Origin: Dacryopinax spathularia
Lineage: Eukaryota; Basidiomycota; Dacrymycetes; Dacrymycetales; Dacrymycetaceae
Direction: 5' to 3'
Assembly (NCBI GenBank): GCA_037974965.1
Contig: JBBPFI010000001.1
Coordinates: 2,108,001 to 2,172,000, forward strand
DNA length: 64,000 nucleotides
Shown: piece by piece, positions 1 to 64,000 of the stretch
Layout of the letters: every line of letters begins with the position of its first letter
Numbering within the stretch: position 1 is the first letter of the stretch
Notes under the pieces: generated by a model
Seen by the model: the letters and a program-made list of their open reading frames with translations, nothing else
Databases searched by the model: none
Told to the model about the DNA's origin: nothing
Program-made: the position numbers and the translations under genes

Positions 1-1691
1 AGGGTGCTCTAATGTGGGAAGCGGGTCTGTTTGGATACCCCTCGACCGACTGAGAAGAAGTAATGGCCGGGTTTTCGGTTTTGCTGCCTCTGCGTCGACC
101 TCCTGGGACTCATGAGCGCTCGTTTCCGGCTCATACTCCGAGCTGAGGCGCGACGGTGGTCGAGGGAATGATGTATCCTGGGCTTGTGAGTCTGGTGAGA
201 GTGGCCGAAGATCGCTGGTAGCGAAGCTTCGTGGGCTGCGAAGGGTATCGCGGCTGTATGACTTGGCTTGCTGGGCTTGCACGAAGGAGGCGAATACAGG
301 TGAAACGCTTAGGATCCCAGGAGATACACTCCGTATGCGGGGTGAATGCGGTGCAGACGATGAGAGGGACGGCGTGGCGAGTTGTTCCGCCCGGCGATAC
401 TGTACGCCATTGGGTATGCTTCCCCAGCTTGTCTTCCGGTTGTGGTTCATCCCGCTTAATGAAGCGAGGGAGATGCGGCGGTGGTGGCTGAAAGGACTTG
501 GTACGCGAGTGAGGTCTTCATCAACCGTCGGTAATGGTCGGCTACCGAAACCGGCAGCGCGCAGCTCATCCAGCTCATCTTGCAGCGCCCGTGCACTCTC
601 CCTTGTCTCGACCAAGAGGTTACGCAATTCTCCGTTGTCCCGCTTAAGCGCCTCGTTGTCGGTGACCAGTCCTTCCAATACCTCCCCCATCTCCGTGCTG
701 GACATGAATCCTCCACTGACACCCTGGCTGAGGGTAGATCGCATTGACTCGATCCTCGAGCGGGCAGTAGTCACCAGCTCTTGCAGTACCTCAGCCTGAG
801 ACTCCTTTTCCGCATCACGCGCCTCTTCCATCCTATGCAACGCCATCTCCATATCCTCGCATCTTTGTGCCAGAGCAGCAGCGCGCGACTCGGCTGCTTG
901 TGTCCGGCGCACCTGCTCGGCCAACTCCTCTCGTATGTCGTTATTCTCTTGTGTGAGGTCATCCACCCGCGACTGCAGATTGGAGAAGCCCATGCTTTGA
1001 CGCTTCAACTTCTGCAGGGAACTCCGCTTCTCGGCGACTTCATGCAGGAGGGTGCGGTTTGATGCGTCGGCCAGGTCGAGGTTGAGCTGTGATTGCGACA
1101 GTCGCTGCAAGAAGTGAGTCGACTCCTAAGAAATGAAATGGCCAGGATGTACCTTCTCAATGGTGCCATTCTGTTTGACCAACTCTGACATCCGAGCCAC
1201 CAACTGATCATTAGCTTGACGGGCTGCGGATAGTTGGTCCATGGCCTCCTTATGCCGTCGTTCCAGTTCTTCAATCTAATTGAAGGTGTTAGCCGATCGG
1301 TCGGTCTGATCTAGGATACCTATGCGTACTTTCTTCGTCTGTACACCTTGTTGCCGCATGTATGCGTCGTTCCGTTGCAGTAAGGCTTGACCGACCTCTG
1401 TGCACTCGGTCAGCCTTCACCTTAGGACATCGTGAACGGGGCAAGCGCACCTGCACTGAGGTGCAACCTCTTCTCCAGCTTCTCTCTCATCTTCGTCCAC
1501 CTCTCATAATTATCGCAGCTCTCCCGATTGCAGCAACATTGTACCTCTCCGCCAGCGCTCAGTGTACCGTCAGGGGTGGTCGCGCGCGAGAAGGAAGCGA
1601 GGAGATCGTTGATGGTCGTAGAGGCATTGAGCAGATCGTTGCTTGACAAGTCTAATGATTCAACCGAAGGAGTCGGTGGGAGAGAGTCCAT
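1..1691 (-). CDS. Coiled-coil protein, possibly Uds1-like (up-regulated during septation) family; 3' end outside the window
   Basis: Minus-strand gene with four exons in the window: 1451-1691, 1330-1397, 1153-1275 and 1-1104. The introns are 48-54 nt and phases agree, giving 512 codons open to the window edge. The start is the Met at 1691 (MDSLPPTP); an in-frame Met lies further upstream at 1724. Residues about 40-330 are rich in heptad-like Glu/Gln/Arg/Leu stretches, for example LVTDNEALKRDNGELRNLL, so a long coiled coil is likely. The tail is Ser/Pro/Arg rich with repeated SPR/SPS sites, as in phosphoregulated cytoskeletal or septation proteins. The Uds1-like label rests on overall look (coiled coil, then SRGIQTD-like tail) and is an inference. 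The exon structure is directly supported. Confidence 0.7.
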
Positions 1692-3305
1692 GTACAAGAC
1701 CAAGCGAGTGACGTTAGGGTACAAAGTTGTCGAAGCAAGCGAAGGTTACGCAAACATGTAGGGGGGTTACACCACGTCGAGAAGGCTGGCGAGCCCTAGC
1801 GCCCGTCTAGGGACCCGACCGGCGTCGCGCTCCTGTTTCGTGTCGCGCCGGTCGCGTGGTCCTGACATGTCATCCCCTGGTCCCCGATGTCGACCTTTGT
1901 TGTGCCAAGACGACCAGTCGTATTCATAACCAAACTTGACAAGTCCCGCCCTTCGGTTACGGCAATCGAGATGGTCATCTCCACCGGCTTTGTCTGTTCG
2001 GCTGCTTTTGTACATGTGCTTATTGGCCTGAATCGGTAAACAACGGGTGTCGCCGGAATCGTGGAAGGTCAAGCACATTCACCAATTAATTGACCTAAGA
2101 AGGCAGCCGGAATAATCATGACAACACGAAGGTCCTTGCTAGGTAGTCTACGTGCTCATCGGTGCCCATTGAAGTAGGGGCCACGCATCCCCTACATCTC
2201 CTGCAATGCATCACAGCAGTGCTCGTGGGGCGACTTCGTTTGTAGGTGCGAGCACGCTACTCAAACGATAGCCATGGCACGACCGGGCGACTAGGCACAT
2301 GGGTCAGACAAACGAACAGGAGGTTGATCGAAAGGTATGGCGAGTTCCGCCCCTAAGTACTTGCTTATCGTCCATGAAGTTGATAACAAGCACGCCCGAT
2401 TTCCTTCTCCCTCACAGGGTACCGAACGAACGCAGTTGAGGCCGGCGAAGTCTTGCGTGCGTGGAAGTAGGGTAGGTCTATGTCCGAAGACATAGACGAA
2501 GTCGATAATCAGCCATGACTCGACGCAGGGCATTGCAGCGATCAGGAATGATCCTTTATTGTCAATACTTTCGGGAACGCGTTTTATCTTTTGGCTCCCA
2601 TCATCCATCATTTGCTGCCACGACGCCCCAACCTCTTTGTCAAGGACGATCGGATCGATGATACTTTGATTCGGATTCGTCAGAAGATCCCCCTCGAAGC
2701 CTGATGCAGATGCAAGAGCCTTCGGTAGTGAGCCTGGCCGAGGCCTCCCTCGGATTATTGTTCGCGTGACAACGAACGACGCGTTGAACGCGCGGCTCGA
2801 AACCCTTTCGAACCCTGTCATTGGGCGAGCTACTTACTTTTTGCTACTTGTAATCAGAGAAGCCGGGTAAGAGAGCAGATTCACAGCATCCATCGTAACC
2901 AAGGCCCTCAAAGTTTCGTATCGCCCCTTGCACCGGGAAGAAAACGGCAGGGAGTGAAAAGGAGAGGAGGGTGACGCGGTTTGACTAGACTTCTGACACT
3001 CCTTCCCACGTGCCGGAAAAGATTCCGTAACCCTAGGCCCACATTCGTCCCGCCGCGTATTTCTGCGCCCGCCGCATCATAGCCCTGCTCGCCCCCTTCA
3101 CAGTTCCCCAATCGTTCGCCCCCACCTCTCTGCACCTTTCCATCCTTGACGACCACCGTCTGGTCAGTCCGTTCTCCCCCATTGCCAACTACTTTCTTGC
3201 TGATCGGCGCGCTCTGGGACTTTTCCAACGCGTCCTGCACACAGATCCTTTCCTTCGCACTTATCGCAACTCGTCCAAACCTAAATCCTACCCTATCATT
3301 CCAAC
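1692..3305. other. Intergenic region between divergent genes
   Basis: I see no convincing gene in these 1.6 kb. The longest open frame (2291-2821, minus, 176 codons) has no recognisable domain, no intron signals and no clear promoter. The interval should hold the promoters of the minus-strand coiled-coil gene and the plus-strand 14-3-3 gene. Confidence 0.5.
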
Positions 3306-3366
3306 GTACGTGCCTCCGGGCTCTCGGAAAACGCCGTAAAACACGCGTCTGACGCGTCTTTTCTAG
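3306..3366 (+). other. Probable 5' UTR intron of the 14-3-3 gene
   Basis: The donor gtacgtg at 3306 and the acceptor ttttctag ending at 3366 lie directly before the ATG, with a branch-like gtctgac about 15 nt from the acceptor. At 61 nt it fits the other introns here. Inferred from splice signals only. Confidence 0.5.
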
Positions 3367-4113
3367 ATGTCTGACAGCCGTGAGGACCATGTCTACCTTG
3401 CCAAGCTCGCTGAGCAGGCTGAGCGCTATGAGGGTGCGCATATATGCGGTTTTTTGCATATGTGGCAGGGCTAATGTGGCGAATTTGTGCAGAGATGGTG
3501 GAGAACATGAAGAAGGTCGCCTCTTCAGATCAGGAATTGACTGTTGAGGAGCGGAACCTGCTGTCTGTTGCTTACAAGAACGTCATCGGCGCTCGCCGTG
3601 CTTCCTGGCGGATCGTCTCCTCCATTGAGCAGAAGGAGGAGTCTAAGGGCAATGAGGCGCAGGTCGCCATGATCAAGGGCTACCGTGAGAAGATCGAGGT
3701 ATGAGTAGCAATTCAGCGGTCTGACTGATTTCTAAACGCGATTTTTTGCAGTCGGAGCTCGCCAAGATCTGCGAGGACATCCTTGACGTTCTTGACAAGC
3801 ACCTGATTCCTTCAGCGGCTTCTGGCGAATCCAAGGTCTTCTACCACAAGATGTAAGCGTACCTCGACCGCATCTGTTGGCGCTGTAACTAATGAAATGG
3901 GCAGGATGGGTGACTACCACCGCTACCTCGCTGAGTTCGCCACCGGCGAGAAGAGGAAGGAGTCCGCCGATAAGTCACTCGAGGCGTACAAGGCTGCATC
4001 CGACGTTGCCATTACTGAGCTCCCGCCGACACATCCCATCCGTCTCGGGCTCGCACTCAACTTCTCCGTCTTCTACTACGAGATTCTGAACTCGCCCGAC
4101 CGTGCATGCCACC

Positions 4114-4144
<31 letters not shown>

Positions 4145-4301
4145 GGAGCTCGACACACTGTCAGAGGAGTCCTACAAGGATTCGACCCTCATCATGCAAC
4201 TTCTCCGTGATAACCTGACCCTCTGGACGTCCGACATGCAGGACAGCGCAGACAAGCCGGAGGCGAAGGGTGAGGACGAGGCTGCTGAGGAGGCCGCGTA
4301 A
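3367..4301 (+). CDS. 14-3-3 protein
   Basis: Phosphoserine/phosphothreonine-binding adaptor that acts as a dimer on client kinases, phosphatases and cell-cycle or signalling proteins. Four exons (3367-3433, 3493-3698, 3752-3852, 3905-4301) give 256 residues, the usual length. Introns are 52-59 nt with clear branch sites (gctaat, ctaact). Family hallmarks are visible: [16 protein letters not shown] in helix 1, [20 protein letters not shown] in helix 3, YHRYLAEF, and [12 protein letters not shown] with the phosphopeptide-binding Asn. It ends in an acidic, variable tail ([13 protein letters not shown]). A likely 5' UTR intron (3306-3366) ends one base before the ATG. It converges on the SDR gene 162 bp downstream. 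Identification is secure. Which fungal paralog it is cannot be told. Confidence 0.97.
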
Positions 4302-4463
4302 TAGAAGGAAGGAATTGTTCCGCGTTGATGGTCCATAGTTCTTCTTTCTTTCCCGCGATCTCTTGTCCTTTTTTCCACTTTGCATTGTCTTTCATCGCAG
4401 CAATGAGACTCCATTAGCAAATGTGCGATTGACTGCTCCCGTTAAAACACACAGCGATGTGCT

Positions 4464-5647
4464 CTATTTGGACCCGCCTAGCAGCTGGTACTCTCGCGCA
4501 TACATCTCCCTTGCCATGTCCGTGATGCACGCCTCAAGGTTGATCCACTTCATATCAAAATCTCTCTCCGCCTTGCTTGCATCAAGTATGGCGTGGGGAG
4601 GGGGATCCAAATCGTCTGATACGGCAATTCTGGAAGCTTGCTCTGGAAAGGCCTTCGCGGCAATATGTGCGACCCGGCCGTAGCACTGATATCCCGCACA
4701 ACCCAAATATCGCTGGTTGTGGGCCTTATCGTTGGTCAACGAGTCCACATGCAATTTCGCTCTGGAGCATTGTCAGCCGCCTCCCTCCGAGGGCGTCCGG
4801 TAGCAAGAGGAACGTACACGTCGCGTACATCTACCCACCATGGCCATGGGGTCTTCGACAGGTCCTGCTGCTTGCCACTGAATATCGCCCACATCTCCGC
4901 ACAGGATGCGGGAAGCGCATCCATCGACTCGATCACTTGTGCTGGTGGGCCGTATATGATGGGAAAGCACAAGCTGGTCAACGTGAAAGGCGGGTTCTCC
5001 GTCTCCATGAACTTCCAGGCGGCCTTCTCAGCGAGCGCCTACTCCACTGTCAGCAACCTGCTTCGGCTATCCCCTAATCTCATTACCTTCGATGCCGCGT
5101 AGACATAAGCCGTCCCCGGAGGGGACTGCGCGGCTTCTTCGTACGTCGTTTCGTTCCAGTCAGCTGGAGTGAAGACTCTTCCAGGCTCGGCGGCCTTATC
5201 ACCTCCAATGGCACCAAAGCTGCCCGTCATGATGACCCGTCTGATCCTAGGCTTCTTCGCCGCTGCACGCAGGACCGACATGGCCCCCTCGATGGCTGGG
5301 ATGAGCATGTCCTTCTCGTTGTCCTCGAAGCCGAGCATGACCGGTGTTGCCGTATGGATAACGTGATCGACTCCTTCCATCAAGCTGTCGAATGCTCCTG
5401 GAGTTTCGAGAGAGGGAACGATGGCCCACTCGATACTCTTCTTGCTGTGCGGATACTTCGCGCTCCAGGCATCTGCTTTCTTCTGAAATCGCTGGTCTAG
5501 ACGTCAGTACGGCAACTTTGACCTTGGCTCGCTACTCGCCGCGGTGGCCCTGATGCGGTAACCTTTCTCCAGGAGCTGGAGCGCGATCTGGGAACCAACA
5601 AAACCCGTGGCTCCTGTGAGCAGAACTGTCTCGGACGAAGGCGACAT
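4464..5647 (-). CDS. NAD(P)-dependent extended SDR reductase (dihydroflavonol-reductase/ketoreductase type), copy A
   Basis: Cytosolic oxidoreductase of the epimerase/dehydratase-like extended SDR family, which reduces carbonyls with NAD(P)H; the substrate is unknown. Exons 5540-5647, 5087-5491, 4818-5038 and 4464-4761 give 343 residues. Seen: the Rossmann glycine motif TGATGFVGS near residue 15, the HTATP segment, VIMTGSFGA, and the catalytic YAASK (YxxxK) before intron 2. The start at 5647 puts the glycine motif at the N-terminus and lies 57 nt below a TATA box. Upstream in-frame Mets lie in or above that box. Intron 1 seems to use a GC donor (gcgagt) at the position where paralogs B and C have GT. 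The C-terminal half ([10 protein letters not shown] onward) is shared with both paralogs. Confidence 0.9.
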
Positions 5648-5703
5648 AAGTTGTCGTGCGATTCTTTGGTGAAAGGATGTATCTTTAAAATCAGTGTCGC
5701 TCA

Positions 5704-5711
5704 TATTTATA
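5704..5711 (-). promoter_or_regulatory. TATA box of SDR copy A
   Basis: TATAAATA on the minus strand, 57 nt upstream of the chosen ATG at 5647. It argues against the longer in-frame start at 5758. Confidence 0.6.
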
Positions 5712-6204
5712 CAAGTTAATTCGAGCGTCGCTGCCGCTCTCTGCTCAATCTCGAGCATGGGTTAGGCAGGGTGCACCGAGAGTAATCCTCCTGATTCATC
5801 GCACGATCCACGTCCGAAGGCATTCGTGCGCATGGGTTCTAAACCAGGCCACATCGGACCCGGTGTCGGCTTTTCAGTCGGACAGGGACTACCGAGGCCT
5901 ACTCCGGAAACGGAAGGTCGTTCAGCTGTTCAACTGGACGAGTTACAGGACCAATCGTGGACTACATGCATGGGTCCAAATTACCGGCATGTTAGGGCGT
6001 GCTGAAAACCTCGGGCATGCTTCCTTCACGTGGCCCTTCTTCATTGTGTTGTACGAGGTCCGCTATGGGATGGAGACGAGGCAGATCGTATGACAGTGAG
6101 TGCCAATTTCGGATATTTCAACATATGGACTAAGACCTCGGCTACTTCGGGAGACAAGTCTGCGTGACTGTCCTAATGCTCCGGACATGGTGTGTCAATC
6201 GCGA
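5712..6204. other. Spacer between SDR copies A and B
   Basis: About 490 bp holding the far promoter of copy A and the 3' flank of copy B. No gene or repeat was recognised. Confidence 0.5.
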
Positions 6205-7383
6205 TCAACCCGACCCCATCTCCTCCTTCTCCTTTGCATACAAGACCTGCGCCATGTCCGTTACGCAAGTTTCGAGACTTGTCCACCTGATGCCGAAATC
6301 GTCTTGCACCTTGCTAGCGTCGATTTTATAGCCCACTTCAGGGGGAGTATTGTCGGACTTGGCTACGCGCGACGCTTGCTCCGGGAAGTGTGTACGTACG
6401 ATGTAAGCGACTTGGCTGTAACTGAAGAATCCAGCGCTGACGAGATATCGTTGGTTGCGTGCCTTTGGGTTCGTCAACGACTCCACATGGAGCTTTGCCC
6501 TGAGAGGGGAGATCAGTATTCCATCGTCACCCACTGGAGGGACACTTACAGATCTCGAACGTCCACCCATTGTGGCCAAGGCGTGTGTGACAAGTCCTGC
6601 TGCTTCCCGCTCATGATAGCCCACAACTCTGAGCAAGAGAAGTTGAGCTGGTCGAGGGTGTCAAAGGGTTGCAAAGGAGGTCCGTAGATCATCGGAGGGC
6701 AGAAAGTCGTCAAGCCAAAGTGGGGCTTCTCCTCCTCCATGAACTTCCACGCGGCTTTCTCTGCCAAGGCCTAGTGCGAAGACTCAGATACTGAATCTGT
6801 GGAAGGGCATCGAGCGCACCTTAGAAGCGGTGTAGACGAAGGCATCAGAGCCAGGAGCTGCTGCTGCTGCCTCCTCATACGTGGTCGGGTTCCAGTCATC
6901 GGATGTATACGTCCGACCAGGCCTTCCCTCGCCTCCAATCTCCACTGCTGCAAAACTGCTCGTTATCGTAACGTGTTTCACTCGCGGTTGACGAGCTGCA
7001 GCACGTAGAAGATTGAGTGTTCCGTCGATTGCCGGCCGCAGCATCTCCTTCTCATTGTCCGTGAATCCAAAAAAGATCGGTGTGGCGATATGGAGGACGT
7101 AGTCAACGTTGTCGAGCGCATGTTCGAATGCCCCTGGAAGATCGAGATCCGGCAAGATCACCCATTCAATGAAAGGCTTCGTCTCGGGATACTTTCGCAG
7201 GAATGCGTCAGCTTTCGCTTGAGAGCGCTATAGCTTTGTGTCAGTACCCCGGGGACACAGGGGAAGACTGCTGCGTACGACTGTACCCTTAACCCTGTAT
7301 GACCGTCGTAGAAGCTCGAGGACGGCGGCAGAGGCAAGGAACCCATTAGCTCCAGTGACGAGGACGACGGGACGATCAGTCAT
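6205..7383 (-). CDS. NAD(P)-dependent extended SDR reductase, copy B
   Basis: Closest in-window relative of copy A, with the same four-exon layout: 7279-7383, 6820-7227, 6550-6770 and 6205-6499, giving 342 residues. The third exon is 221 nt in all three copies and the intron phases are 0, 0 and 2. The N-terminus MTDRPVVLVTGANGFLAS carries the NAD(P)-binding TGxxGF motif; its last glycine position is Ala. The catalytic YTASK is intact. The protein ends VLYAKEKEEMGSG. The reaction is probably NAD(P)H-dependent carbonyl reduction in the cytosol, with substrate unknown. A TATA box lies 46 nt above the ATG. It was probably adjacent to copy C before the transposons entered between them. Confidence 0.9.
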
Positions 7384-7428
7384 GTTTGGTTGCAGCGCGC
7401 ATCTCCGACTCCATGCCGCGAGGTCTTC

Positions 7429-7436
7429 ATTTTATA
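7429..7436 (-). promoter_or_regulatory. TATA box of SDR copy B
   Basis: TATAAAAT on the minus strand, about 46 nt upstream of the ATG at 7383. Confidence 0.6.
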
Positions 7437-7786
7437 CGACTGGCATGGTCGTTCAAGCACCATTCGTGCAGGCCTAGTTGATCTGGTTCTATCCCAAGCG
7501 CGGGCGCCCGGATGGAAAGGACCAGCATCCAGCAAGAAGTTATCCGCTGATTGGTACGAAAGGCGTGGCCGTAAATCCGACCAGTTAGCCAGCAGGAGTA
7601 GCCATAAGAACCTCGCGCTGAGTGTTTTGTCGGCGTTAGGAATAGCACATTATAGGTGGTCTTGGCACGGCGAACGTCCAGCGCACCTTGCATAGTTGCG
7701 GAGCCTTCAGCGCCGCAGGTCACGCTCACCTACTCATGCGTCCCTGGGGCAACGACCGAAGGTTCGAGGAGGCCCATACCGGAAGT
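7437..7786. other. Left flank of the Harbinger element
   Basis: About 350 bp of single-copy DNA upstream of SDR copy B. No gene seen. It ends in AGT (7784-7786), the left copy of the 3-bp target duplication. Confidence 0.5.
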
Positions 7787-7835
7787 AGAGAGGTTGCGCA
7801 ACGCTCGTACGAGCAGTTCGTACGGTCCCTGACGC
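7787..7835 (+). repeat. Left terminal inverted repeat of the Harbinger element
   Basis: Matches the reverse complement of 17479-17527 with a few mismatches. It contains the internal palindrome gttgcgcaac. Confidence 0.92.
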
Positions 7836-7907
7836 GTGTCGCGTCAATGTAAAGCGCGTTGTTTGTTGTTCTTGTCCCACCATCTACACCCTGTACCCTT
7901 CGCCTCA

Positions 7908-8874
7908 ATGGCCAGGAATCGAAGCAGTGCAAACAAGGAGAATGAGCCCCCCAGGATGGGGCAAGGGACGGCTTGGCTGGCTTGGGAGGACCGGGCACTT
8001 GCCCTGGCTGTTGAAGGACACCGGCCCTTCCATTGCAAAAGGCAAGACCAGTCTGCGGTCTGGGAGAAGATTGTGCAGGATGTGGGCAAGGCATATAAAG
8101 GGCGGGATGAGTACCAGCCAAGGAAGGGTCGGGCGGCTCGGGAGAGGTTTAGCGAGCTGTTGAAGATTCGAAAGGTGCGCAAATCCTGGTGCAGTTGGAC
8201 CACTGTCTGATCGGACACACAGGCTGAGGATCTTGAGTCGCTCCAAAAGACCGGTACCAATGAAGAAGTCAGTGAGTTCATTGGACGGATGACTGGGCTG
8301 GTCGAGCTGGTAGAGTCCCAAACTCAGGCTCGGATGGAGTCACTGGAGGAAAGGCGTCGGATTGAGGAGAGCAAGCTGCGAGGCACAGTGCTCCGTGATG
8401 CTATGACGGAGCGCAGTTCAACCCGTGCAGCTCTCCGTGAGCGGTCTAAGTCTTACCTCAATTCTGGGTATGTCTGCGAGCCCTATAGGCACTGAATAAC
8501 ACTGAAAATACACCAGTTCAGAGACCCCGCCTTCGACCAGTAACAAGCGAGCATCAACACCTAGTGAATGGGCCGACACTCCCCCACCACCTAAACGACA
8601 GAGACAGACTGGTCTTGTCTCAGAATGGGCTAGTATGGCCCGTCAATTGGAGGCAGACAGAGCGGGGGATATGGAGAGGATACGGGAGTTGGGAAAGATA
8701 CGAGAAGCAGAGGAACCGCGGTCAGAGGCGATGCATAGTGCAATGGTGGGTTTGACAGAGGCGATCAAAGCGCAGGGGGAGATGATGCGACAGGCCCAGG
8801 AAGCGGCCAATGCTCGTCATGACCAGCAGTTGCAGGCATTGCTAGCTCTTGTTCAGATGCAGACCAGACAGTAG
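7908..8874 (+). CDS. Harbinger-associated Myb/SANT-like DNA-binding protein
   Basis: Harbinger elements usually carry a second protein with a Myb/SANT-like (trihelix) domain that partners the transposase, helps nuclear entry and binds the element ends. Three exons (7908-8174, 8223-8467, 8517-8874; introns 48 and 49 nt) give 289 residues. Residues about 20-90 show spaced aromatics (AWLAWEDRALALAVEGHRP, then VWEKIVQDV), as in SANT-like domains. A basic stretch (PRKGRAARERF) follows. The remainder is a predicted coiled coil, for example RMESLEERRRIEESKLR and MMRQAQEAANARHDQQLQ, with a KRQRQ patch that could be a nuclear signal. Function is inferred from family and position. The splice joins keep frame throughout. 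Confidence 0.8.
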
Positions 8875-8895
8875 ATGTAGCTCTACGTACTGGTT

Positions 8896-9106
8896 TTAAT
8901 CAGAATCCTGCTCATCCGAGCTGATTTCTCCGGGTGCATCAACCAGCGGGTGGTCAAAAGTGAAGGGCAGCTCCTGATCTCTTGGTGCTGCGTCACCCAC
9001 AAAATACTCTTCTAGCAAAGGTGGCCAGCACTGGAAATACTGTGCGACCTGGTTGGGATGTAGGCAAGAGTGCGCATTTGTTAGAAGGACAGCGATCGGA
9101 TAGTAG
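8896..9106 (-). CDS. C-terminal piece of the Harbinger transposase, separated by the LTR insertion
   Basis: This open stretch reads YYPIAVLLTNAHSCLHPNQ and continues to LEEYF and an acidic end (SSDEQDSD, then stop). That is the normal C-terminus of HARBI1-like fungal transposases. It belongs to the transposase exon that ends at 16342 on the other side of the LTR element. The AGACC beside each LTR edge (9107-9111 and 16342-16346) is the duplicated target. It has no promoter of its own here. Confidence 0.85.
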
Positions 9107-9111
9107 AGACC

Positions 9112-9826
9112 TGTGAGGGCACACCACAATAACAAGGCTACTGCGGGTGGACCGAGAGACGGGGTAGCGTCCAGAGAGGGTGAGAGGGGTCGCTTAGGGA
9201 TGACAGAGAGTGTATTGGATCGAGTGCCTAGGTAGTTACAATGGTGGAATTTCCCCAGAGACCGGATCTAAGGGGATAGAGGCCCTAAAGGCTCTATATT
9301 TATACCCGGGAGCCCTAGAGGCTATCCCTTGCTACGGGAGGTTCTGGAAGACCTCAGAAAGCGTCAGAACGCGTCAGAATGTGTCAGAAGACGTCAGGAT
9401 GACTAGGGAATGAGTAAGGGATGAGTATAGCACAGCAGTACAGTCATCGCGTGTCAGGATGACTCCATGGCAGTGCAGGGCAGTGCGTGGTATCATGGCA
9501 GTGCATACTCAAACCTGTGCGTATGCCCGGGCCCATGGCTGTGGGTCCTGTAGCTGGTCCCTGGGCGCTTAGAATCGATAGGAAGCCCTAGGAAGATGGT
9601 GGGGTTAAGGTGGCAACTGCCGATGGCGGCAATAATGGCATGAGCGGCACGTCCCTGACTGGTGGCACGTCTGGCCATTGACTAGGCTTCTGGGCGGCAC
9701 CGGCGTTAGTCCTATCACCGGTGATCGGTGGAGATAGGTGATAGAAGCTCTTGCTGGGTGGCCATGGGCATGCGGTTGTGATCAGGAGTCCAGGCTTTAG
9801 GGTCGAAAAAGGTACGTCCCCTGACA
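9112..9826 (-). repeat. LTR (3' LTR in element sense), copy 1
   Basis: 715 bp, TG...CA ends, paired with 15627-16341. Confidence 0.93.
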
Positions 9827-10533
9827 TCACCCCCCCCTTAAGGTGCGATGCCCCAGAGCACGTGGTTGCAGGTGGCAGTGTTGACAGTATAGTGGTCAAC
9901 GGTGTCTCGGTGGGTTGGGGCTCCTGTGTCTCTTGCGTTCGACCATCATGGACCCAGGTACGGTTATTGGCAATGTGATGGCTTTGCTGACCTTGAGCCT
10001 AGTGACCTCGTCCTTAAGGTGGAAGGCGCGTGGGGATGTGGTGTTGGAGGAGCTCCCAGCAACGCCATGGGTTCAGGTTGTGGTGGGACGGTTTCTGGCC
10101 AGGGGAGAGACGCAGGTGGGGTTGGAGCGGTGTCGATGCTGCGTGGTGGAATGGCGGGAGTGTGTGCGGTTGCCGGAGTGGCCTAGCTGCCTTTTCTGTT
10201 GCCTGCGGGACCCATGGAGCGAGTGCGGCCCGTTTCGTGCTGAGTATGCCATCCTATTATTGGTTGTAATCGACGCTAACATCATGATAGCTTTTTGGCC
10301 AGCTTTGGAGGGCAGGCCCCAAAAATCCATCGTCGGATACCGAAGCGTTGGAAGCGAGTGGAGGATATTGACGGGGATCGACTTCGTCCGGGCATGGAGT
10401 GGGCTGTGAGGTGGTTTCTGGAGGATGGGCGGCTGGCGTGGGCATGGGAGAAGTGCTTGAGTTGTCGTCTGCAATGTCGGCAATGTGTTCGCGTAGATGG
10501 CTTCTCTTGTTGCTTGTTTTGCCTTTTGGACGA

Positions 10534-13500
10534 TTACTGGTGTTGTTGAGCACGCCCTTCAGTCCAACTGAAGAGAACCTTTGGTGAGGGAGTCGTGTAG
10601 TTCTCCAGTTGTTGAAAGGGAAGTCGTTGGAATGTGAGTGCCGAAATTCGTCCAGGCGCGGAGGGGTGCTTGGTGTGGAAGTCACGGATAGCCTTGGGCA
10701 CATCTTCACGGAGTTGTGCTTCTGGTTCCCAAGTGCGTTCAGAGTTGGGGTAGCCCTTCCACTTGACCAGATATTCCAACTTGCCACGGCGGAGACGGCT
10801 GTCATCGATACGTTCAAGTTCCCATTGTGGAACTCCATCTTCAACTACAGCAGGGGGTGGTCGCTTCTCTTGAGGGCGGCCAGGGAGATCACTTTCCTGG
10901 TAGCGACGCAGTTTGCTGACATGGAAGACAGGGTGAATAAGGAAACTGCTGGGGAGTTTGAGTCGATACGCATTATTGTTGATCTTTTCAAGGATCTCGA
11001 AGGGTCCGAACCATTTGTCATCCAGTTTCTTGGCCGGTCTTGTTGTCTTGATATTGTGCGAGTCTAGCCAGACCTTGTCTCCAGGTTGGTAGTTAGGCGT
11101 CTGGCCATGGTGGAGATCATAGAAGCGTGCCATGTCCTCAGATGCTTGCTTTAGGGCAGCCGTGCATTCCTCTTGTAGCTTGTTCATGCGGGTGAGGAAA
11201 TCATTGACTCCTTCAATGGAAGAGTCACGGATCGGTTCGGTACCCATGCGGGGATTTTGTCCGGTGTTGGCCATGAAGGGTGACATGCGTGTAGAGGCTT
11301 GAACACGGTTGTTGTATGCAAACTCAGCAAGAGGGAGCCAGTCAACCCAATCATCCTGCCGATAATTGACAAACAGGCGTAGGTACTGCTCAATCTCCTG
11401 GTTGATGCGTTCCGTTTGACCATCAGTCTGTGGGTGGTAGGCGCTAGAGGCGGAAGTCTTGATATCCAAGAGGCGATTGAGTTCTCTCATGAAGGCTGAC
11501 ACATACTGTGTTCCTCGATCACTGATGATTTCTTCTGGGAGTCCATGATGTCTCCAAACATTGTCACGGAAGAGTCGAGCAATGCCCAAGGAGGACACTT
11601 CATTCTGGGTTGGTGCAAAGTGTGCTTGCTTGGTGAGCCGGTCCACAGCGACAAAGATGGCATCATGTCCATTTGATGGTGGGAGGGAGGTAATCAGGTC
11701 TGTAGTTACGCATTGCCAGCGTCGGGTGGGGATTCGGTTTGGCATAAGTTGCCCAGTAGGAGCTTGAGGGTACACCTTGGTGCGGTTACAGGCATGGCAT
11801 GTTGTCACATAACGCCCAATGAATCGGCTGATGTTAGGCCACCAATAGTTTCTTGAGACCAGTTCGAGTGTCTTCCATCGGCCTGGATGTCCTGCCACAG
11901 GTGTGTCGTGATGAAGTCGTACAATCTTTGTTCGGAGTGCATCGTTCTTGGGCACGTAAACCTTTCCTCGGAATAGGATAAGGCCAGATTCTTCTGCCCA
12001 TTCTGAGCCAATAAGGCGACTAGTGCCAGCAGCCTTCATTTCTTCAATTGCTTTGACCACAGCTTCATCTTGGTCCTTGCAATTCCGTATTTCTCGGAGA
12101 AGATCTCGTTCAGCACCAGTGATAAGGGTGTGTCCGCGTTGTGCTGCAGCAATCTTGAACCAGTGTGGATGAAGCAAAATTTGATTGGTGTTGTCGTTCT
12201 CCCCCCTCTTATGGTCCGCTCGTCTCGAGAGGGCATCGGGTTTACCGCTTTGTTTGCCAGCACGATGGACCAGAACAAAGTCAAATCGGGAGAGGAAGAG
12301 TGACCAGCGTGCTTGGCGTCGTGTCAGCTTCTGAGCAGTCTGGAAGTACTTGAGATTTTGATGGTCGGTGTAGATCTCAAACTGGTGTTTGGCTCCTTCC
12401 AGGAAGTGACGCCATTCTTCAAGGGCTCGGATGATCGCCAGTAGTTCTTTGTCATGGATGTCGTAATTTCGTTCTGTTTCAGAGAGGCTCTTGGACATGA
12501 ATGCGACGGGGTGCCATTTGCCATCCTCCCCCAGTTGAGAGAGTTCGGCTCCAGTGGCATAGTCAGAGCTGTCTGCCTCTACTCGGAAGGGTTTATCTTC
12601 ATTTGGAAAGGCAAGCACGGGGTGCGAGGTGATGGCTTCCTTCAGGTGCTTGAATGCAGTTTGCTGATCGGAGCCCCATGTGAAAGGGGTATCTTTTCGG
12701 GTGAGGTCGTGGAGTGGCCGGGCAATGGTGGAGAAATCTTTGATAAAGCGGCGGTAGAAGTTACAGAAACCAATGAAAGATTGGACTTCTGTCAGGTTGG
12801 TAGGGGTTGGCCATTTCAAGACGCCGTCCACTTTCACAGGATCCATGGCGACAGTGCCCCTCCCAATGATGAGACCAAGGTACTCAATGGTCTCCTTATG
12901 GAATTCACATTTGGCTGGGCGAAGGTAGAGCTTGTGTTGACGGAGAAGTTCCAAGACTTGCAGGACTGTCTGACAGTGGTCTTCAAGGTTGTCCGAAAAG
13001 ATCAGGATGTCATCCAGATAGACGACCACACGTCCAGCATCAATGAGATCCCGAAAGATGTCATTCATCATGGTCTGGAAGGTGCTTGGACTGTTGGTAA
13101 GGCCAAAGAACATGACCAGAGGTTCGAAAAGGCCACGGTTGGTACGGAAGGCTGCCTTCCATTCATCGCCCTCCTTGATACGTATGTTGTTGTAGCCCCA
13201 GCGAATATCCAACTTGGTGAACCACTGAGCATGACGTGATTGGTTAACAAGGTCGGAGATAAGCGGAATTGGATAGCGATTCTTGATAGTCATCTCGTTG
13301 AGCTTGCGGTAGTCTTGGACAAGGCGTAAACGGCCATCTTTCTTCTTGACAAAAAATACAGGAGCTGCCATGGGGGATTTGGATGGGCGAATACGTCCAG
13401 AGGCCAGGTTCTCTTTCAGGAATTCATCAAGCTCCTTCTGCTCGTCCAAGGAGAGTGGATAGACTCGGGAGCCCTTTGGTTCTGAACCCGGTTTCAGTTC

Positions 13501-14424
13501 AATGGCATGATCCCATGGTCGGTGTTGAGGCAGTTCGTCAAATGAATCTTTGGAGAACACATCCCGATAGTGGTGGTATTCCAGCGGAACCAATGCTTCA
13601 AAACTTTCTTCCTGTTGATGACGCTTGGCTTCTTCAGCTGCCAGTCGTGTGGATGCAGTTTCGGTGGCCTGAATGGTGGGACCAGTTGGCGGGAGCCAGC
13701 CAACCAGGATGCGATCGGTAGGCTCCAACACTTCCACAGCAGGTTGGGCCTGGTCCTCGGATTCGGTGGTATCAATGGCAAAAACGGCAATAGGTACAGG
13801 GATTTGAGTGATCTTGTTGGAAGGTATGTTGGCCGGGGTAGTGGTGCGGGCAGTGCATCGGAGTGGACAGCGCGACATCTTCACTTCACCAGTGACCCAG
13901 TTGATTTCGGGATTGTGGAGTCGAAGCCAGGTATGGCCAACAATGACGGTCCGTCGACCCAGGCTGGTGACTTGGAATGTGGTGCGTTCGGTGTGGTCCC
14001 TGAACTTCATGATGAGGTCTACTTCTTCATGAATCGAACCTCCCTCATTTAGTGTCCCATCGATATTGTATACAGGGATGGCGCGCGGTAGTCGTTTGGT
14101 GGTTAGGTTTCGGTACTTAACATATTCGGAGTCGATGAACATGCCAGTAGCACCTGAGTCAAGGAGTGCAGTGGTGGTGAAGGATTCGCCAGAGTCCAGT
14201 GCTTGCAAGCCCAGAGAGAGTTCCGTGGAGTTGAGCGGTGAGACCGAGCGAATATAGATCTTGGGTGGCAAGGGTGTTTCAGGAATGGGAATGGATTGGG
14301 TGGACACGGTTGCAGGCTTAGGCGAGGGCATAATGGCATAGTCATTGTCATTTACATCCAACTCGGCTAAAACAGCAAAGTGATTGGTCGAGGGCAATGT
14401 GTCCCGTTTGGTCGACCGTTTCAA
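10534..14424 (-). CDS. Pol polyprotein of chromovirus copy 1
   Basis: Fossil record of the copy: parts in order are aspartic protease (DSGATG), reverse transcriptase (YLDD), RNase H, zinc-binding/DDE integrase and a C-terminal chromodomain (LEYLVKWKGYPNSERTWEP), about 1296 codons. This is the Ty3/Gypsy chromovirus order. The frame overlaps the end of gag by a few bases in another frame, and members of this group are known to use recoding there. The chromodomain suggests targeting to modified histones. The region looks whole. Confidence 0.93.
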   Translation of the reverse strand: MKRSTKRDTLPSTNHFAVLAELDVNDNDYAIMPSPKPATVSTQSIPIPETPLPPKIYIRSVSPLNSTELSLGLQALDSGESFTTTALLDSGATGMFIDSEYVKYRNLTTKRLPRAIPVYNIDGTLNEGGSIHEEVDLIMKFRDHTERTTFQVTSLGRRTVIVGHTWLRLHNPEINWVTGEVKMSRCPLRCTARTTTPANIPSNKITQIPVPIAVFAIDTTESEDQAQPAVEVLEPTDRILVGWLPPTGPTIQATETASTRLAAEEAKRHQQEESFEALVPLEYHHYRDVFSKDSFDELPQHRPWDHAIELKPGSEPKGSRVYPLSLDEQKELDEFLKENLASGRIRPSKSPMAAPVFFVKKKDGRLRLVQDYRKLNEMTIKNRYPIPLISDLVNQSRHAQWFTKLDIRWGYNNIRIKEGDEWKAAFRTNRGLFEPLVMFFGLTNSPSTFQTMMNDIFRDLIDAGRVVVYLDDILIFSDNLEDHCQTVLQVLELLRQHKLYLRPAKCEFHKETIEYLGLIIGRGTVAMDPVKVDGVLKWPTPTNLTEVQSFIGFCNFYRRFIKDFSTIARPLHDLTRKDTPFTWGSDQQTAFKHLKEAITSHPVLAFPNEDKPFRVEADSSDYATGAELSQLGEDGKWHPVAFMSKSLSETERNYDIHDKELLAIIRALEEWRHFLEGAKHQFEIYTDHQNLKYFQTAQKLTRRQARWSLFLSRFDFVLVHRAGKQSGKPDALSRRADHKRGENDNTNQILLHPHWFKIAAAQRGHTLITGAERDLLREIRNCKDQDEAVVKAIEEMKAAGTSRLIGSEWAEESGLILFRGKVYVPKNDALRTKIVRLHHDTPVAGHPGRWKTLELVSRNYWWPNISRFIGRYVTTCHACNRTKVYPQAPTGQLMPNRIPTRRWQCVTTDLITSLPPSNGHDAIFVAVDRLTKQAHFAPTQNEVSSLGIARLFRDNVWRHHGLPEEIISDRGTQYVSAFMRELNRLLDIKTSASSAYHPQTDGQTERINQEIEQYLRLFVNYRQDDWVDWLPLAEFAYNNRVQASTRMSPFMANTGQNPRMGTEPIRDSSIEGVNDFLTRMNKLQEECTAALKQASEDMARFYDLHHGQTPNYQPGDKVWLDSHNIKTTRPAKKLDDKWFGPFEILEKINNNAYRLKLPSSFLIHPVFHVSKLRRYQESDLPGRPQEKRPPPAVVEDGVPQWELERIDDSRLRRGKLEYLVKWKGYPNSERTWEPEAQLREDVPKAIRDFHTKHPSAPGRISALTFQRLPFQQLENYTTPSPKVLFSWTEGRAQQHQ

Positions 14425-15548
14425 AAATCCTCCTTGGGTGATTCTTCAGTTGCCTTAGGTGGGGCTGGGAGCGCTTTGTTGGAAGAGAGCAATTTGCCGA
14501 TCTCTTCTCTCAGGATCGCTCTCACACCATCGGCATTCAAAGGTGTGGTATCGGTCGTTGAAGTGTCGGTTGCACGAATGCGGGCTTTCTTGGGCTCTGG
14601 GCATTCACGGGCAATATGTTCAGGTTGGCCACAGTTGTAGCAGGTGATCTTGCGCCCAGTACGACGGTTGGAATCAATGTCCATGGGTTCACCAGGGTGC
14701 AGGGCTGGTGTGGTGGTCGTAGCCGAAGTAGATGAACGTGCAGTGGTACTCGTGGTGGTCTGTCGGACATATCGGGTATTGTTGTTGGAGAATGGCCGGC
14801 GTGCATCTAGCTTACGCTGTTGTCGATCAAAGCGGAGGGCATAGTCATACCATGCCTGCAGCTTCGTTGGCATTTCTGGCAGTGCATAGATCTTGCTGAC
14901 AAGCGCGCTGTTGAGGCCACGTTCGAATTTCTCCATCAGAGCCGTATCGTTATACTGAGTGCGTGTGGCTAGCTCTTGAAAGGCAGATACGTATTCATCG
15001 GCTGTCTTCTGCCCTTGCTTGAGTTGATCCATCTTGAAGCGTGCGGAGCCCTCAGGGTCGGGGTCCATGAATGTGAGACGGAAGAGTTTCTCAAACTCAT
15101 TCCACGTGGTGAAGGACAATGCAGCCGGTTTGTCGGGATCGTCGGTGTTAGCAACTAGGCGGTCTGCCCATGTGCCAGCAATCCCTCCTTTCATGTAGGA
15201 CAAGGCAAAGATGATGCATTCGTTGGCGGTCGGGAAGTCCAATGGACGGGCAAAGAAGTTGATGCGGAGTTGGCGTAGAAAGGTGTCGGCTTTGGCACGC
15301 GTGCCATCGAAAATATCGGGTGGTGCCACAGGGGTGTTACGACGAGGCATGACTTCGAGCTGTGCAATCCTAGCTTGCAGTGCCTTGAGCTCATCAGTCA
15401 GTTGTTCCTCCACAGTCTTGGCGTGAGGTTCCTGCGTAGTGGTTGTATTGTTGACAGTTGGGGCTGCCTCACTGGCTGCCGCCGCAGAGACTTGAGAACC
15501 CACATCACCCATTACCATGGGGATTCCTGGGACTGTAGGGTACGCCAT
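14421..15548 (-). CDS. Gag protein of chromovirus copy 1
   Basis: About 375 codons: an N-terminal segment, a Retrotrans_gag-like capsid region (FLRQLRINFFARPLDFPT...FRLTFMDPDP) and a C-terminal CCHC zinc knuckle (CYNCGQPEHIARECP). It would form the particle that packages element RNA. It looks whole and matches copy 2 closely. Confidence 0.92.
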   Translation of the reverse strand: MAYPTVPGIPMVMGDVGSQVSAAAASEAAPTVNNTTTTQEPHAKTVEEQLTDELKALQARIAQLEVMPRRNTPVAPPDIFDGTRAKADTFLRQLRINFFARPLDFPTANECIIFALSYMKGGIAGTWADRLVANTDDPDKPAALSFTTWNEFEKLFRLTFMDPDPEGSARFKMDQLKQGQKTADEYVSAFQELATRTQYNDTALMEKFERGLNSALVSKIYALPEMPTKLQAWYDYALRFDRQQRKLDARRPFSNNNTRYVRQTTTSTTARSSTSATTTTPALHPGEPMDIDSNRRTGRKITCYNCGQPEHIARECPEPKKARIRATDTSTTDTTPLNADGVRAILREEIGKLLSSNKALPAPPKATEESPKEDF

Positions 15549-15626
15549 AGAGGTGTAGAGTAAAGCTCAGAGGTAGGAGTAGAGTAGGGAATAGCAGTAG
15601 GGTTGTTGTCGGTAGATCCGGTCTTC

Positions 15627-16341
15627 TGTGAGGGCACACCACAATAACAAGGCTACTGCGGGTGGACCGAGAGACGGGGTAGCGTCCAGAGAGGGTGAGA
15701 GGGGTCGCTTAGGGATGACAGAGAGTGTATTGGATCGAGTGCCTAGGTAGTTACAATGGTGGAATTTCCCCAGAGACCGGATCTAAGGGGATAGAGGCCC
15801 TAAAGGCTCTATATTTATACCCGGGAGCCCTAGAGGCTATCCCTTGCTACGGGAGGTTCTGGAAGACCTCAGAAAGCGTCAGAACGCGTCAGAATGTGTC
15901 AGAAGACGTCAGGATGACTAGGGAATGAGTAAGGGATGAGTATAGCACAGCAGTACAGTCATCGCGTGTCAGGATGACTCCATGGCAGTGCAGGGCAGTG
16001 CATGGTATCATGGCAGTGCATACTCAAACCTGTGCGTATGCCCGGGCCCATGGCTGTGGGTCCTGTAGCTGGTCCCTGGGCGCTTAGAATCGATAGGAAG
16101 CCCTAGGAAGATGGTGGGGTTAAGGTGGCAACTGCCGATGGCGGCAATAATGGCATGAGCGGCACGTCCCTAACTGGTGGCACGTCTGGCCATTGACTAG
16201 GCTTCTGGGCGGCACCGGTGTTAGTCCTATCACCGGTGATCGGTGGAGATAGGCGATAGAAGCCCTTGCTAGGTGGCCATGGGCATGCGGTCGTGGTCGG
16301 GAGTCCAGGCTTTAGGGTCGAAAAAGGTACGTCCCCTGACA
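15627..16341 (-). repeat. LTR (5' LTR in element sense), copy 1
   Basis: 715 bp, paired with 9112-9826, about 98-99% alike by eye. Confidence 0.93.
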
Positions 16342-17396
16342 AGACCGACTGGTTGCAGGAGGATCTTCTGATTCTTGTGATAGTCGACAAACGGGAAGCA
16401 TCGGAGCACTTGCCCAAAGCTCCATTCAACCGTCTCTCGAGTGCTGCTCATTCGCCGATTGAACCGCTCTTGCTCAGGTGTAATGCCATTGGAGACGTAA
16501 GGGCAAAGGATGTGCGGACCGATCCCATACGCCGGATCCCCATAGATGAAGAGCGGTGCTCCGTCAGGCTTGAAACTATGCTTTGCCAGCACGTCTTCCA
16601 GGTGGCTTTCATTGAGAATGAAGATGTCATGACGTCGCCCTTCTACTGGTCCAAAGAGGTGAACCAGCAAGCCATCCGGAGCCACAACAGCATGGTATTT
16701 GATCGCATGAAGCCGCTTCCAGCCGTTATATACGGCTCGCTGGAACACAGTTGGACGAGAGACACGTCGTACTGTGCCATCAATGAAACCCCACACATTA
16801 TCTCCTGAAGGTGCTCCCTTCTGGCCAATCGCCTTTGCATACTGGTGTAGAACACCACGGGTAAGGCAAGCCTCGCTCCAGTACAGCAGATGACGCCAGC
16901 GATCATACAGGTAATCAAGCATCTCATTGATGATGTACGAAAGGCGCTCTGGAGCCCAGCCGAACTTGAAGGCCAGATCTACCTACTAGTCCAGTTAGTG
17001 CTGGTCAACCAGTAGAACAAGCAGGCATACATAGCGACTGGGATAGGTGAACCGGGCTAGAAGCATGCATAATGCTGTAAAGGCATCCTCTGTGATGCGG
17101 TTTCGCCCAGTGATCTCCTCAGGCAAATCCAGTGCTTTGACCAGCCTCTGGATCTCGTCCTTCTGAAATCTGTACATACATCAGCATATATCCACCCTGC
17201 TGGTCTAGTGTGCGCACCTGAACAGAATCGGCCACATAGGGAGGGGGATCTCGTCAAGATCCAGCCGTCCACCAACCCGGAATTCCACCTCCTCATTTTC
17301 GTCACAAGCCCCTGCCAGAGCAAGTAAAAGCAGCTGTAACTGCCGCTGGCGCATCCTCTCCAGTACCAGCTGCTCCTCATACAAGACCGAGAGCAT
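16342..17396 (-). CDS. Harbinger DDE transposase (HARBI1-like), main part
   Basis: Exons 17218-17396, 17031-17169 and 16342-16982 (introns of 48 nt, phase-consistent), with the last 70 residues displaced to 8896-9106. The full coding length is about 389 residues, normal for fungal members. It shows the DDE_Tnp_4 core: WGFIDGT (first Asp), IYGDPAYG (second Asp) and STRETVEWSFGQ (Glu). Upstream lies the helix-turn-helix-like segment YPSRYVDLAFKFGWAPERL. The enzyme cuts and rejoins the element ends with 3-bp staggered target joining. The frame is broken only by the LTR element, which lies between QPVGL and YYPIAV of the protein, so this copy cannot encode a whole transposase. Confidence 0.9.
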
Positions 17397-17478
17397 TAAG
17401 ACAAGTTCAGAGGCAGAAAGGGGAGGCGAGACCAGCTGGATCGAGGTGGGCTTGGGGAGAGCAGGGCAGTGACAGACT

Positions 17479-17527
17479 GCGTCAGGGACCGTACGAGCGG
17501 CTCGTACGAGCGTTGCGCAACCTCTCT
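17479..17527 (-). repeat. Right terminal inverted repeat of the Harbinger element
   Basis: Inverted match to 7787-7835. Followed by AGT (17528-17530), the second copy of the target duplication. Confidence 0.92.
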
Positions 17528-17989
17528 AGTAGCACTCGTTCGTCCGCGTGGATTGGGGATTGGCCGGAGCTGGTGAGCGGGATACTCGCTGTATGAGGAA
17601 CCCCACTCCCGTCTCCACACTGCCAGGCAAAAATCCCTCATAGGATCTCCACGTATTTGAGTCAATTCCTCGTTGCCATAGAAGGAAAGAGAGCCGCAGG
17701 AATGGACTGCTAGGGCCGGTTGGTGCAGCAAGGGTCTGGCGACTAGCTCTCACATTAGTGGATGAGGCAATCATGGGTGCTCCTTCTCGCCTGATCGACC
17801 TGCGCTTTCGGACAAATGTCACGGGCAAAGCTGGAGACAGGAGTGTACCATCGACAGATCTTGCTAGCAGTCTGTGCGGTAGTAATCTGAGATGACAGAC
17901 TGCGCCAAAGTTCGACCCCCCTGCTCCTTTCAGGATCCGGTTGGTCCCATGGAAATCCACGGCCCTTTGGCTATCACCGGATACTATCG
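17528..17989. other. Right flank of the Harbinger element and 3' flank of SDR copy C
   Basis: About 460 bp. Together with 7437-7783 it would have formed a spacer of about 800 bp between SDR copies B and C before the insertion. No gene recognised. Confidence 0.4.
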
Positions 17990-19203
17990 TTACATAATAC
18001 ATTTGTGCTGAACATACTTGCATACCCTCTCCTCTTTCTCTTTCGCATACAAAACTCTAGCCATGTCCGTCACGCACCTCTCGAGGCTGATTGGCTTGAA
18101 GCAGAAGTCGCGCTTTACTTTGCTGCAATCGATGCGGTAGTCGACATCTGGCGGAATGTTGTCGCCTCTGGCGACGCGCGGCGCTTGCTCCGGAAAGGCA
18201 TTGAGGATAATGTAGGCGACTTGACTATAGCTGAATGTCCCCGCACTGCAGAGGTATCGCTGATTGCGTGCTTTAGGGTTATTGAATGAGTCCACGTGGA
18301 GCTTGGCCCTGAAGCCGAGAGTCAACGTCGTACTGGGCGATCCACAAAGCCAGGTGAAACATACACATCCCTCACGTCGATCCAATACGGACAAGGGGTA
18401 TACGACAGATACTGCTGCTTGCCGCATATAATCGACCATAGCTCGGCACAAGAGCCGCTGAGCTGCTCCAGCTTGCCGAATGCTTGTATTGGTGGACCAA
18501 TGAGCGTGGTTGGACAGAAGGTCGTAAAGCCAAAATGAGGTTTCTCTTCTTCGACGAAATTCCAAGCTGCCTTCTCGGTAAGCGCCTGAGCAGTACACTC
18601 AGTCCCCCCTTTGGTTTGCAGAGGAAAGGAAAATGCAGCACCTCGAATGCACTGTCCATTAAGGAATCCAACCCTGCGGGTGCGGAAACAGCTTCATGGT
18701 ACGTGATATCGTTCCAATCCTCAGCTGTGTAGGTATGGCCAGAGACTTCCTCCCCCAACCTGGCCACTGCACAGAAGCTACTCGTCATCGTGACATGCTT
18801 CACTGTTGGCTGCCGAGCTGCTGCTTTCAGGAGAGCATCAGTCCAATTGAGAGTCCGACGCAAGCCGTCCGTTTTCTCAGATGGTTCAGACGAGGGAGGC
18901 GCTCCCACGTGCAGGACATAGTCCACCCCGTCGAGCAGATCAGAGAAAGCATCCAGGGAGCCGAGGTCCGGAGATAATGCGCAGGCGATCGAGGATGTCG
19001 TCCAGGGGTACTTGCGAAAGAAGACGTCCGCCTCATCCTCCGAGGCCTATCCATGCTGTTTCAGCACTGGACACGTTCTCCTTGATATTTTCACTCACAA
19101 CAACGCCCTTCACTATATAAGATCTTTGCAACAGATCAAGCGTAACGGCCGCACCGATAAAGCCAGTCATATCACTGACGAGAACCACCGGAGGGCTTGC
19201 CAT
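17990..19203 (-). CDS. Degenerate extended SDR paralog, copy C (catalytic residues lost)
   Basis: Same architecture as copies A and B: exons 19099-19203, 18642-19046, 18365-18585 and 17990-18308, 349 residues, the same intron phases and a TATAAG box about 45 nt above the ATG. The frame is open throughout, but two hallmarks are gone. The NAD(P)-binding TGxxG reads SDMTGFIG, with Asp for the first Gly. The catalytic YxxxK region reads MDSAFE, with no Tyr or Lys at the aligned positions. The C-terminal half stays close to copy B, and the tail is extended (RVCKYVQHKCIM). Either a gene decaying without having gained stops yet, or a non-catalytic paralog. The Helitron begins about 240 bp upstream. 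Confidence 0.8.
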
Positions 19204-19701
19204 GTTCCATAGACGCTTGCGAATGGGTACCCATGAAACCCGACAGCCTTATAGCGCATTCTCCTGTAGAGACGCCGATCCGGTGGGGCTCCGCTTTTTC
19301 GGTGGTAAGCTAGGACATGGCGGTCGGTGTTTACGTGGCCAAGAGAAGACAAACCCATCGTCCCTGGACAACGTAGTTGTTCAGGTTTTTTCAGGGGGAC
19401 TTCGTCTTTCAGACCTTCCTAAACCAGGCCCTCCGGGAACGCCATCTCTCCTTCCCCCTTTTGGCAAGTGGTGAGGGGCTGTGCGAGGGCTGGTTTACGC
19501 GCGGGCTGCGACATGTGGCTGGTTGATAGTGCATGGCGGGTTGACAGGTGCATGGCTGGCGCGCGGCTGGTTGCTTCATACTATGCGCACTGTCTGCAAG
19601 TTTGCTACCCACTACTTTCGATTCTTTCCTTCAGTGCTGCTGCTTGCCAAAGGGTGGCTTGTGGCAGGAGGCGGGGTAGGGAGGCGGGGCGGTATTGGCA
19701 G

Positions 19702-19708
19702 TATAAAT
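19702..19708 (+). promoter_or_regulatory. TATA box of the Helitron Rep/Helicase gene
   Basis: TATAAAT, 52 nt upstream of the in-frame ATG at 19760. It supports that start over the frame's first Met at 19481. Confidence 0.55.
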
Positions 19709-19759
19709 GCCCTAGGATATGCACTGTGCGCAGCGTGGTTCCTCTGCATCGTTTCTGCC

Positions 19760-22700
19760 ATGCGTGCTCATCTCAACTTTGCAGGAGACTCCATTGTCTT
19801 CCCGGACCGGTCTACACAACCTGTCCAGGTTTTGAACGCCTCATTCACGTTTCACCATGTCGGCCATTCCTCTGAGCGGTTCCCGGATGATTGTGCGGAT
19901 CTACTGTTACTCGCCCCACCTCTCCAAGTCCTCCGCATATTCTCTCACTTCACTCTGCGCAATGTGCGTTCAATGGCAACGTTTTTCGACTGCACCCTCC
20001 CGGCACTATGCGCACGGCAGGCTGGTATCAACCGGCTGATCCATCATTTGCAAGCTCATCCACATGCATACATGAATGTATGGGTGTTCCGCGACCGACC
20101 GCCTCGAGCATATGATGGACTGTCACAAGCGGCTTCCTTTCGCGTCTCGAACAAAAGGACAATCGATTCCATCAGCAACGACAACGACAGTGCGCCAAGC
20201 CATCCCGACGCCGTTTGCGGCAGCTTCCCTCCGGATGATGATCCCGACTTGGTGTCCTCCATCATCCAGGAATACACTTCCGCCGTGCACCCAGACACCC
20301 TGCGCATGGGTACTTGTGCATCGTGTGCTGAAGCTGTTCGACTTGGCGCATTGTCCGACATACCGGTGGAGGAGGTAGACTTCACTCTCCTTCGAAATCC
20401 AACTCTGCCGAAGCACCTGCATCCTCTGGGATACAACCTGCGTGCTTATGGATATGCCGTGCTTCACCCCGCTGGGCTGAGCAACCCTCAGTCGTTGGAA
20501 GGCCATATTCAACTGTGCGCACCGTGTGCATCTGCATTGGATCGTTGTAAACTACCACCATTGGCACTCGCAAACGGGTTCTATTACGCCCACGAACATC
20601 TGCCGGATGATGTGCGGTCCGCCTTTCATCACTGTACATTCATCGAACAACGGCTGGTTGCTCGTTGTACTGCATCGAAGATCTGCTTTCGATACTTCGA
20701 TAACCCCGACAGCCGGCTGTATCATAATGCATTTGGCGGCATGCAGCGGTTTTCTCGTGGCAATGTTGTCATATTGCCCCAAGACACCGCGGAAATGAAC
20801 AACGTACTGCCACCACCTTTGGACGACGTGAAGAATTCCTTTGTCGCCGTATTTGCTGGGAAGGATCCAGTCACTCCGGAGACTCTGCGCAAGGTTGGGG
20901 CACTCAAGGCAAATGCATGTACTGTGCGCACGATCATCACGTTCCTGCTGCGTCACAACAAGGCATACATGTGTGCCACGGCCGATTTCCCCACCGGAGG
21001 CGCAACGTTTTCCCTCGCCAACTTTCGTGCTTTGTTTCCTGATGCATCGCGGGATAATCAACCTGGCGCAGAGTCATCTGTTGTGTTCCCCTTTCTCAAC
21101 GTTGGGCATGTGCAGGTGGGGGATGCTCAAGTCGTACTTGAGTCCGACGTGACTGGGCGCAATGATCTATCCGACTCTACGACCAAACCTGGTGATTTCT
21201 TTGTGGAGGCATCTGGTTATTCAACATTGGACCGTTCACCCGCAGCATTCGACGCTATGAAAGCCGATGCCCTTGCCCATTGTCTTGATGGCCGCGGCAA
21301 TTTTGTTGTCTCTGCGCCGGGTAGCAAGCCGATCCACGATCTCCGAAATGAGTACACCCTGACGTGGCTATTCCCGCATCTTGATCCTTTTGGTCTTGGC
21401 GGCTTCGATGACCCCCGCAGGCGCGAAAAGGTCTCCATGGCTCGTCAGCTCGCTCACATGCTGCGCCTAGCTGATCGTCGGTTTCAGCAAGATCCCACTT
21501 TCACCTTCGTGTTCCACAACATTCTTTGCAAGCGGCAAGCTTTGCGCGAAGTTCGGTTCCGCATTCCTGAGGGACGTCATGCAACTCTTGTCCAGCATTT
21601 ACAGAGCATTGATCCTCAGACATTCACCGACTTGGCGCAGCGTCTCCGAACCAACCCTGTAGCAAAACCACGCAATGCTGAAGAAGACTTGGCGCTAAGT
21701 GTTTTGAGAAGGGTGCAGATGCTTCGGAATGATGTTCCAGGCAGTGACGCATACAAACGCTGCCGGCGTAATGAGATTCGCTCTCTCATTTACCAGCATG
21801 GGTCACCAACGTTTTTTATTACCATCACGCCTTGCGATGTCGATGGTGCGCTATGTCAGCTTGCCATTCACGACTTCGATCCCAAGGTACTGGAAGGAAG
21901 CACAAAAGAATCTCGCTTCGACAGGGCAATGGACGTTGCGCAAAATCCAGCAATTGCCGCCCGTGTATTCCATGAGACTATCTGCCGGTTCCGCGATATC
22001 ATTTTACGTGTCGATGATGGTCCCGGTCTTTTTGGCCAGTGCAATGCGTGGTATGGCATGGTGGAAGCACAAGGCCGTGGCACATTGCACTGTCATATGC
22101 TCGTGTGGATCGAAGGGACACCTACACCGACTCGACTCCGCGCCCAGTTGGAACAATGTGAGCCCTTCCGAGATCGTATGATAGCTTGGCTTGAACGAAT
22201 GATCAAGACCGAGTTGCCGTCAAATGAAGGAGTTGTAAGCGAATACACCGGCCTGCTTCGGCCCCCGGTTCTCGGCAAGGACGACATCGATCCCAGGACG
22301 ACCATGTTCCCTGACTTATCAACCACGGGCACCACCTCGCGCGAAGTCTTTCAGTCTCATGTTGAACAGCTTGCGATTCGAAACAATTGGCATGTACATA
22401 GTGCAACTTGCTGGATTCATCTGAAGGCTGGCGAAGAGCGGTCAGATGACAAGTGCCGCATGCGGATGGATGGCACTACGCGCAAAGTCTCTTCTATCGA
22501 TCCGGATACACAGTCTATCTTACTGAGGCGCTGGCATCCTTGGATTAACGAATACAACGACGTCATGATGTTCTTATTGCAATGCAATATGGATATCCAG
22601 TTTCTTGGATCAGGCGAATCGTCTCGAGCGGCACTATACTACATTACCGACTACATCACCAAGTCATCGCTAAAAGTACATGTCGGCTTGTCAGCTTTGA

Positions 22701-25654
22701 TATACGCGTTACAACAAAATCGAGTCAAGTTTGCGCAGAGTCCAGATGCTGGTGAAGAGATTGTGAGCAGGAGCTTGGTGACGAAGTTGTTGAACAGCAT
22801 CATGGCTCGGCAAGAGCTGTCGCATCAACAAATAATGAGTTATTATGTTGGTGGAGGGGATTGCTATACAAATCGGCAATTCTGTCGCCTTCCGCTTACG
22901 CTCTTCCTCCGCCATCTCTCTGTTGATGAAGACCGTCAACCCACCAACCCTGCGCAAAGTGTTTCCAACGACAACACCAATGGCGACAATGCGCCTGGTC
23001 TGCTACCTATTACAGCTGAAGCTGACGCGGACGATGACCTCTGTCCCCCTTCTTTGACATTGTCTGTGGAACATGGCCACGTTACTGCTTCAAATTCTTA
23101 TCTGGATTACGTTCTACGTCCGGGCACTGCACCATTCTCCGACTACTGTCTATACGATTTCTGTGCATACACCGACAAGACCCCAGTAACCCCTCCGGAT
23201 CAACATCAGCACCCTGCGCACAATTCACGTTCACGTGTGCTGCGTGGCTCGTTTTTGCATGGACATCCACAACGGCTCCGTCAGCAGCTGAAAGTGCGCC
23301 GCGTGCCAATTGTCCCTGACATAATTGGACCGTCGATTCCCCGAGACGATCCTGCAATTGGTATGAACGAAACAAGAAGCCGAATCATGCTTGTTCTCTT
23401 TAAACCTTGGCGGACCATCCGGGATCTGAAGAACCCTGCGCAGAGTTGGTCAGAAGCGATGAATGCCACAGCCTTCCCATCCCGTCACAAGCAGATCATG
23501 GAGAACATGGACGTTCTCAGCCAGTCCAAGGAAGCACGCGATTCAGATCTCCGTGGGAAACGTAGGCATATGCGCATGGCCACCTTTGAACCAAATGACC
23601 AACATCCGAATGACTTACTCCAAGCCCGGGTCCTCCCTACGGACGAGAACGTGGCGCACAATATTGATGTGGATATGGACTATGACAACATAGCCGAAGA
23701 GCATCTCCACATGGCGCAAAATATTCTTACACAGGGTTCTGCCTCCGCCGTTCTTGCATCCCTGCATGCCCTACCGTCTACAACATTCCCAGCTGCGGTG
23801 CCGTCCACACGCCCAGAACACCCGACTGTGCGCCAAGTCACGGATCTAGATTCAACACAGTTGGCCAACCTGAAAAGGGAGCTGTTGTCCTGGAAGCGTG
23901 ATGCTCGAGTGAGGAGAGTTTCCTCCGACATGGCAGTTTCAAGTGGGAATGCGGCCAGCATATTGGTTACATCTGTTTCGAATGCAGATTTCTTGGGGCG
24001 GTCATGGAACAGCGCCGCGTCTGTATCGGAAGCCACGATCGGTAATAACGTCGATGCAGCCCTGCAACATGTCATTGATCAGCAGCATCTCTCTGGCAAT
24101 GAAGAACAGCTTCGCACTCTGCGCATAGTGTGTGAACACCTTACAACCTCACATCACCGCCAAATGCTGATGTATATTGGTGGATGTGCTGGGACGGGCA
24201 AGAGCCATGTGATCCGCAGTATCGAAATGCTGTTCACTCGTCTGGGCATTCGGGATTCCCTGCTACTCAGCGCACCAACAGGTGCAGCAGCTGTTGTCAT
24301 AGGGGGATACACCATACATGCGCTCACACTCCTCCCTGGTGCGCGGGGTCGGAGGGTGAATGAAAGTGAGCTACAGAAGATTTGGGCGGGTGTCAGATGG
24401 CTGGTCATTGATGAAGTCTCAATGATTTCGGCACAGCTTCTGGCCGATGTGTCACAGCGGATCACGATCGGCAAGAAAGTCGATGACTCTTTTGCTTTTG
24501 GAGGGATCAATGTCATATTCACGGGCGACTTTTCTCAACTGAAACCACTCGGCGCAAAGTGTCTATATGCTCATGATCTCGTTGACAAGATCACTGCACG
24601 GGTGGCAAACAACGCGCGTGGTCAACAGGAGCTTGCCGGTGTACTCTATTGGCGCCAGACACGTTTATCTGTCATCCTTCGGAAGAATGTCCGACAAGCA
24701 AGTGACATGCGTTGGGCAAACCTTTTGCATCGCCTTCGCCATGGCTGTCTATGGTCGGGTAACCGTGCGCACAGTGCTAGGCAAGTGGGGGTCGGCGAGA
24801 ATTTCATCAAAGGCGACCTGGACATTCTAAGGGATCGAATCCTTGGCACCTTGGCCATGAAGGATACGGAGGAGGCCAATTCATTCCTTGATGCACCTTT
24901 CATCGTCTGCACAAAGGAAATTCGAGATGCCCTCAATCTTTTCCTGGCGCAGCGTCATGCCCGCCAACTTGGTGAACAATGCGCATTGTACTTTGCCAAG
25001 GACATGTTAGGCGACAAGCAACATCGAAGGATGCGAGTCCCTGTATCTGCAACTTGGCAAGAAACGTTATGGAAGCTGCCGATTAACCGCACAGACGATG
25101 CGCCAAGTTTTATCCCGCTTTTTCATGGAATGAAGGTCATGCTCACCGAAAACATTGCGCTCTCTCGCAACCTTGTTAACGGCAGCACTGGCACGGTGTC
25201 CGGCGTGTCGTACACATGCGATGAGCAAGGCCGGAGATACGCCAAGGCCATCCTTGTACATCTGCCCACCTGCAACGATGCGCTAAGTGGCTTACCTCCC
25301 TCAACCATCTGCATTCAGCCTGTGACGAAAACCTACAAGCATTGGACCAAGGACGAGTTCAATGTGGTGCATGAGCACATCATTCAACGTGACTACTTCC
25401 CCCTTTTACCGGCTTACTCCTATACAGACTACAAAAGCCAAGGTCGCTCATTGGACCGCGCAGTGCTCGACTTGGCTGGGTGCAGATCACCACAAAGCGC
25501 ATATGTCATGTTATCCCGCGTTCGGTCCCTTCATGGAGTGGCAATCTTGCGTCCTTTTCCGCCTGATCACCTCGATGCAAGCCCCCCCGCAGAACTGCGC
25601 GCAGAGTTAGCCCGCCTGGACAAGGTATCCGCTGAAACAGCATCTTTTTACTGA
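19760..25654 (+). CDS. Helitron Rep/Pif1-helicase protein
   Basis: Single open frame of 1964 residues (2057 if begun at 19481). It replicates the element by rolling circle: the HUH Rep domain nicks one strand and the helicase unwinds it. Order by rough residue: a Cys-containing N-terminal part with ALANGFYYAHEHLP near 270 (DUF6570-like); a Helitron_like_N part with LTWLFPHLDPFGLGGF near 540 and FFITITPCDVD near 690; the HUH motif GTLHCHMLVW near 776; the two-tyrosine motif YYITDYITK near 960; then a Pif1-type helicase with Walker A GGCAGTGKSH near 1475, Walker B LVIDEVSM near 1548 and FTGDFSQLKP. The C-terminal SQGRSLDRAVLDL...VMLSRVRSL is also helicase. All key residues look present. Many copies of the GCGC palindrome lie inside the frame in all three codon phases. 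Confidence 0.93.
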   Translation: MRAHLNFAGDSIVFPDRSTQPVQVLNASFTFHHVGHSSERFPDDCADLLLLAPPLQVLRIFSHFTLRNVRSMATFFDCTLPALCARQAGINRLIHHLQAHPHAYMNVWVFRDRPPRAYDGLSQAASFRVSNKRTIDSISNDNDSAPSHPDAVCGSFPPDDDPDLVSSIIQEYTSAVHPDTLRMGTCASCAEAVRLGALSDIPVEEVDFTLLRNPTLPKHLHPLGYNLRAYGYAVLHPAGLSNPQSLEGHIQLCAPCASALDRCKLPPLALANGFYYAHEHLPDDVRSAFHHCTFIEQRLVARCTASKICFRYFDNPDSRLYHNAFGGMQRFSRGNVVILPQDTAEMNNVLPPPLDDVKNSFVAVFAGKDPVTPETLRKVGALKANACTVRTIITFLLRHNKAYMCATADFPTGGATFSLANFRALFPDASRDNQPGAESSVVFPFLNVGHVQVGDAQVVLESDVTGRNDLSDSTTKPGDFFVEASGYSTLDRSPAAFDAMKADALAHCLDGRGNFVVSAPGSKPIHDLRNEYTLTWLFPHLDPFGLGGFDDPRRREKVSMARQLAHMLRLADRRFQQDPTFTFVFHNILCKRQALREVRFRIPEGRHATLVQHLQSIDPQTFTDLAQRLRTNPVAKPRNAEEDLALSVLRRVQMLRNDVPGSDAYKRCRRNEIRSLIYQHGSPTFFITITPCDVDGALCQLAIHDFDPKVLEGSTKESRFDRAMDVAQNPAIAARVFHETICRFRDIILRVDDGPGLFGQCNAWYGMVEAQGRGTLHCHMLVWIEGTPTPTRLRAQLEQCEPFRDRMIAWLERMIKTELPSNEGVVSEYTGLLRPPVLGKDDIDPRTTMFPDLSTTGTTSREVFQSHVEQLAIRNNWHVHSATCWIHLKAGEERSDDKCRMRMDGTTRKVSSIDPDTQSILLRRWHPWINEYNDVMMFLLQCNMDIQFLGSGESSRAALYYITDYITKSSLKVHVGLSALIYALQQNRVKFAQSPDAGEEIVSRSLVTKLLNSIMARQELSHQQIMSYYVGGGDCYTNRQFCRLPLTLFLRHLSVDEDRQPTNPAQSVSNDNTNGDNAPGLLPITAEADADDDLCPPSLTLSVEHGHVTASNSYLDYVLRPGTAPFSDYCLYDFCAYTDKTPVTPPDQHQHPAHNSRSRVLRGSFLHGHPQRLRQQLKVRRVPIVPDIIGPSIPRDDPAIGMNETRSRIMLVLFKPWRTIRDLKNPAQSWSEAMNATAFPSRHKQIMENMDVLSQSKEARDSDLRGKRRHMRMATFEPNDQHPNDLLQARVLPTDENVAHNIDVDMDYDNIAEEHLHMAQNILTQGSASAVLASLHALPSTTFPAAVPSTRPEHPTVRQVTDLDSTQLANLKRELLSWKRDARVRRVSSDMAVSSGNAASILVTSVSNADFLGRSWNSAASVSEATIGNNVDAALQHVIDQQHLSGNEEQLRTLRIVCEHLTTSHHRQMLMYIGGCAGTGKSHVIRSIEMLFTRLGIRDSLLLSAPTGAAAVVIGGYTIHALTLLPGARGRRVNESELQKIWAGVRWLVIDEVSMISAQLLADVSQRITIGKKVDDSFAFGGINVIFTGDFSQLKPLGAKCLYAHDLVDKITARVANNARGQQELAGVLYWRQTRLSVILRKNVRQASDMRWANLLHRLRHGCLWSGNRAHSARQVGVGENFIKGDLDILRDRILGTLAMKDTEEANSFLDAPFIVCTKEIRDALNLFLAQRHARQLGEQCALYFAKDMLGDKQHRRMRVPVSATWQETLWKLPINRTDDAPSFIPLFHGMKVMLTENIALSRNLVNGSTGTVSGVSYTCDEQGRRYAKAILVHLPTCNDALSGLPPSTICIQPVTKTYKHWTKDEFNVVHEHIIQRDYFPLLPAYSYTDYKSQGRSLDRAVLDLAGCRSPQSAYVMLSRVRSLHGVAILRPFPPDHLDASPPAELRAELARLDKVSAETASFY

Positions 25655-25809
25655 AGTATGACTATTTGTCTTTGCCTTTCTTCCTGAATTTCTCGGCAGC
25701 CATTTTGGCCCGCCCCTTTGTCAGCCTTCCTACCAGCCTTCCTCCCTTCCTATGATTCACGTAGAAGCCACATTGCGCATAGTGCCCTCTCAGCCTCCTT
25801 GTACCACCC

Positions 25810-25817
25810 TATTTATA
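25810..25817 (+). promoter_or_regulatory. TATA-like box of the second Helitron gene
   Basis: TATTTATA, 35 nt upstream of the ATG at 25852. Confidence 0.45.
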
Positions 25818-25851
25818 TGGACAATCACAGAATGTGCACGCCCAGTCTACC

Positions 25852-26349
25852 ATGGCTGACTTACCCGAGAATCGATGGGGTACAACCCCTGACCGTGCGC
25901 AAAGTCTCTTCTTATCTCGCTCTTTGCTAAATGCTATTACAGCGGACTGGGATTATGAACGATTTGGACCTGATGATCGTGACCCACCATGTTTTGTGCA
26001 CATGATGCGCCGTGTTCAGGCACGGAGAGAACACTGGCGCCGCACACAAATTCTTCTCAATCTTGTCATTGCCAGACGGACGTCAGCATTTAGAAGACCA
26101 GCGAAAGCTCGTGTGGAAATCATCTGCAACTTTTTGATCAAGAAGCAACAAAGTACTGCGCGACAAACACAGGTCGCAGAGGGCCAAACAGAGTCGGTGT
26201 GGGCTTGTCATGCCCCACTTTGTCTTTCACTTGGCATCAATTGCCACTTTGCGCAGGGTGATGAAACAGCGATTATGAATCAACCCTTTGATGAACAGTC
26301 TTTCCAAGCCTCTTTGTCCAGCCCACTTGCCTGTACCGCATTGCACTGA
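25852..26349 (+). CDS. Helitron companion gene 2, unknown function
   Basis: An uninterrupted frame of 165 residues starting MADLPENRW, in the same orientation as the Rep/Helicase gene and 197 bp after its stop. The frame opens further upstream at 25834, but the start at 25852 follows a TATA-like box and was preferred. The middle is basic (MMRRVQARREHWRRTQILL and IARRTSAFRRPAKARVEI), so nucleic-acid binding is possible. No domain was recognised and no signal peptide or membrane span is seen. Four GCGC palindromes lie in or at the edge of this gene. It may be element cargo or an accessory protein. Being open and preceded by its own box argues for a real gene, but this is inference. Confidence 0.5.
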   Translation: MADLPENRWGTTPDRAQSLFLSRSLLNAITADWDYERFGPDDRDPPCFVHMMRRVQARREHWRRTQILLNLVIARRTSAFRRPAKARVEIICNFLIKKQQSTARQTQVAEGQTESVWACHAPLCLSLGINCHFAQGDETAIMNQPFDEQSFQASLSSPLACTALH

Positions 26350-26429
26350 AACCCATGTAATCCCTCTGTCCCGCCTTCTTAACCAGCCCAGTGGCTGGCA
26401 TCCTTGAGCCGATCCTTTTTCCCAATCTC

Positions 26430-26437
26430 TATATAAA
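26430..26437 (+). promoter_or_regulatory. TATA box of the third Helitron gene
   Basis: TATATAAA, 41 nt upstream of the ATG at 26478. Confidence 0.55.
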
Positions 26438-26477
26438 CACTTCTTTTCCAATATGTGCTATCTCGTTTCTTGCAACA

Positions 26478-27088
26478 ATGGCAAAGACTAAGCGCCCAGT
26501 CTCACCAGATCACGGCAACATTAAACGGTGCGCATGGTTAATCACCATTAATGCCAGTATCTGATGGTTTGCAGAGCAAGGGTCGACATCCCGGTGGACG
26601 AGGGGAGCGATCATGAGACTGAGCGCCCAGTTAAGCTGGAGGGTTACTCAGATGCAATGCAAGCCCGAATTGACCGCATTCGCAATCATGCGGACCATCA
26701 ACGTGGAATTTTTTACATCAATCATTGCCCAACCACTCTACGATTTGGCTTTGACCAGGCCTTTGATATGAGCTCATATGTTGTTCGCGAAGCCAAAGAC
26801 AACGTGCCTGTCAACATCTGGGTGCTGGGCCGCATCTCCGCACTGAAGCTGCTAAATGACGATGGATCGCATGTGGACTTGGCATATGTCTGCGTGCTTC
26901 CTTTGTATAAGGAAGATGGGCGAGCTGCCAAGCGCGTAAGCAACATGTACTCTGCGCCTCGTGATTGTAAGTATCACTGCTATTCCTACCCCTACCCGTT
27001 TAGCTCATCGGCTGCAGTCAGCGAACTGAACCCCTGGGGTACCATCATCGCTAGCCGATTTCAGAAGGCTTACAACTCCGATTCTCCC
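26478..27088 (+). CDS. Helitron companion gene 3, unknown function, 3' end missing
   Basis: Starts MAKTKRPVSPDHGNIKR. Exons 26478-26527, 26575-26966 and 27018-27088 (introns 47 and 51 nt, consistent phases) give 171 residues up to another clean donor (gtaagt at 27089). The downstream exon is gone, because chromovirus copy 2 begins at 27123. The N-terminus is Lys/Arg rich with an acidic stretch (DEGSDHETE), suggesting a nuclear protein. The body (GIFYINHCPTTLRFGFDQAF, then VNIWVLGRISALKLL) looks like a compact globular fold that I do not recognise. The GCGC palindromes continue through exons and introns, which ties the gene to the Helitron and not to the host. It is certainly incomplete here. 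Confidence 0.6.
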
Positions 27089-27122
27089 GTAAGTCGACTT
27101 GGCGCCCAGTCTCTTCTTCGCC

Positions 27123-27838
27123 TGTGAGGGCACACCACAATAACAAGGCTACTGCGGGTGAACAGAGAGACGGGGTAGCGTCCAGAGAGAGTGCAAGGGG
27201 TCGTTTAGGGATGACAGATAGTGTATTGGATCGAGTGCCTAGGTAGTTACAATGGTGGAATTTCCCCAGAGACCGGATCTAAGGGGATAGAGGCCCTAAA
27301 GGCTCTATATTTATACCCGGGAGCCCTAAAGGCTATCCCTTACTACGGGAGGTTCTGGAAGACCTCAGAAAGCGTCAGAACGCGTCAGAATGTGTCAGAA
27401 GACGTCAGAATGACTAGGGAATGAGTAAGGGATGAGCATAGCACAGCAGTACAGTCATCGCGTGTCAGGATGACTCCATGGCAGTGCATGGCAGTGCGTG
27501 GTGTCATGGCAGTGCATACTCAAACCTGTGCGTATGCCCGGGCCCATGGCTGTGGGTCCTGTAGCTGGTCCCTGGGCGTTTAGAATCGATAGGAAGCCCT
27601 TGGAAGATGGTGGGGTTAAGGTGGCAATCCGCCGATGGCGGCAATAAGGGCATGAGCGGCACGTCCCTGACTGGTGGCACGTCTGGCCATTGACTAGGCT
27701 TCTGGGCGGCACCGGCATTAGTCCTATCGCCGGTGATCGGTGGAGATAGGCGATAGAAGCTCTTGCTGGGTGGCCATGGGCATGCGGTCGTGATCGGGAG
27801 TCCAGGCTTTAGGGTCAAAAAAGGTACGTCCCCTGACA
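27123..27838 (-). repeat. LTR (3' LTR in element sense), copy 2
   Basis: 716 bp, same family as the LTRs of copy 1, paired with 33640-34355. Confidence 0.93.
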
Positions 27839-28546
27839 TCACCCCCCCCTTAAGGTGCGATGCCCCAGAGCACGTGGTTGTGGGTGGCAGTGTTGACAGT
27901 ACAGTCGTTGATGGTGTCTCGGTTGGTTGGGGGCTCCTGTGTCTCTTGCGTTCGACCATCATGGACCCAGGTACGGTTATTGGCAATACAATGACTTTGC
28001 TGACCTTGAGCCTAGTGATCTCGTCCTTAAGGTGGAAGGCGCGTGGGGATGTGGTGTTGGAGGAGCTCCCAGCAACGCCATGGGTTCAGGTTGTGGTGGG
28101 ACGATTTCTGGTCAGGGGAGAGACGCAGGTGGGGTTGGAGCGGTGTCGATGCTGTGTGGTGGAATGGCGGGAGTGCGTGCGGTTGCCAGAGTGGCCGAGC
28201 TGCCTTTTCTGTTGCCTGCGGGACCCGTGGAGCGAGTGCGGGCCATTTCGTGCTGAGTACGCCATCCTGTCATTGGCGGTAACCATTGCTAATATTGTGG
28301 TAGCTTTCTGGCCAGCTTTGGAGGGCAGGCCCCAAAAATCCATCGTCGGATACCGAAGTGTTGGAAGCGAGTGGAGGATATTGTCGGGGATCGGCTTCGT
28401 CCTGGCATGGAGTGGGCTGTGAGGTGGTTTCTGGAAGATGGGAGGTTGGTATGGGCATGGGAGAAGTGCTTGAGTTGTCGTCTGCAATGTCGGCAATGTA
28501 TTCGTGTAGATGGCTTTTCTTGTTGCTTGTTTTGCCTTTTGGACGA

Positions 28547-31500
28547 TTACTGGTGTTGTTGAGCACGCCCTTCGGTCCAACTGAAGAGAACCTTTGGTGA
28601 GGGAGTTGTGTAGTTCTCCAGTTGTTGAAATGGAAGTCGTTGGAACGTGAGTGCCGAAATCCGTCCAGGTGCAGATGGGTGTTTGGTGTGGAAGTCGCGG
28701 ATAGCCTTGGGTGCATCTTCACGGAGTTGTGCTTCGGGTTCCCAAGTGCGTTCAGAGTTCGGGTAGCCCTTCCACTTGACCAGATATTCCAACTTGCCAC
28801 GGCGGAGACGGCTGTCATCAATACGTTCAAGTTCCCATTGTGGAACTCCATCTTGGACTACAGCAGGGGGTGGTCGCTTCTCTTGAGGGCGGCCAGGGAG
28901 ATCACTTTCCTGGTAGCGACGCAGTTTGCTGACATGGAAGACAGGGTGAATAAGGAAACTGCTGGGGAGTTTGAGTCGATACGCATTATTGTTGATCTTT
29001 TCAAGGATCTCGAAGGGTCCAAACCATTTGTCATCCAGTTTCTTGGCCGGTCTTGTTGTCTTGATATTGTGCGAGTCTAGCCAGACCTTGTCTCCAGGTT
29101 GGTAGTTAGGCGTTTGGCCATGGTGGAGATCGTAGAAGCGTGCCATGTCCTCGGATGCTTGCTTCAGGGCAGCCGTGCATTCCTCTTGTAGCTTGTTCAT
29201 GCGGGTGAGGAAATCATTGACTCCTTCAATGGGAGAGTCACGGATGGGTTCAGTACCCATGCGGGGATTTTGTCCGGTGTTGGCCATAAAGGGTGACATG
29301 CGTGTAGAGGCTTGAACACGGTTGTTGTATGCAAACTCAGCAAGAGGGAGCCAGTCAACCCAATCATCCTGCCGATAATTGACAAACAGGCGTAGGTACT
29401 GCTCAATCTCCTGGTTGATGCGTTCCGTTTGACCATCAGTCTGTGGGTGGTAGGCGCTAGAGGCGGAAGTCTTGATATCCAAGAGGCGATTGAGTTCTCT
29501 CATGAAGGCTGACACATACTGTGTTCCTCGATCACTGATGATTTCTTCTGGGAGTCCATGATGTCTCCAAACATTGTCACGGAAGAGTCGAGCAATGCCC
29601 AAGGAGGACACTTCATTCTGGGTTGGTGCAAAGTGTGCTTGCTTGGTGAGCCGATCTACGGCAACAAAGATGGCATCATGTCCGTTTGATGGTGGAAGGG
29701 AGGTAATCAGGTCTGTAGTTACGCATTGCCAGCGTCGGGTGGGGATTCGGTTTGGCATAAGTTGCCCAGTAGGAGCTTGAGGGTACACCTTGGTGCGGTT
29801 ACAGGCATGGCATGTCGTCACATAACGCCCAATGAATCGGCTGATGTTAGGCCACCAATAGTTTCGTGAGACCAGTTCGAGTGTCTTCCATCGGCCTGGA
29901 TGTCCTGCCACAGGTGTGTCGTGATGAAGTCGTACAATCTTTGTTCGGAGTGCATCGTTCTTGGGCACGTAAACCTTTCCTCGAAATAGGATAAGGCCAG
30001 ATTCTTCTGCCCATTCAGAGCCAATAAGGCGACTAGTGCCAGCAGCCTTCATTTCTTCAATCGCTTTGACCACAGCTTCATCTTGGTCCTTGCAATTCCG
30101 TATTTCTCGGAGAAGATCTCGTTCAGCACCAGTGATAAGGGTGTGTCCGCGTTGTGCTGCAGCAATCTTGAACCAGTGTGGACGAAGCAAAATTTGATTG
30201 GTGTTGTCGTTCTCCCCCCTCTTATGGTCCGCTCGTCTCGAGAGGGCATCGGGTTTACCGCTTTGTTTGCCAGCACGATGGACCAGAACAAAGTCAAATC
30301 GGGAGAGGAAGAGTGACCAGCGTGCTTGGCGTCGTGTCAGCTTCTGAGCAGTCTGGAAGTACTTGAGATTTTGATGGTTGGTGTAGATCTCAAACTGGTG
30401 TTTGGCTCCTTCCAGGAAGTGACGCCATTCTTCAAGGGCTCGGATGATCGCCAGTAGTTCTTTGTCATGGATGTCGTAATTTCGTTCTGTTTCAGAGAGG
30501 CTCTTGGACATGAATGCGACGGGGTGCCATTTGCCATCCTCCCCCAGTTGAGAGAGTTCGGCTCCAGTGGCATAGTCAGAGCTGTCTGCCTCTACTCGGA
30601 AGGGTTTATCTTCATTTGGAAAGGCAAGCACGGGGTGCGAGGTGATGGCTTCCTTCAGGTGCTTGAATGCAGTTTGCTGATCGGAGCCCCATGTGAAAGG
30701 GGTATCTTTTCGGGTGAGGTCGTGGAGTGGCCGGGCGAGGGTGGAGAAGTCTTTGATAAAGCGACGGTAGAAGTTACAGAAACCAATGAAAGATTGTACT
30801 TCTGTCAGGTTGGTAGGGGTTGGCCATTTCAAGACGCCGTCCACTTTCACAGGATCCATGGCGACAGTGCCCCTCCCAATGATGAGACCAAGGTACTCAA
30901 TGGTCTCCTTATGGAATTCACATTTGGCTGGGCGAAGGTAGAGCTTGTGTTGACGGAGAAGTTCCAAGACTTGCAGAACTGTCTGGCGGTGGTCTTCAAG
31001 GTTGTCCGAAAAGATCAGGATGTCATCCAGATAGACGACCACACGTCCAGCATCGATGAGATCCCGAAAGATGTCATTCATCATGGTCTGGAAAGTGCTC
31101 GGACTGTTGGTAAGGCCAAAGAACATGACCAGAGGTTCGAACAAGCCACGGTTGGTACGGAAGGCTGCCTTCCATTCGTCGCCCTCTTTGATACGTATGT
31201 TGTTGTAGCCCCAGCGAATATCCAGTTTGGTGAACCATTGAGCATGACGTAGTTGGTTAACAAGGTCGGAGATAAGCGGAATTGGATAGCGATTCTTGAT
31301 AGTCATCTCGTTGAGCTTGCGGTAGTCTTGGACAAGGCGTAAACGGCCATCTTTCTTCTTGACAAAAAATACAGGAGCTGCCATGGGGGATTTGGATGGG
31401 CGAATACGTCCAGAGGCCAGGTTCTCTTTCAGGAATTCATCAAGCTCCTTCTGCTCGTCCAAAGACAGTGGATAGACTCGAGAGCCCTTTGGCTCTGAAC

Positions 31501-32437
31501 CTGGTTTCAGTTCAATGGCATGATCCCAGGGTCGGTGCTGAGGTAGTTCGTCAAATGAATCTTTGGAGAACACATCTCGATAGTGGTGGTATTCCGGTGG
31601 AACCAATGCTTCAAAACTTTCTTCTTGCTGATGACGCTTGGCTTCTTCAGCTGCCAGTCGTGTGGATGCAGTTTCTGTGGCTTGGATGGCAGGACCAGTT
31701 GGCGGGAGCCAGGCAACCAGGATGCGATCGGTAGGCTCTAACACTTCTACAGCAGGTTGGGCCTGGTCCTCGGATTCAGTGGTATCAATGGCAAAGACAG
31801 CAAGGGGTACAGGGATTTGAGTGATCTTGTTGGAAGGTATGTGGGCCGGGGTAGTGGTACGGGCAGTGCATCGGAGTGGACAGCGCGACATCTTCACTTC
31901 ACCAGTGACCCAGTTGATTTCGGGATTGTGGAGTCGAAGCCAGGTATGGCCAACAATGACGGTCCGTCGACCCAGGCTGGTGACTTGGAATGTGGTGCGT
32001 TCGGTGTGGTCCCTGAACTTCATGATGAGGTCTACTTCTTCACGAATCGAACCTCCCTCATTTAGTGTCCCATCGATATTGTATACAGGGATGGCGCGCG
32101 GTAGTCGTTTGGTGGTTAGGTTTCGGTACTTAACATATTCGGAGTCGATGAACATGCCAGTAGCACCTGAGTCAAGGAGTGCAGTGGTGGTGAAGGATTC
32201 GCCAGAGTCCAGTGCTTGCAAGCCCAGAGAGAGTTCCGTGGAGTTGAGCGGTGAGACCGAGCGAATATAGATCTTGGGTGGCAAGGGTGTTTCAGGAATG
32301 GGAATGGATTGGGTGGACATGGTTGCAGGCTTAGGCGAGGGCATAATGGCATAGTCATTGTCATTTACATCCAACTCGGCTAAAACAGCAAAGCGATTGG
32401 TCGAGGGCAATGTGTCCCGTTTGGTCGACCGTTTCAA
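28547..32437 (-). CDS. Pol polyprotein of chromovirus copy 2
   Basis: Same parts and length as copy 1 (protease, reverse transcriptase, RNase H, integrase, chromodomain; about 1296 codons). It looks whole. Confidence 0.93.
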   Translation of the reverse strand: MKRSTKRDTLPSTNRFAVLAELDVNDNDYAIMPSPKPATMSTQSIPIPETPLPPKIYIRSVSPLNSTELSLGLQALDSGESFTTTALLDSGATGMFIDSEYVKYRNLTTKRLPRAIPVYNIDGTLNEGGSIREEVDLIMKFRDHTERTTFQVTSLGRRTVIVGHTWLRLHNPEINWVTGEVKMSRCPLRCTARTTTPAHIPSNKITQIPVPLAVFAIDTTESEDQAQPAVEVLEPTDRILVAWLPPTGPAIQATETASTRLAAEEAKRHQQEESFEALVPPEYHHYRDVFSKDSFDELPQHRPWDHAIELKPGSEPKGSRVYPLSLDEQKELDEFLKENLASGRIRPSKSPMAAPVFFVKKKDGRLRLVQDYRKLNEMTIKNRYPIPLISDLVNQLRHAQWFTKLDIRWGYNNIRIKEGDEWKAAFRTNRGLFEPLVMFFGLTNSPSTFQTMMNDIFRDLIDAGRVVVYLDDILIFSDNLEDHRQTVLQVLELLRQHKLYLRPAKCEFHKETIEYLGLIIGRGTVAMDPVKVDGVLKWPTPTNLTEVQSFIGFCNFYRRFIKDFSTLARPLHDLTRKDTPFTWGSDQQTAFKHLKEAITSHPVLAFPNEDKPFRVEADSSDYATGAELSQLGEDGKWHPVAFMSKSLSETERNYDIHDKELLAIIRALEEWRHFLEGAKHQFEIYTNHQNLKYFQTAQKLTRRQARWSLFLSRFDFVLVHRAGKQSGKPDALSRRADHKRGENDNTNQILLRPHWFKIAAAQRGHTLITGAERDLLREIRNCKDQDEAVVKAIEEMKAAGTSRLIGSEWAEESGLILFRGKVYVPKNDALRTKIVRLHHDTPVAGHPGRWKTLELVSRNYWWPNISRFIGRYVTTCHACNRTKVYPQAPTGQLMPNRIPTRRWQCVTTDLITSLPPSNGHDAIFVAVDRLTKQAHFAPTQNEVSSLGIARLFRDNVWRHHGLPEEIISDRGTQYVSAFMRELNRLLDIKTSASSAYHPQTDGQTERINQEIEQYLRLFVNYRQDDWVDWLPLAEFAYNNRVQASTRMSPFMANTGQNPRMGTEPIRDSPIEGVNDFLTRMNKLQEECTAALKQASEDMARFYDLHHGQTPNYQPGDKVWLDSHNIKTTRPAKKLDDKWFGPFEILEKINNNAYRLKLPSSFLIHPVFHVSKLRRYQESDLPGRPQEKRPPPAVVQDGVPQWELERIDDSRLRRGKLEYLVKWKGYPNSERTWEPEAQLREDAPKAIRDFHTKHPSAPGRISALTFQRLPFQQLENYTTPSPKVLFSWTEGRAQQHQ

Positions 32438-33561
32438 AAATCCTCCTTGGGTGATTCTTCAGTTGCCTTAGGTGGGGCTGGGAGCGCTTTGTTGGAAGAG
32501 AGCAATTTGCCGATCTCTTCTCTCAGGATCGCTCTCACACCATCGGCATTCAAAGGTGTGGTATCGGTCGTTGAAGTGTCGGTCGCACGAATGCGGGCTT
32601 TCTTGGGCTCTGGGCATTCACGGGCAATATGTCCAGGTTGGCCACAGTTGTAGCAGGTGATCTTGCGCCCAGTACGACGGTTGGAATCAATGTCCATGGG
32701 CTCACCAGGGTGCAGGGCTGGTGTGGTGGTTGTAGCCGAAGTAGGCGAACGTGCAGTGTTACTCGTGGTAGTCTGTCGGACATATCGGGTGTTGTTATTG
32801 GAGAATGGCCGGCGTGCATCTAGCTTACGCTGCTGTCGATCAAAGCGAAGGGCATAGTCATACCATGCCTGCAGTTTCGTTGGCATTTCTGGCAGTGCAT
32901 AGATCTTGCTGACTAGCGCGCTGTTGAGGCCGCGTTCGAATTTCTCCATCAGAGCAGTATCGTTATACTGAGTGCGTGTGGCTAGCTCTTGGAATGCGGA
33001 TACGTATTCATCGGCCGTCTTCTGCCCTTGCTTGAGTTGATCCATCTTGAAGCGTGCGGAGCCTTCAGGATCGGGGTCCATGAATGTGAGACGGAAGAGT
33101 TTCTCAAACTCATTCCACGTGGTGAAGGACAGTGCAGCCGGTTTGTCGGGATCATCGGTGTTAGCAACTAGGCGGTCTGCCCATGTGCCAGCAATCCCTC
33201 CCTTCATGTAGGACAAGGCAAAGATGATGCATTCATTGGCGGTTGGGAAGTCCAATGGACGGGCAAAGAAGTTGATGCGGAGTTGGCGTAGAAAGGTGTC
33301 GGCTTTGGCACGAGTGCCATCAAAGATATCGGGTGGTGCCACAGGGGTGTTACGACGGGGCATGACTTCGAGCTGTGCAATCCTAGCTTGCAATGCCTTG
33401 AGCTCATCGGTCAGTTGTTCTTCCACAGTCTTGGCACGAGGTTCCTGCGTAGTGGTCGTATTGTTGACAGTCGGGGCTGCCTCACTGGCTGCCGCCGCAG
33501 AGACTTGAGGACCCACATCACCCATTACCATAGGGATTCCTGGGACTGTAGGGTACGCCAT
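32434..33561 (-). CDS. Gag protein of chromovirus copy 2
   Basis: About 375 codons with a capsid region and a CCHC knuckle (CYNCGQPGHIARECP). It looks whole. Confidence 0.92.
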   Translation of the reverse strand: MAYPTVPGIPMVMGDVGPQVSAAAASEAAPTVNNTTTTQEPRAKTVEEQLTDELKALQARIAQLEVMPRRNTPVAPPDIFDGTRAKADTFLRQLRINFFARPLDFPTANECIIFALSYMKGGIAGTWADRLVANTDDPDKPAALSFTTWNEFEKLFRLTFMDPDPEGSARFKMDQLKQGQKTADEYVSAFQELATRTQYNDTALMEKFERGLNSALVSKIYALPEMPTKLQAWYDYALRFDRQQRKLDARRPFSNNNTRYVRQTTTSNTARSPTSATTTTPALHPGEPMDIDSNRRTGRKITCYNCGQPGHIARECPEPKKARIRATDTSTTDTTPLNADGVRAILREEIGKLLSSNKALPAPPKATEESPKEDF

Positions 33562-33639
33562 AGAGGTGTAGAGTAAAGCTCAGAGGTAGGAGTAGAGTAG
33601 GGAATAGCAGTAGGGTTGTTGTCGGTAGATCCGGTCTTC

Positions 33640-34355
33640 TGTGAGGGCACACCACAATAACAAGGCTACTGCGGGTGAACAGAGAGACGGGGTAGCGTCC
33701 AGAGAGAGTGCAAGGGGTCGTTTAGGGATGACAGACAGTGTATTGGATCGAGTGCCTAGGTAGTTACAATGGTGGAATTTCCCCAGAGACCGGATCTAAG
33801 GGGATAGAGGCCCTAAAGGCTCTATATTTATACCCGGGAGCCCTAAAGGCTATCCCTTGCTACGGGAGGTTCTGGAAGACCTCAGAAAGCGTCAGAACGC
33901 GTCAGAATGTGTCAGAAGACGTCAGAATGACTAGGGAATGAGTAAGGGATGAGCATAGCACAGCAGTACAGTCATCGCGTGTCAGGATGACTCCATGGCA
34001 GTGCATGGCAGTGCGTGGTGTCATGGCAGTGCATACTCAAACCTGTGCGTATGCCCGGGCCCATGGCTGTGGGTCCTGTAGCTGGCCCCTGGGCGTTTAG
34101 AATCGATAGGAAGCCCTTGGAAGATGGTGGGGTTAAGGTGGCAATCCGCCGATGGCGGCAATAAGGGCATGAGCGGCACGTCCCTGACTGGTGGCACGTC
34201 TGGCCATTGACTAGGCTTCTGGGCGGCACCGGCATTAGTCCTATCGCCGGTGATCGGTGGAGATAGGCGATAGAAGCTCTTGCTGGGTGGCCATGGGCAT
34301 GCGGTTGTGATCGGGAGTCCAGGCTTTAGGGTCAAAAAAGGTACGTCCCCTGACA
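33640..34355 (-). repeat. LTR (5' LTR in element sense), copy 2
   Basis: 716 bp, paired with 27123-27838. Confidence 0.93.
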
Positions 34356-34574
34356 GGAATGCAGAGTTGGAACGGAAAGAGTAGGATCGAGGAAAGACAG
34401 TCGCGCGTTGGTTGTGCCCAAAGTCAAGGTTATAATAAGCGCTCGACGCCTGTCGCGTGACTCAGGGACCTTCAGGTGAGTCAAACATAGTAAGGTCTGC
34501 GCTCGAAGTTTCTTGATGGTAAGCGCTCAGGCACTTGGTTGTAACGATCTCCTTCTTGCAACGAGTGAACCGAA

Positions 34575-35974
34575 ATGGAAGTCAACGCCGACGGGAGTCT
34601 TATGGAAGTCGATGAGACGTTGGACAGTATGCAAGTTGAACAGGCATTCGAGAATATGGAAGTCGAGGACGACTTCCGTGCCCTGGATCGGTTCCTAGAC
34701 GCTGTGGTCAATAGTCTTGGAGCATCCGGGATGAAGGAAGTCTGCAAGAGGCTCGCACGTCGTGTGAGTAAATCACCTGTCTATTGCTCTGCAGACGCGC
34801 TCAAAGGAACATCGCACGGCACAAGCTCCCACAGCTTGGCCTCGACGTCTGCCTGCTCTTGGGGCACGAAGATCGTCCTATGAACGCTCATCCTTATGTC
34901 ATGTGGTCGGCTGCAGCCGTAACTGATATCCCAGAAGATGATAGCGCGCCGTATGCGCTCATGGAGCGCTATGATTCTCATCTTGAACATATGCTACGAG
35001 CCGTGTTGTCGAGACGGGAGAAAGTGCGGGAGCTGAGGCAGAAGCTTGAACACCTGATTATGACATCAGATGATGATGGTACGCCGACTGGTAGAGAAAC
35101 CTTTCGTCTCGCTGATGCGTGGAGTGCAGAGTATATGGACGAGGCAAGAGCGGAGCTCCTGGAGGGACCTTGCCAGCTTCTCGACGTCTACTATAGGAAA
35201 GTGAGGTCCAGCTCTATTGCCAAGCGAATGGTGCTCGCGGACCGGCCAATATTCGAGACACGCACCCAGACAGCTCCCCCCAAGGGAGATTCCCGTGAGC
35301 TCTCGCGATCTGCACCCCCTCTCGAAGGTTCGTCGACAATGAAAACTGGATCACGAACACGTCGTCCTCAATCGCCTGCTCGTCCCAACGTCATCGCTCC
35401 TGCTCCGAAGCCTACGACCAGTTCCGCGTTTTCCAAGGCGAATTGGGAGAGCATTCCCAGAGATCTCTGGGTGGACTGGGCCAGGATGGGCCGATCGAAT
35501 CCCTTGGCTGTTGAGTCCATGAAGTACTATGCTGTTTCGCGGGGACTTGTGGTTGGCGTTGTTCACGCTCTATGGTTCGATATGGCTTCCAAGGTTGCCC
35601 ATTCTAACCACTCTCATAGGTCGGACTTGCAGCATTGGGTGCGCTCATGCCCTGGCGCGGTTTACAGAGGATTCCGGGATAAGGAATCAGCCGTGATGTG
35701 GCTTGACAAGGAAGCTCAACCAGGCGGCTGCCATTTGGCTCGGATCATGACATGCCATCGGGACCTACAGGTTCAACTTGTCGCCGAGTTCGGTTTCAAT
35801 GACCGCGAGCTCCGGACCATCGACGGCTGGATCTGCGATAACGGCGTGGGTGTCGAAGAGTTCAAGCGAAAGGTGGAGGAGCTGCTACGCTCCATGCCAG
35901 GATATCGGGACATAGACGATTGTGAGAGTTATGCTTGTCGTGTGTGGGATATAGTCTACGAGCACCCATCTTGA
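34575..35974 (+). CDS. Protein with a viroplasmin/RNase H1 N-domain-like segment
   Basis: Two exons (34575-34763 and 34835-35974, intron 71 nt) give 442 residues from MEVNADGSL. Near residues 280-350 the pattern KYYAVSRGLVVGVVHALW ... CPGAVYRGFRDKESAVMWL resembles the Cauli_VI domain. That domain is the small hybrid-binding N-domain of RNase H1, which also occurs in caulimovirus viroplasmin and many basidiomycete proteins: YYAVxRG, a W, then GAxYRGFxxxEEA. No RNase H catalytic core is seen. The middle is Ser/Thr/Pro rich. A shorter start at 34784 was rejected because it lies inside the proposed intron; that acceptor choice is the weakest part of the model. The next gene on the same strand is a DDE transposase-like gene. 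Confidence 0.6.
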
Positions 35975-36142
35975 GAAAGTGGCCTCGTACCCCTCCTTCT
36001 AGGTTGTATTACGGCCACAATTGTATATCAATCCTGACGCTTTCACAACTCCATAGTGATTGCTTCCGTTGTAGGGGACTGGCTCCAAAGTCGTCATTGT
36101 CAGTGTTCGCGCCATGCCTACTACTCCTCTATTCCTTTCAAT

Positions 36143-37861
36143 ATGTCGAGGTTCAATGTCGCCGCGCTTCAAAGTAATCCTGACCTCGCTGCGGCGACAA
36201 TTAGCGATAAGTATGAAGCCCTGATCCAGTCTGTGGTATCGAGCGTGAGGATGGATGTCGGAAATCGAGGACGATTGACAGCGACTCGTTTGGAGGTGAC
36301 AACGTTTTGGGAAAACTTCCAAGCCGTGCGTCGTATTCATCAACAATCAGATTGTCTCGCTTAACTGAAACCACAGCTAGAGCATCTCTTCCAGGCGGCA
36401 GATGCGGCAAGCGTCATGAGGGGCTTAGCGGATATGCATGCTGCACTCGATGAGGCGATATTGCGTGTACCGGACAACATCCCAAGGCTCGTGCCTCAAG
36501 TCGTCGAGCTATCGAGAGGCGGTCAGCGCGGGAGGCCTAAAGTCAAGATAGATGAAGGTGTCCTTCGACAGCTCTGCCGCAACACAAGCAAAACGGCAAT
36601 CGCTTCTCTCCTGCAGGTATCAAGGCGAACTGTTCAGCGGCGAGCCCTGCAGTGCGGCATTACTCAGCCAGGTGCACCTCTCTTCGTTGAAGGCACAGTG
36701 GATGGAACATCCGGACAGAAGCGATGGATTGGCCGTCAGAAGAACCGCTCAACCCTACGAAGTGAAGAGCTAGACAACCTCGTGCGACGATGGCGCACCC
36801 GCTTTCCAGACAACGGACGTAGGCTTCTTGACGGCCACCTCGTTGGTCTTGGCTATGAAGTACCTCTCCAGGATCTGACCCGATCCCTTACGCGAATCGA
36901 CCCAGCCCCTCGCCCATTCCAACGTCGCCGCATCCTTCGACGCCCATATACCGTGGCCGGCCCTAACAGCGTCTGGCACCATGACGGGAACCATCGCTGC
37001 GTCAACTATGGCCTATACATACACTGCTTTATCGATGGTTATTCACGCTGCATTGTGGGAATCCGAGTGCAGGACAACAATACAGCGGACGCCGTGCACC
37101 AACTCTTCCTTGACAGCCAGAAGGACTTCGGAGTCCCATCGCGCGTTCGAGGAGATCATGGCGGCGAGAACGTCAAGGTGGCCGCTTGGATGGTGCAGCA
37201 TCGTGGCCGGAACCGTGGCTCATACCTCTGGGGACCTTCAGTACATAACACGCGTATCGAGCGCCTCTGGGTGGACGTCACGAACTCGTTCGGTCGCAAG
37301 TGGCAGAACTTCTTTCAATCTCTCGAACGCCATCATGGTTTGAATGCGTTGAATAACGAGCACAGATGGCTTCTGCACTGGCTGTACCAAAGGGACATGA
37401 ACGATGACGCCATCAGTTTCCAGAATGAGTGGAATCACCACACGCTCTCCCTGGCCCACCGGAATCAGCGACCCGCGGAACTCTTCCTTAACGGTTGCCT
37501 TCGACTTGGTGCAAGGGGGATTGACCTTTTGACTCGAGATGATGAAAGCTATTTCGGGAACCCTGAAGCTTTCGCGGTCGAATACCTGCAGGAAGCGAAC
37601 GATGCTCAGGCCGGATTGCCCAGCGGTGGGTTCGGACAAGGCATTGCAGCGGGGGGGGATGAGAGACCCGAACGTCTCAGCGAAGTCAACAGCCCTCCGC
37701 CAAACTGTCCACTGAGTTCCGAACAACTCCAAGCACTTATTACGGGCTTGGACGGATATTTCACTGTTCCGGCCGATGTAGTGGCTTTGACGGAACGATG
37801 GAGACAGGCATATTCCATATGTTCCTCATTTGACCTCAGCCGTCAGCTCACGGTTGCCTGA
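36143..37861 (+). CDS. DDE transposase-like protein with an rve-type integrase core (IS3EU-like?)
   Basis: Two exons (36143-36325 and 36377-37861; intron 51 nt) give 555 residues. A helix-turn-helix (KTAIASLLQVSRRTVQRRAL) lies near residue 130. The catalytic core shows WHHDGNH (Asp near 264), VRGDHGGEN (Asp near 321) and NTRIERLW (Glu near 355), with a D-E spacing of about 34 as in integrase cores. This type (HxDGNHK...GYSR...RADRGGEN...NQRIERLW) is widespread in Agaricomycetes and fish. Assignment to IS3EU-like DNA transposons is from memory and tentative. No inverted repeats were found around it, so it may be an immobile or domesticated copy. All catalytic residues are present and the frame is open. 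Confidence 0.8.
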
Positions 37862-38351
37862 AGCATATCGTTCAGACTGTCGCTTTTGGCTCTACAAGCC
37901 CTCCCAGTATGATATCTCCATGTACCTAAATTGTTGACCGTTTCTCTTCCTTGTTCAGCACGCTATATCGCGCCCACCTCGCTCTCGCCCTCCTCCTGTC
38001 AGCGGAGCGTCATTTTTTGGCTAGGTGTAAGGTCGACTATCCATACTCTTCTCGCCTGAAGCACTCGCATTGCATTCCTACCCAGCTCTAGAGGCAAACT
38101 GCCCGCCGCCCGTTCAGTAATCCCGTCAGTCCTTTCCGAGTCGAAATGCGTCATGACGATTCTAAAGTGACGGTGAGCAGCGGCCAACCGGATGAAATTC
38201 GTTTCGCAGTTGCTTTATCGTCTCTTCGTTCCTTGGAGGTGGGTGTGCAGATGACTGCTTGGAGTGAACTATCGTCGATATTCCCCGCAAGCGGCAGCGA
38301 TGATACATCGTGGTGCCAGTCCAGGCGCAAGTGATCGCTCAGTTAGCATAT
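37862..38351. other. Spacer between transposase-like gene and 616-residue gene
   Basis: About 490 bp. A frame starting with ATG at 38146 could be an upstream exon of the next gene, but I could not fix a join. No repeats seen. Confidence 0.35.
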
Positions 38352-40355
38352 ATGGATAACGGCAGCAATACGCGAGTGCGAGAGGGTGAGCGCGTCTGGA
38401 CCTCTTCATCTACGCACGTCCATCCGCAACGTTTGACCACACCATCGCCTTCGCATCCTTCGGTGATCAGTAGAATGCCTTGTGAGCTAGCCAACTACTT
38501 CATGGAACTTGACTAACACGCTCCAACGGTAGACAGAAGAATCAAGCAGTATTTCAACGTGGGATCGCCGGAACAACGAGTCGGTTACGTAGTGTGGATG
38601 GCTGACCAAAGGGATGCAGTACCTCCTCCCTCGAACCTCGGTCGGACTGGTGACTTGTGTGATGGCCATGGCGAGATTTGGGTTAAATTCAGTAGTGGAT
38701 GGAGGCTTGTGACGGGAACCAATGGGGGACGCCATTGCCAGATGCACCCAGAGTACGGTGCAGTCTCGCTGTGGGAGGATGAGGGTGCAGACGAGGAACT
38801 GTTCTGGGCTCTTCACGGTACAATGAGGCAAAGGCTATACGGGATCCAGGAACGGGACGGAGGTGACTGTGAGACTTCGTATTCATTGGAACTTCTCATT
38901 CTCATGTGGCTTCTAGTGAGCAATAATGCTCGCGCTATGACGCCGGAAGACCGTCACGCCGTCGACACGCTCGATTATCATGCGATTGCCGAGGCTGCTC
39001 CTCGGTCATCCGGAGAGGCGGTGGAGGACGAACAGAACCAGCGATCGCATATGGGTAACCCTTATCCCAGGTGTTCGGACAGCGCTGACTTTTATTGGAA
39101 CCAGATATGAAGCCGAAGGCCGACCTTCTCTCAGCGAGCGACGATAGACAGCTGGAGATGAACGCGTCTGATCGAGATCTCCTAGAGGATGATGAAGAGT
39201 CATGGGCCTCTTTTGAGGCTGTTGTGGCGCGAGGTAGCTGTCCACTTTGTGGTTGATACCAAGCTCCTGAAATGTGTCATGACAGGTGCTTGTAACACTG
39301 AGCTCGCCCTGCATCACGGGAACGGTTTCCTCGGTGACGTGTGGAAGGATTGGATCGCACTTTCGGCGAATCACATCAATATGTCTGCTATCGTAGGGTG
39401 CGAGGTTCTGTTGGCTGCCATGAAGAGACCGGCCCCTATAACGCCCCTGTCGACCTTCCCCATCGAAGACTGCCTTTTGGGAGGGGGAGGCGACCCCTCC
39501 CGATCTCTTGCTATCCGCGACATCATGGGTACTGCATGTACCTTCAAAGTGTTAATCGCGGATACACTTGAGACCAGGAGCTGGCAAAAGGAATCCATCT
39601 TTGCGTCATGGCTATATCACGGGAAGAGGTATGACCCTCAATGTCGCGTGCCGATGGTCAACACATTCGATATTCCCTGGACCGATGACGGAATGGGTAC
39701 TGTTAGTTTTGTCGTTCCAACGAGTGAGCGTACAGGGTCACCATACTGCTATCCTGCCGCTCGTGTGAGGTCCTCGGGCACCAGCTCACTGCTACTTCCG
39801 GGAACCCTGTCACCCATGCACGCCAACCTCACCTGCATGCCAGCCACGATGATCCCCCTTCACTCTCGCGATCGACGCGGACCTTATGCACTGTGGCTAC
39901 TTGCCCCGCCAACGGTTAGGAACCTCCAGCTGTCCACTCCCCTCGCCTTCACGGGATCTCCGACACCAGAATGGACCGTGCACATGATTCAGCAGCTGGA
40001 GGATCTTCATTACGTACTTCACAAGGGCTCTGATGCTTCCGCATTCGTCTTGCCGCCTGGATGGCTGCATTGCTCGCTGACATTGCGTACATCTACGTAC
40101 ACTGGATTTCGATATATGGTACAACGACACCAGAAGCAAGCCCAGCAATGTGTGCAGTGGGTTTCGGACATCCTGAATGATCTTCCGAATGGGCAGACCC
40201 GTTCGAACCTGCACCGTGACCTTAACATGGCAATATCGACATGCAACCGTCTGCACGAGGCAGGCGAGGAAGGGCTTGAGTGGGCGGAGAGGGCATCTCG
40301 AGATGCAGAGGCTAGAGAGGGGCTTACTGGGGCTGTGATTCTTCCTTTATCTTGA
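38352..40355 (+). CDS. Unknown protein with a possible JmjC/cupin-like C-terminal domain
   Basis: Exons 38352-38481, 38533-39054, 39105-39233 and 39286-40355 with introns of 50-52 nt keep phase and give 616 residues. The first intron has a classical ttgactaac branch. The start at 38352 (MDNGSNTRV) is the least certain point. The C-terminal third contains LEDLHYVLHKGSDASAFVLP followed by PGWLHCSLTL, which looks like the beta-strand/His part of JmjC-like proteins in basidiomycetes (a LxPPGxxH pattern). An iron-binding HxD motif was not identified. Residues about 190-240 are acidic. It could instead be a lineage-specific protein that only resembles cupins. It converges on the next gene. Confidence 0.6.
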
Positions 40356-40671
40356 GTAGTTGGCCCGGGCGCGTGGGCAATTATAGTACTCGCCATAGTC
40401 TCGAATTTCCGGTAAAATGATATACACAGACCCTGCACCATACTGTCATTACAGTGACGCGACCCTTTGTGTCATGACGCTACAACACACTCGTCAAGTC
40501 ATGACAGGTGTTTTAGGGGGGTGCGTGGCTTGAGCTGCCCAGCAGAGATATCGGATAATGGTTCAGTCATCATTGCAAACTGATCAGTACAGTGCACTCC
40601 TTCCATCCCAGTACAAAAACAAATCCATCCAAGCCGACATGTCCGGATCGCGCGAGTTCAATACAACACCT
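40356..40671. other. 3' spacer between convergent genes
   Basis: About 315 bp. No gene or repeat recognised. Confidence 0.4.
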
Positions 40672-42826
40672 TCATCTGCTATACGGACGACGCCGAATAG
40701 CATATTCACATGTTCTCTCCAACATAGCCACCAATTCTTGTTTATCAGTTTCGGAAAGCCCGAATGGACGACAGGGGCATATCTTCCCAAGGTGATAACA
40801 AGTGTCCGGTCGTGGATGTGCCAGGCTCATCCATCGGCAGATCGCGCAGGGCTCATTTGGGCTGACTGTTGAGCGAAATGCGTCCTAGTAGGCAATGACT
40901 CGGCAAGTGCATGGTTAGTACAGATTATCGCTCACCTGAATCGCTCTCAAGGATATCTCATCACCCAACAGTTTTGCGTAAAGCACACATCTTTCATCAC
41001 TATGGCGGCACTTGCCCTGGCAAAGGTCCGTAGCTGTTGACAAGCTGTGTATGGACCGCCACACAGCTTCCGGATGTAGCGAAACTTCAGTTTCCTCGGT
41101 CGCCCAACGCAGCAAACGATCTTGCAAATTGATGGTTTCCTGGCCAACAAGACCTGCCTTTTGGGAAATCCGCTTTAGAATGTCCTGGGTTTTGTCTCGA
41201 AGCAAGGGCGGAGGGCATCGGCTCCCATTGTCTCCCGAGACGAGTATATACCGCAGGCCATTCGCTCTGATGGCCGGTGGTACGGCTCGCCATGCTCTTG
41301 CTATTCGTCGGCTCGCTTCAATCGGGAAAGTAAGCTCCTTGATGTGATCCCAGAGGGGCCCTGCGGTGCATGATGACGTATGTCCTGAGGCTTATCAATA
41401 GATCGCTGGCGTATTTACCAGGGTCAACTCACGGATATTCTCGTTTAAAAAGGCGCGCAATCCTATGGTATCGTTCCTCAACAGCTCCTCGACCACCGGA
41501 AAGTACTCCACAGGGTAGGGGAGCTCTCTCCGCAAGCTATATGCACAGTCCGTAAGGATTTCCAGGAATCCGTGTAGACGTCCAAAAGCGCGCCGAACAG
41601 CGCGGACGACATCAGGATCGTTTGCGTCGTGCAGCGTCCGAACGAACCAATCCTCCTTGACGTGCGTATGCAGAATTGCTGCATTTTGGTGAATCGCGAC
41701 AAGTATCGTGTATAGCATATAAACCCATTGCTTCAGGGTTTGTGGACCGAAAAGACCGACATGCGTTCCCTTCTCAATCACTAGGAGGCTCTGCCAAGCT
41801 TGCATACCCTGTTTGTCGTTCAGCTTGCCTGCCAATCTTATCTTCAGTCGGATATACGCTAGTACGCGTTCGCCCAGGGCGACCTTTCGGTTATCATGCA
41901 AGGTTCCAGGTACAGCGGCGTTCTGTGCCCAGTCCAGGAGCAGACTGGTGATGGGAAGACGATAATTGGTGGCAACGACCTGCATCGAGTGATGTATGAT
42001 CGACAGATTGTTCCACAAGACGAAAGTGGCAATTCGCCTACGATGACGTGAGGGGAATGTGCAGGGAGAAGACGGCGATATCTTACCAAGTCCAATCGGC
42101 CCACGGAAATTCCCCGTCGGATTCCCCGGGAGATGACGGTGCGGATCGTAGCAGGCCCATGAGCTTGCTCACAAACTCCTCAGTAGAGACGCAGCTGCAT
42201 GTCTCAATACTTCGGCAAGGTCAGTATGAAAACTTGCCTGTTGGCGGCGACGCACCTAGTGTCAATGGCGTTAGAGAGACCTTCTAAAAGCGGGTCGGGC
42301 TGGTCTGTTCGAGTTACAGTCCAGCTCATATCAGCCCGTTGTGATGGTAGACGTGCTCTCTTGCGTACGACATCTGGCAAAGCTGTCAGCGCTGATCCTC
42401 CTGTTTCTTCGCTAGAAGAACCTTACTGCGATGGCCACGCTCAGGATCTTCAGGGTAGGAGGCATACAGGCCGGATACCGGTGGTGAGCCGATCTGCACG
42501 GCAATAAGTGCGATGGGCTCTCCTGGTCTGATGGAAGCCCCAACGCATGCCTGTCGGGTGTATCTAAATCCTGCCTGCCATTCCAGAAACCAAGCAATGA
42601 GCTGTAAGGGTGAGGCGAGGCTGTTTTCAGGTCTGCTGAGGTGATGACTTGACTTCCTTCTCGCAGCCTTCGGCTTGGCATTAGGACCAAAGGGGGGTTG
42701 GCCCATCTCGTCGGCCGCGAGGCAGGCCAAGATCGAGGTCAGGGAGACCACCGTGTTTTCAACATCTGGCGCCGGCATGGATGGTCGGCTGGGTCGCTTA
42801 GTCATGTTCGCTGAAGCCCTGTGCAT
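40672..42826 (-). CDS. Lineage-specific protein of unknown function, Cys-containing C-terminus
   Basis: Six exons: 42427-42826, 42256-42373, 42087-42209, 41433-42037, 40936-41360 and 40672-40884. Introns are 46-72 nt with CTGAC/CTAAC branches and phases agree, giving 627 residues. The last intron has a perfect tactaac branch, and the last exon adds a Cys/His-rich end (CAICRWMSLAHPRPDTC, then CPCRPFG) that could bind zinc. The middle (LLLDWAQNAAVPGTLHDNRK...QTLKQWVYMLYTILVAI) is mostly helical. No signal peptide is clear. The start could be 42805 (MTKRPSRP) or an upstream exon, because a good acceptor (gcacag) lies just below 42826. Function unknown. The architecture resembles that of the 902-residue gene at 45738-48687. 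Confidence 0.65.
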
Positions 42827-43392
42827 ATCGTCAGAGCGGAAAGCGGAGTAGAAGATGAGGAAAAGGAGGGTGACTCTCTACGCACGTAGGGGTTGTTGGG
42901 CAGCATCAACCATGAAGACCAGGTTCTGTCCCTATTAGCAACCGCACTGTGTTGACCGTGCATCATTCACCGCGTGGTCCAACGCCACCCCAGCCTCTTC
43001 TATTCAAGGATTCCTCTGCCGACACTGCCACCAGAATAGGTTAACCCCGAAGCGGAACGTCGGTCTAGGCACTCTCCCCACTCTCCGCACTCTCCATATT
43101 CCCCGCATTCCCAGCCTGCCGTAAACAGTTTCCACTCCTCCGGATCCATCATCGCTCATTCATGCCTCGGCGTTCATCCAAGCTTGTATACCGTCATCTA
43201 GTTCAGGGAACAACGAATCCCACTTTTGCGTTGGTTAAATATAGTCTGATCCTACCTCGGACATGTACTCGCCAGTCAGAGTCTGTGTCGCGAATACAAT
43301 CGCACACGAACATTCTAAGATGCAGATAATCACAGTCACATTATTGGCACGACAACCCGTTGTATCCCGAAACCTAGCACGACATGACTTCA
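42827..43392. other. Spacer upstream of the 627-residue gene
   Basis: About 565 bp of promoter-side sequence. It may hold one more 5' exon of the 627-residue gene. No RNA gene or repeat recognised. Confidence 0.35.
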
Positions 43393-44555
43393 TTACGACT
43401 GCTTTGACACATACACTTTTCTACTGAGCTCCCCCGCCATGAAGCCCGGATAAACCAGAGTCCTGAGACATCTCCGTCTGGGAATGTCATCTAGCCGAAG
43501 TACAATCATACACCAGTGGGCGTGGGGCAAAGCTTGGCGAGAGCACTTGCAGTCGCGTTCACGGCCGACCATCCGATGCTGGCAGCCGCCAACTCCGAAG
43601 CCTGCGTAGCGACGAGGGAATTGGCGCCCTTCAAGCACACAGCTACTCACCATCAATGATCGTCACAACGTCGTAGAGTACACATTGCGCACCGAGAATC
43701 GCAACCGCGACAGCGAGACCCACAAACATAATCGTGGCGCCCGTAAGGTAGCTCACTCCATGGGTCGGATCAGAGAAAGAGCGTTGAACCTTCACCATGG
43801 TTGCCGTCCAAAGCTTCGTCGCCGTGTTGACGATGAAGCCCACAGGGACGACGATCAACCAAGCGATTCCGGAGGCGAGATCACTTAGACGAAGTGGATC
43901 CGAAGTATTCTCCCCATCATTGGCTTCGTGCCGAGGGACTCTAGTCGAGATACCGCTGGGAATCTCTGGATCTGCGCCGGTGAGCAAAGTCTAGGCGCAA
44001 GGAGTTAGTTTTATTGGTCCTAGCTTGCTGCATGCGCACCTGATCAGGCATAATGGATTCGAGATCTTTAGAAGTGCTCTTGAGTGGGTACACCGAATAG
44101 TATTGCGGCGGATTGTGGTTCGGGCTGAGAGTGTCGAGAGTGGCGCTGGACGAGGCCGGCTGCGGATGCAAATCAGCCGTCCTTGCATCCGCCGTCATGA
44201 CGGAAGCATATGCTGGTGCGCGCTCAGGTGGCATGCTGACATCCCGCCGTTCGTCACCCCAGCCCTCTTGGTTGGCAGCGACTCTCCATAAGATCTGGGA
44301 ACACGGTCAAGTTAGCGAGGAGGGAGTGAATTGAGGGCATTGGATGCTTGCCGGTTGAGCGTTAGACGACTCTAAGCAAAATGCGCGGGTACCTCTGGGC
44401 CCTTCACAGATTAGAGCGGGGAGTGATGCCTGCGGGATGCTAGTGGGAAGAGATCCCGGTGTCATGCTCGGGATATCCAACAGGCGAGCGTCATCCAAGC
44501 CCTCCGTTGTGATGCTCTCAAGATCTATTTCAACCTCAGAGAAAGGTTGCGCCAT
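43393..44555 (-). CDS. Unknown membrane protein with two predicted transmembrane spans
   Basis: Exons 44352-44555, 44040-44294, 43651-43990 and 43393-43601 give 335 residues from MAQPFSEVEIDLES. The N-terminal half is polar and Pro/Ser rich. Two hydrophobic spans follow: GIAWLIVVPVGFIVNTATKL near residues 185-205 and ATIMFVGLAVAVAILGAQCV near 230-252. The end is a basic, Cys-containing tail. Intron 1 (44295-44351) begins gcaagc and ends ttcccag with a gctaac branch. It is a GC-AG intron, since no GT donor gives the right phase. Placement in plasma or inner membranes is inferred. No family recognised. The flanking gene on the left is also minus. Confidence 0.6.
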
Positions 44556-45075
44556 AGCATAACTGTAGTGGAGTCAATAGACTTCAGGCGATGTATGTAT
44601 GTGTCACGTACTGCGATCCGCCGAAAGGTCGGCCAGCGAAACCGCGCAACGAGTAATCCCCGTATTCCTCGAAAACAGCTCAGAAAGTCTTACAGATACA
44701 GAAAAAGAGGAGACGCAATTGAGGATGCGAATGGAAATGAGCGTAGTTTGAGGCTAGCAGACCAAGATGGTGAGGAGCAAGTTGCGGTCCGTGGGTTGCT
44801 TCCGTCTGACCTTCCAGGATATCCGGCTGACACACGTGATCTGCTCATGATCTAATGTGAGAGACAATGTTCAATGTAATAAATGTGCTAAATGGTGGGA
44901 ATGTTCTCTACTGACATTCACTGATATGGCCCCTGCTCTATGTGTTCCTCTCCAGGATCCAGCTGAGAGTGGGGCGAATGGATCAGCTTGCGCAGAACAT
45001 CATGGAGCTCAGTAGCCAAAATACTGTCATGACGATTAGGATGAAGCATGCCACACCCAATTCCGGCATGTGCAG
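44556..45075. other. Spacer before satellite 1
   Basis: About 520 bp upstream of the membrane-protein gene. A 102-codon plus frame (44547-44855) is very basic and unsupported by splice or promoter signals, so I do not call it. Confidence 0.4.
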
Positions 45076-45490
45076 AAATCGGACAATGTCAACAAATCGG
45101 ACAATCTGGGAATCGGACAATTCCAATGTCAGACGTTGACGCTCCCTCAGGTGATAATTCGCGGTCCAGAGGTAGCTCGAAAACTCGGTCAACTTCGAAA
45201 TCGGACAATGTCAAAAAATCGGACAATCTGGGAATCGGACAATTTAAATGTCAGACCTTGACACTTCCACAGCTGATAAGTCGCGGTCCAGAGGTCGCTT
45301 GAAAACTCGGACAATCTCAAAATCGGACAATCCCGAAATCGGACAATCCCAAAATCGGACAATCTCGAGTAATCGGACAATCTGGGAATCGAACAATTCC
45401 AAGGTCAGACCTTAATAATTCGCGAAGCAGAGGTAGGTTGAAAACTCGGACAATCTCAAGGAATCGGACAATCTCAACAAATCGGACATT
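45076..45490. repeat. Satellite 1: tandem repeat of about 121 bp built on atcggacaat
   Basis: About three units, starting near 45076, 45198 and 45319, each with two to four copies of the 10-mer atcggacaat and a shared gcggtccagaggt block. The last part (45320-45490) decays into short copies of the 10-mer. A related array in the opposite orientation is at 54031-54357. Confidence 0.85.
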
Positions 45491-45737
45491 TCAGGGGAAA
45501 GGGCATCTGCGGCGGATTTCCCTCTGATCAAGCCTGGATGTCAGAAAACGCACACGAGCTGTATATACAAAGGCTCGCCTGGAGGGGATCCCGAAATCTT
45601 GGGTCCTCTCACGCATCCACCTCGTGAGACACTACTCTTGCTTATATCATTCGATTAAGAATGCCGTGGCACCCACGACTGCGACCTATATAGGATCGGC
45701 CCAACACAGATGTTGCGAAGGGCGTACTTCGCTCTCC

Positions 45738-48687
45738 TCAATTCCTCCTCGACGTGGAATAGATCTGCTTCGGTGGCGGATCCGGCAGCTCGAAGACGGA
45801 TTGGAGACGCTTCACGAGGTCCTGCTTAGGCAAGCACTGTTTTAGCGGTATCTTCGGCTCAGGGCGTGCATATGCATTTGGAGGGACTGGACCCGCAGTT
45901 AGATTCCGCATGTACCACAGGAAACTCGCCTCTATGAGCTTACTGTCCCGACAGTGATTATTTCGAAAATAGCAAGTCGTCCGGCGGATGTAACACGGTC
46001 CGCATGCGTGTCCCCAGTCGAACCAGCAGTACTGAAACCAGAGACATTGACTCATGGTCCTATCATGCGCTTGTTGGCACGTCTGGCATCTGTATATCCC
46101 ATGTGCGACCTATCGAAAGGAACATGAGCGCCCCTTACTGACTCCGAAGCTCAAGAGGGCTGACCAGTTGCGAATAGCCGTCCTCCCACTCAATCTTGAC
46201 GAAACCCACTTCCTGTATTGTTGCTGCCACCAAACCGGAAGCCGCCATAGGCATCGGATGGATCTGGTGTTCTCCGAGCCATTCCACGGGCATTTCAGCT
46301 GTCCAAGGAGGAAGTACGTCGTCTTTATGAATCCGCTTGAGCTTGAGGAGGTGCCAGCCGCCATATACGCCAGCTTGGTAGAAGTGTTCGTGATCTCGGC
46401 GCGGATCTTCCTTGACTGCCCACTTTTTCAGAACTTGAGGAACGTCGTACACGATATCTGGATCAGCGTTAGTCGCTTTCCTTGGCTTGCGGCCCGCTCT
46501 CTTTTTAGTAGCGCGCGGAACGGCCAGCGTGACTATGCGGGAGCGGGCGGCCTTTCTGACTTCTCGGTGCTGCTGGGGAAGCTTCCCCTTACTACCACCG
46601 ACCTCATCTCCCACCGCTGAACCCCCGCCGCCTTCATTCGCATCTTGCATCTCCACGTCAGAGGCTTCAGCACGCGGAACATCTGCAGGATCATAGGAAG
46701 AGGCGTCGTGCATAGGATGGTCGCCGGAACCATCGTTGAGCGGGGCAGAGACATCCCGGGCGGCAATTGCAAGGCTAGTTGAAGTCGAGGGCGAGGTATG
46801 TAGGTGTAGTCGATCTAGACTCGCCATTAATTGGGACAGCCGTAGCTCCAGTGCGTCCTCCTCCTGCTGGAGCAAAGCCCGGCCTCGCTCAGCCCTCTGA
46901 ATACGCCAATCGTAGGGCAGCAGGGCGCGATAAGGCATATGTATTGACGCTGAAGGATGCGCCGAACGTAAGCGGTACCAGAGCGCCATAGCCTTCTCGC
47001 GCACACCAGGTTGAGCGTCGTCGAGGGCGCCTTCTTCGAAGCAGGTCAGAAAGATACCCTGAGCAGTATCAATTCAAATCGTTGAGCAGTACGGAGCACG
47101 CACCAACTCGGTTGCACATTTGCCCATCATTTCCTCTTCGTATCCATTTTCCGCCTTGTCTAGACCAAGAAGGCCTGCTTCAAACCGACCTTCCCATTCT
47201 TTATCAATCATCATGTGACGAGGAAGCCCTCGGAGTCCGCCTAGGTCTCGACAGTGAATAACAGATCGAGTCGGTAGATGCAAGAGTGGTAATAGTTCGG
47301 CGGGAATTGGGACTTCGAAGCCGTTCAGATTTTCGAGCAGAGCATTGACATCATCGAGGAATTGTATGAGCATCACGATAATAGCGGGCGGCGGCGTCAT
47401 ACGAAGGACAAAGCAAAGCAGAAGGTACGAGGTCTACAGAAAACGGAGAATAAGCGAACGTGGAAGGAGAGAGGCCGCACATACCCATACGTGGCACTCA
47501 GAATCCAGATACCACTTCACCGCTCTTGGATCTACAATCTTCCAAGTTCCTCGATTAGAAATAGTCGCTCGGAGGTCATCTCCAAACAAAGAGACGAGAT
47601 ACCCATGCCATACGTCTTGCTGCGTTCTATCTTCGCTTGTCCATGTTGGATCCGTCATGTCGTCGACACGAAGCTCTTTCATTTGTTTCCACAGATGCGG
47701 TACGCTTCCCAAAGCGAATGATCGCAGAGTGGGATGGACGAAACTACGCCTTAGGATCGTTCTCTCAAGGTTGATTCCGAAGCGCCAGATCAAACTCCTT
47801 GAGAATAACAGATGCTGCAGAAGCCGGCAGCGTAGGGTTCCTGCTTGCTCAATGATTTTCAGCTTCCTCGCCGACTTCTCAACCAGATCCTGCTCAGGCC
47901 GCAGCTCGTGAGTGACTCAGCGCAAGTCGCGACCGCGGAAACCGTACCCAGATACGGCCTGCACGATCCATAAACGAAAGCGCGTCGCCTTCGGTGCAGG
48001 TATCAAGGGAGGGTGGGGGCCCCAGCATTGCGAGAACGGAGTGCCAGAGGTCGGCATGTAGAAGCCTCAGCCGTTCAGACCAAGATATCGCACGACCTTG
48101 CACCGCGTGGGCAGACACGCTACAAAGCTCCAACGAGCCAAGACTCTCTCCGATTTCCAGTCCTTCTGTGACCATAGCATGAGTGCCGTCCGGCCAGTGT
48201 GTCATGATCTCATAACGAGCGGACCAAGCAGAGTGATCGAAGGGTAAAAGCTCGAGGAGCAGGGCACGCGGGTCGTCCTTCAGCACGTACTCGCTGCGCT
48301 TGTGCAGAAGGTCCGCACAGAACAAGACACCTTCAATCATAGGATGCAAGCATCGAAGGGCGTCTTGCCTCAGTCCCAGATAGAAATAGAAGGTTATGTA
48401 AACGTTCTGATTGAGTACATCAGCGTCGTATGCGTAGACGAGGAAGACAGGGAACTCACCACGATCTCTGTCCACACCGTATAACACCTTCTCAAGTGCT
48501 CGTTGCTGAGCACACCAGTCGAGCCAACCGCTTGAAGCCCATGTAGAGTTGGGACACCTTTAAGGTCGCAAATCGCTGTATGTGCTCGGGCCATTATATC
48601 AGGCATGACGGCTCGAGCAGTTCCTTGGACGTCTTCCTTTGTGCGATTGTCCGAGTCTGTCGGTCGAAGACAGATATCCTTCGGCAT
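45738..48687 (-). CDS. Large lineage-specific protein of unknown function with a Cys-rich C-terminus
   Basis: Six exons: 48460-48687, 47948-48406, 47485-47904, 47104-47433, 46139-47058 and 45738-46089. Introns are 43-53 nt and all phases agree, giving 902 residues from MPKDICLRPTDSDN. Residues about 600-700 carry a helical arm (ERGRALLQQEEDALELRLSQ) and an acidic stretch, then a basic AT-hook-like patch (KKRAGRKPRKAT), suggesting a nuclear protein. The last exon is Cys-rich (CQTCQQ, CLWFQYCWFDWGHACGPC), with spacing that could bind metal. No catalytic motif was recognised. Layout (helical body, Cys-rich final exon) recalls the 627-residue gene, although I see no clear sequence identity. Alternative splicing cannot be excluded. 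Confidence 0.65.
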
Positions 48688-49011
48688 CCTTCAGTCCGCC
48701 CAATCCCACGAAAAGATTCTGAAAAGACCGCCTTAATGAGTTTCTCTCAGGACGACAGAGTGAAGTTCAACTAAGTTAGCTGTATGTTGATTTGGAGAAT
48801 GGCGAGCCAGTACTGTATCGGAAGGCGACCGCATGAGTCGTACTACTAGTATCCAGCGCCTCTGCGCGCCACTGTGACTAGTCCCGCTTCCACCCCTTGC
48901 CCATCTCACCCAGCATCCGCTAGACTGTGTAGACCAGGCATCATTATACTCGGAACTCTTTACAATACCCGTCACTCTCGCCAATACGGAGTTCTGTACA
49001 TCTCCAACAAT
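48688..49011. other. Divergent promoter region
   Basis: About 320 bp between the start of the 902-residue gene (minus) and the PIF1-like gene (plus). It is probably a shared bidirectional promoter. No distinct box recognised. Confidence 0.45.
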
Positions 49012-52000
49012 ATGTCTGAACCAACTTTGACCCATCTTTCCCTGCAAATCCGTGCCCCACCCGCAGTCGAGCGCGTCCGCGCCATGCAACGTCGATGTGC
49101 TGAGCCAAGGATCGAAATTACTTTCACCGACCTCTTACTACGGTATACCCGACTGTCGCTATCATCGCAATCACAAGAGCAGTCGAAACCATTCATCAAC
49201 GGAACATCAGCCGCGTCTATCCATCTTTCTTCGGATTCGTCCTCGTCCTCGTCAGAAGATGGTTCATCGGACGAGGATATTGTCTCTCCTCTCGATTCAG
49301 CTTCATCAAGTTTCGGCTGGGGAGTCGATCACGATGAGCCAATGGCAAGCACAGAAGACCCGTTACCTCGCACTTCGCCTCCGCTGTCCTTTCAAGCGCC
49401 TTCGGAGTCTTCCCCGCTGCCAGACGGGGGACAGCCGGTGTTCTCCGAGTGGGACGTGTCCGTTCACCAGAATAGTGAACTCCATGATTTGCCCTCTCAG
49501 GAGCCTACCCACCGCACTATACCTGCTGTCTCTCCCATATGGCTGAACAACATGCAAACGTTCATGCCATGGCCCGGTCCTTCCCTCAGTACTCCTTCCC
49601 GGTCTCGCAGGACGATATATGCTGGGGACAAAGCTGCGCCCGGCGTAGGTGGAAGCAATGCGGCTGCCAGCGAGCAATCGCGTGGTGCCGCAACCTACTC
49701 CGCGACCCCTACAGACGACATCCACAAGCGGCATTCATCTGCCCCCTTCAGCAGCATCCCGTTCCAACCGTCTCCGCGCGAACGCTCAGTGTCGCTGGAA
49801 TCTCCCTACCGGGCCAATAACAGTCTCCTCCTGCTCTCTCCGGCCCCTCAGCCCAGCGCATGGGTTTCTCATGCATACGAAGGAAGTGCACTTAGAGAGC
49901 ATCCTAGTTCGTCCTTGGGAAATTCTCCCCTCCCTCTGCACCGAAACGGTTCACCCGGCTCGCCCAACGCACGGCGGACTGGCTGGATGGAAACTCTGCA
50001 GGAGAGCCATGTGCAGGTTGAGGAGGCGCGGGAGGGGCAGGATTGGCAGTGGGGAGACTGGCATGTGCAGGTCAGACAGGAGAGGCATATTGAGGAGGAG
50101 AGGGATGGAACGGACGGAGTGCGAATAATAAAGATTGAAGAGGGTGCGAATTCACGCCCAGCAAGCCGACGGGATACTCCCCTGGGGCACGAGCGAGCGC
50201 AGGACGAGCCGCAGATAGACATGGAGGCGGAGAGCGACGGAAGGAAGATTGAGCAGGAGATGATAGAATGCTCCGCAAGCCCCGGCCACAGTACACGTCA
50301 TGGCACCTTCCTGCAGGCCCCGCCGAGGATGCTCATACCACGCACGCCGGAGCCCAGTCCTCTTCCGCCGACTATACAACCACCATCCGCCAACAAACCG
50401 CTCAACCTTACACCACACACGGAAACTACCCCGCCCAAAGCAGCACATATCTGGTCATTGCCTGCGATACAGACAGTCGCAGAGACAACGGCTGACGCTG
50501 AGGTGGTCTCTGGGCTGTCACAAGCTACGACGCGTAATGCGACGCCGACAGCGATACAGGCGCTGACCAATGTACGTGACGGCACTCTGTCTCCCCCGTC
50601 AGTAGAGCATACACGACCTGTCGCTGCGGAGGAGCTTCCCGATCATGCACCAAGGTTCGAAGTTACTCCGATAGCAAGCACCTGGAGCGAGCCAAGAAGT
50701 ACTGGTGTCCAATCGACATCCCGCCGCGGTACTTCACCTGTCCGCTCGCCGGTGTTTGATCCTTCTCCACTTCACACGCCTCCGTATTATCAAGAATGGC
50801 CTCCTCCCCCGGCAGTGCATACGCCACCTCTGCCAGAAGACTTTTTCGACCAAATGTCACAACTCTTGGCTATCACTCCCAGGGGAAGTCCAACCAGGGA
50901 GGACATAGACCCGCTCGATTTCGCTGACTTCCCTGTGTCGTCAGCACACGACTACACCACTTTCACACCACCTTCGCCGACTCTACCGTCCCAGCCTCTG
51001 GCCACTCGTTTCTATTCTGTTTGGCCTCCTCCACCCGCCGTCGATAGTCCACCTGTAACCGAAGACCAGTTCCCTGATCTTTCACAAATATTCGAGATTT
51101 CGCCAAAGGCAAGCCCCGCACGGATCCCGCATCATCTGACCTCTTTCGATAAGTCGCCCGCTAATCCAAAATACTCTGAAGAGGGACAAATCATGCTTCA
51201 CGAGCAACCTGTACTTCCTGCTCTACCAGAAGAAGCGGGCGTCCAACTGCCGGCTGATTGCGGATCCGGACCAACGGTACCAGACGGGTCAGAGGTATCA
51301 AACGCTCCAGCTGACGCCCTGCAAACCGAGAACGGTGCTCCGAAACGGCGAAGCATTGGAAATGTCTCACGCGCTTCACATTCCCAGGGGTCCCCTGATC
51401 GCGATTCGGTGGAGACCGCTTTCCAGGATGCGATCCTCGCGAAACCTGTTGCAGACGAAACTGCAACGGCCGTTAGTCCCAACCGTCGCTCTGCGCGACC
51501 TGCGGGCCCTCTCTCAAATGCCGAAACAAAGCGAAGTGCTGCTCCGTCATTGGCAGTTCCAACTCTGAACGCCGCACCTCCGGCTGAACATACCGCTACT
51601 GTGCAGGCTACGTTCAATCTGGGGGTCTCGACAGCTCATGGAAGAGGCAAGGCCGGAGTCACCAACGAGCTTCAGAGCAGCAGGCACAACCCGTCTCTGA
51701 AGCAAACAGCCATTGCAAACCGAGCACAAGTCTCGAAAGGACAGACAAGGTCTCATTCGACGAATCTACCGCATACAGGAATACCCCCGCATCCAGCAAA
51801 CCAGAAACCAGCCGAAACAGCCACGTCCATCCCTCCAGCTGGCACGCGTACAGAGCGACGGCCATCTATCAAATTGAAAATGTTACTGGACGCGTACGCG
51901 AAGAGCTCCGCCCGCACCCGTAGACGTGCCGCTCATCCGCATGAAGAAGACGACAGGACTCGTCTCAATGAGAAGCAAGCGCAGGCCTTAAAATTCGTGT

Positions 52001-53812
52001 TGGAAGGTCGCAGCATGTTTTTAACTGGTTCAGCTGGTGCGTAATGATCCCTCTGTGATCTAAAGGATCATCGTATTCATTATGGGCAGGAACTGGCAAA
52101 ACCTACACACTGAAGTGCATGATCGCGGCAATGAAGCGAAAGTATGAGGGTCAAGAACAGGCTGTAGCGGTGACAGCGTCAACAGGTATCGCGGCGTTGG
52201 CTATTGGGGGTCGAACTCTGCACTCTTGGGCGGGAATGGGGCTCTGTAGAGACACTGTTGCGGCTCGCATCGCGAAAATAAGGGCGTGGGGCGGCGCACT
52301 AGTGGAAGGCATCAGACGATGTCGTGCGCTCTTTATTGATGAAAGTGAGTGTCGGAAAGCCTTCCGACTGTTGCTTTCTCACTTTCAGCAGTCGGGATGG
52401 TGAGCGACGAAACTTTCGATCGGGCAGAAGCGATAGTGCGCGAGATTCGTGGCGTCCCAGCCCCGTGGGGTGGCATACAGGTTAGCGGACGAGGCAGCAC
52501 ATGAAGCGATCTCACGCCTGCGATAGGTCGTGCTTTCCGGAGACTTCTTCCAACTCCCTCCGGTCCCCAAACGCAAAGGCGACCCAGTTTTCTATGCGTT
52601 TCAAGCCAAGAGTTGGCACTCCACCATCAAGACGTACGTAGAGCTTACCCAAGTCATCCGTCAGCAAGATCAAGGTAACGCCCAATTCCACCCGTGATGT
52701 CTCTACTGACTATCTGGGGTTAGAGTTTGTTGCCATCCTGAACGAGATCAGGGTGGGAAAGTTATCAGAAAAGACGATACGGACGCTTCGCGAGCACTGG
52801 AAGCGACACGACCGGGCAAAGAACCCTGTGCTTCTGTCGGTATCAGTCTGTTCTGATATCCATCTATTCAGCTGACGATAGTAGGTTTTCCAAGCGGAAA
52901 GATGTTACAGCGACAAATGAAACAAGACTGTTGCGATTGGAACGAACGATCTTTCAGTACCGGGCAGTCGATTTCGGCAACGAAGACGAGCTCGCCCGAG
53001 AAGAGAAGGAAGGCAACGTTGCACCCGCCCTCGTCCGTCTCTCTCGGGGAGCAAGGGTGATTCTTACCCGAAACTCAAGGACAAACCCCCTCCTGGTCAA
53101 CGGCAGCCGTGGCGTTGTGCTGGGCTTCCTCACTGAACGCGAGTGGGACTTAGCTCAATTCGGAAGATATCCCGAACGTACACGGGAAGACGATTATGAA
53201 GATCACGAGATAGTAAATCTCGTGTACCCTGCCCCGGAGGGATACGATGATGACCCGAACGATGCGATGAAGAGAGCCCGTGAAGCCGCCAGGAGGCAGG
53301 CTAAACTCTTGCCCGTCGTCCGATGGGAAACCCCTTCAGGGTTTCTCGTTGACCTCCTGCAGTACGACTGCGACAAGGTGTACGGGTCGAACGGCGCTCT
53401 TTTCGCGGAGCGACATCAGGTGAGCATGTTATCTCTGACTAACCGCAAGTGCTCGATGCTGAAGCATCCCTTAAGCTGCACGTTCTGGGCGCCTGGGCGT
53501 TTACAATTCATCGTTGCCAGGGTCAGACCCTGGACTTCGCAGAGGTGGACCTCACAGGGGCATGGGAAGAAGGTAATCTTTCGGTAATCAACATACGACC
53601 TACTGACACCTGTTCCGTAGGACAAGGTTACACCTCGATCTCGAGAACACGCACGCTGGAAGGATTATCGGTGAGGGGATGGGACGCGAAAACATCGGTC
53701 CGTACATCACTGCCCATGTCTGTCCCAGCGTGCTGATGTCTCGCAGTTTAAAGCGAATGCGGACGTCAAGGCATTCTATGCTTGGATGCAGAGCAGGTCA
53801 GGCCGGGTCTGA
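49012..53812 (+). CDS. PIF1-type DNA helicase with a very long low-complexity N-terminal extension
   Basis: Nine exons: 49012-52036, 52090-52344, 52392-52480, 52527-52674, 52724-52835, 52885-53419, about 53476-53572, 53621-53697 and 53747-53812, about 1467 residues. The helicase fills the C-terminal third: LNEKQAQALKFVLEGRSMFL, Walker A GSAGTGKT split by intron 1, ASTGIAALAIGGRTLHSWAG, Walker B FIDEIGMV, SGDFFQLPPV, and the C-terminal IHRCQGQTLDFAEVDL and TSISRTRTLEGL. PIF1 enzymes are 5'-3' helicases acting on telomeres, G-quadruplexes and mitochondrial DNA. The first ~960 residues are Ser/Pro rich and probably disordered, with a duplicated WPPPPAV segment. It has no Rep domain and is not part of the Helitron. 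The start of exon 7 is uncertain. Identity as the cell's main PIF1 is not shown. Confidence 0.85.
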
Positions 53813-54030
53813 GCTGTCGCAGATATCCACGTAGTGTAGATCGAGAACCTCATCCTCATAGTGCACGGGAGAACGCATGTGTTCCTCTCCTGCGCAATCA
53901 AGTTGTTTTTGTGTTCTGCATGTTCCGTGACTGGCATTGAGATCAATCAAACTAGCATGTATAACGCCTTTGTGATATCCCACAAGCTCCGCTGGATGCT
54001 ATCTTGGCCGCTGCTCACCTTGCCCTCGCC
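53813..54030. other. Short spacer after the PIF1-like gene
   Basis: About 220 bp. No feature recognised before the satellite array begins. Confidence 0.4.
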
Positions 54031-54357
54031 TTCCTGATGCTGGCGTTAAAGCGTAGCGCCTCTGGTCTGCTCAGGTCACTCCTCGCCAATCCCCTCCTGT
54101 CCCAAATTGTCCGATTTCTCAGAAATGTCCGATTTTTCGGAGGGGAGCATTCCTGATGCTGGTGTTAAAGCGTAGCGCCTCTGGTCTGCTCAGGTCACTC
54201 CTCGCCAATCCCCTCCTGTCCCAAATTGTCCGATTTCTCAGAAATGTCCGATTTTTCGGAGGGGCGCATTCCTGATGCTGGCGTTAAAGCCTAGCGCCTC
54301 TGGTCTGCTCAGGTCACTCACCCCCAATGCCTTGCTTTCCAAAGTGCCCGATTTTGG
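54031..54357. repeat. Satellite 2: tandem repeat, 119-bp unit, about 2.7 copies
   Basis: Units begin ttcctgatgctgg at 54031, 54150 and 54269. The first two are nearly identical and the third diverges after about 60 bp. Each contains attgtccgattt and atgtccgattt, the reverse complement of the 10-mer of satellite 1, and a matching cctctggtctgc block. Confidence 0.9.
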
Positions 54358-54513
54358 TGTATGCTTACGTGCTGATGCCAGGTCGGTCAGTCATCGATTT
54401 GGGTATATCACCGCAACTATATCCCGGGATGAATAGGTTGGATTGTAGCATCGGGAAAGCTATTAGTTAACTATAGGGAGTATAGTATGAATTAAGGCCG
54501 GAGCAACGTAGCC

Positions 54514-57500
54514 TCAGTAAGTATTGAAATCTGTTGTGGATTGTGAGAGGAGGGTGGCCATGAAGATGCGGTCAAACTCGGCGCCATCATCAGGAGCGAC
54601 AGCCAAATGATGTAGTGTTGAGCCATAATGCAGGATGAAAGTAGCGAAACAAACGTGCACCTCCATCATCGTGCACTCGGAATGAATCTTTTCGCCTCCA
54701 GCCCTTGTAGAGCGCAGAAGATTGGGCTTGATGGAGACCTAAACAATGATCACGCGACATAAGTTTGGGGGCAACGTGCTTGCTTGGGCACTCACGCAAA
54801 TGACCGCGGCTCCAGGGGAGCTTTCGACTCCATGACAGACACTGTTGAATGTCTGGCGACGGATGTGGGGTCGGTTGAATGGGGAATGCGGATCATGAAT
54901 ATCGGCGAGAATCCCACGACTATTGTAGATTTCACGAAGGACGTCTGAGCCGGGACTGTCAAGAAGAGGAGGAAGACCTTCACGCGACAGGCACCGGATG
55001 ATGCTGTCCTTCAAATCAACCCATACCGATTCGGGTATATCGGGATCGCGTCTGTCCCAGCGGATTCGCTCGGCCATATAGGCGTTCGCATCCAGGGTGA
55101 CGTCCTTCCACACTGTGTAGATGAAAGTAGGCAGGTCAACAAAAGCGCGATTGACGAAGTACTGGACCTATATGAGCTTCGTCACACCAGCACAATGAAG
55201 AGGCCTTACATCATGCAGTCGAGGAAAGAATTCGAATCCCTTTGAGAAGGACTTCATTTGCTCAATATCAAGAGGACAAGTAGGGTGGCCAAAGAGGAAG
55301 AAGTTGAATAAACGGTCACGGATGACAGCATGCTCGGCTCGACTCATTCTGAAGTCGACCATATTGTCCGAGATATGCGACGGGATATCCTACATCAAGG
55401 TCAGTAAGCTGCATGCAGGGCCAGCAGGGCCGCACTGTGACACACCACATCAATAGCTTCCAGGTAAGGTCGAAATGAGTCCATTGATTCAGAGGAAACT
55501 TTCCGACGTTGGCGGACCGTTGGATCCTTCACATGAGTAGCTGCGAGTCCATCCCAAGAGGCCAGACGATTGGCGGCGTGCGGGGCGAAGGCGCGGATGA
55601 AGGACAGGGAGCGACACCATTCCAGGGCAGCTGCCTTGTCACCGGCAGCTGCCACATACACAAGGAACGGTGAAATGTTGAATGGGGCGGTACCCGAGAA
55701 TAGAATCCAGAGGGCAGCAAGAATACCGAGGCCGCGCCAGAAGACGTTGTCGTGATGCTTGTTCGAAGAAGGAGGGCAGAATCCAATAAACTGGTCAATA
55801 GTCTTCGAGTGGGATGCAGGACGGATAGACAAATACTGCTGAAGCATGCGGAACAGTGTGACACGTGCAGGTCCTTTCCCGGACGTGATGATGGAGCGCG
55901 TAACAGGTGCAAGTCTACAAAGATCAGCAATCGGGCAAGAGCTTGGTCTTAGCGCACATACATGTCTACCCGCAAATGCTCAGGGGTGAGTCGACACAAC
56001 CATTCGGAGAGCTTCCTCTTCGAGGACATGTTTTCACGCGGCTCCCCACCAGACAGGTCTGGGGAACGGTAAGTTACGCGCAACGCAGTGTGCAATTGCT
56101 GGGCAAGCTCAGTGCCGAGAGCTTCGAAGGCTGCCTCAGTGTCGGTGCGAGATTGCCCTGGGGGTATTGCCGCTGAAAAAGTATAGCCTAGAGGTGGAGG
56201 CGGAGAATCCATTACTGCACGCGCTCGGGTTAACCACTGGGACGCTGCGAGGCGGTATGACGCGGATCCTAATGAAGCGGGTTGCCAGACTGATTGTGTC
56301 GATCAATTCCCGCTTCACGATGCACAGGGTGGACTTACTCTCTTCTGAACCGCCATTGGTGAAACTGTCACTCTCCCCCTCAGAATGTGGATCGACGGTA
56401 AAACCGCCGAAACCGTCATCGGACCCGGTTGGAGAGCTGAGCGCGGAGAGATCGATGACCTGCCGCCTCTCCCTTGGTGAAATGAGGCGCAAAGGAGAAG
56501 GCGTCCGGGACACGCGTGCTTCTAGGTGGCCAGACGGAGGGGAAGTCTGCGGAGTTCGTCGATGAGCGGACCTGATGTTAGTTTCAGGGCTAGACCCAGC
56601 AGGGCTCCGCTGCGGAGCCTGTTGCGGAGTGGGCGAGAAAACCACAGCTGAGGACCGCCTAGTAGTATTCGATTGCGGTGTGCGCTGCTGAGGCGCAATA
56701 GAAACCGGGAGGGAACTTGCCAAAAGAGGGTCCATTGCCGCGGGGTCACCCACGCTGTGTACTGATATGGGTTAGTGCACGCCCGTGCCAGAGAAAGCGA
56801 GTAGACCACTCGACTGGCATACAAGCTGTGGCTGATGTCACACCCGGCTCTTGCACACTTCCGAGTACTTCCCCAATGATGGCACGCACACTCGGTAAGC
56901 TCCTCGAGCTGTCATCTGAAGAAGGCGTAGATTCCACATTTGCGTCAGGCACCTGCAAAATACCCTGAGAATGAGATGGAGACAGGCGTGGCCGGACTCT
57001 ATTCCTTCGAGTAGATGAAGGAGGACTTGGGCTCTGATGAAAGTGAGTAAGATCCAAAACAACAGGGGAACCGGCAACTAACGTCACTCAAACGCCGACG
57101 CTGAGGAACCATTGCACCGCTGTTCGAGGAAAACAAGGATGCAGCAGGTGGGACGACACATGTTGCGCTGCCTAAGCAACTGTCATCGGGATGACCAAAG
57201 TGGGGATGACAATGCGACAATCGGTGAAGTGCAACTCGAACGAAGCATTGGTGCAGGCCAGGTCCTCGATTCAAAGTGGGCGCGAGGGGTCCTGGGATTA
57301 TGCCATACCGGGGGACTGAGTACACGAATGAGCTAGCCATCAATGAAAGGGGAAGAATGGTCATACCGATAAAGACGAGAAACTGCCGTCGTGCTCCCTC
57401 AACATTACTCGGGCGATACCAGTTGGAATAGATTCGTTTCAGCTGAGGCTGGAGTGGGGTCTCAGGATCGATTAACTGGGAGCCATATGGCCCAGGTATG

Positions 57501-58412
57501 TTATTTTGGCGAGGCCCAGGTCGCACGAAGTCGAATAAACGCGATTCAAACCCAGTCAAGACAACCCCAGATTCAGGAGGGTGCGGGAACGCAAGGTCGT
57601 GCCCAGCCAAGCGGGATCGAATCTCCGTGTCGAAATGTTCCCATTTGCTGGTACGGGTATCAAGGTCGAACACATGCAGGAGGCCAAGGAGCTCGAATCG
57701 CTTGCACAAAGTCGTGAGACCTTCCGCGCCGAGTCCAGCATATGGGCGAGGTCCTTGCCCGTCTCGGAACGGAAAAACAAGCTCGTCCCCACCCAGCTAG
57801 TGACCATCAGAATACCATCCCAGCGTATGATATAGGACGCACGGGACAAGGTAACACAGCAACGCAGAACAGGTTGCGGCGGGACATACCAATCGCACTC
57901 CTGCCCCTCATCTCTCCGCCTTGCCCACCACCGGTCACAACTCGCACACCGGATACCTGCGTACCGGACTCGCCCGCCCCAGCCGGACCACCGAAGCCTG
58001 CGGTGACGTTGTTCGCAACGACCGAGGGTCGATTTCGACGCCGGCGAGAACCACCGATTGGTGGATGTCGCGCTGAGGCAGCTATCCGATTTTCGTTCGC
58101 ATTGGCAAGCTCCGTGCCTTGCAGTCGCTGGGCGAAGGTGATAGGCTGCATTGTGATACCACGGAGCCCGCGAAGGAGAGGTGCGGGTCGGAAGGCGGGC
58201 TGGACAAGGGCTGGTCGGGGGTGTGCAAGTTGCCCAATTAGAGAACCGCGGACTGGTTCGTCCGGTCCGCTTGGATCTCCAGGTGCAGATTGGGAGGTGG
58301 CCGCTCCGGGCACCAGGATATTCGCCTCATTGGGTAGACCCGAAATATCTGGCTGAAATGCGTTGGCAGGCGAATCTGATGAATGGACGGCTCTATGTGC
58401 CACATACGGCAT
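54514..58412 (-). CDS. Large multi-exon protein of unknown function
   Basis: Exons 57843-58412, 57083-57796, 56807-57033, 56339-56754, 55962-56289, 55446-55914, 55210-55389, 54796-55167 and 54514-54738. Introns are 42-57 nt and every phase agrees, giving about 1166 residues. A frame-neutral 51-nt intron may also exist near 57310-57360, which would remove the only hydrophobic stretch (ILPLSLMASSFVYSV). The N-terminal part is Gly/Arg/Pro rich. The middle third (QRTPQSNTTRRSS...) is a Ser/Pro-rich linker. The C-terminal part is globular and helical (LAALWILFSGTAPFNISPFL, DRLFNFFLFGHPTCPLD). No known domain was recognised. The start is uncertain: the frame stays open above 58412 with Cys codons, so an upstream exon is possible. 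Confidence 0.6.
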
Positions 58413-59932
58413 TCGACAAGTCGTTCCGTCACGTCGTACGTTCTGGCACTCAGTACGCTCAGCTGACCACGTTAATGACAGCTACAATGTTGTGAGCAAA
58501 GAGCATCGTAACCTGAAGACAACTGGGCGCACACTAAAAAAATATTTGCAGCCAGTCGCTAGACATGCCAGTCGAGGGGGAAGCGGGAAGTGGTGACAGT
58601 TAAATGGACATCCGCATCGACAAAGGGTAGTGGACAGAAAGTTATCCGGTTCGGGATATATCTGGTAGGTTTGAGAGCAAGCCCGCTTAAAAGTAAAATA
58701 ACGCACAGAGGATGAGAAACGACCGCACGGGCAACCCAGACATTGAAGTGGGCCTGTGGGAGACAGCGCCATGATAAAAAGGCAGCGCTCAATCGGTTTC
58801 AGTGCTTTGGGTGAGGGCTGGATCCGAAGTGGTTTAAACAGTCAATCTTAATAGGGAGATAAACAGTAACGAATGGGGTCAACGTGGGGAACGAGCGGGA
58901 GGATGACGATGGAAGGGAATGAATGCTTTGGGAGCAAGCAGCTGTGAATCTGTCCAGAACGAAAGACAAGAGCAAAAACCCACCCGCACAGCAGCAACGT
59001 GGGAAAGGGGGGAAAGACGGGAAGACGGGAATCATGAGAACGATACTACTTGGGCCCGTGCGAATAGGATGATCCAACTCCGTGATCAATCCTGTGTCGA
59101 GCCTGACGGAGTGGCCAGATCATCGAAAACGGGTTGATCCGCACTCGGCAGAAGCCGACGAAAGTTCATCTGCTTGTGAAACATGGCCTGGCCACGTTGA
59201 TCAAAGCTGAAGTCCACGCTCTCTTGCAAGCTACTGGAGGGATGTGATGGGAATTCAGAGGAGAGCGAGCGAGTGCAGGGGGAATGAGGACGGTAGGACG
59301 GTCTGAAGTGACCCTAACAGTATAGGTTTGTAAGGAAGAATGGGTGCGAGTGCTCAGGGACGTATTATTCTCCAAGGTACGTCACTGGCGCGCGAAGTTC
59401 GGGGAGTGGAGGCGGTGTGTGCCCAGGCGGACGCGAATGCAGGCGGAAGGGATTGATTGACTCCGGAGCACAGTGAATGCTCGGAGAATGGGGGGACCGA
59501 CGAGCGCGTGTCATCCAAGTTCTCAGGGCTAGCGGGGGCTATATTGTCCCATAAATCACCTCATAACAGTACGTAGTGCAGACGGGAAGGCCTTGGAAAA
59601 GAGAACGGGTGTTCACATAGGTTGCCCAGAGCGTGTTAGCAGCGTTCCGATACGCATTCTCCCCACATCTCTGTTCTTGGCTGACGAGGATGATGGATAG
59701 GCTGGGAATACGGCGACTGGACCAGAGCACTTGAGCAGATGCGGATGGGTCAGTGATGGGTCAAAGGGACCATCTGTCGTGCTTGCAGCCATCTTCGCGA
59801 GGTCAAGGAGCGGGACAGTTCATGCCATATAACCGGTGCAGCCACTGAGCTGGAAGGCGATGACTTTGCCAGCGAAGTTGTGGACGATAATGCGATCGCA
59901 CAAAACGACCGTACAGTGCATGTCTGTCGTAT
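58413..59932. other. Intergenic region of about 1.5 kb
   Basis: No frame here combines a plausible start, splice sites and a protein-like composition. It separates the 1166-residue gene from the secreted-protein cluster. No RNA gene or repeat recognised. Confidence 0.45.
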
Positions 59933-60497
59933 CTAGCACGCAGCGGTGAGGGGACAAGTACCGCCGTTAAGAGTGATATCACCCGTAATCTACTGCCAAG
60001 GTCAGTTACTACCGGCGTGTTCTGGGCGATGGACGCACCAGAGTATATTCACACCTAACATACCCATAGCTGCAGCTGAGATATCCCGGATCACTCGTCT
60101 CCAGGGCATTAAGTTCATTCCCGTCGAGGTCGTATAGCGGACATTCGTAATTGTACACGTTCGCGTCGGCTTCTCGTTCGCATGCCTGAGAGGTACCGTC
60201 CTGTTCAAGCAGTGTCCCGTTCTATCTCAAGAGGCGTCAGTCAGACCTCCAGGACATGAACAAGAAGATGCGCACCGTGCCATAAGCACATTCGGTCGTG
60301 TAGAGCACATAGCCATTCTGGTCGAGGTACTGGCCGTAGTCGCATAGGAGGAGATCCGCGTCCCTCGAGGCACCGGCAAGCGTATTGTTCAAGATGTCTT
60401 GTGGTTGGCAAGTCCATTCAACGCACAAAGCGTAGACAGATGTGATGATGTGGAGGAATAGGATAATTTGGTGGTTAGGGCGCATCGCAGGAGCCAT
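59933..60497 (-). CDS. Small secreted Cys-containing protein, paralog 1
   Basis: Three exons (60276-60497, 60039-60221, 59933-59989; introns 54 and 49 nt) give 153 residues. A hydrophobic leader (IILFLHIITSVYA) ends just before LCVEWTC and looks like a secretion signal. The mature part has about nine Cys in spaced positions (CVEWTC, LLLCDYGQYL, TTECAYG, ACERE, ECPLYDL, LSCSYGYVRCEY, TCPLTAAC), so disulfide bonds are likely. The final exon encodes ITGDITLNGGTCPLTAAC then stop. Exon 2 is 183 nt, exactly as in paralog 2. Such proteins are often secreted effectors or wall proteins in Agaricomycetes, but the role is unknown. The start at 60497 includes a short pre-leader; a Met five residues in (MRPNHQ) is also possible. 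Confidence 0.8.
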
Positions 60498-61003
60498 GCA
60501 CCTCGTTGTTTGGGATGGGGCGCGGCGAATGCAGGACGAACTGCTCTATCGTGAAGGGGCCTCTTGAGTAATCCAGACCTCGGATAATGCCGAGGACATG
60601 ATAACCACCCTGTATGAGACGTTCGGTAGAGGCATGAATAGGAGATGGACGTGCGCCTGTAAAGTGGTGGGCGCCAACCGCTGAAGACGTAGAAACCTCA
60701 GGGACTCCGCCCCTCCGCGACCTTTACCTTTGCGAGTTACTACCTAATTGCTGGGCGCTTGCTGGGCATTGCATCACGAGCACACTGACACCAATGTACC
60801 TAATCATCCATCGAGAGGGCCGCTTACTGAATCAAGAGAGAGCAGCGCGTGTCCACTCTGCACGGTCTGCAGAACATAACAACGATATAGATACTTAAAA
60901 GGGAGACCTTAAGGACAGGAACGTCAACAGTCAGAACCGTCGCTAACTTCCGATTCTCAACAGTGGCATGTAGCTTTGCCAGCCGAACGCGCTAATCCGC
61001 ACA
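60498..61003. other. Spacer between secreted-protein paralogs 1 and 2
   Basis: About 500 bp with the promoter of paralog 1 and the 3' flank of paralog 2. No other feature recognised. Confidence 0.45.
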
Positions 61004-61556
61004 TCACGAGCAAGCTGGGGTCGTGGGGCAATACCCGCTGTTGAGAGTAATCTCTCCGCTGATCTGGATAAGAAGGTCAGACCGAGTTCGAGACACCGTC
61101 GTAACTGCCTCACCGGATCGTACTGGCACTCATACGAGCCATAAGTGCAGGACAGCACATCCGGGTTGCTGCTGTCTTGATAGCTGAGGTAGACGCCATT
61201 CGTGTTCGTCTCGGCACAGAAGTAGTCGAGCACATTGGGAAAGGCCGAACTGGGACAGCCAGTCGCTCCATCATCCTCGATCAACTCCCCGCCGCCCTGA
61301 AGAGCCGTCAGTTGGCAATAGGACACGATTGAGAAATCCAGCTACATACGTTGTCGTAGGTACATTTGCTGGCGTAAAGGATGTAACCATTCTCGGGATC
61401 GGTGTACTGGCCATAGTCGCAGATGAGGAGATCGTCGTCATTAGCTGACCTTGACAAAGGATTGTTGAGAGTGTCGGTATCGGCGCAGCTCCATTCAACG
61501 CATAGGGCTTTGGTGCCGATCGCGGTAGCGAGTAGGATGGCAAGCTTGAGCAACAT
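61004..61556 (-). CDS. Small secreted Cys-containing protein, paralog 2
   Basis: Three exons (61350-61556, 61114-61296, 61004-61063; introns 53 and 50 nt) give 149 residues. The signal peptide MLLKLAILLATAIGTKA is followed by LCVEWSC, aligned with paralog 1. Shared positions continue through LLICDYGQYTDPENGYILYA and CTYGSYECQY to an end ISGEITLNSGYCPTTPACS. Intron positions and phases (0, 0) and the 183-nt second exon are identical to paralog 1, showing tandem duplication. A TATA box lies 75 nt above the ATG. It probably acts outside the cell; no enzymatic motif is seen. Confidence 0.85.
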
Positions 61557-61630
61557 GGCTTCGAGATAGTTTGACGATCTCCGGGGTACTGAGACGCTGA
61601 GTTGTGCAGTGGCAGGATGTACGGAGTACA

Positions 61631-61638
61631 TATTTATA
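61631..61638 (-). promoter_or_regulatory. TATA box of secreted-protein paralog 2
   Basis: TATAAATA on the minus strand, 75 nt upstream of the ATG at 61556. Confidence 0.6.
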
Positions 61639-63675
61639 GCATTTGTTGCTGATGTAGCCCAACAACTGCCGATGAAGGGGCAGAGCTGATCCAATGATTG
61701 TACTGCGGCTGGCGCTCAGAGGTCTACAGCAAAAACTGGCCGCCCTGAGACGAAGCACAAAAGCGCCCTACTGCGGTCCGCAACTGAAGACAAGGTAACC
61801 GAGTGCGGCCTTCCTTCAGCAGATGCATTGTCTGCGGGGGCCCATAAGGAGCTCGTCGAGTGAGATGATCATCACTGGGAGTTCGACCCATGGGCAACCG
61901 GAGCAATACTGTATTCGAGAGGCATCGGTGCCGGTAGGAATGGCAAGCAGGCATGGCTGTCTGCAATCAGCTGATGGCCGACGGCAGCTGAGGTTCTGAA
62001 CCACAGTCAGCCAGCCGAGTGAGCTCAATTGTTGTTGACGGATGATGCCCAGACGTTGCCAATCAGATCGTATACCTGGCTGCATCCGTCACATGCCCTC
62101 CTGACCAGGCGAGGATTGGCAGGAAGTAAACCGGAACGGTGCTCCTGCCTCACAAGAGAGATGCGCCGTGCGGGGCGAACGTGTTCATACCTCCGACCTC
62201 CAGCGTTCCACAGAGAATACATCGAACAGTCATTCAAGGCGTGTATTCTCCGTCACCGTTCAGGGCTTGATGTTGTACAGGCCGTGCCGAGCAGAAGAAG
62301 ACCGCTGGATACCTCGGGACTTGTCTCTGGCAAGACCTTGCCGACGGAGCAAACCGCAAGACCATACACATGCAGAATCACTTTGGTTCATAGAGGACAT
62401 AGTTCAGCAACCAGTCAGAAGTTACTCGTAGAGCGTTGGAGAGAGTTCAACGGAGATCATGTCGGGTTGGAGGACAAGCGACACGGTTTGCGGGCTGTGC
62501 GGCTGTGCTGACGAAGTTATTAATAAACCGCGTCCCTCGGATTCTTCCGCCGCGTTCTGTTCCTCCGGTCCTTCTTGTTCTCCTCCACCCACCCCTCGTG
62601 GGTCAGGCTTCTGTCCTTGACCATGAGAGCCTGCAGCGTGTACAAGACATGTCTGAGATGCGCTGTAGGAAGTTGGACGACGGCATCCGTCTCTGTTCAA
62701 GATCGACCTCATTGATCGGGATGTTCGCCTATCCTTGCGGCAGGCGCGCATTCTTGCACTTCGGCGAATATGCTTGCATCTCAATGAATACCGCCCTTCT
62801 CAGTCCCAAAACGGTTGAACAACTACCACTGAACTGTCTCCTCCTTCTCTTACAAGCTAGCATACCTTGTGCAACTACAACCGTGCCCGTCCGGGCGATG
62901 ATTCCGCACGGCATCGAGCACTGCCAGCGTCAATTGGCCTGGGCCGGAAACCATCCACTGACGGCGCTGTAGCTCCCGGATCTTGCAATGTACGCGATCT
63001 CCAGTCCTTTCTCAGACACTCTACATGATCTAATCTCATTAGGCAGCCAGCCGACCTCTATGGACATTGCGGAGTGTCGTTCTGATTAGGAAAGGTGAAA
63101 ACAGGAAGTCTGCAGGGGCAACGCTGGCGCTGAAGCTGAGGTCGTTGACCCTCGTCCGCATACGATTTGGGAGAAGACAGAAATCCACGTCCATGTACTC
63201 ATCTCTGTCGGCAACGTACGGTCTGCGGTTATCAGAGAACTCTCCGGGAAGCACGCGTCGGCGATCGTACTCTCCAGCCTTCCCACGATCTACATCTGCC
63301 GACTTGATCGGGAGCCGTTGGGAATGCACACGGTCGTACAACAGCCGAAGGAGAAGATGTATGTCTCTGCCGGCAGCCCGCAAGAGAAGCTGCTACGGCA
63401 TCTGGCGAGGTGTGGTCGGCTGGGCGATTCCAGCCTTCCAAGGATGGTCATCGGGCGGCTGTCCTTGACCTGCGGTGTAGTGACGGTTCTTTCCCTCTTG
63501 CGGGCACATTTGCGGCGACGAAATTCAACTACCAAAACCGCCGTGCTGCAGACTTGAATACCCTTGTCAAACACATAAAAGCCACTCAACCATGAACCGT
63601 CTTCGCTCAGTCCCTTCTCCCTTCGGAAACAAGTAACCCCAGGCTGCAAACACAACCCCGAGAATCGAAGCCGCA
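61639..63675. other. Intergenic region of about 2 kb in the secreted-protein cluster
   Basis: No full gene model holds here. Faint resemblance to exon 1 of the secreted-protein family is seen on the minus strand near 62380-62560, too weak to call a pseudogene. A 53-codon Cys/Pro-rich plus frame lies at 62459-62620. The right end contains the promoter of the gene at 63676. Confidence 0.35.
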
Positions 63676-64000
63676 ATGATCTTCCCCGTCCTGTCCACCA
63701 TACTCGCCCTCGCGGTCACCTGTCATGCGCTCTGCTTCCAACGTCAATGCCCCCCGGTAGACAACATCGGCATCGCGCGCCTGAACGTGGCTGCGACCAG
63801 CCTTGCTGGCGGCCTGCTCTGGCAATGCACCTACGGCGCGAACATCTGCGCCTATCCCAACGTGAGCCCTGCCTCTCCCTCCTCCCTGCACGCCCGGTCT
63901 TGAAACCTGGTGTACTGATCGTGGTGGCTGGGTCTAGGCAGGAGGAGTGATAGGCGGCGCCACCTGCCCCGCGGCGCTCATCCTCCAACCGGTCAACTCC
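63676..64000 (+). CDS. Small secreted Cys-containing protein, diverged third member, runs off the window
   Basis: Exon 1 (63676-63861) encodes MIFPVLSTILALAVTCHA, a clear signal peptide, followed by LCFQRQCPPVDN. Exon 2 begins at 63938 after a 76-nt intron with a gtactgat branch and stays open to the window end. The order leader, LCxxxxC, then CTYGANICAY and GGATCP matches the pattern of the two minus-strand paralogs (LCVEWTC, CSYGYVRCEY, GGTCP) with a much shorter middle. It is therefore probably a diverged or shortened member of the same family. Opposite orientation suggests an inversion or separate duplication. Function unknown. Confidence 0.65.

Follow-up and report, generated by a model that had tools for sequence, protein, structure and literature searches.

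Why should a transposon carry the same short palindrome along its whole body, its genes included? The question is raised by the window, the 64-kb stretch of Dacryopinax spathularia DNA analysed here, in which the pattern ACNNNGCGCNNNGT has 33 matches, 32 of them within 19580-27110 and the other at 7610. The 32 matches lie in a Helitron, for which an earlier, sequence-only reading had given 19580 as the start. The conserved 5' terminus shows that the element in fact begins at 19361, and its parts are the following.

19361..27122, + strand: Helitron copy E1 (dialect A), 5' end present (defined by the 5' terminus; the right limit is the LTR starting at 27123)
19361..19389, + strand: conserved 5' terminus (common to relatives)
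19475..25654, + strand: Rep/helicase open frame, 2059 aa from stop to stop (ORF; Pfam on 20615-25654)
26564..27122, + strand: gene 2, 5' part only, product predicted to be OB-fold SSB-like, cut by the LTR element (Calocera relatives; a relative's model)

The element has a Helitron Rep (HUH) and a PIF1-like helicase in one protein: window positions 20615-25654 match Helitron_like_N (8.5e-33), PIF1 (1.3e-16) and also DUF6570 in Pfam, and no endonuclease domain fused in the manner of Helentrons was found by Pfam in this window Rep. The 5' TC terminus that is a Helitron trait is present as TCC(C)TGG[AG]CAAC at 19361 and in copies E2, E3, E4, E6 and E8, and the same six copies have the terminus CCTGG[AG]CAAC[GT]TAGTTG in common. 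E7 showed no such terminus, and its start was placed by analogy with E8; the start of E5 (L022) lies outside the analysed piece. Helitrons are expected to insert in AT, and the base preceding the TC is A in three of the six copies, the junctions being approximate. An LTR retrotransposon has inserted into the window copy and cuts it off at 27122; no 3' part was found within the 64 kb. The 3' ends of E2-E8, again with approximate junctions, read GCGCGGAGCGGTT..CTAT, where a hairpin followed by CTRR would be the Helitron expectation. Inverted repeats of Helitron2/Helentron type lie near both ends of E2, E3, E4 and E6 (5' CCTGGGCAA, 3' TTGCCCAGG), and E8 carries a matching variant (CCTGGACAA and TTGTCCAGG). 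Relatives had been expected in Agaricomycetes; the nearest protein relatives, among the best 120 of 170, come instead from Calocera (Dacrymycetes).

The carpet of the window copy consists of these sites, each an unstranded pattern match.

19580..19593: carpet site ACTATGCGCACTGT
19723..19736: carpet site ACTGTGCGCAGCGT
19952..19965: carpet site ACTCTGCGCAATGT
20341..20354: carpet site ACTTGGCGCATTGT
20512..20525: carpet site ACTGTGCGCACCGT
20882..20895: carpet site ACTCTGCGCAAGGT
21061..21074: carpet site ACCTGGCGCAGAGT
21630..21643: carpet site ACTTGGCGCAGCGT
21687..21700: carpet site ACTTGGCGCTAAGT
22135..22148: carpet site ACTCCGCGCCCAGT
22334..22347: carpet site ACCTCGCGCGAAGT
22475..22488: carpet site ACTACGCGCAAAGT
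22947..22960: carpet site ACCCTGCGCAAAGT
22986..22999: carpet site ACAATGCGCCTGGT
23433..23446: carpet site ACCCTGCGCAGAGT
23825..23838: carpet site ACTGTGCGCCAAGT
24116..24129: carpet site ACTCTGCGCATAGT
24547..24560: carpet site ACTCGGCGCAAAGT
24609..24622: carpet site ACAACGCGCGTGGT
24762..24775: carpet site ACCGTGCGCACAGT
24976..24989: carpet site ACAATGCGCATTGT, perfect palindrome
25095..25108: carpet site ACGATGCGCCAAGT
25275..25288: carpet site ACGATGCGCTAAGT
25594..25607: carpet site ACTGCGCGCAGAGT
25770..25783: carpet site ACATTGCGCATAGT
25892..25905: carpet site ACCGTGCGCAAAGT
26246..26259: carpet site ACTTTGCGCAGGGT
26487..26500: carpet site ACTAAGCGCCCAGT
26525..26538: carpet site ACGGTGCGCATGGT
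26618..26631: carpet site ACTGAGCGCCCAGT
26949..26962: carpet site ACTCTGCGCCTCGT
27097..27110: carpet site ACTTGGCGCCCAGT

The pattern search thus recovers all 32 complete copies that the sequence-only reading had counted, together with the perfect palindrome at 24976. The chance expectation of that reading, about 0.1, is close to what dinucleotide shuffles of 19580-27110 yield (n=500; mean 0.138, maximum 2). Codon-preserving shuffles, which covered five of the eight carpeted elements introduced below, gave a mean of 1.39 and a maximum of 6 in the window Rep frame (n=1000), against 24 observed, and these 24 fall in all three codon phases (7/9/8), as had been claimed. Genome-wide there are 529 matches to ACNNNGCGCNNNGT versus 422 for the same pattern read backwards, and 86 of the 529 (32 and 54) fall in two Helitrons, so the pattern is no general feature of host DNA. 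A comparable density in host DNA had been named as grounds for giving up the reading; no such enrichment was found, and the flanks of the elements hold no sites.

The genome holds at least about 28 Helitron copies as judged by Rep (34 matches), six of them seen only as 5-6 kb parts. Eight related copies bear such a carpet over their full length, through coding sequence as well, and in each the palindrome is centred on GCGC and belongs to one of four types. Type A (ACn3GCGCn3GT) is found in the window copy and one other, E2; type B (CnTGCGCAnG) in three elements; type C (AAn3GCGCn3TT) in one; and type D (AGn3GCGCn3CT) in two. The earlier picture of a single motif holds in part: relatives do carry carpets, and they do so in at least four dialects specific to families, of which this motif is one. 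Own-type sites number 404 in 89,282 bp of element, 167 of them in the Rep frame, and 0 in 30,908 bp of flank. The first lies 131-373 bp from the 5' end (six copies in which that end was found); in the seven copies with a 3' end, the last lies 88-301 bp short of it. Mean spacing is 180-312 bp and is more even than random in seven of the eight elements (p<0.02), and no clear 10.5-bp helical phase was seen (R 0.04-0.17). A scan of 16 arms in the five A, C and D elements gave, for the own arm against the 15 others, 32:0 in E1, 54:1 in E2, 38:6 in E6, 51:0 in E7 and 55:2 in E8. Exact sites outnumber those with one mismatch in A (86:47), B (174:28) and D (100:33), and the relation is reversed in C (38:49). 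Type C is also weaker in that its 38 sites are not evenly spaced (p=0.59).

Palindrome enrichment in the eight carpeted copies reaches a Poisson value of 1e-20.9 or stronger. Among the other scanned loci the best palindrome, that of L033 with its GATG repeat, stands at 1e-11.5, and no further locus reaches 1e-7. When repeated words were scanned whether palindromic or not (4+4 bases, at least seven copies), the sole finds outside the carpeted loci were that GATG repeat (1e-18.6) and weak words in L023-L025 (1e-5 to 1e-8). Different dialects have 0-3 site positions in Rep in common per pair, against about 0.1 expected; conversion of sites from one dialect to another was rejected as their source, and they are read as codon constraint. 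All of this evidence is from one genome. Viral contigs gave five pattern matches, none confirmed as relatives, and Cys-Ala dipeptides, tried as a protein-level signature for database relatives, were uninformative even in known carpeted elements.

On the Rep tree, built from 19 of the roughly 28 copies with three near-copies (L015, L016, L028) and the six partial copies set aside, the eight carpeted elements form one clade (support 100/99, midpoint root). Within it, A, B and D each form a monophyletic group, while C is represented by one element. The sister clade yielded no carpet, and among the copies seen carpets occur in one Helitron clade only. The GCGC contexts of the uncarpeted L018 and L020 show a weak enrichment of A (z up to 3.7, both strands counted).

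The sequence-only reading had held that the constraint acts on DNA and not on protein, and alignment of relatives bears this out, since within families fourfold-degenerate bases in motifs are kept far beyond their synonymous neighbours. In seven of the eight copies (L013 has no same-type partner), the kept bases in motif versus elsewhere were 17/21 versus 137/465 and 12/13 versus 142/473 in type A, and 22/28 versus 121/455, 23/25 versus 95/352 and 23/23 versus 131/465 in type B (p 7e-6 to 9e-13 over both types). In type D they were 31/31 versus 644/766 (p 0.005) and 33/34 versus 642/763 (p 0.023). Four control words in a B pair were not conserved, nor was GCGC in the sister clade in five of five comparisons (p 0.10-0.25). 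Between families, conservation was not significant in five of six comparisons, the other being L011 to L021 (11/17, p=0.005). The sites in A, B and D are shown by this to be held by purifying selection on DNA. It could be argued that base composition, codon usage or recent common descent produces the carpet as an artefact, and bare GCGC is indeed frequent across the wider clade (48-109 per 7-8 kb locus, L009-L022). This has next to no chance of being correct: neither the dinucleotide nor the codon-preserving shuffles yield the sites, fourfold bases are kept where their neighbours are near saturation, and the sites stop at the element ends.

Palindromic arms may be read as DNA duplex or as a fold. 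It is hardly credible that the sites act as single-strand or RNA hairpins with a GCGC loop, even if the fullest D-type site, AGCCT-GCGC-AGGCT, could by eye form a 5-bp stem with such a loop. Paired unspecified arm positions covary no more than expected at random in any of the four types; hairpins are thereby contradicted, and that reading was rejected. The absence of compensatory pairing fits two half-sites that are each read on their own, in the manner of a dimer bound to double-stranded DNA, and very probably the carpet is a set of family-specific duplex binding sites for a putative dimer. As regards the DNA constraint, the carpeted relatives and the unenriched flanks, the earlier proposal of dimer sites used for self-recognition stands; the reader protein and the function, whether in replication, transcription or escape from silencing, are inferred.

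Which protein could be the reader? Each family would have its own reader dimer, most probably an element protein whose specificity changed along with the dialect; the candidates are Rep, the RPA1-like protein and the SSB-like product of gene 2. RPA1-like frames occur in seven carpeted elements, all but the truncated window copy (Pfam Rep_fac-A_C, tested on E6 only), and gene 2 occurs in all eight. Relatives of gene 2 are present in Calocera, and the model of one resembles the T7 gp2.5 and Enc34 SSB folds, which suggests an OB-fold SSB-like product; a first gene 2 model was discarded (mean pLDDT 35), and a sequence search of gene 2 against solved structures gave no match. Rep, gene 2 and the RPA1-like gene occur in both the carpeted and the sister clade, and no gene was found that all complete carpeted elements have and the sister clade lacks. 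RPA1-like identity is 78-80% within B and 25-37% between dialects, and only 55% between the two same-dialect D elements; as sole reader the protein fits B, not D, and was rejected. Gene 2 was likewise rejected: uncarpeted elements have it too, and its identity within B (50-63%) does not clearly exceed that between E2 of type A and B (55-56%). Coiled-coil genes of types A-C were considered as bZIP readers and rejected: none is seen among the type D gene models listed, and for the two tested (A, B) all matches are to coiled-coil families and fall short of the Pfam cut-offs. To judge from these comparisons, the dialect is tracked cleanly by no single protein.

The same genes suggest another use for the sites, in which duplex sites recruit the element's own Rep, RPA1-like and gene 2 proteins to the circle or fork, so that only the family itself is replicated or packaged in rolling-circle transposition and the dialects bar cross-mobilisation. 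Besides the presence of these genes and the SSB-like fold, the orientation of the RPA1-like gene favours this: it is antisense to Rep in all seven carpeted elements in which it remains, and runs in the same direction as Rep in six of six sister copies (paired by proximity, L014-L016 being near-copies), a change of orientation on the same branch as the carpet. D-type clusters with matching site spacing, at least three, at C1:2268-2280k, C2:94-99k and C2:1457-1461k, also hold an RPA1-like gene, with no Rep or gene 2 detected. However, SSBs bind single strands, and the symmetry of the sites and the independence of their halves point to duplex. Moreover, these genes are also present in uncarpeted sisters, one of which exists as three nearly identical copies (99.3-99.9%), so replication needs no carpet. 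A role of the carpet in replication is on the unlikely side, though to be taken seriously. A host-encoded factor, either an exploited activator or a silencer, is an improbable reader. The lack of a carpet-specific element gene among the type D models listed speaks for it; against it, purifying selection keeps the sites, so they benefit the element, whereas under a silencer selection would act to remove them; and four sibling types in one genome would need four host specificities.

Returning to an element-encoded reader, the dimer, bound every 180-312 bp on average, would coat the whole element body as a mark of self-recognition. The least certain step is the benefit: most likely it would lie in an element that escapes silencing by CpG methylation and stays open and active, the effect that VANC has on VANDAL elements; divergence of the dialects would then prevent cross-activation of sibling families. 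The host genome has a cytosine-methyltransferase domain (matches at C7:158-164k) and four Tet_JBP matches below the curated cut-off, all outside the carpeted elements; no methylation literature naming Dacrymycetes was found. Observed/expected CpG at codon junctions is 0.61-1.02 in carpeted elements versus 1.11-1.25 in the sister clade, and is equally low (0.93) in the uncarpeted distant copy L026. The TpG/CpA excess is strong in A and D with the motif CpG kept, and CpG is weakly low in B and C. Protection from methylation by a bound protein might be expected to give less CpG decay, not more, which tells against anti-silencing. Sites that are palindromic, CpG-centred and sharply defined could also recall a restriction-like guard, with an element enzyme modifying the sites to protect them from a cognate nuclease, or the sites being cut by one. 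This is very improbable, as the few element proteins tested by Pfam have no methyltransferase or extra nuclease domain and the methyltransferase matches are the host's. For the explanation as a whole, an element-encoded chromatin role included, the chances appear about even.

Many-copy motifs are known from other transposons. The plant Spm TnpA and Ac transposase proteins bind many subterminal copies of a short motif; those repeats are confined to the ends, whereas the carpet covers the whole body. In the available part of the work on Arabidopsis VANDAL elements, which are MULEs (PMC5735166), short family-specific motifs are bound by the element's VANC protein, and binding and demethylation were shown experimentally. 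There too sibling families carry many copies of their own motif, the motifs differing by few bases and the effect being confined to the family. However, the VANC motifs as printed there are not palindromic and lie in non-coding tandem repeats, whereas the Helitron sites, known here from sequence alone, are palindromic, in no tandem array, and spread evenly through coding sequence. The DNA uptake sequence of Neisseriaceae, in the portion of PMC3630211 consulted, is a dispersed short motif with a common core and lineage-specific spellings that follow phylogeny and act as a barrier. The carpet likewise has a core, GCGC, common to all four types, and its types track the Rep tree, but it belongs to a eukaryotic transposon rather than to bacterial genomes and DNA uptake, is a palindrome, and occurs about once per 200 bp. 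Fungal Helitrons carrying TET/JBP have been proposed, in the accessible text of PMC12730594, to escape methylation-based silencing by means of an enzyme; the Tet_JBP matches of this genome are not in carpeted elements. The Rep/helicase of the carpeted elements is of the same superfamily as those of Helentrons, described with RPA and subterminal inverted repeats (PMC4067079), and of Pleurotus HELPO1/2, with no RPA reported in the RepHel ORFs (PMC4289320); the sections of both papers at hand describe no dispersed motif.

Taken together, it is possible, at slightly less than an even chance, that the elements of this clade inscribe their own genes with a code for self-recognition, which has a common GCGC core and arms that differ, either in the base at one symmetric position (C, A or G) or by being shortened. 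The whole length would be re-tiled when the spelling changes, the sites held against synonymous drift, and each dialect read only by its own element-encoded dimer, isolating families in the way that DNA-uptake dialects isolate bacterial species. To judge by the open-licence papers listed, this would be the first transposon with a selected binding code, specific to its family, that runs all through its coding sequence. The dialects amount to a natural series of DNA-binding specificities in the course of diverging, and they may account for the separation of sibling elements that inhabit the same nucleus. With four dialects, three candidate reader genes and hundreds of mapped sites, the question of how Helitrons tell self from non-self and resist silencing becomes directly testable.

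The sequence-only reading had 32 complete copies of a two-fold symmetric motif covering the Helitron of the window, and this is borne out as worded. The motif, ACNNNGCGCNNNGT, has 33 matches in the window, 32 of which lie within 19580-27110, where dinucleotide-preserving shuffles (n=500) yield 0.14 on average and never more than 2. The Rep frame holds 24 of the sites, spread over the codon phases as 7, 9 and 8, far above the mean of 1.39 and maximum of 6 in codon-preserving shuffles (n=1000). The features of the carpeted element (E1) and of the insertion that cuts it are as follows:

Window 19361: conserved 5' terminus of the Helitron, placed by terminus conservation.
Window Helitron: Rep/helicase with the domains Helitron_like_N, PIF1 and DUF6570.
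Window 26564-27122: first part of gene 2, an SSB-like gene after Rep, interrupted by an LTR retrotransposon.
Window from 27123: the LTR retrotransposon inserted in gene 2, whose direct repeat (about 700 bp) starts at 27123 and recurs at 33640.

The rest of the window yielded no 3' end of the Helitron, no later exon of gene 2 and no RPA1-like gene. The retrotransposon has a pol-like frame (28547-32458, minus strand, named by eye), and an open frame of 188 aa between Rep and gene 2 (25783-26349) carries carpet sites and has no Pfam match. Where both ends of a relative were seen, its length is 11.5-12.2 kb; the relatives have Rep and gene 2 plus an RPA1-like gene in antisense orientation. The RPA1-like protein of E6 matches Rep_fac-A_C (1.7e-9), with related frames in E2-E8, and coiled-coil genes are present in types A to C. 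Gene 2 is found in the window element and seven other carpeted elements; its database relatives are from Calocera only (9 proteins), and a Calocera relative models as a predicted OB fold, like phage SSBs. The top Rep relative, among the best 120 of 170, comes from Calocera cornea (a partial protein, 60%), and these matches suggest that a dacrymycete is the probable host.

A Rep search of the genome gave at least 34 matches, or about 28 copies. In a scan for enriched palindromes covering 30 loci and one chromovirus stretch, eight loci (E1-E8) showed strong enrichment, and the other scanned loci and the chromovirus stretch showed none comparable. Their sites differ in arm spelling, by locus of the palindrome scan:

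Type A, ACn3GCGCn3GT: L009 (the window copy) and L010.
Type B, CnTGCGCAnG: L011, L012 and L022.
Type C, AAn3GCGCn3TT: L013.
Type D, AGn3GCGCn3CT: L019 and L021.

Across the eight elements, 404 own-type sites fall within 89,282 bp of element, against 0 in 30,908 bp of flank. When the 16 outer dinucleotide arms of N3-GCGC-N3 were compared in five elements of types A, C and D, the own arm accounted for 32/32, 54/55, 38/44, 51/51 and 55/57, so one symmetric base is all that separates these three dialects. The B pattern matches 30 and 26 times in the two D elements, with 24 and 21 of these inside their own D sites; remaining cross-type matches number 0-4 per element. In a midpoint-rooted Rep tree of 19 copies, the carpeted elements form one clade (100/99), in which A, B and D are one branch each and C is represented once. 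For the sister clade (L014, L017, L018, L020), the palindrome scan showed no carpet. L014, L015 and L016 are uncarpeted, near-identical Helitrons (99.3-99.9%) that carry Rep and gene 2 along with a co-oriented RPA1-like gene; they probably represent a family that was active recently.

Within families, fixed motif positions are more conserved than their flanks (A, 0.68 vs 0.49; B, 0.83-0.95 vs 0.55-0.65; D, 0.95-0.96 vs 0.73-0.74). The suggested comparison with synonymous neighbours came out the same way in all three families. At fourfold-degenerate Rep sites, motif bases were kept at 17/21 vs 137/465 and 12/13 vs 142/473 in A, at 22/28 vs 121/455, 23/25 vs 95/352 and 23/23 vs 131/465 in B, and at 31/31 vs 644/766 and 33/34 vs 642/763 in D. 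Between families, conservation at fourfold sites was not significant in five of six comparisons; the remaining one kept 11/17 (p=0.005). Neither sister-clade GCGC (5/5 comparisons) nor four control words in a B pair showed conservation. Family members have in common 10/32 sites in A (E1 being truncated), 39-42 of 54-64 in B and 43/51 in D. Site density is 3.47 per kb in Rep vs 5.77 per kb elsewhere in the elements, thus the protein frame lowers density without barring sites.

Mean spacing is 180-312 bp and more regular than random in seven of eight elements (p<0.02), the exception being E6 (p=0.59), with no clear helical phase. In no type did paired unspecified positions match above the expectation from independent shuffling, which contradicts a hairpin reading and supports two half-sites that would each be read independently on duplex DNA. 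Sites that match exactly exceed those with one mismatch in A (86:47), B (174:28) and D (100:33); in C they are not in excess (38:49). Few sites have a decayed central CpG (A 2, B 4, C 3, D 2).

Codon-junction CpG (observed/expected) is 0.61-1.02 in carpeted elements vs 1.11-1.25 in the sister clade, a deficit that persists with near-sites masked. TpG and CpA are in excess, strongly in A and D and weakly in B and C, and the combined picture resembles deamination at methylated CpG. However, the uncarpeted, distant L026 has 0.93, against a simple carpet-CpG rule. Host DNA_methylase matches lie above cut-off at C7:158-164k. TET/JBP-bearing fungal Helitrons are known (PMC12730594); the four Tet_JBP matches in this genome are all below cut-off and outside carpeted elements.

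Sites also occur elsewhere. D-type clusters favouring AGGCTGCGCAGCCT, with matching site spacing, lie at C1:2268-2280k, C2:94-99k and C2:1457-1461k; an RPA1-like gene is present in each, Rep and gene 2 were not detected, and they are likely non-autonomous carpeted copies. At C3:1334538-1336763, outside every listed Rep copy, at least five CTTGCGCAAG occur in 2.2 kb with one strict A-type site among them. CTTGCGCAAG includes a putative C/EBP-type word, TTGCGCAA. At C10:884049-885116 a pair of strict A-type sites, separated by 1 kb, lies away from listed Rep copies. At L045 a second Helitron-like 3' terminus, TTGTCCAGGTTCGCGCGGAGCGGATGACTAT, about 360 bp beyond the 3' end of E5, is probably a neighbouring or solo end. 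E7 and E8, the two D elements (L043, L044), have 87% DNA identity along most of their length. The RPA1-like N-terminal region (E7 ~9950-11100) does not align to E8 as DNA, and its protein identity is 42-45%, as would be seen after exchange or under fast evolution; this domain appears doubled by eye.

Among the matches listed in literature searches, all open-licence papers, none was relevant to such a feature in Helitrons. The dialect structure resembles that of DNA uptake sequences (PMC3630211). The main rival explanation is that the sites serve self-recognition in replication. The best account is that the carpet is a body-wide self-recognition mark for a putative family-specific dimer. This dimer would most likely be encoded by the element and, by analogy with VANC, the anti-silencing protein of VANDAL elements (PMC5735166), would most likely act on chromatin against silencing.
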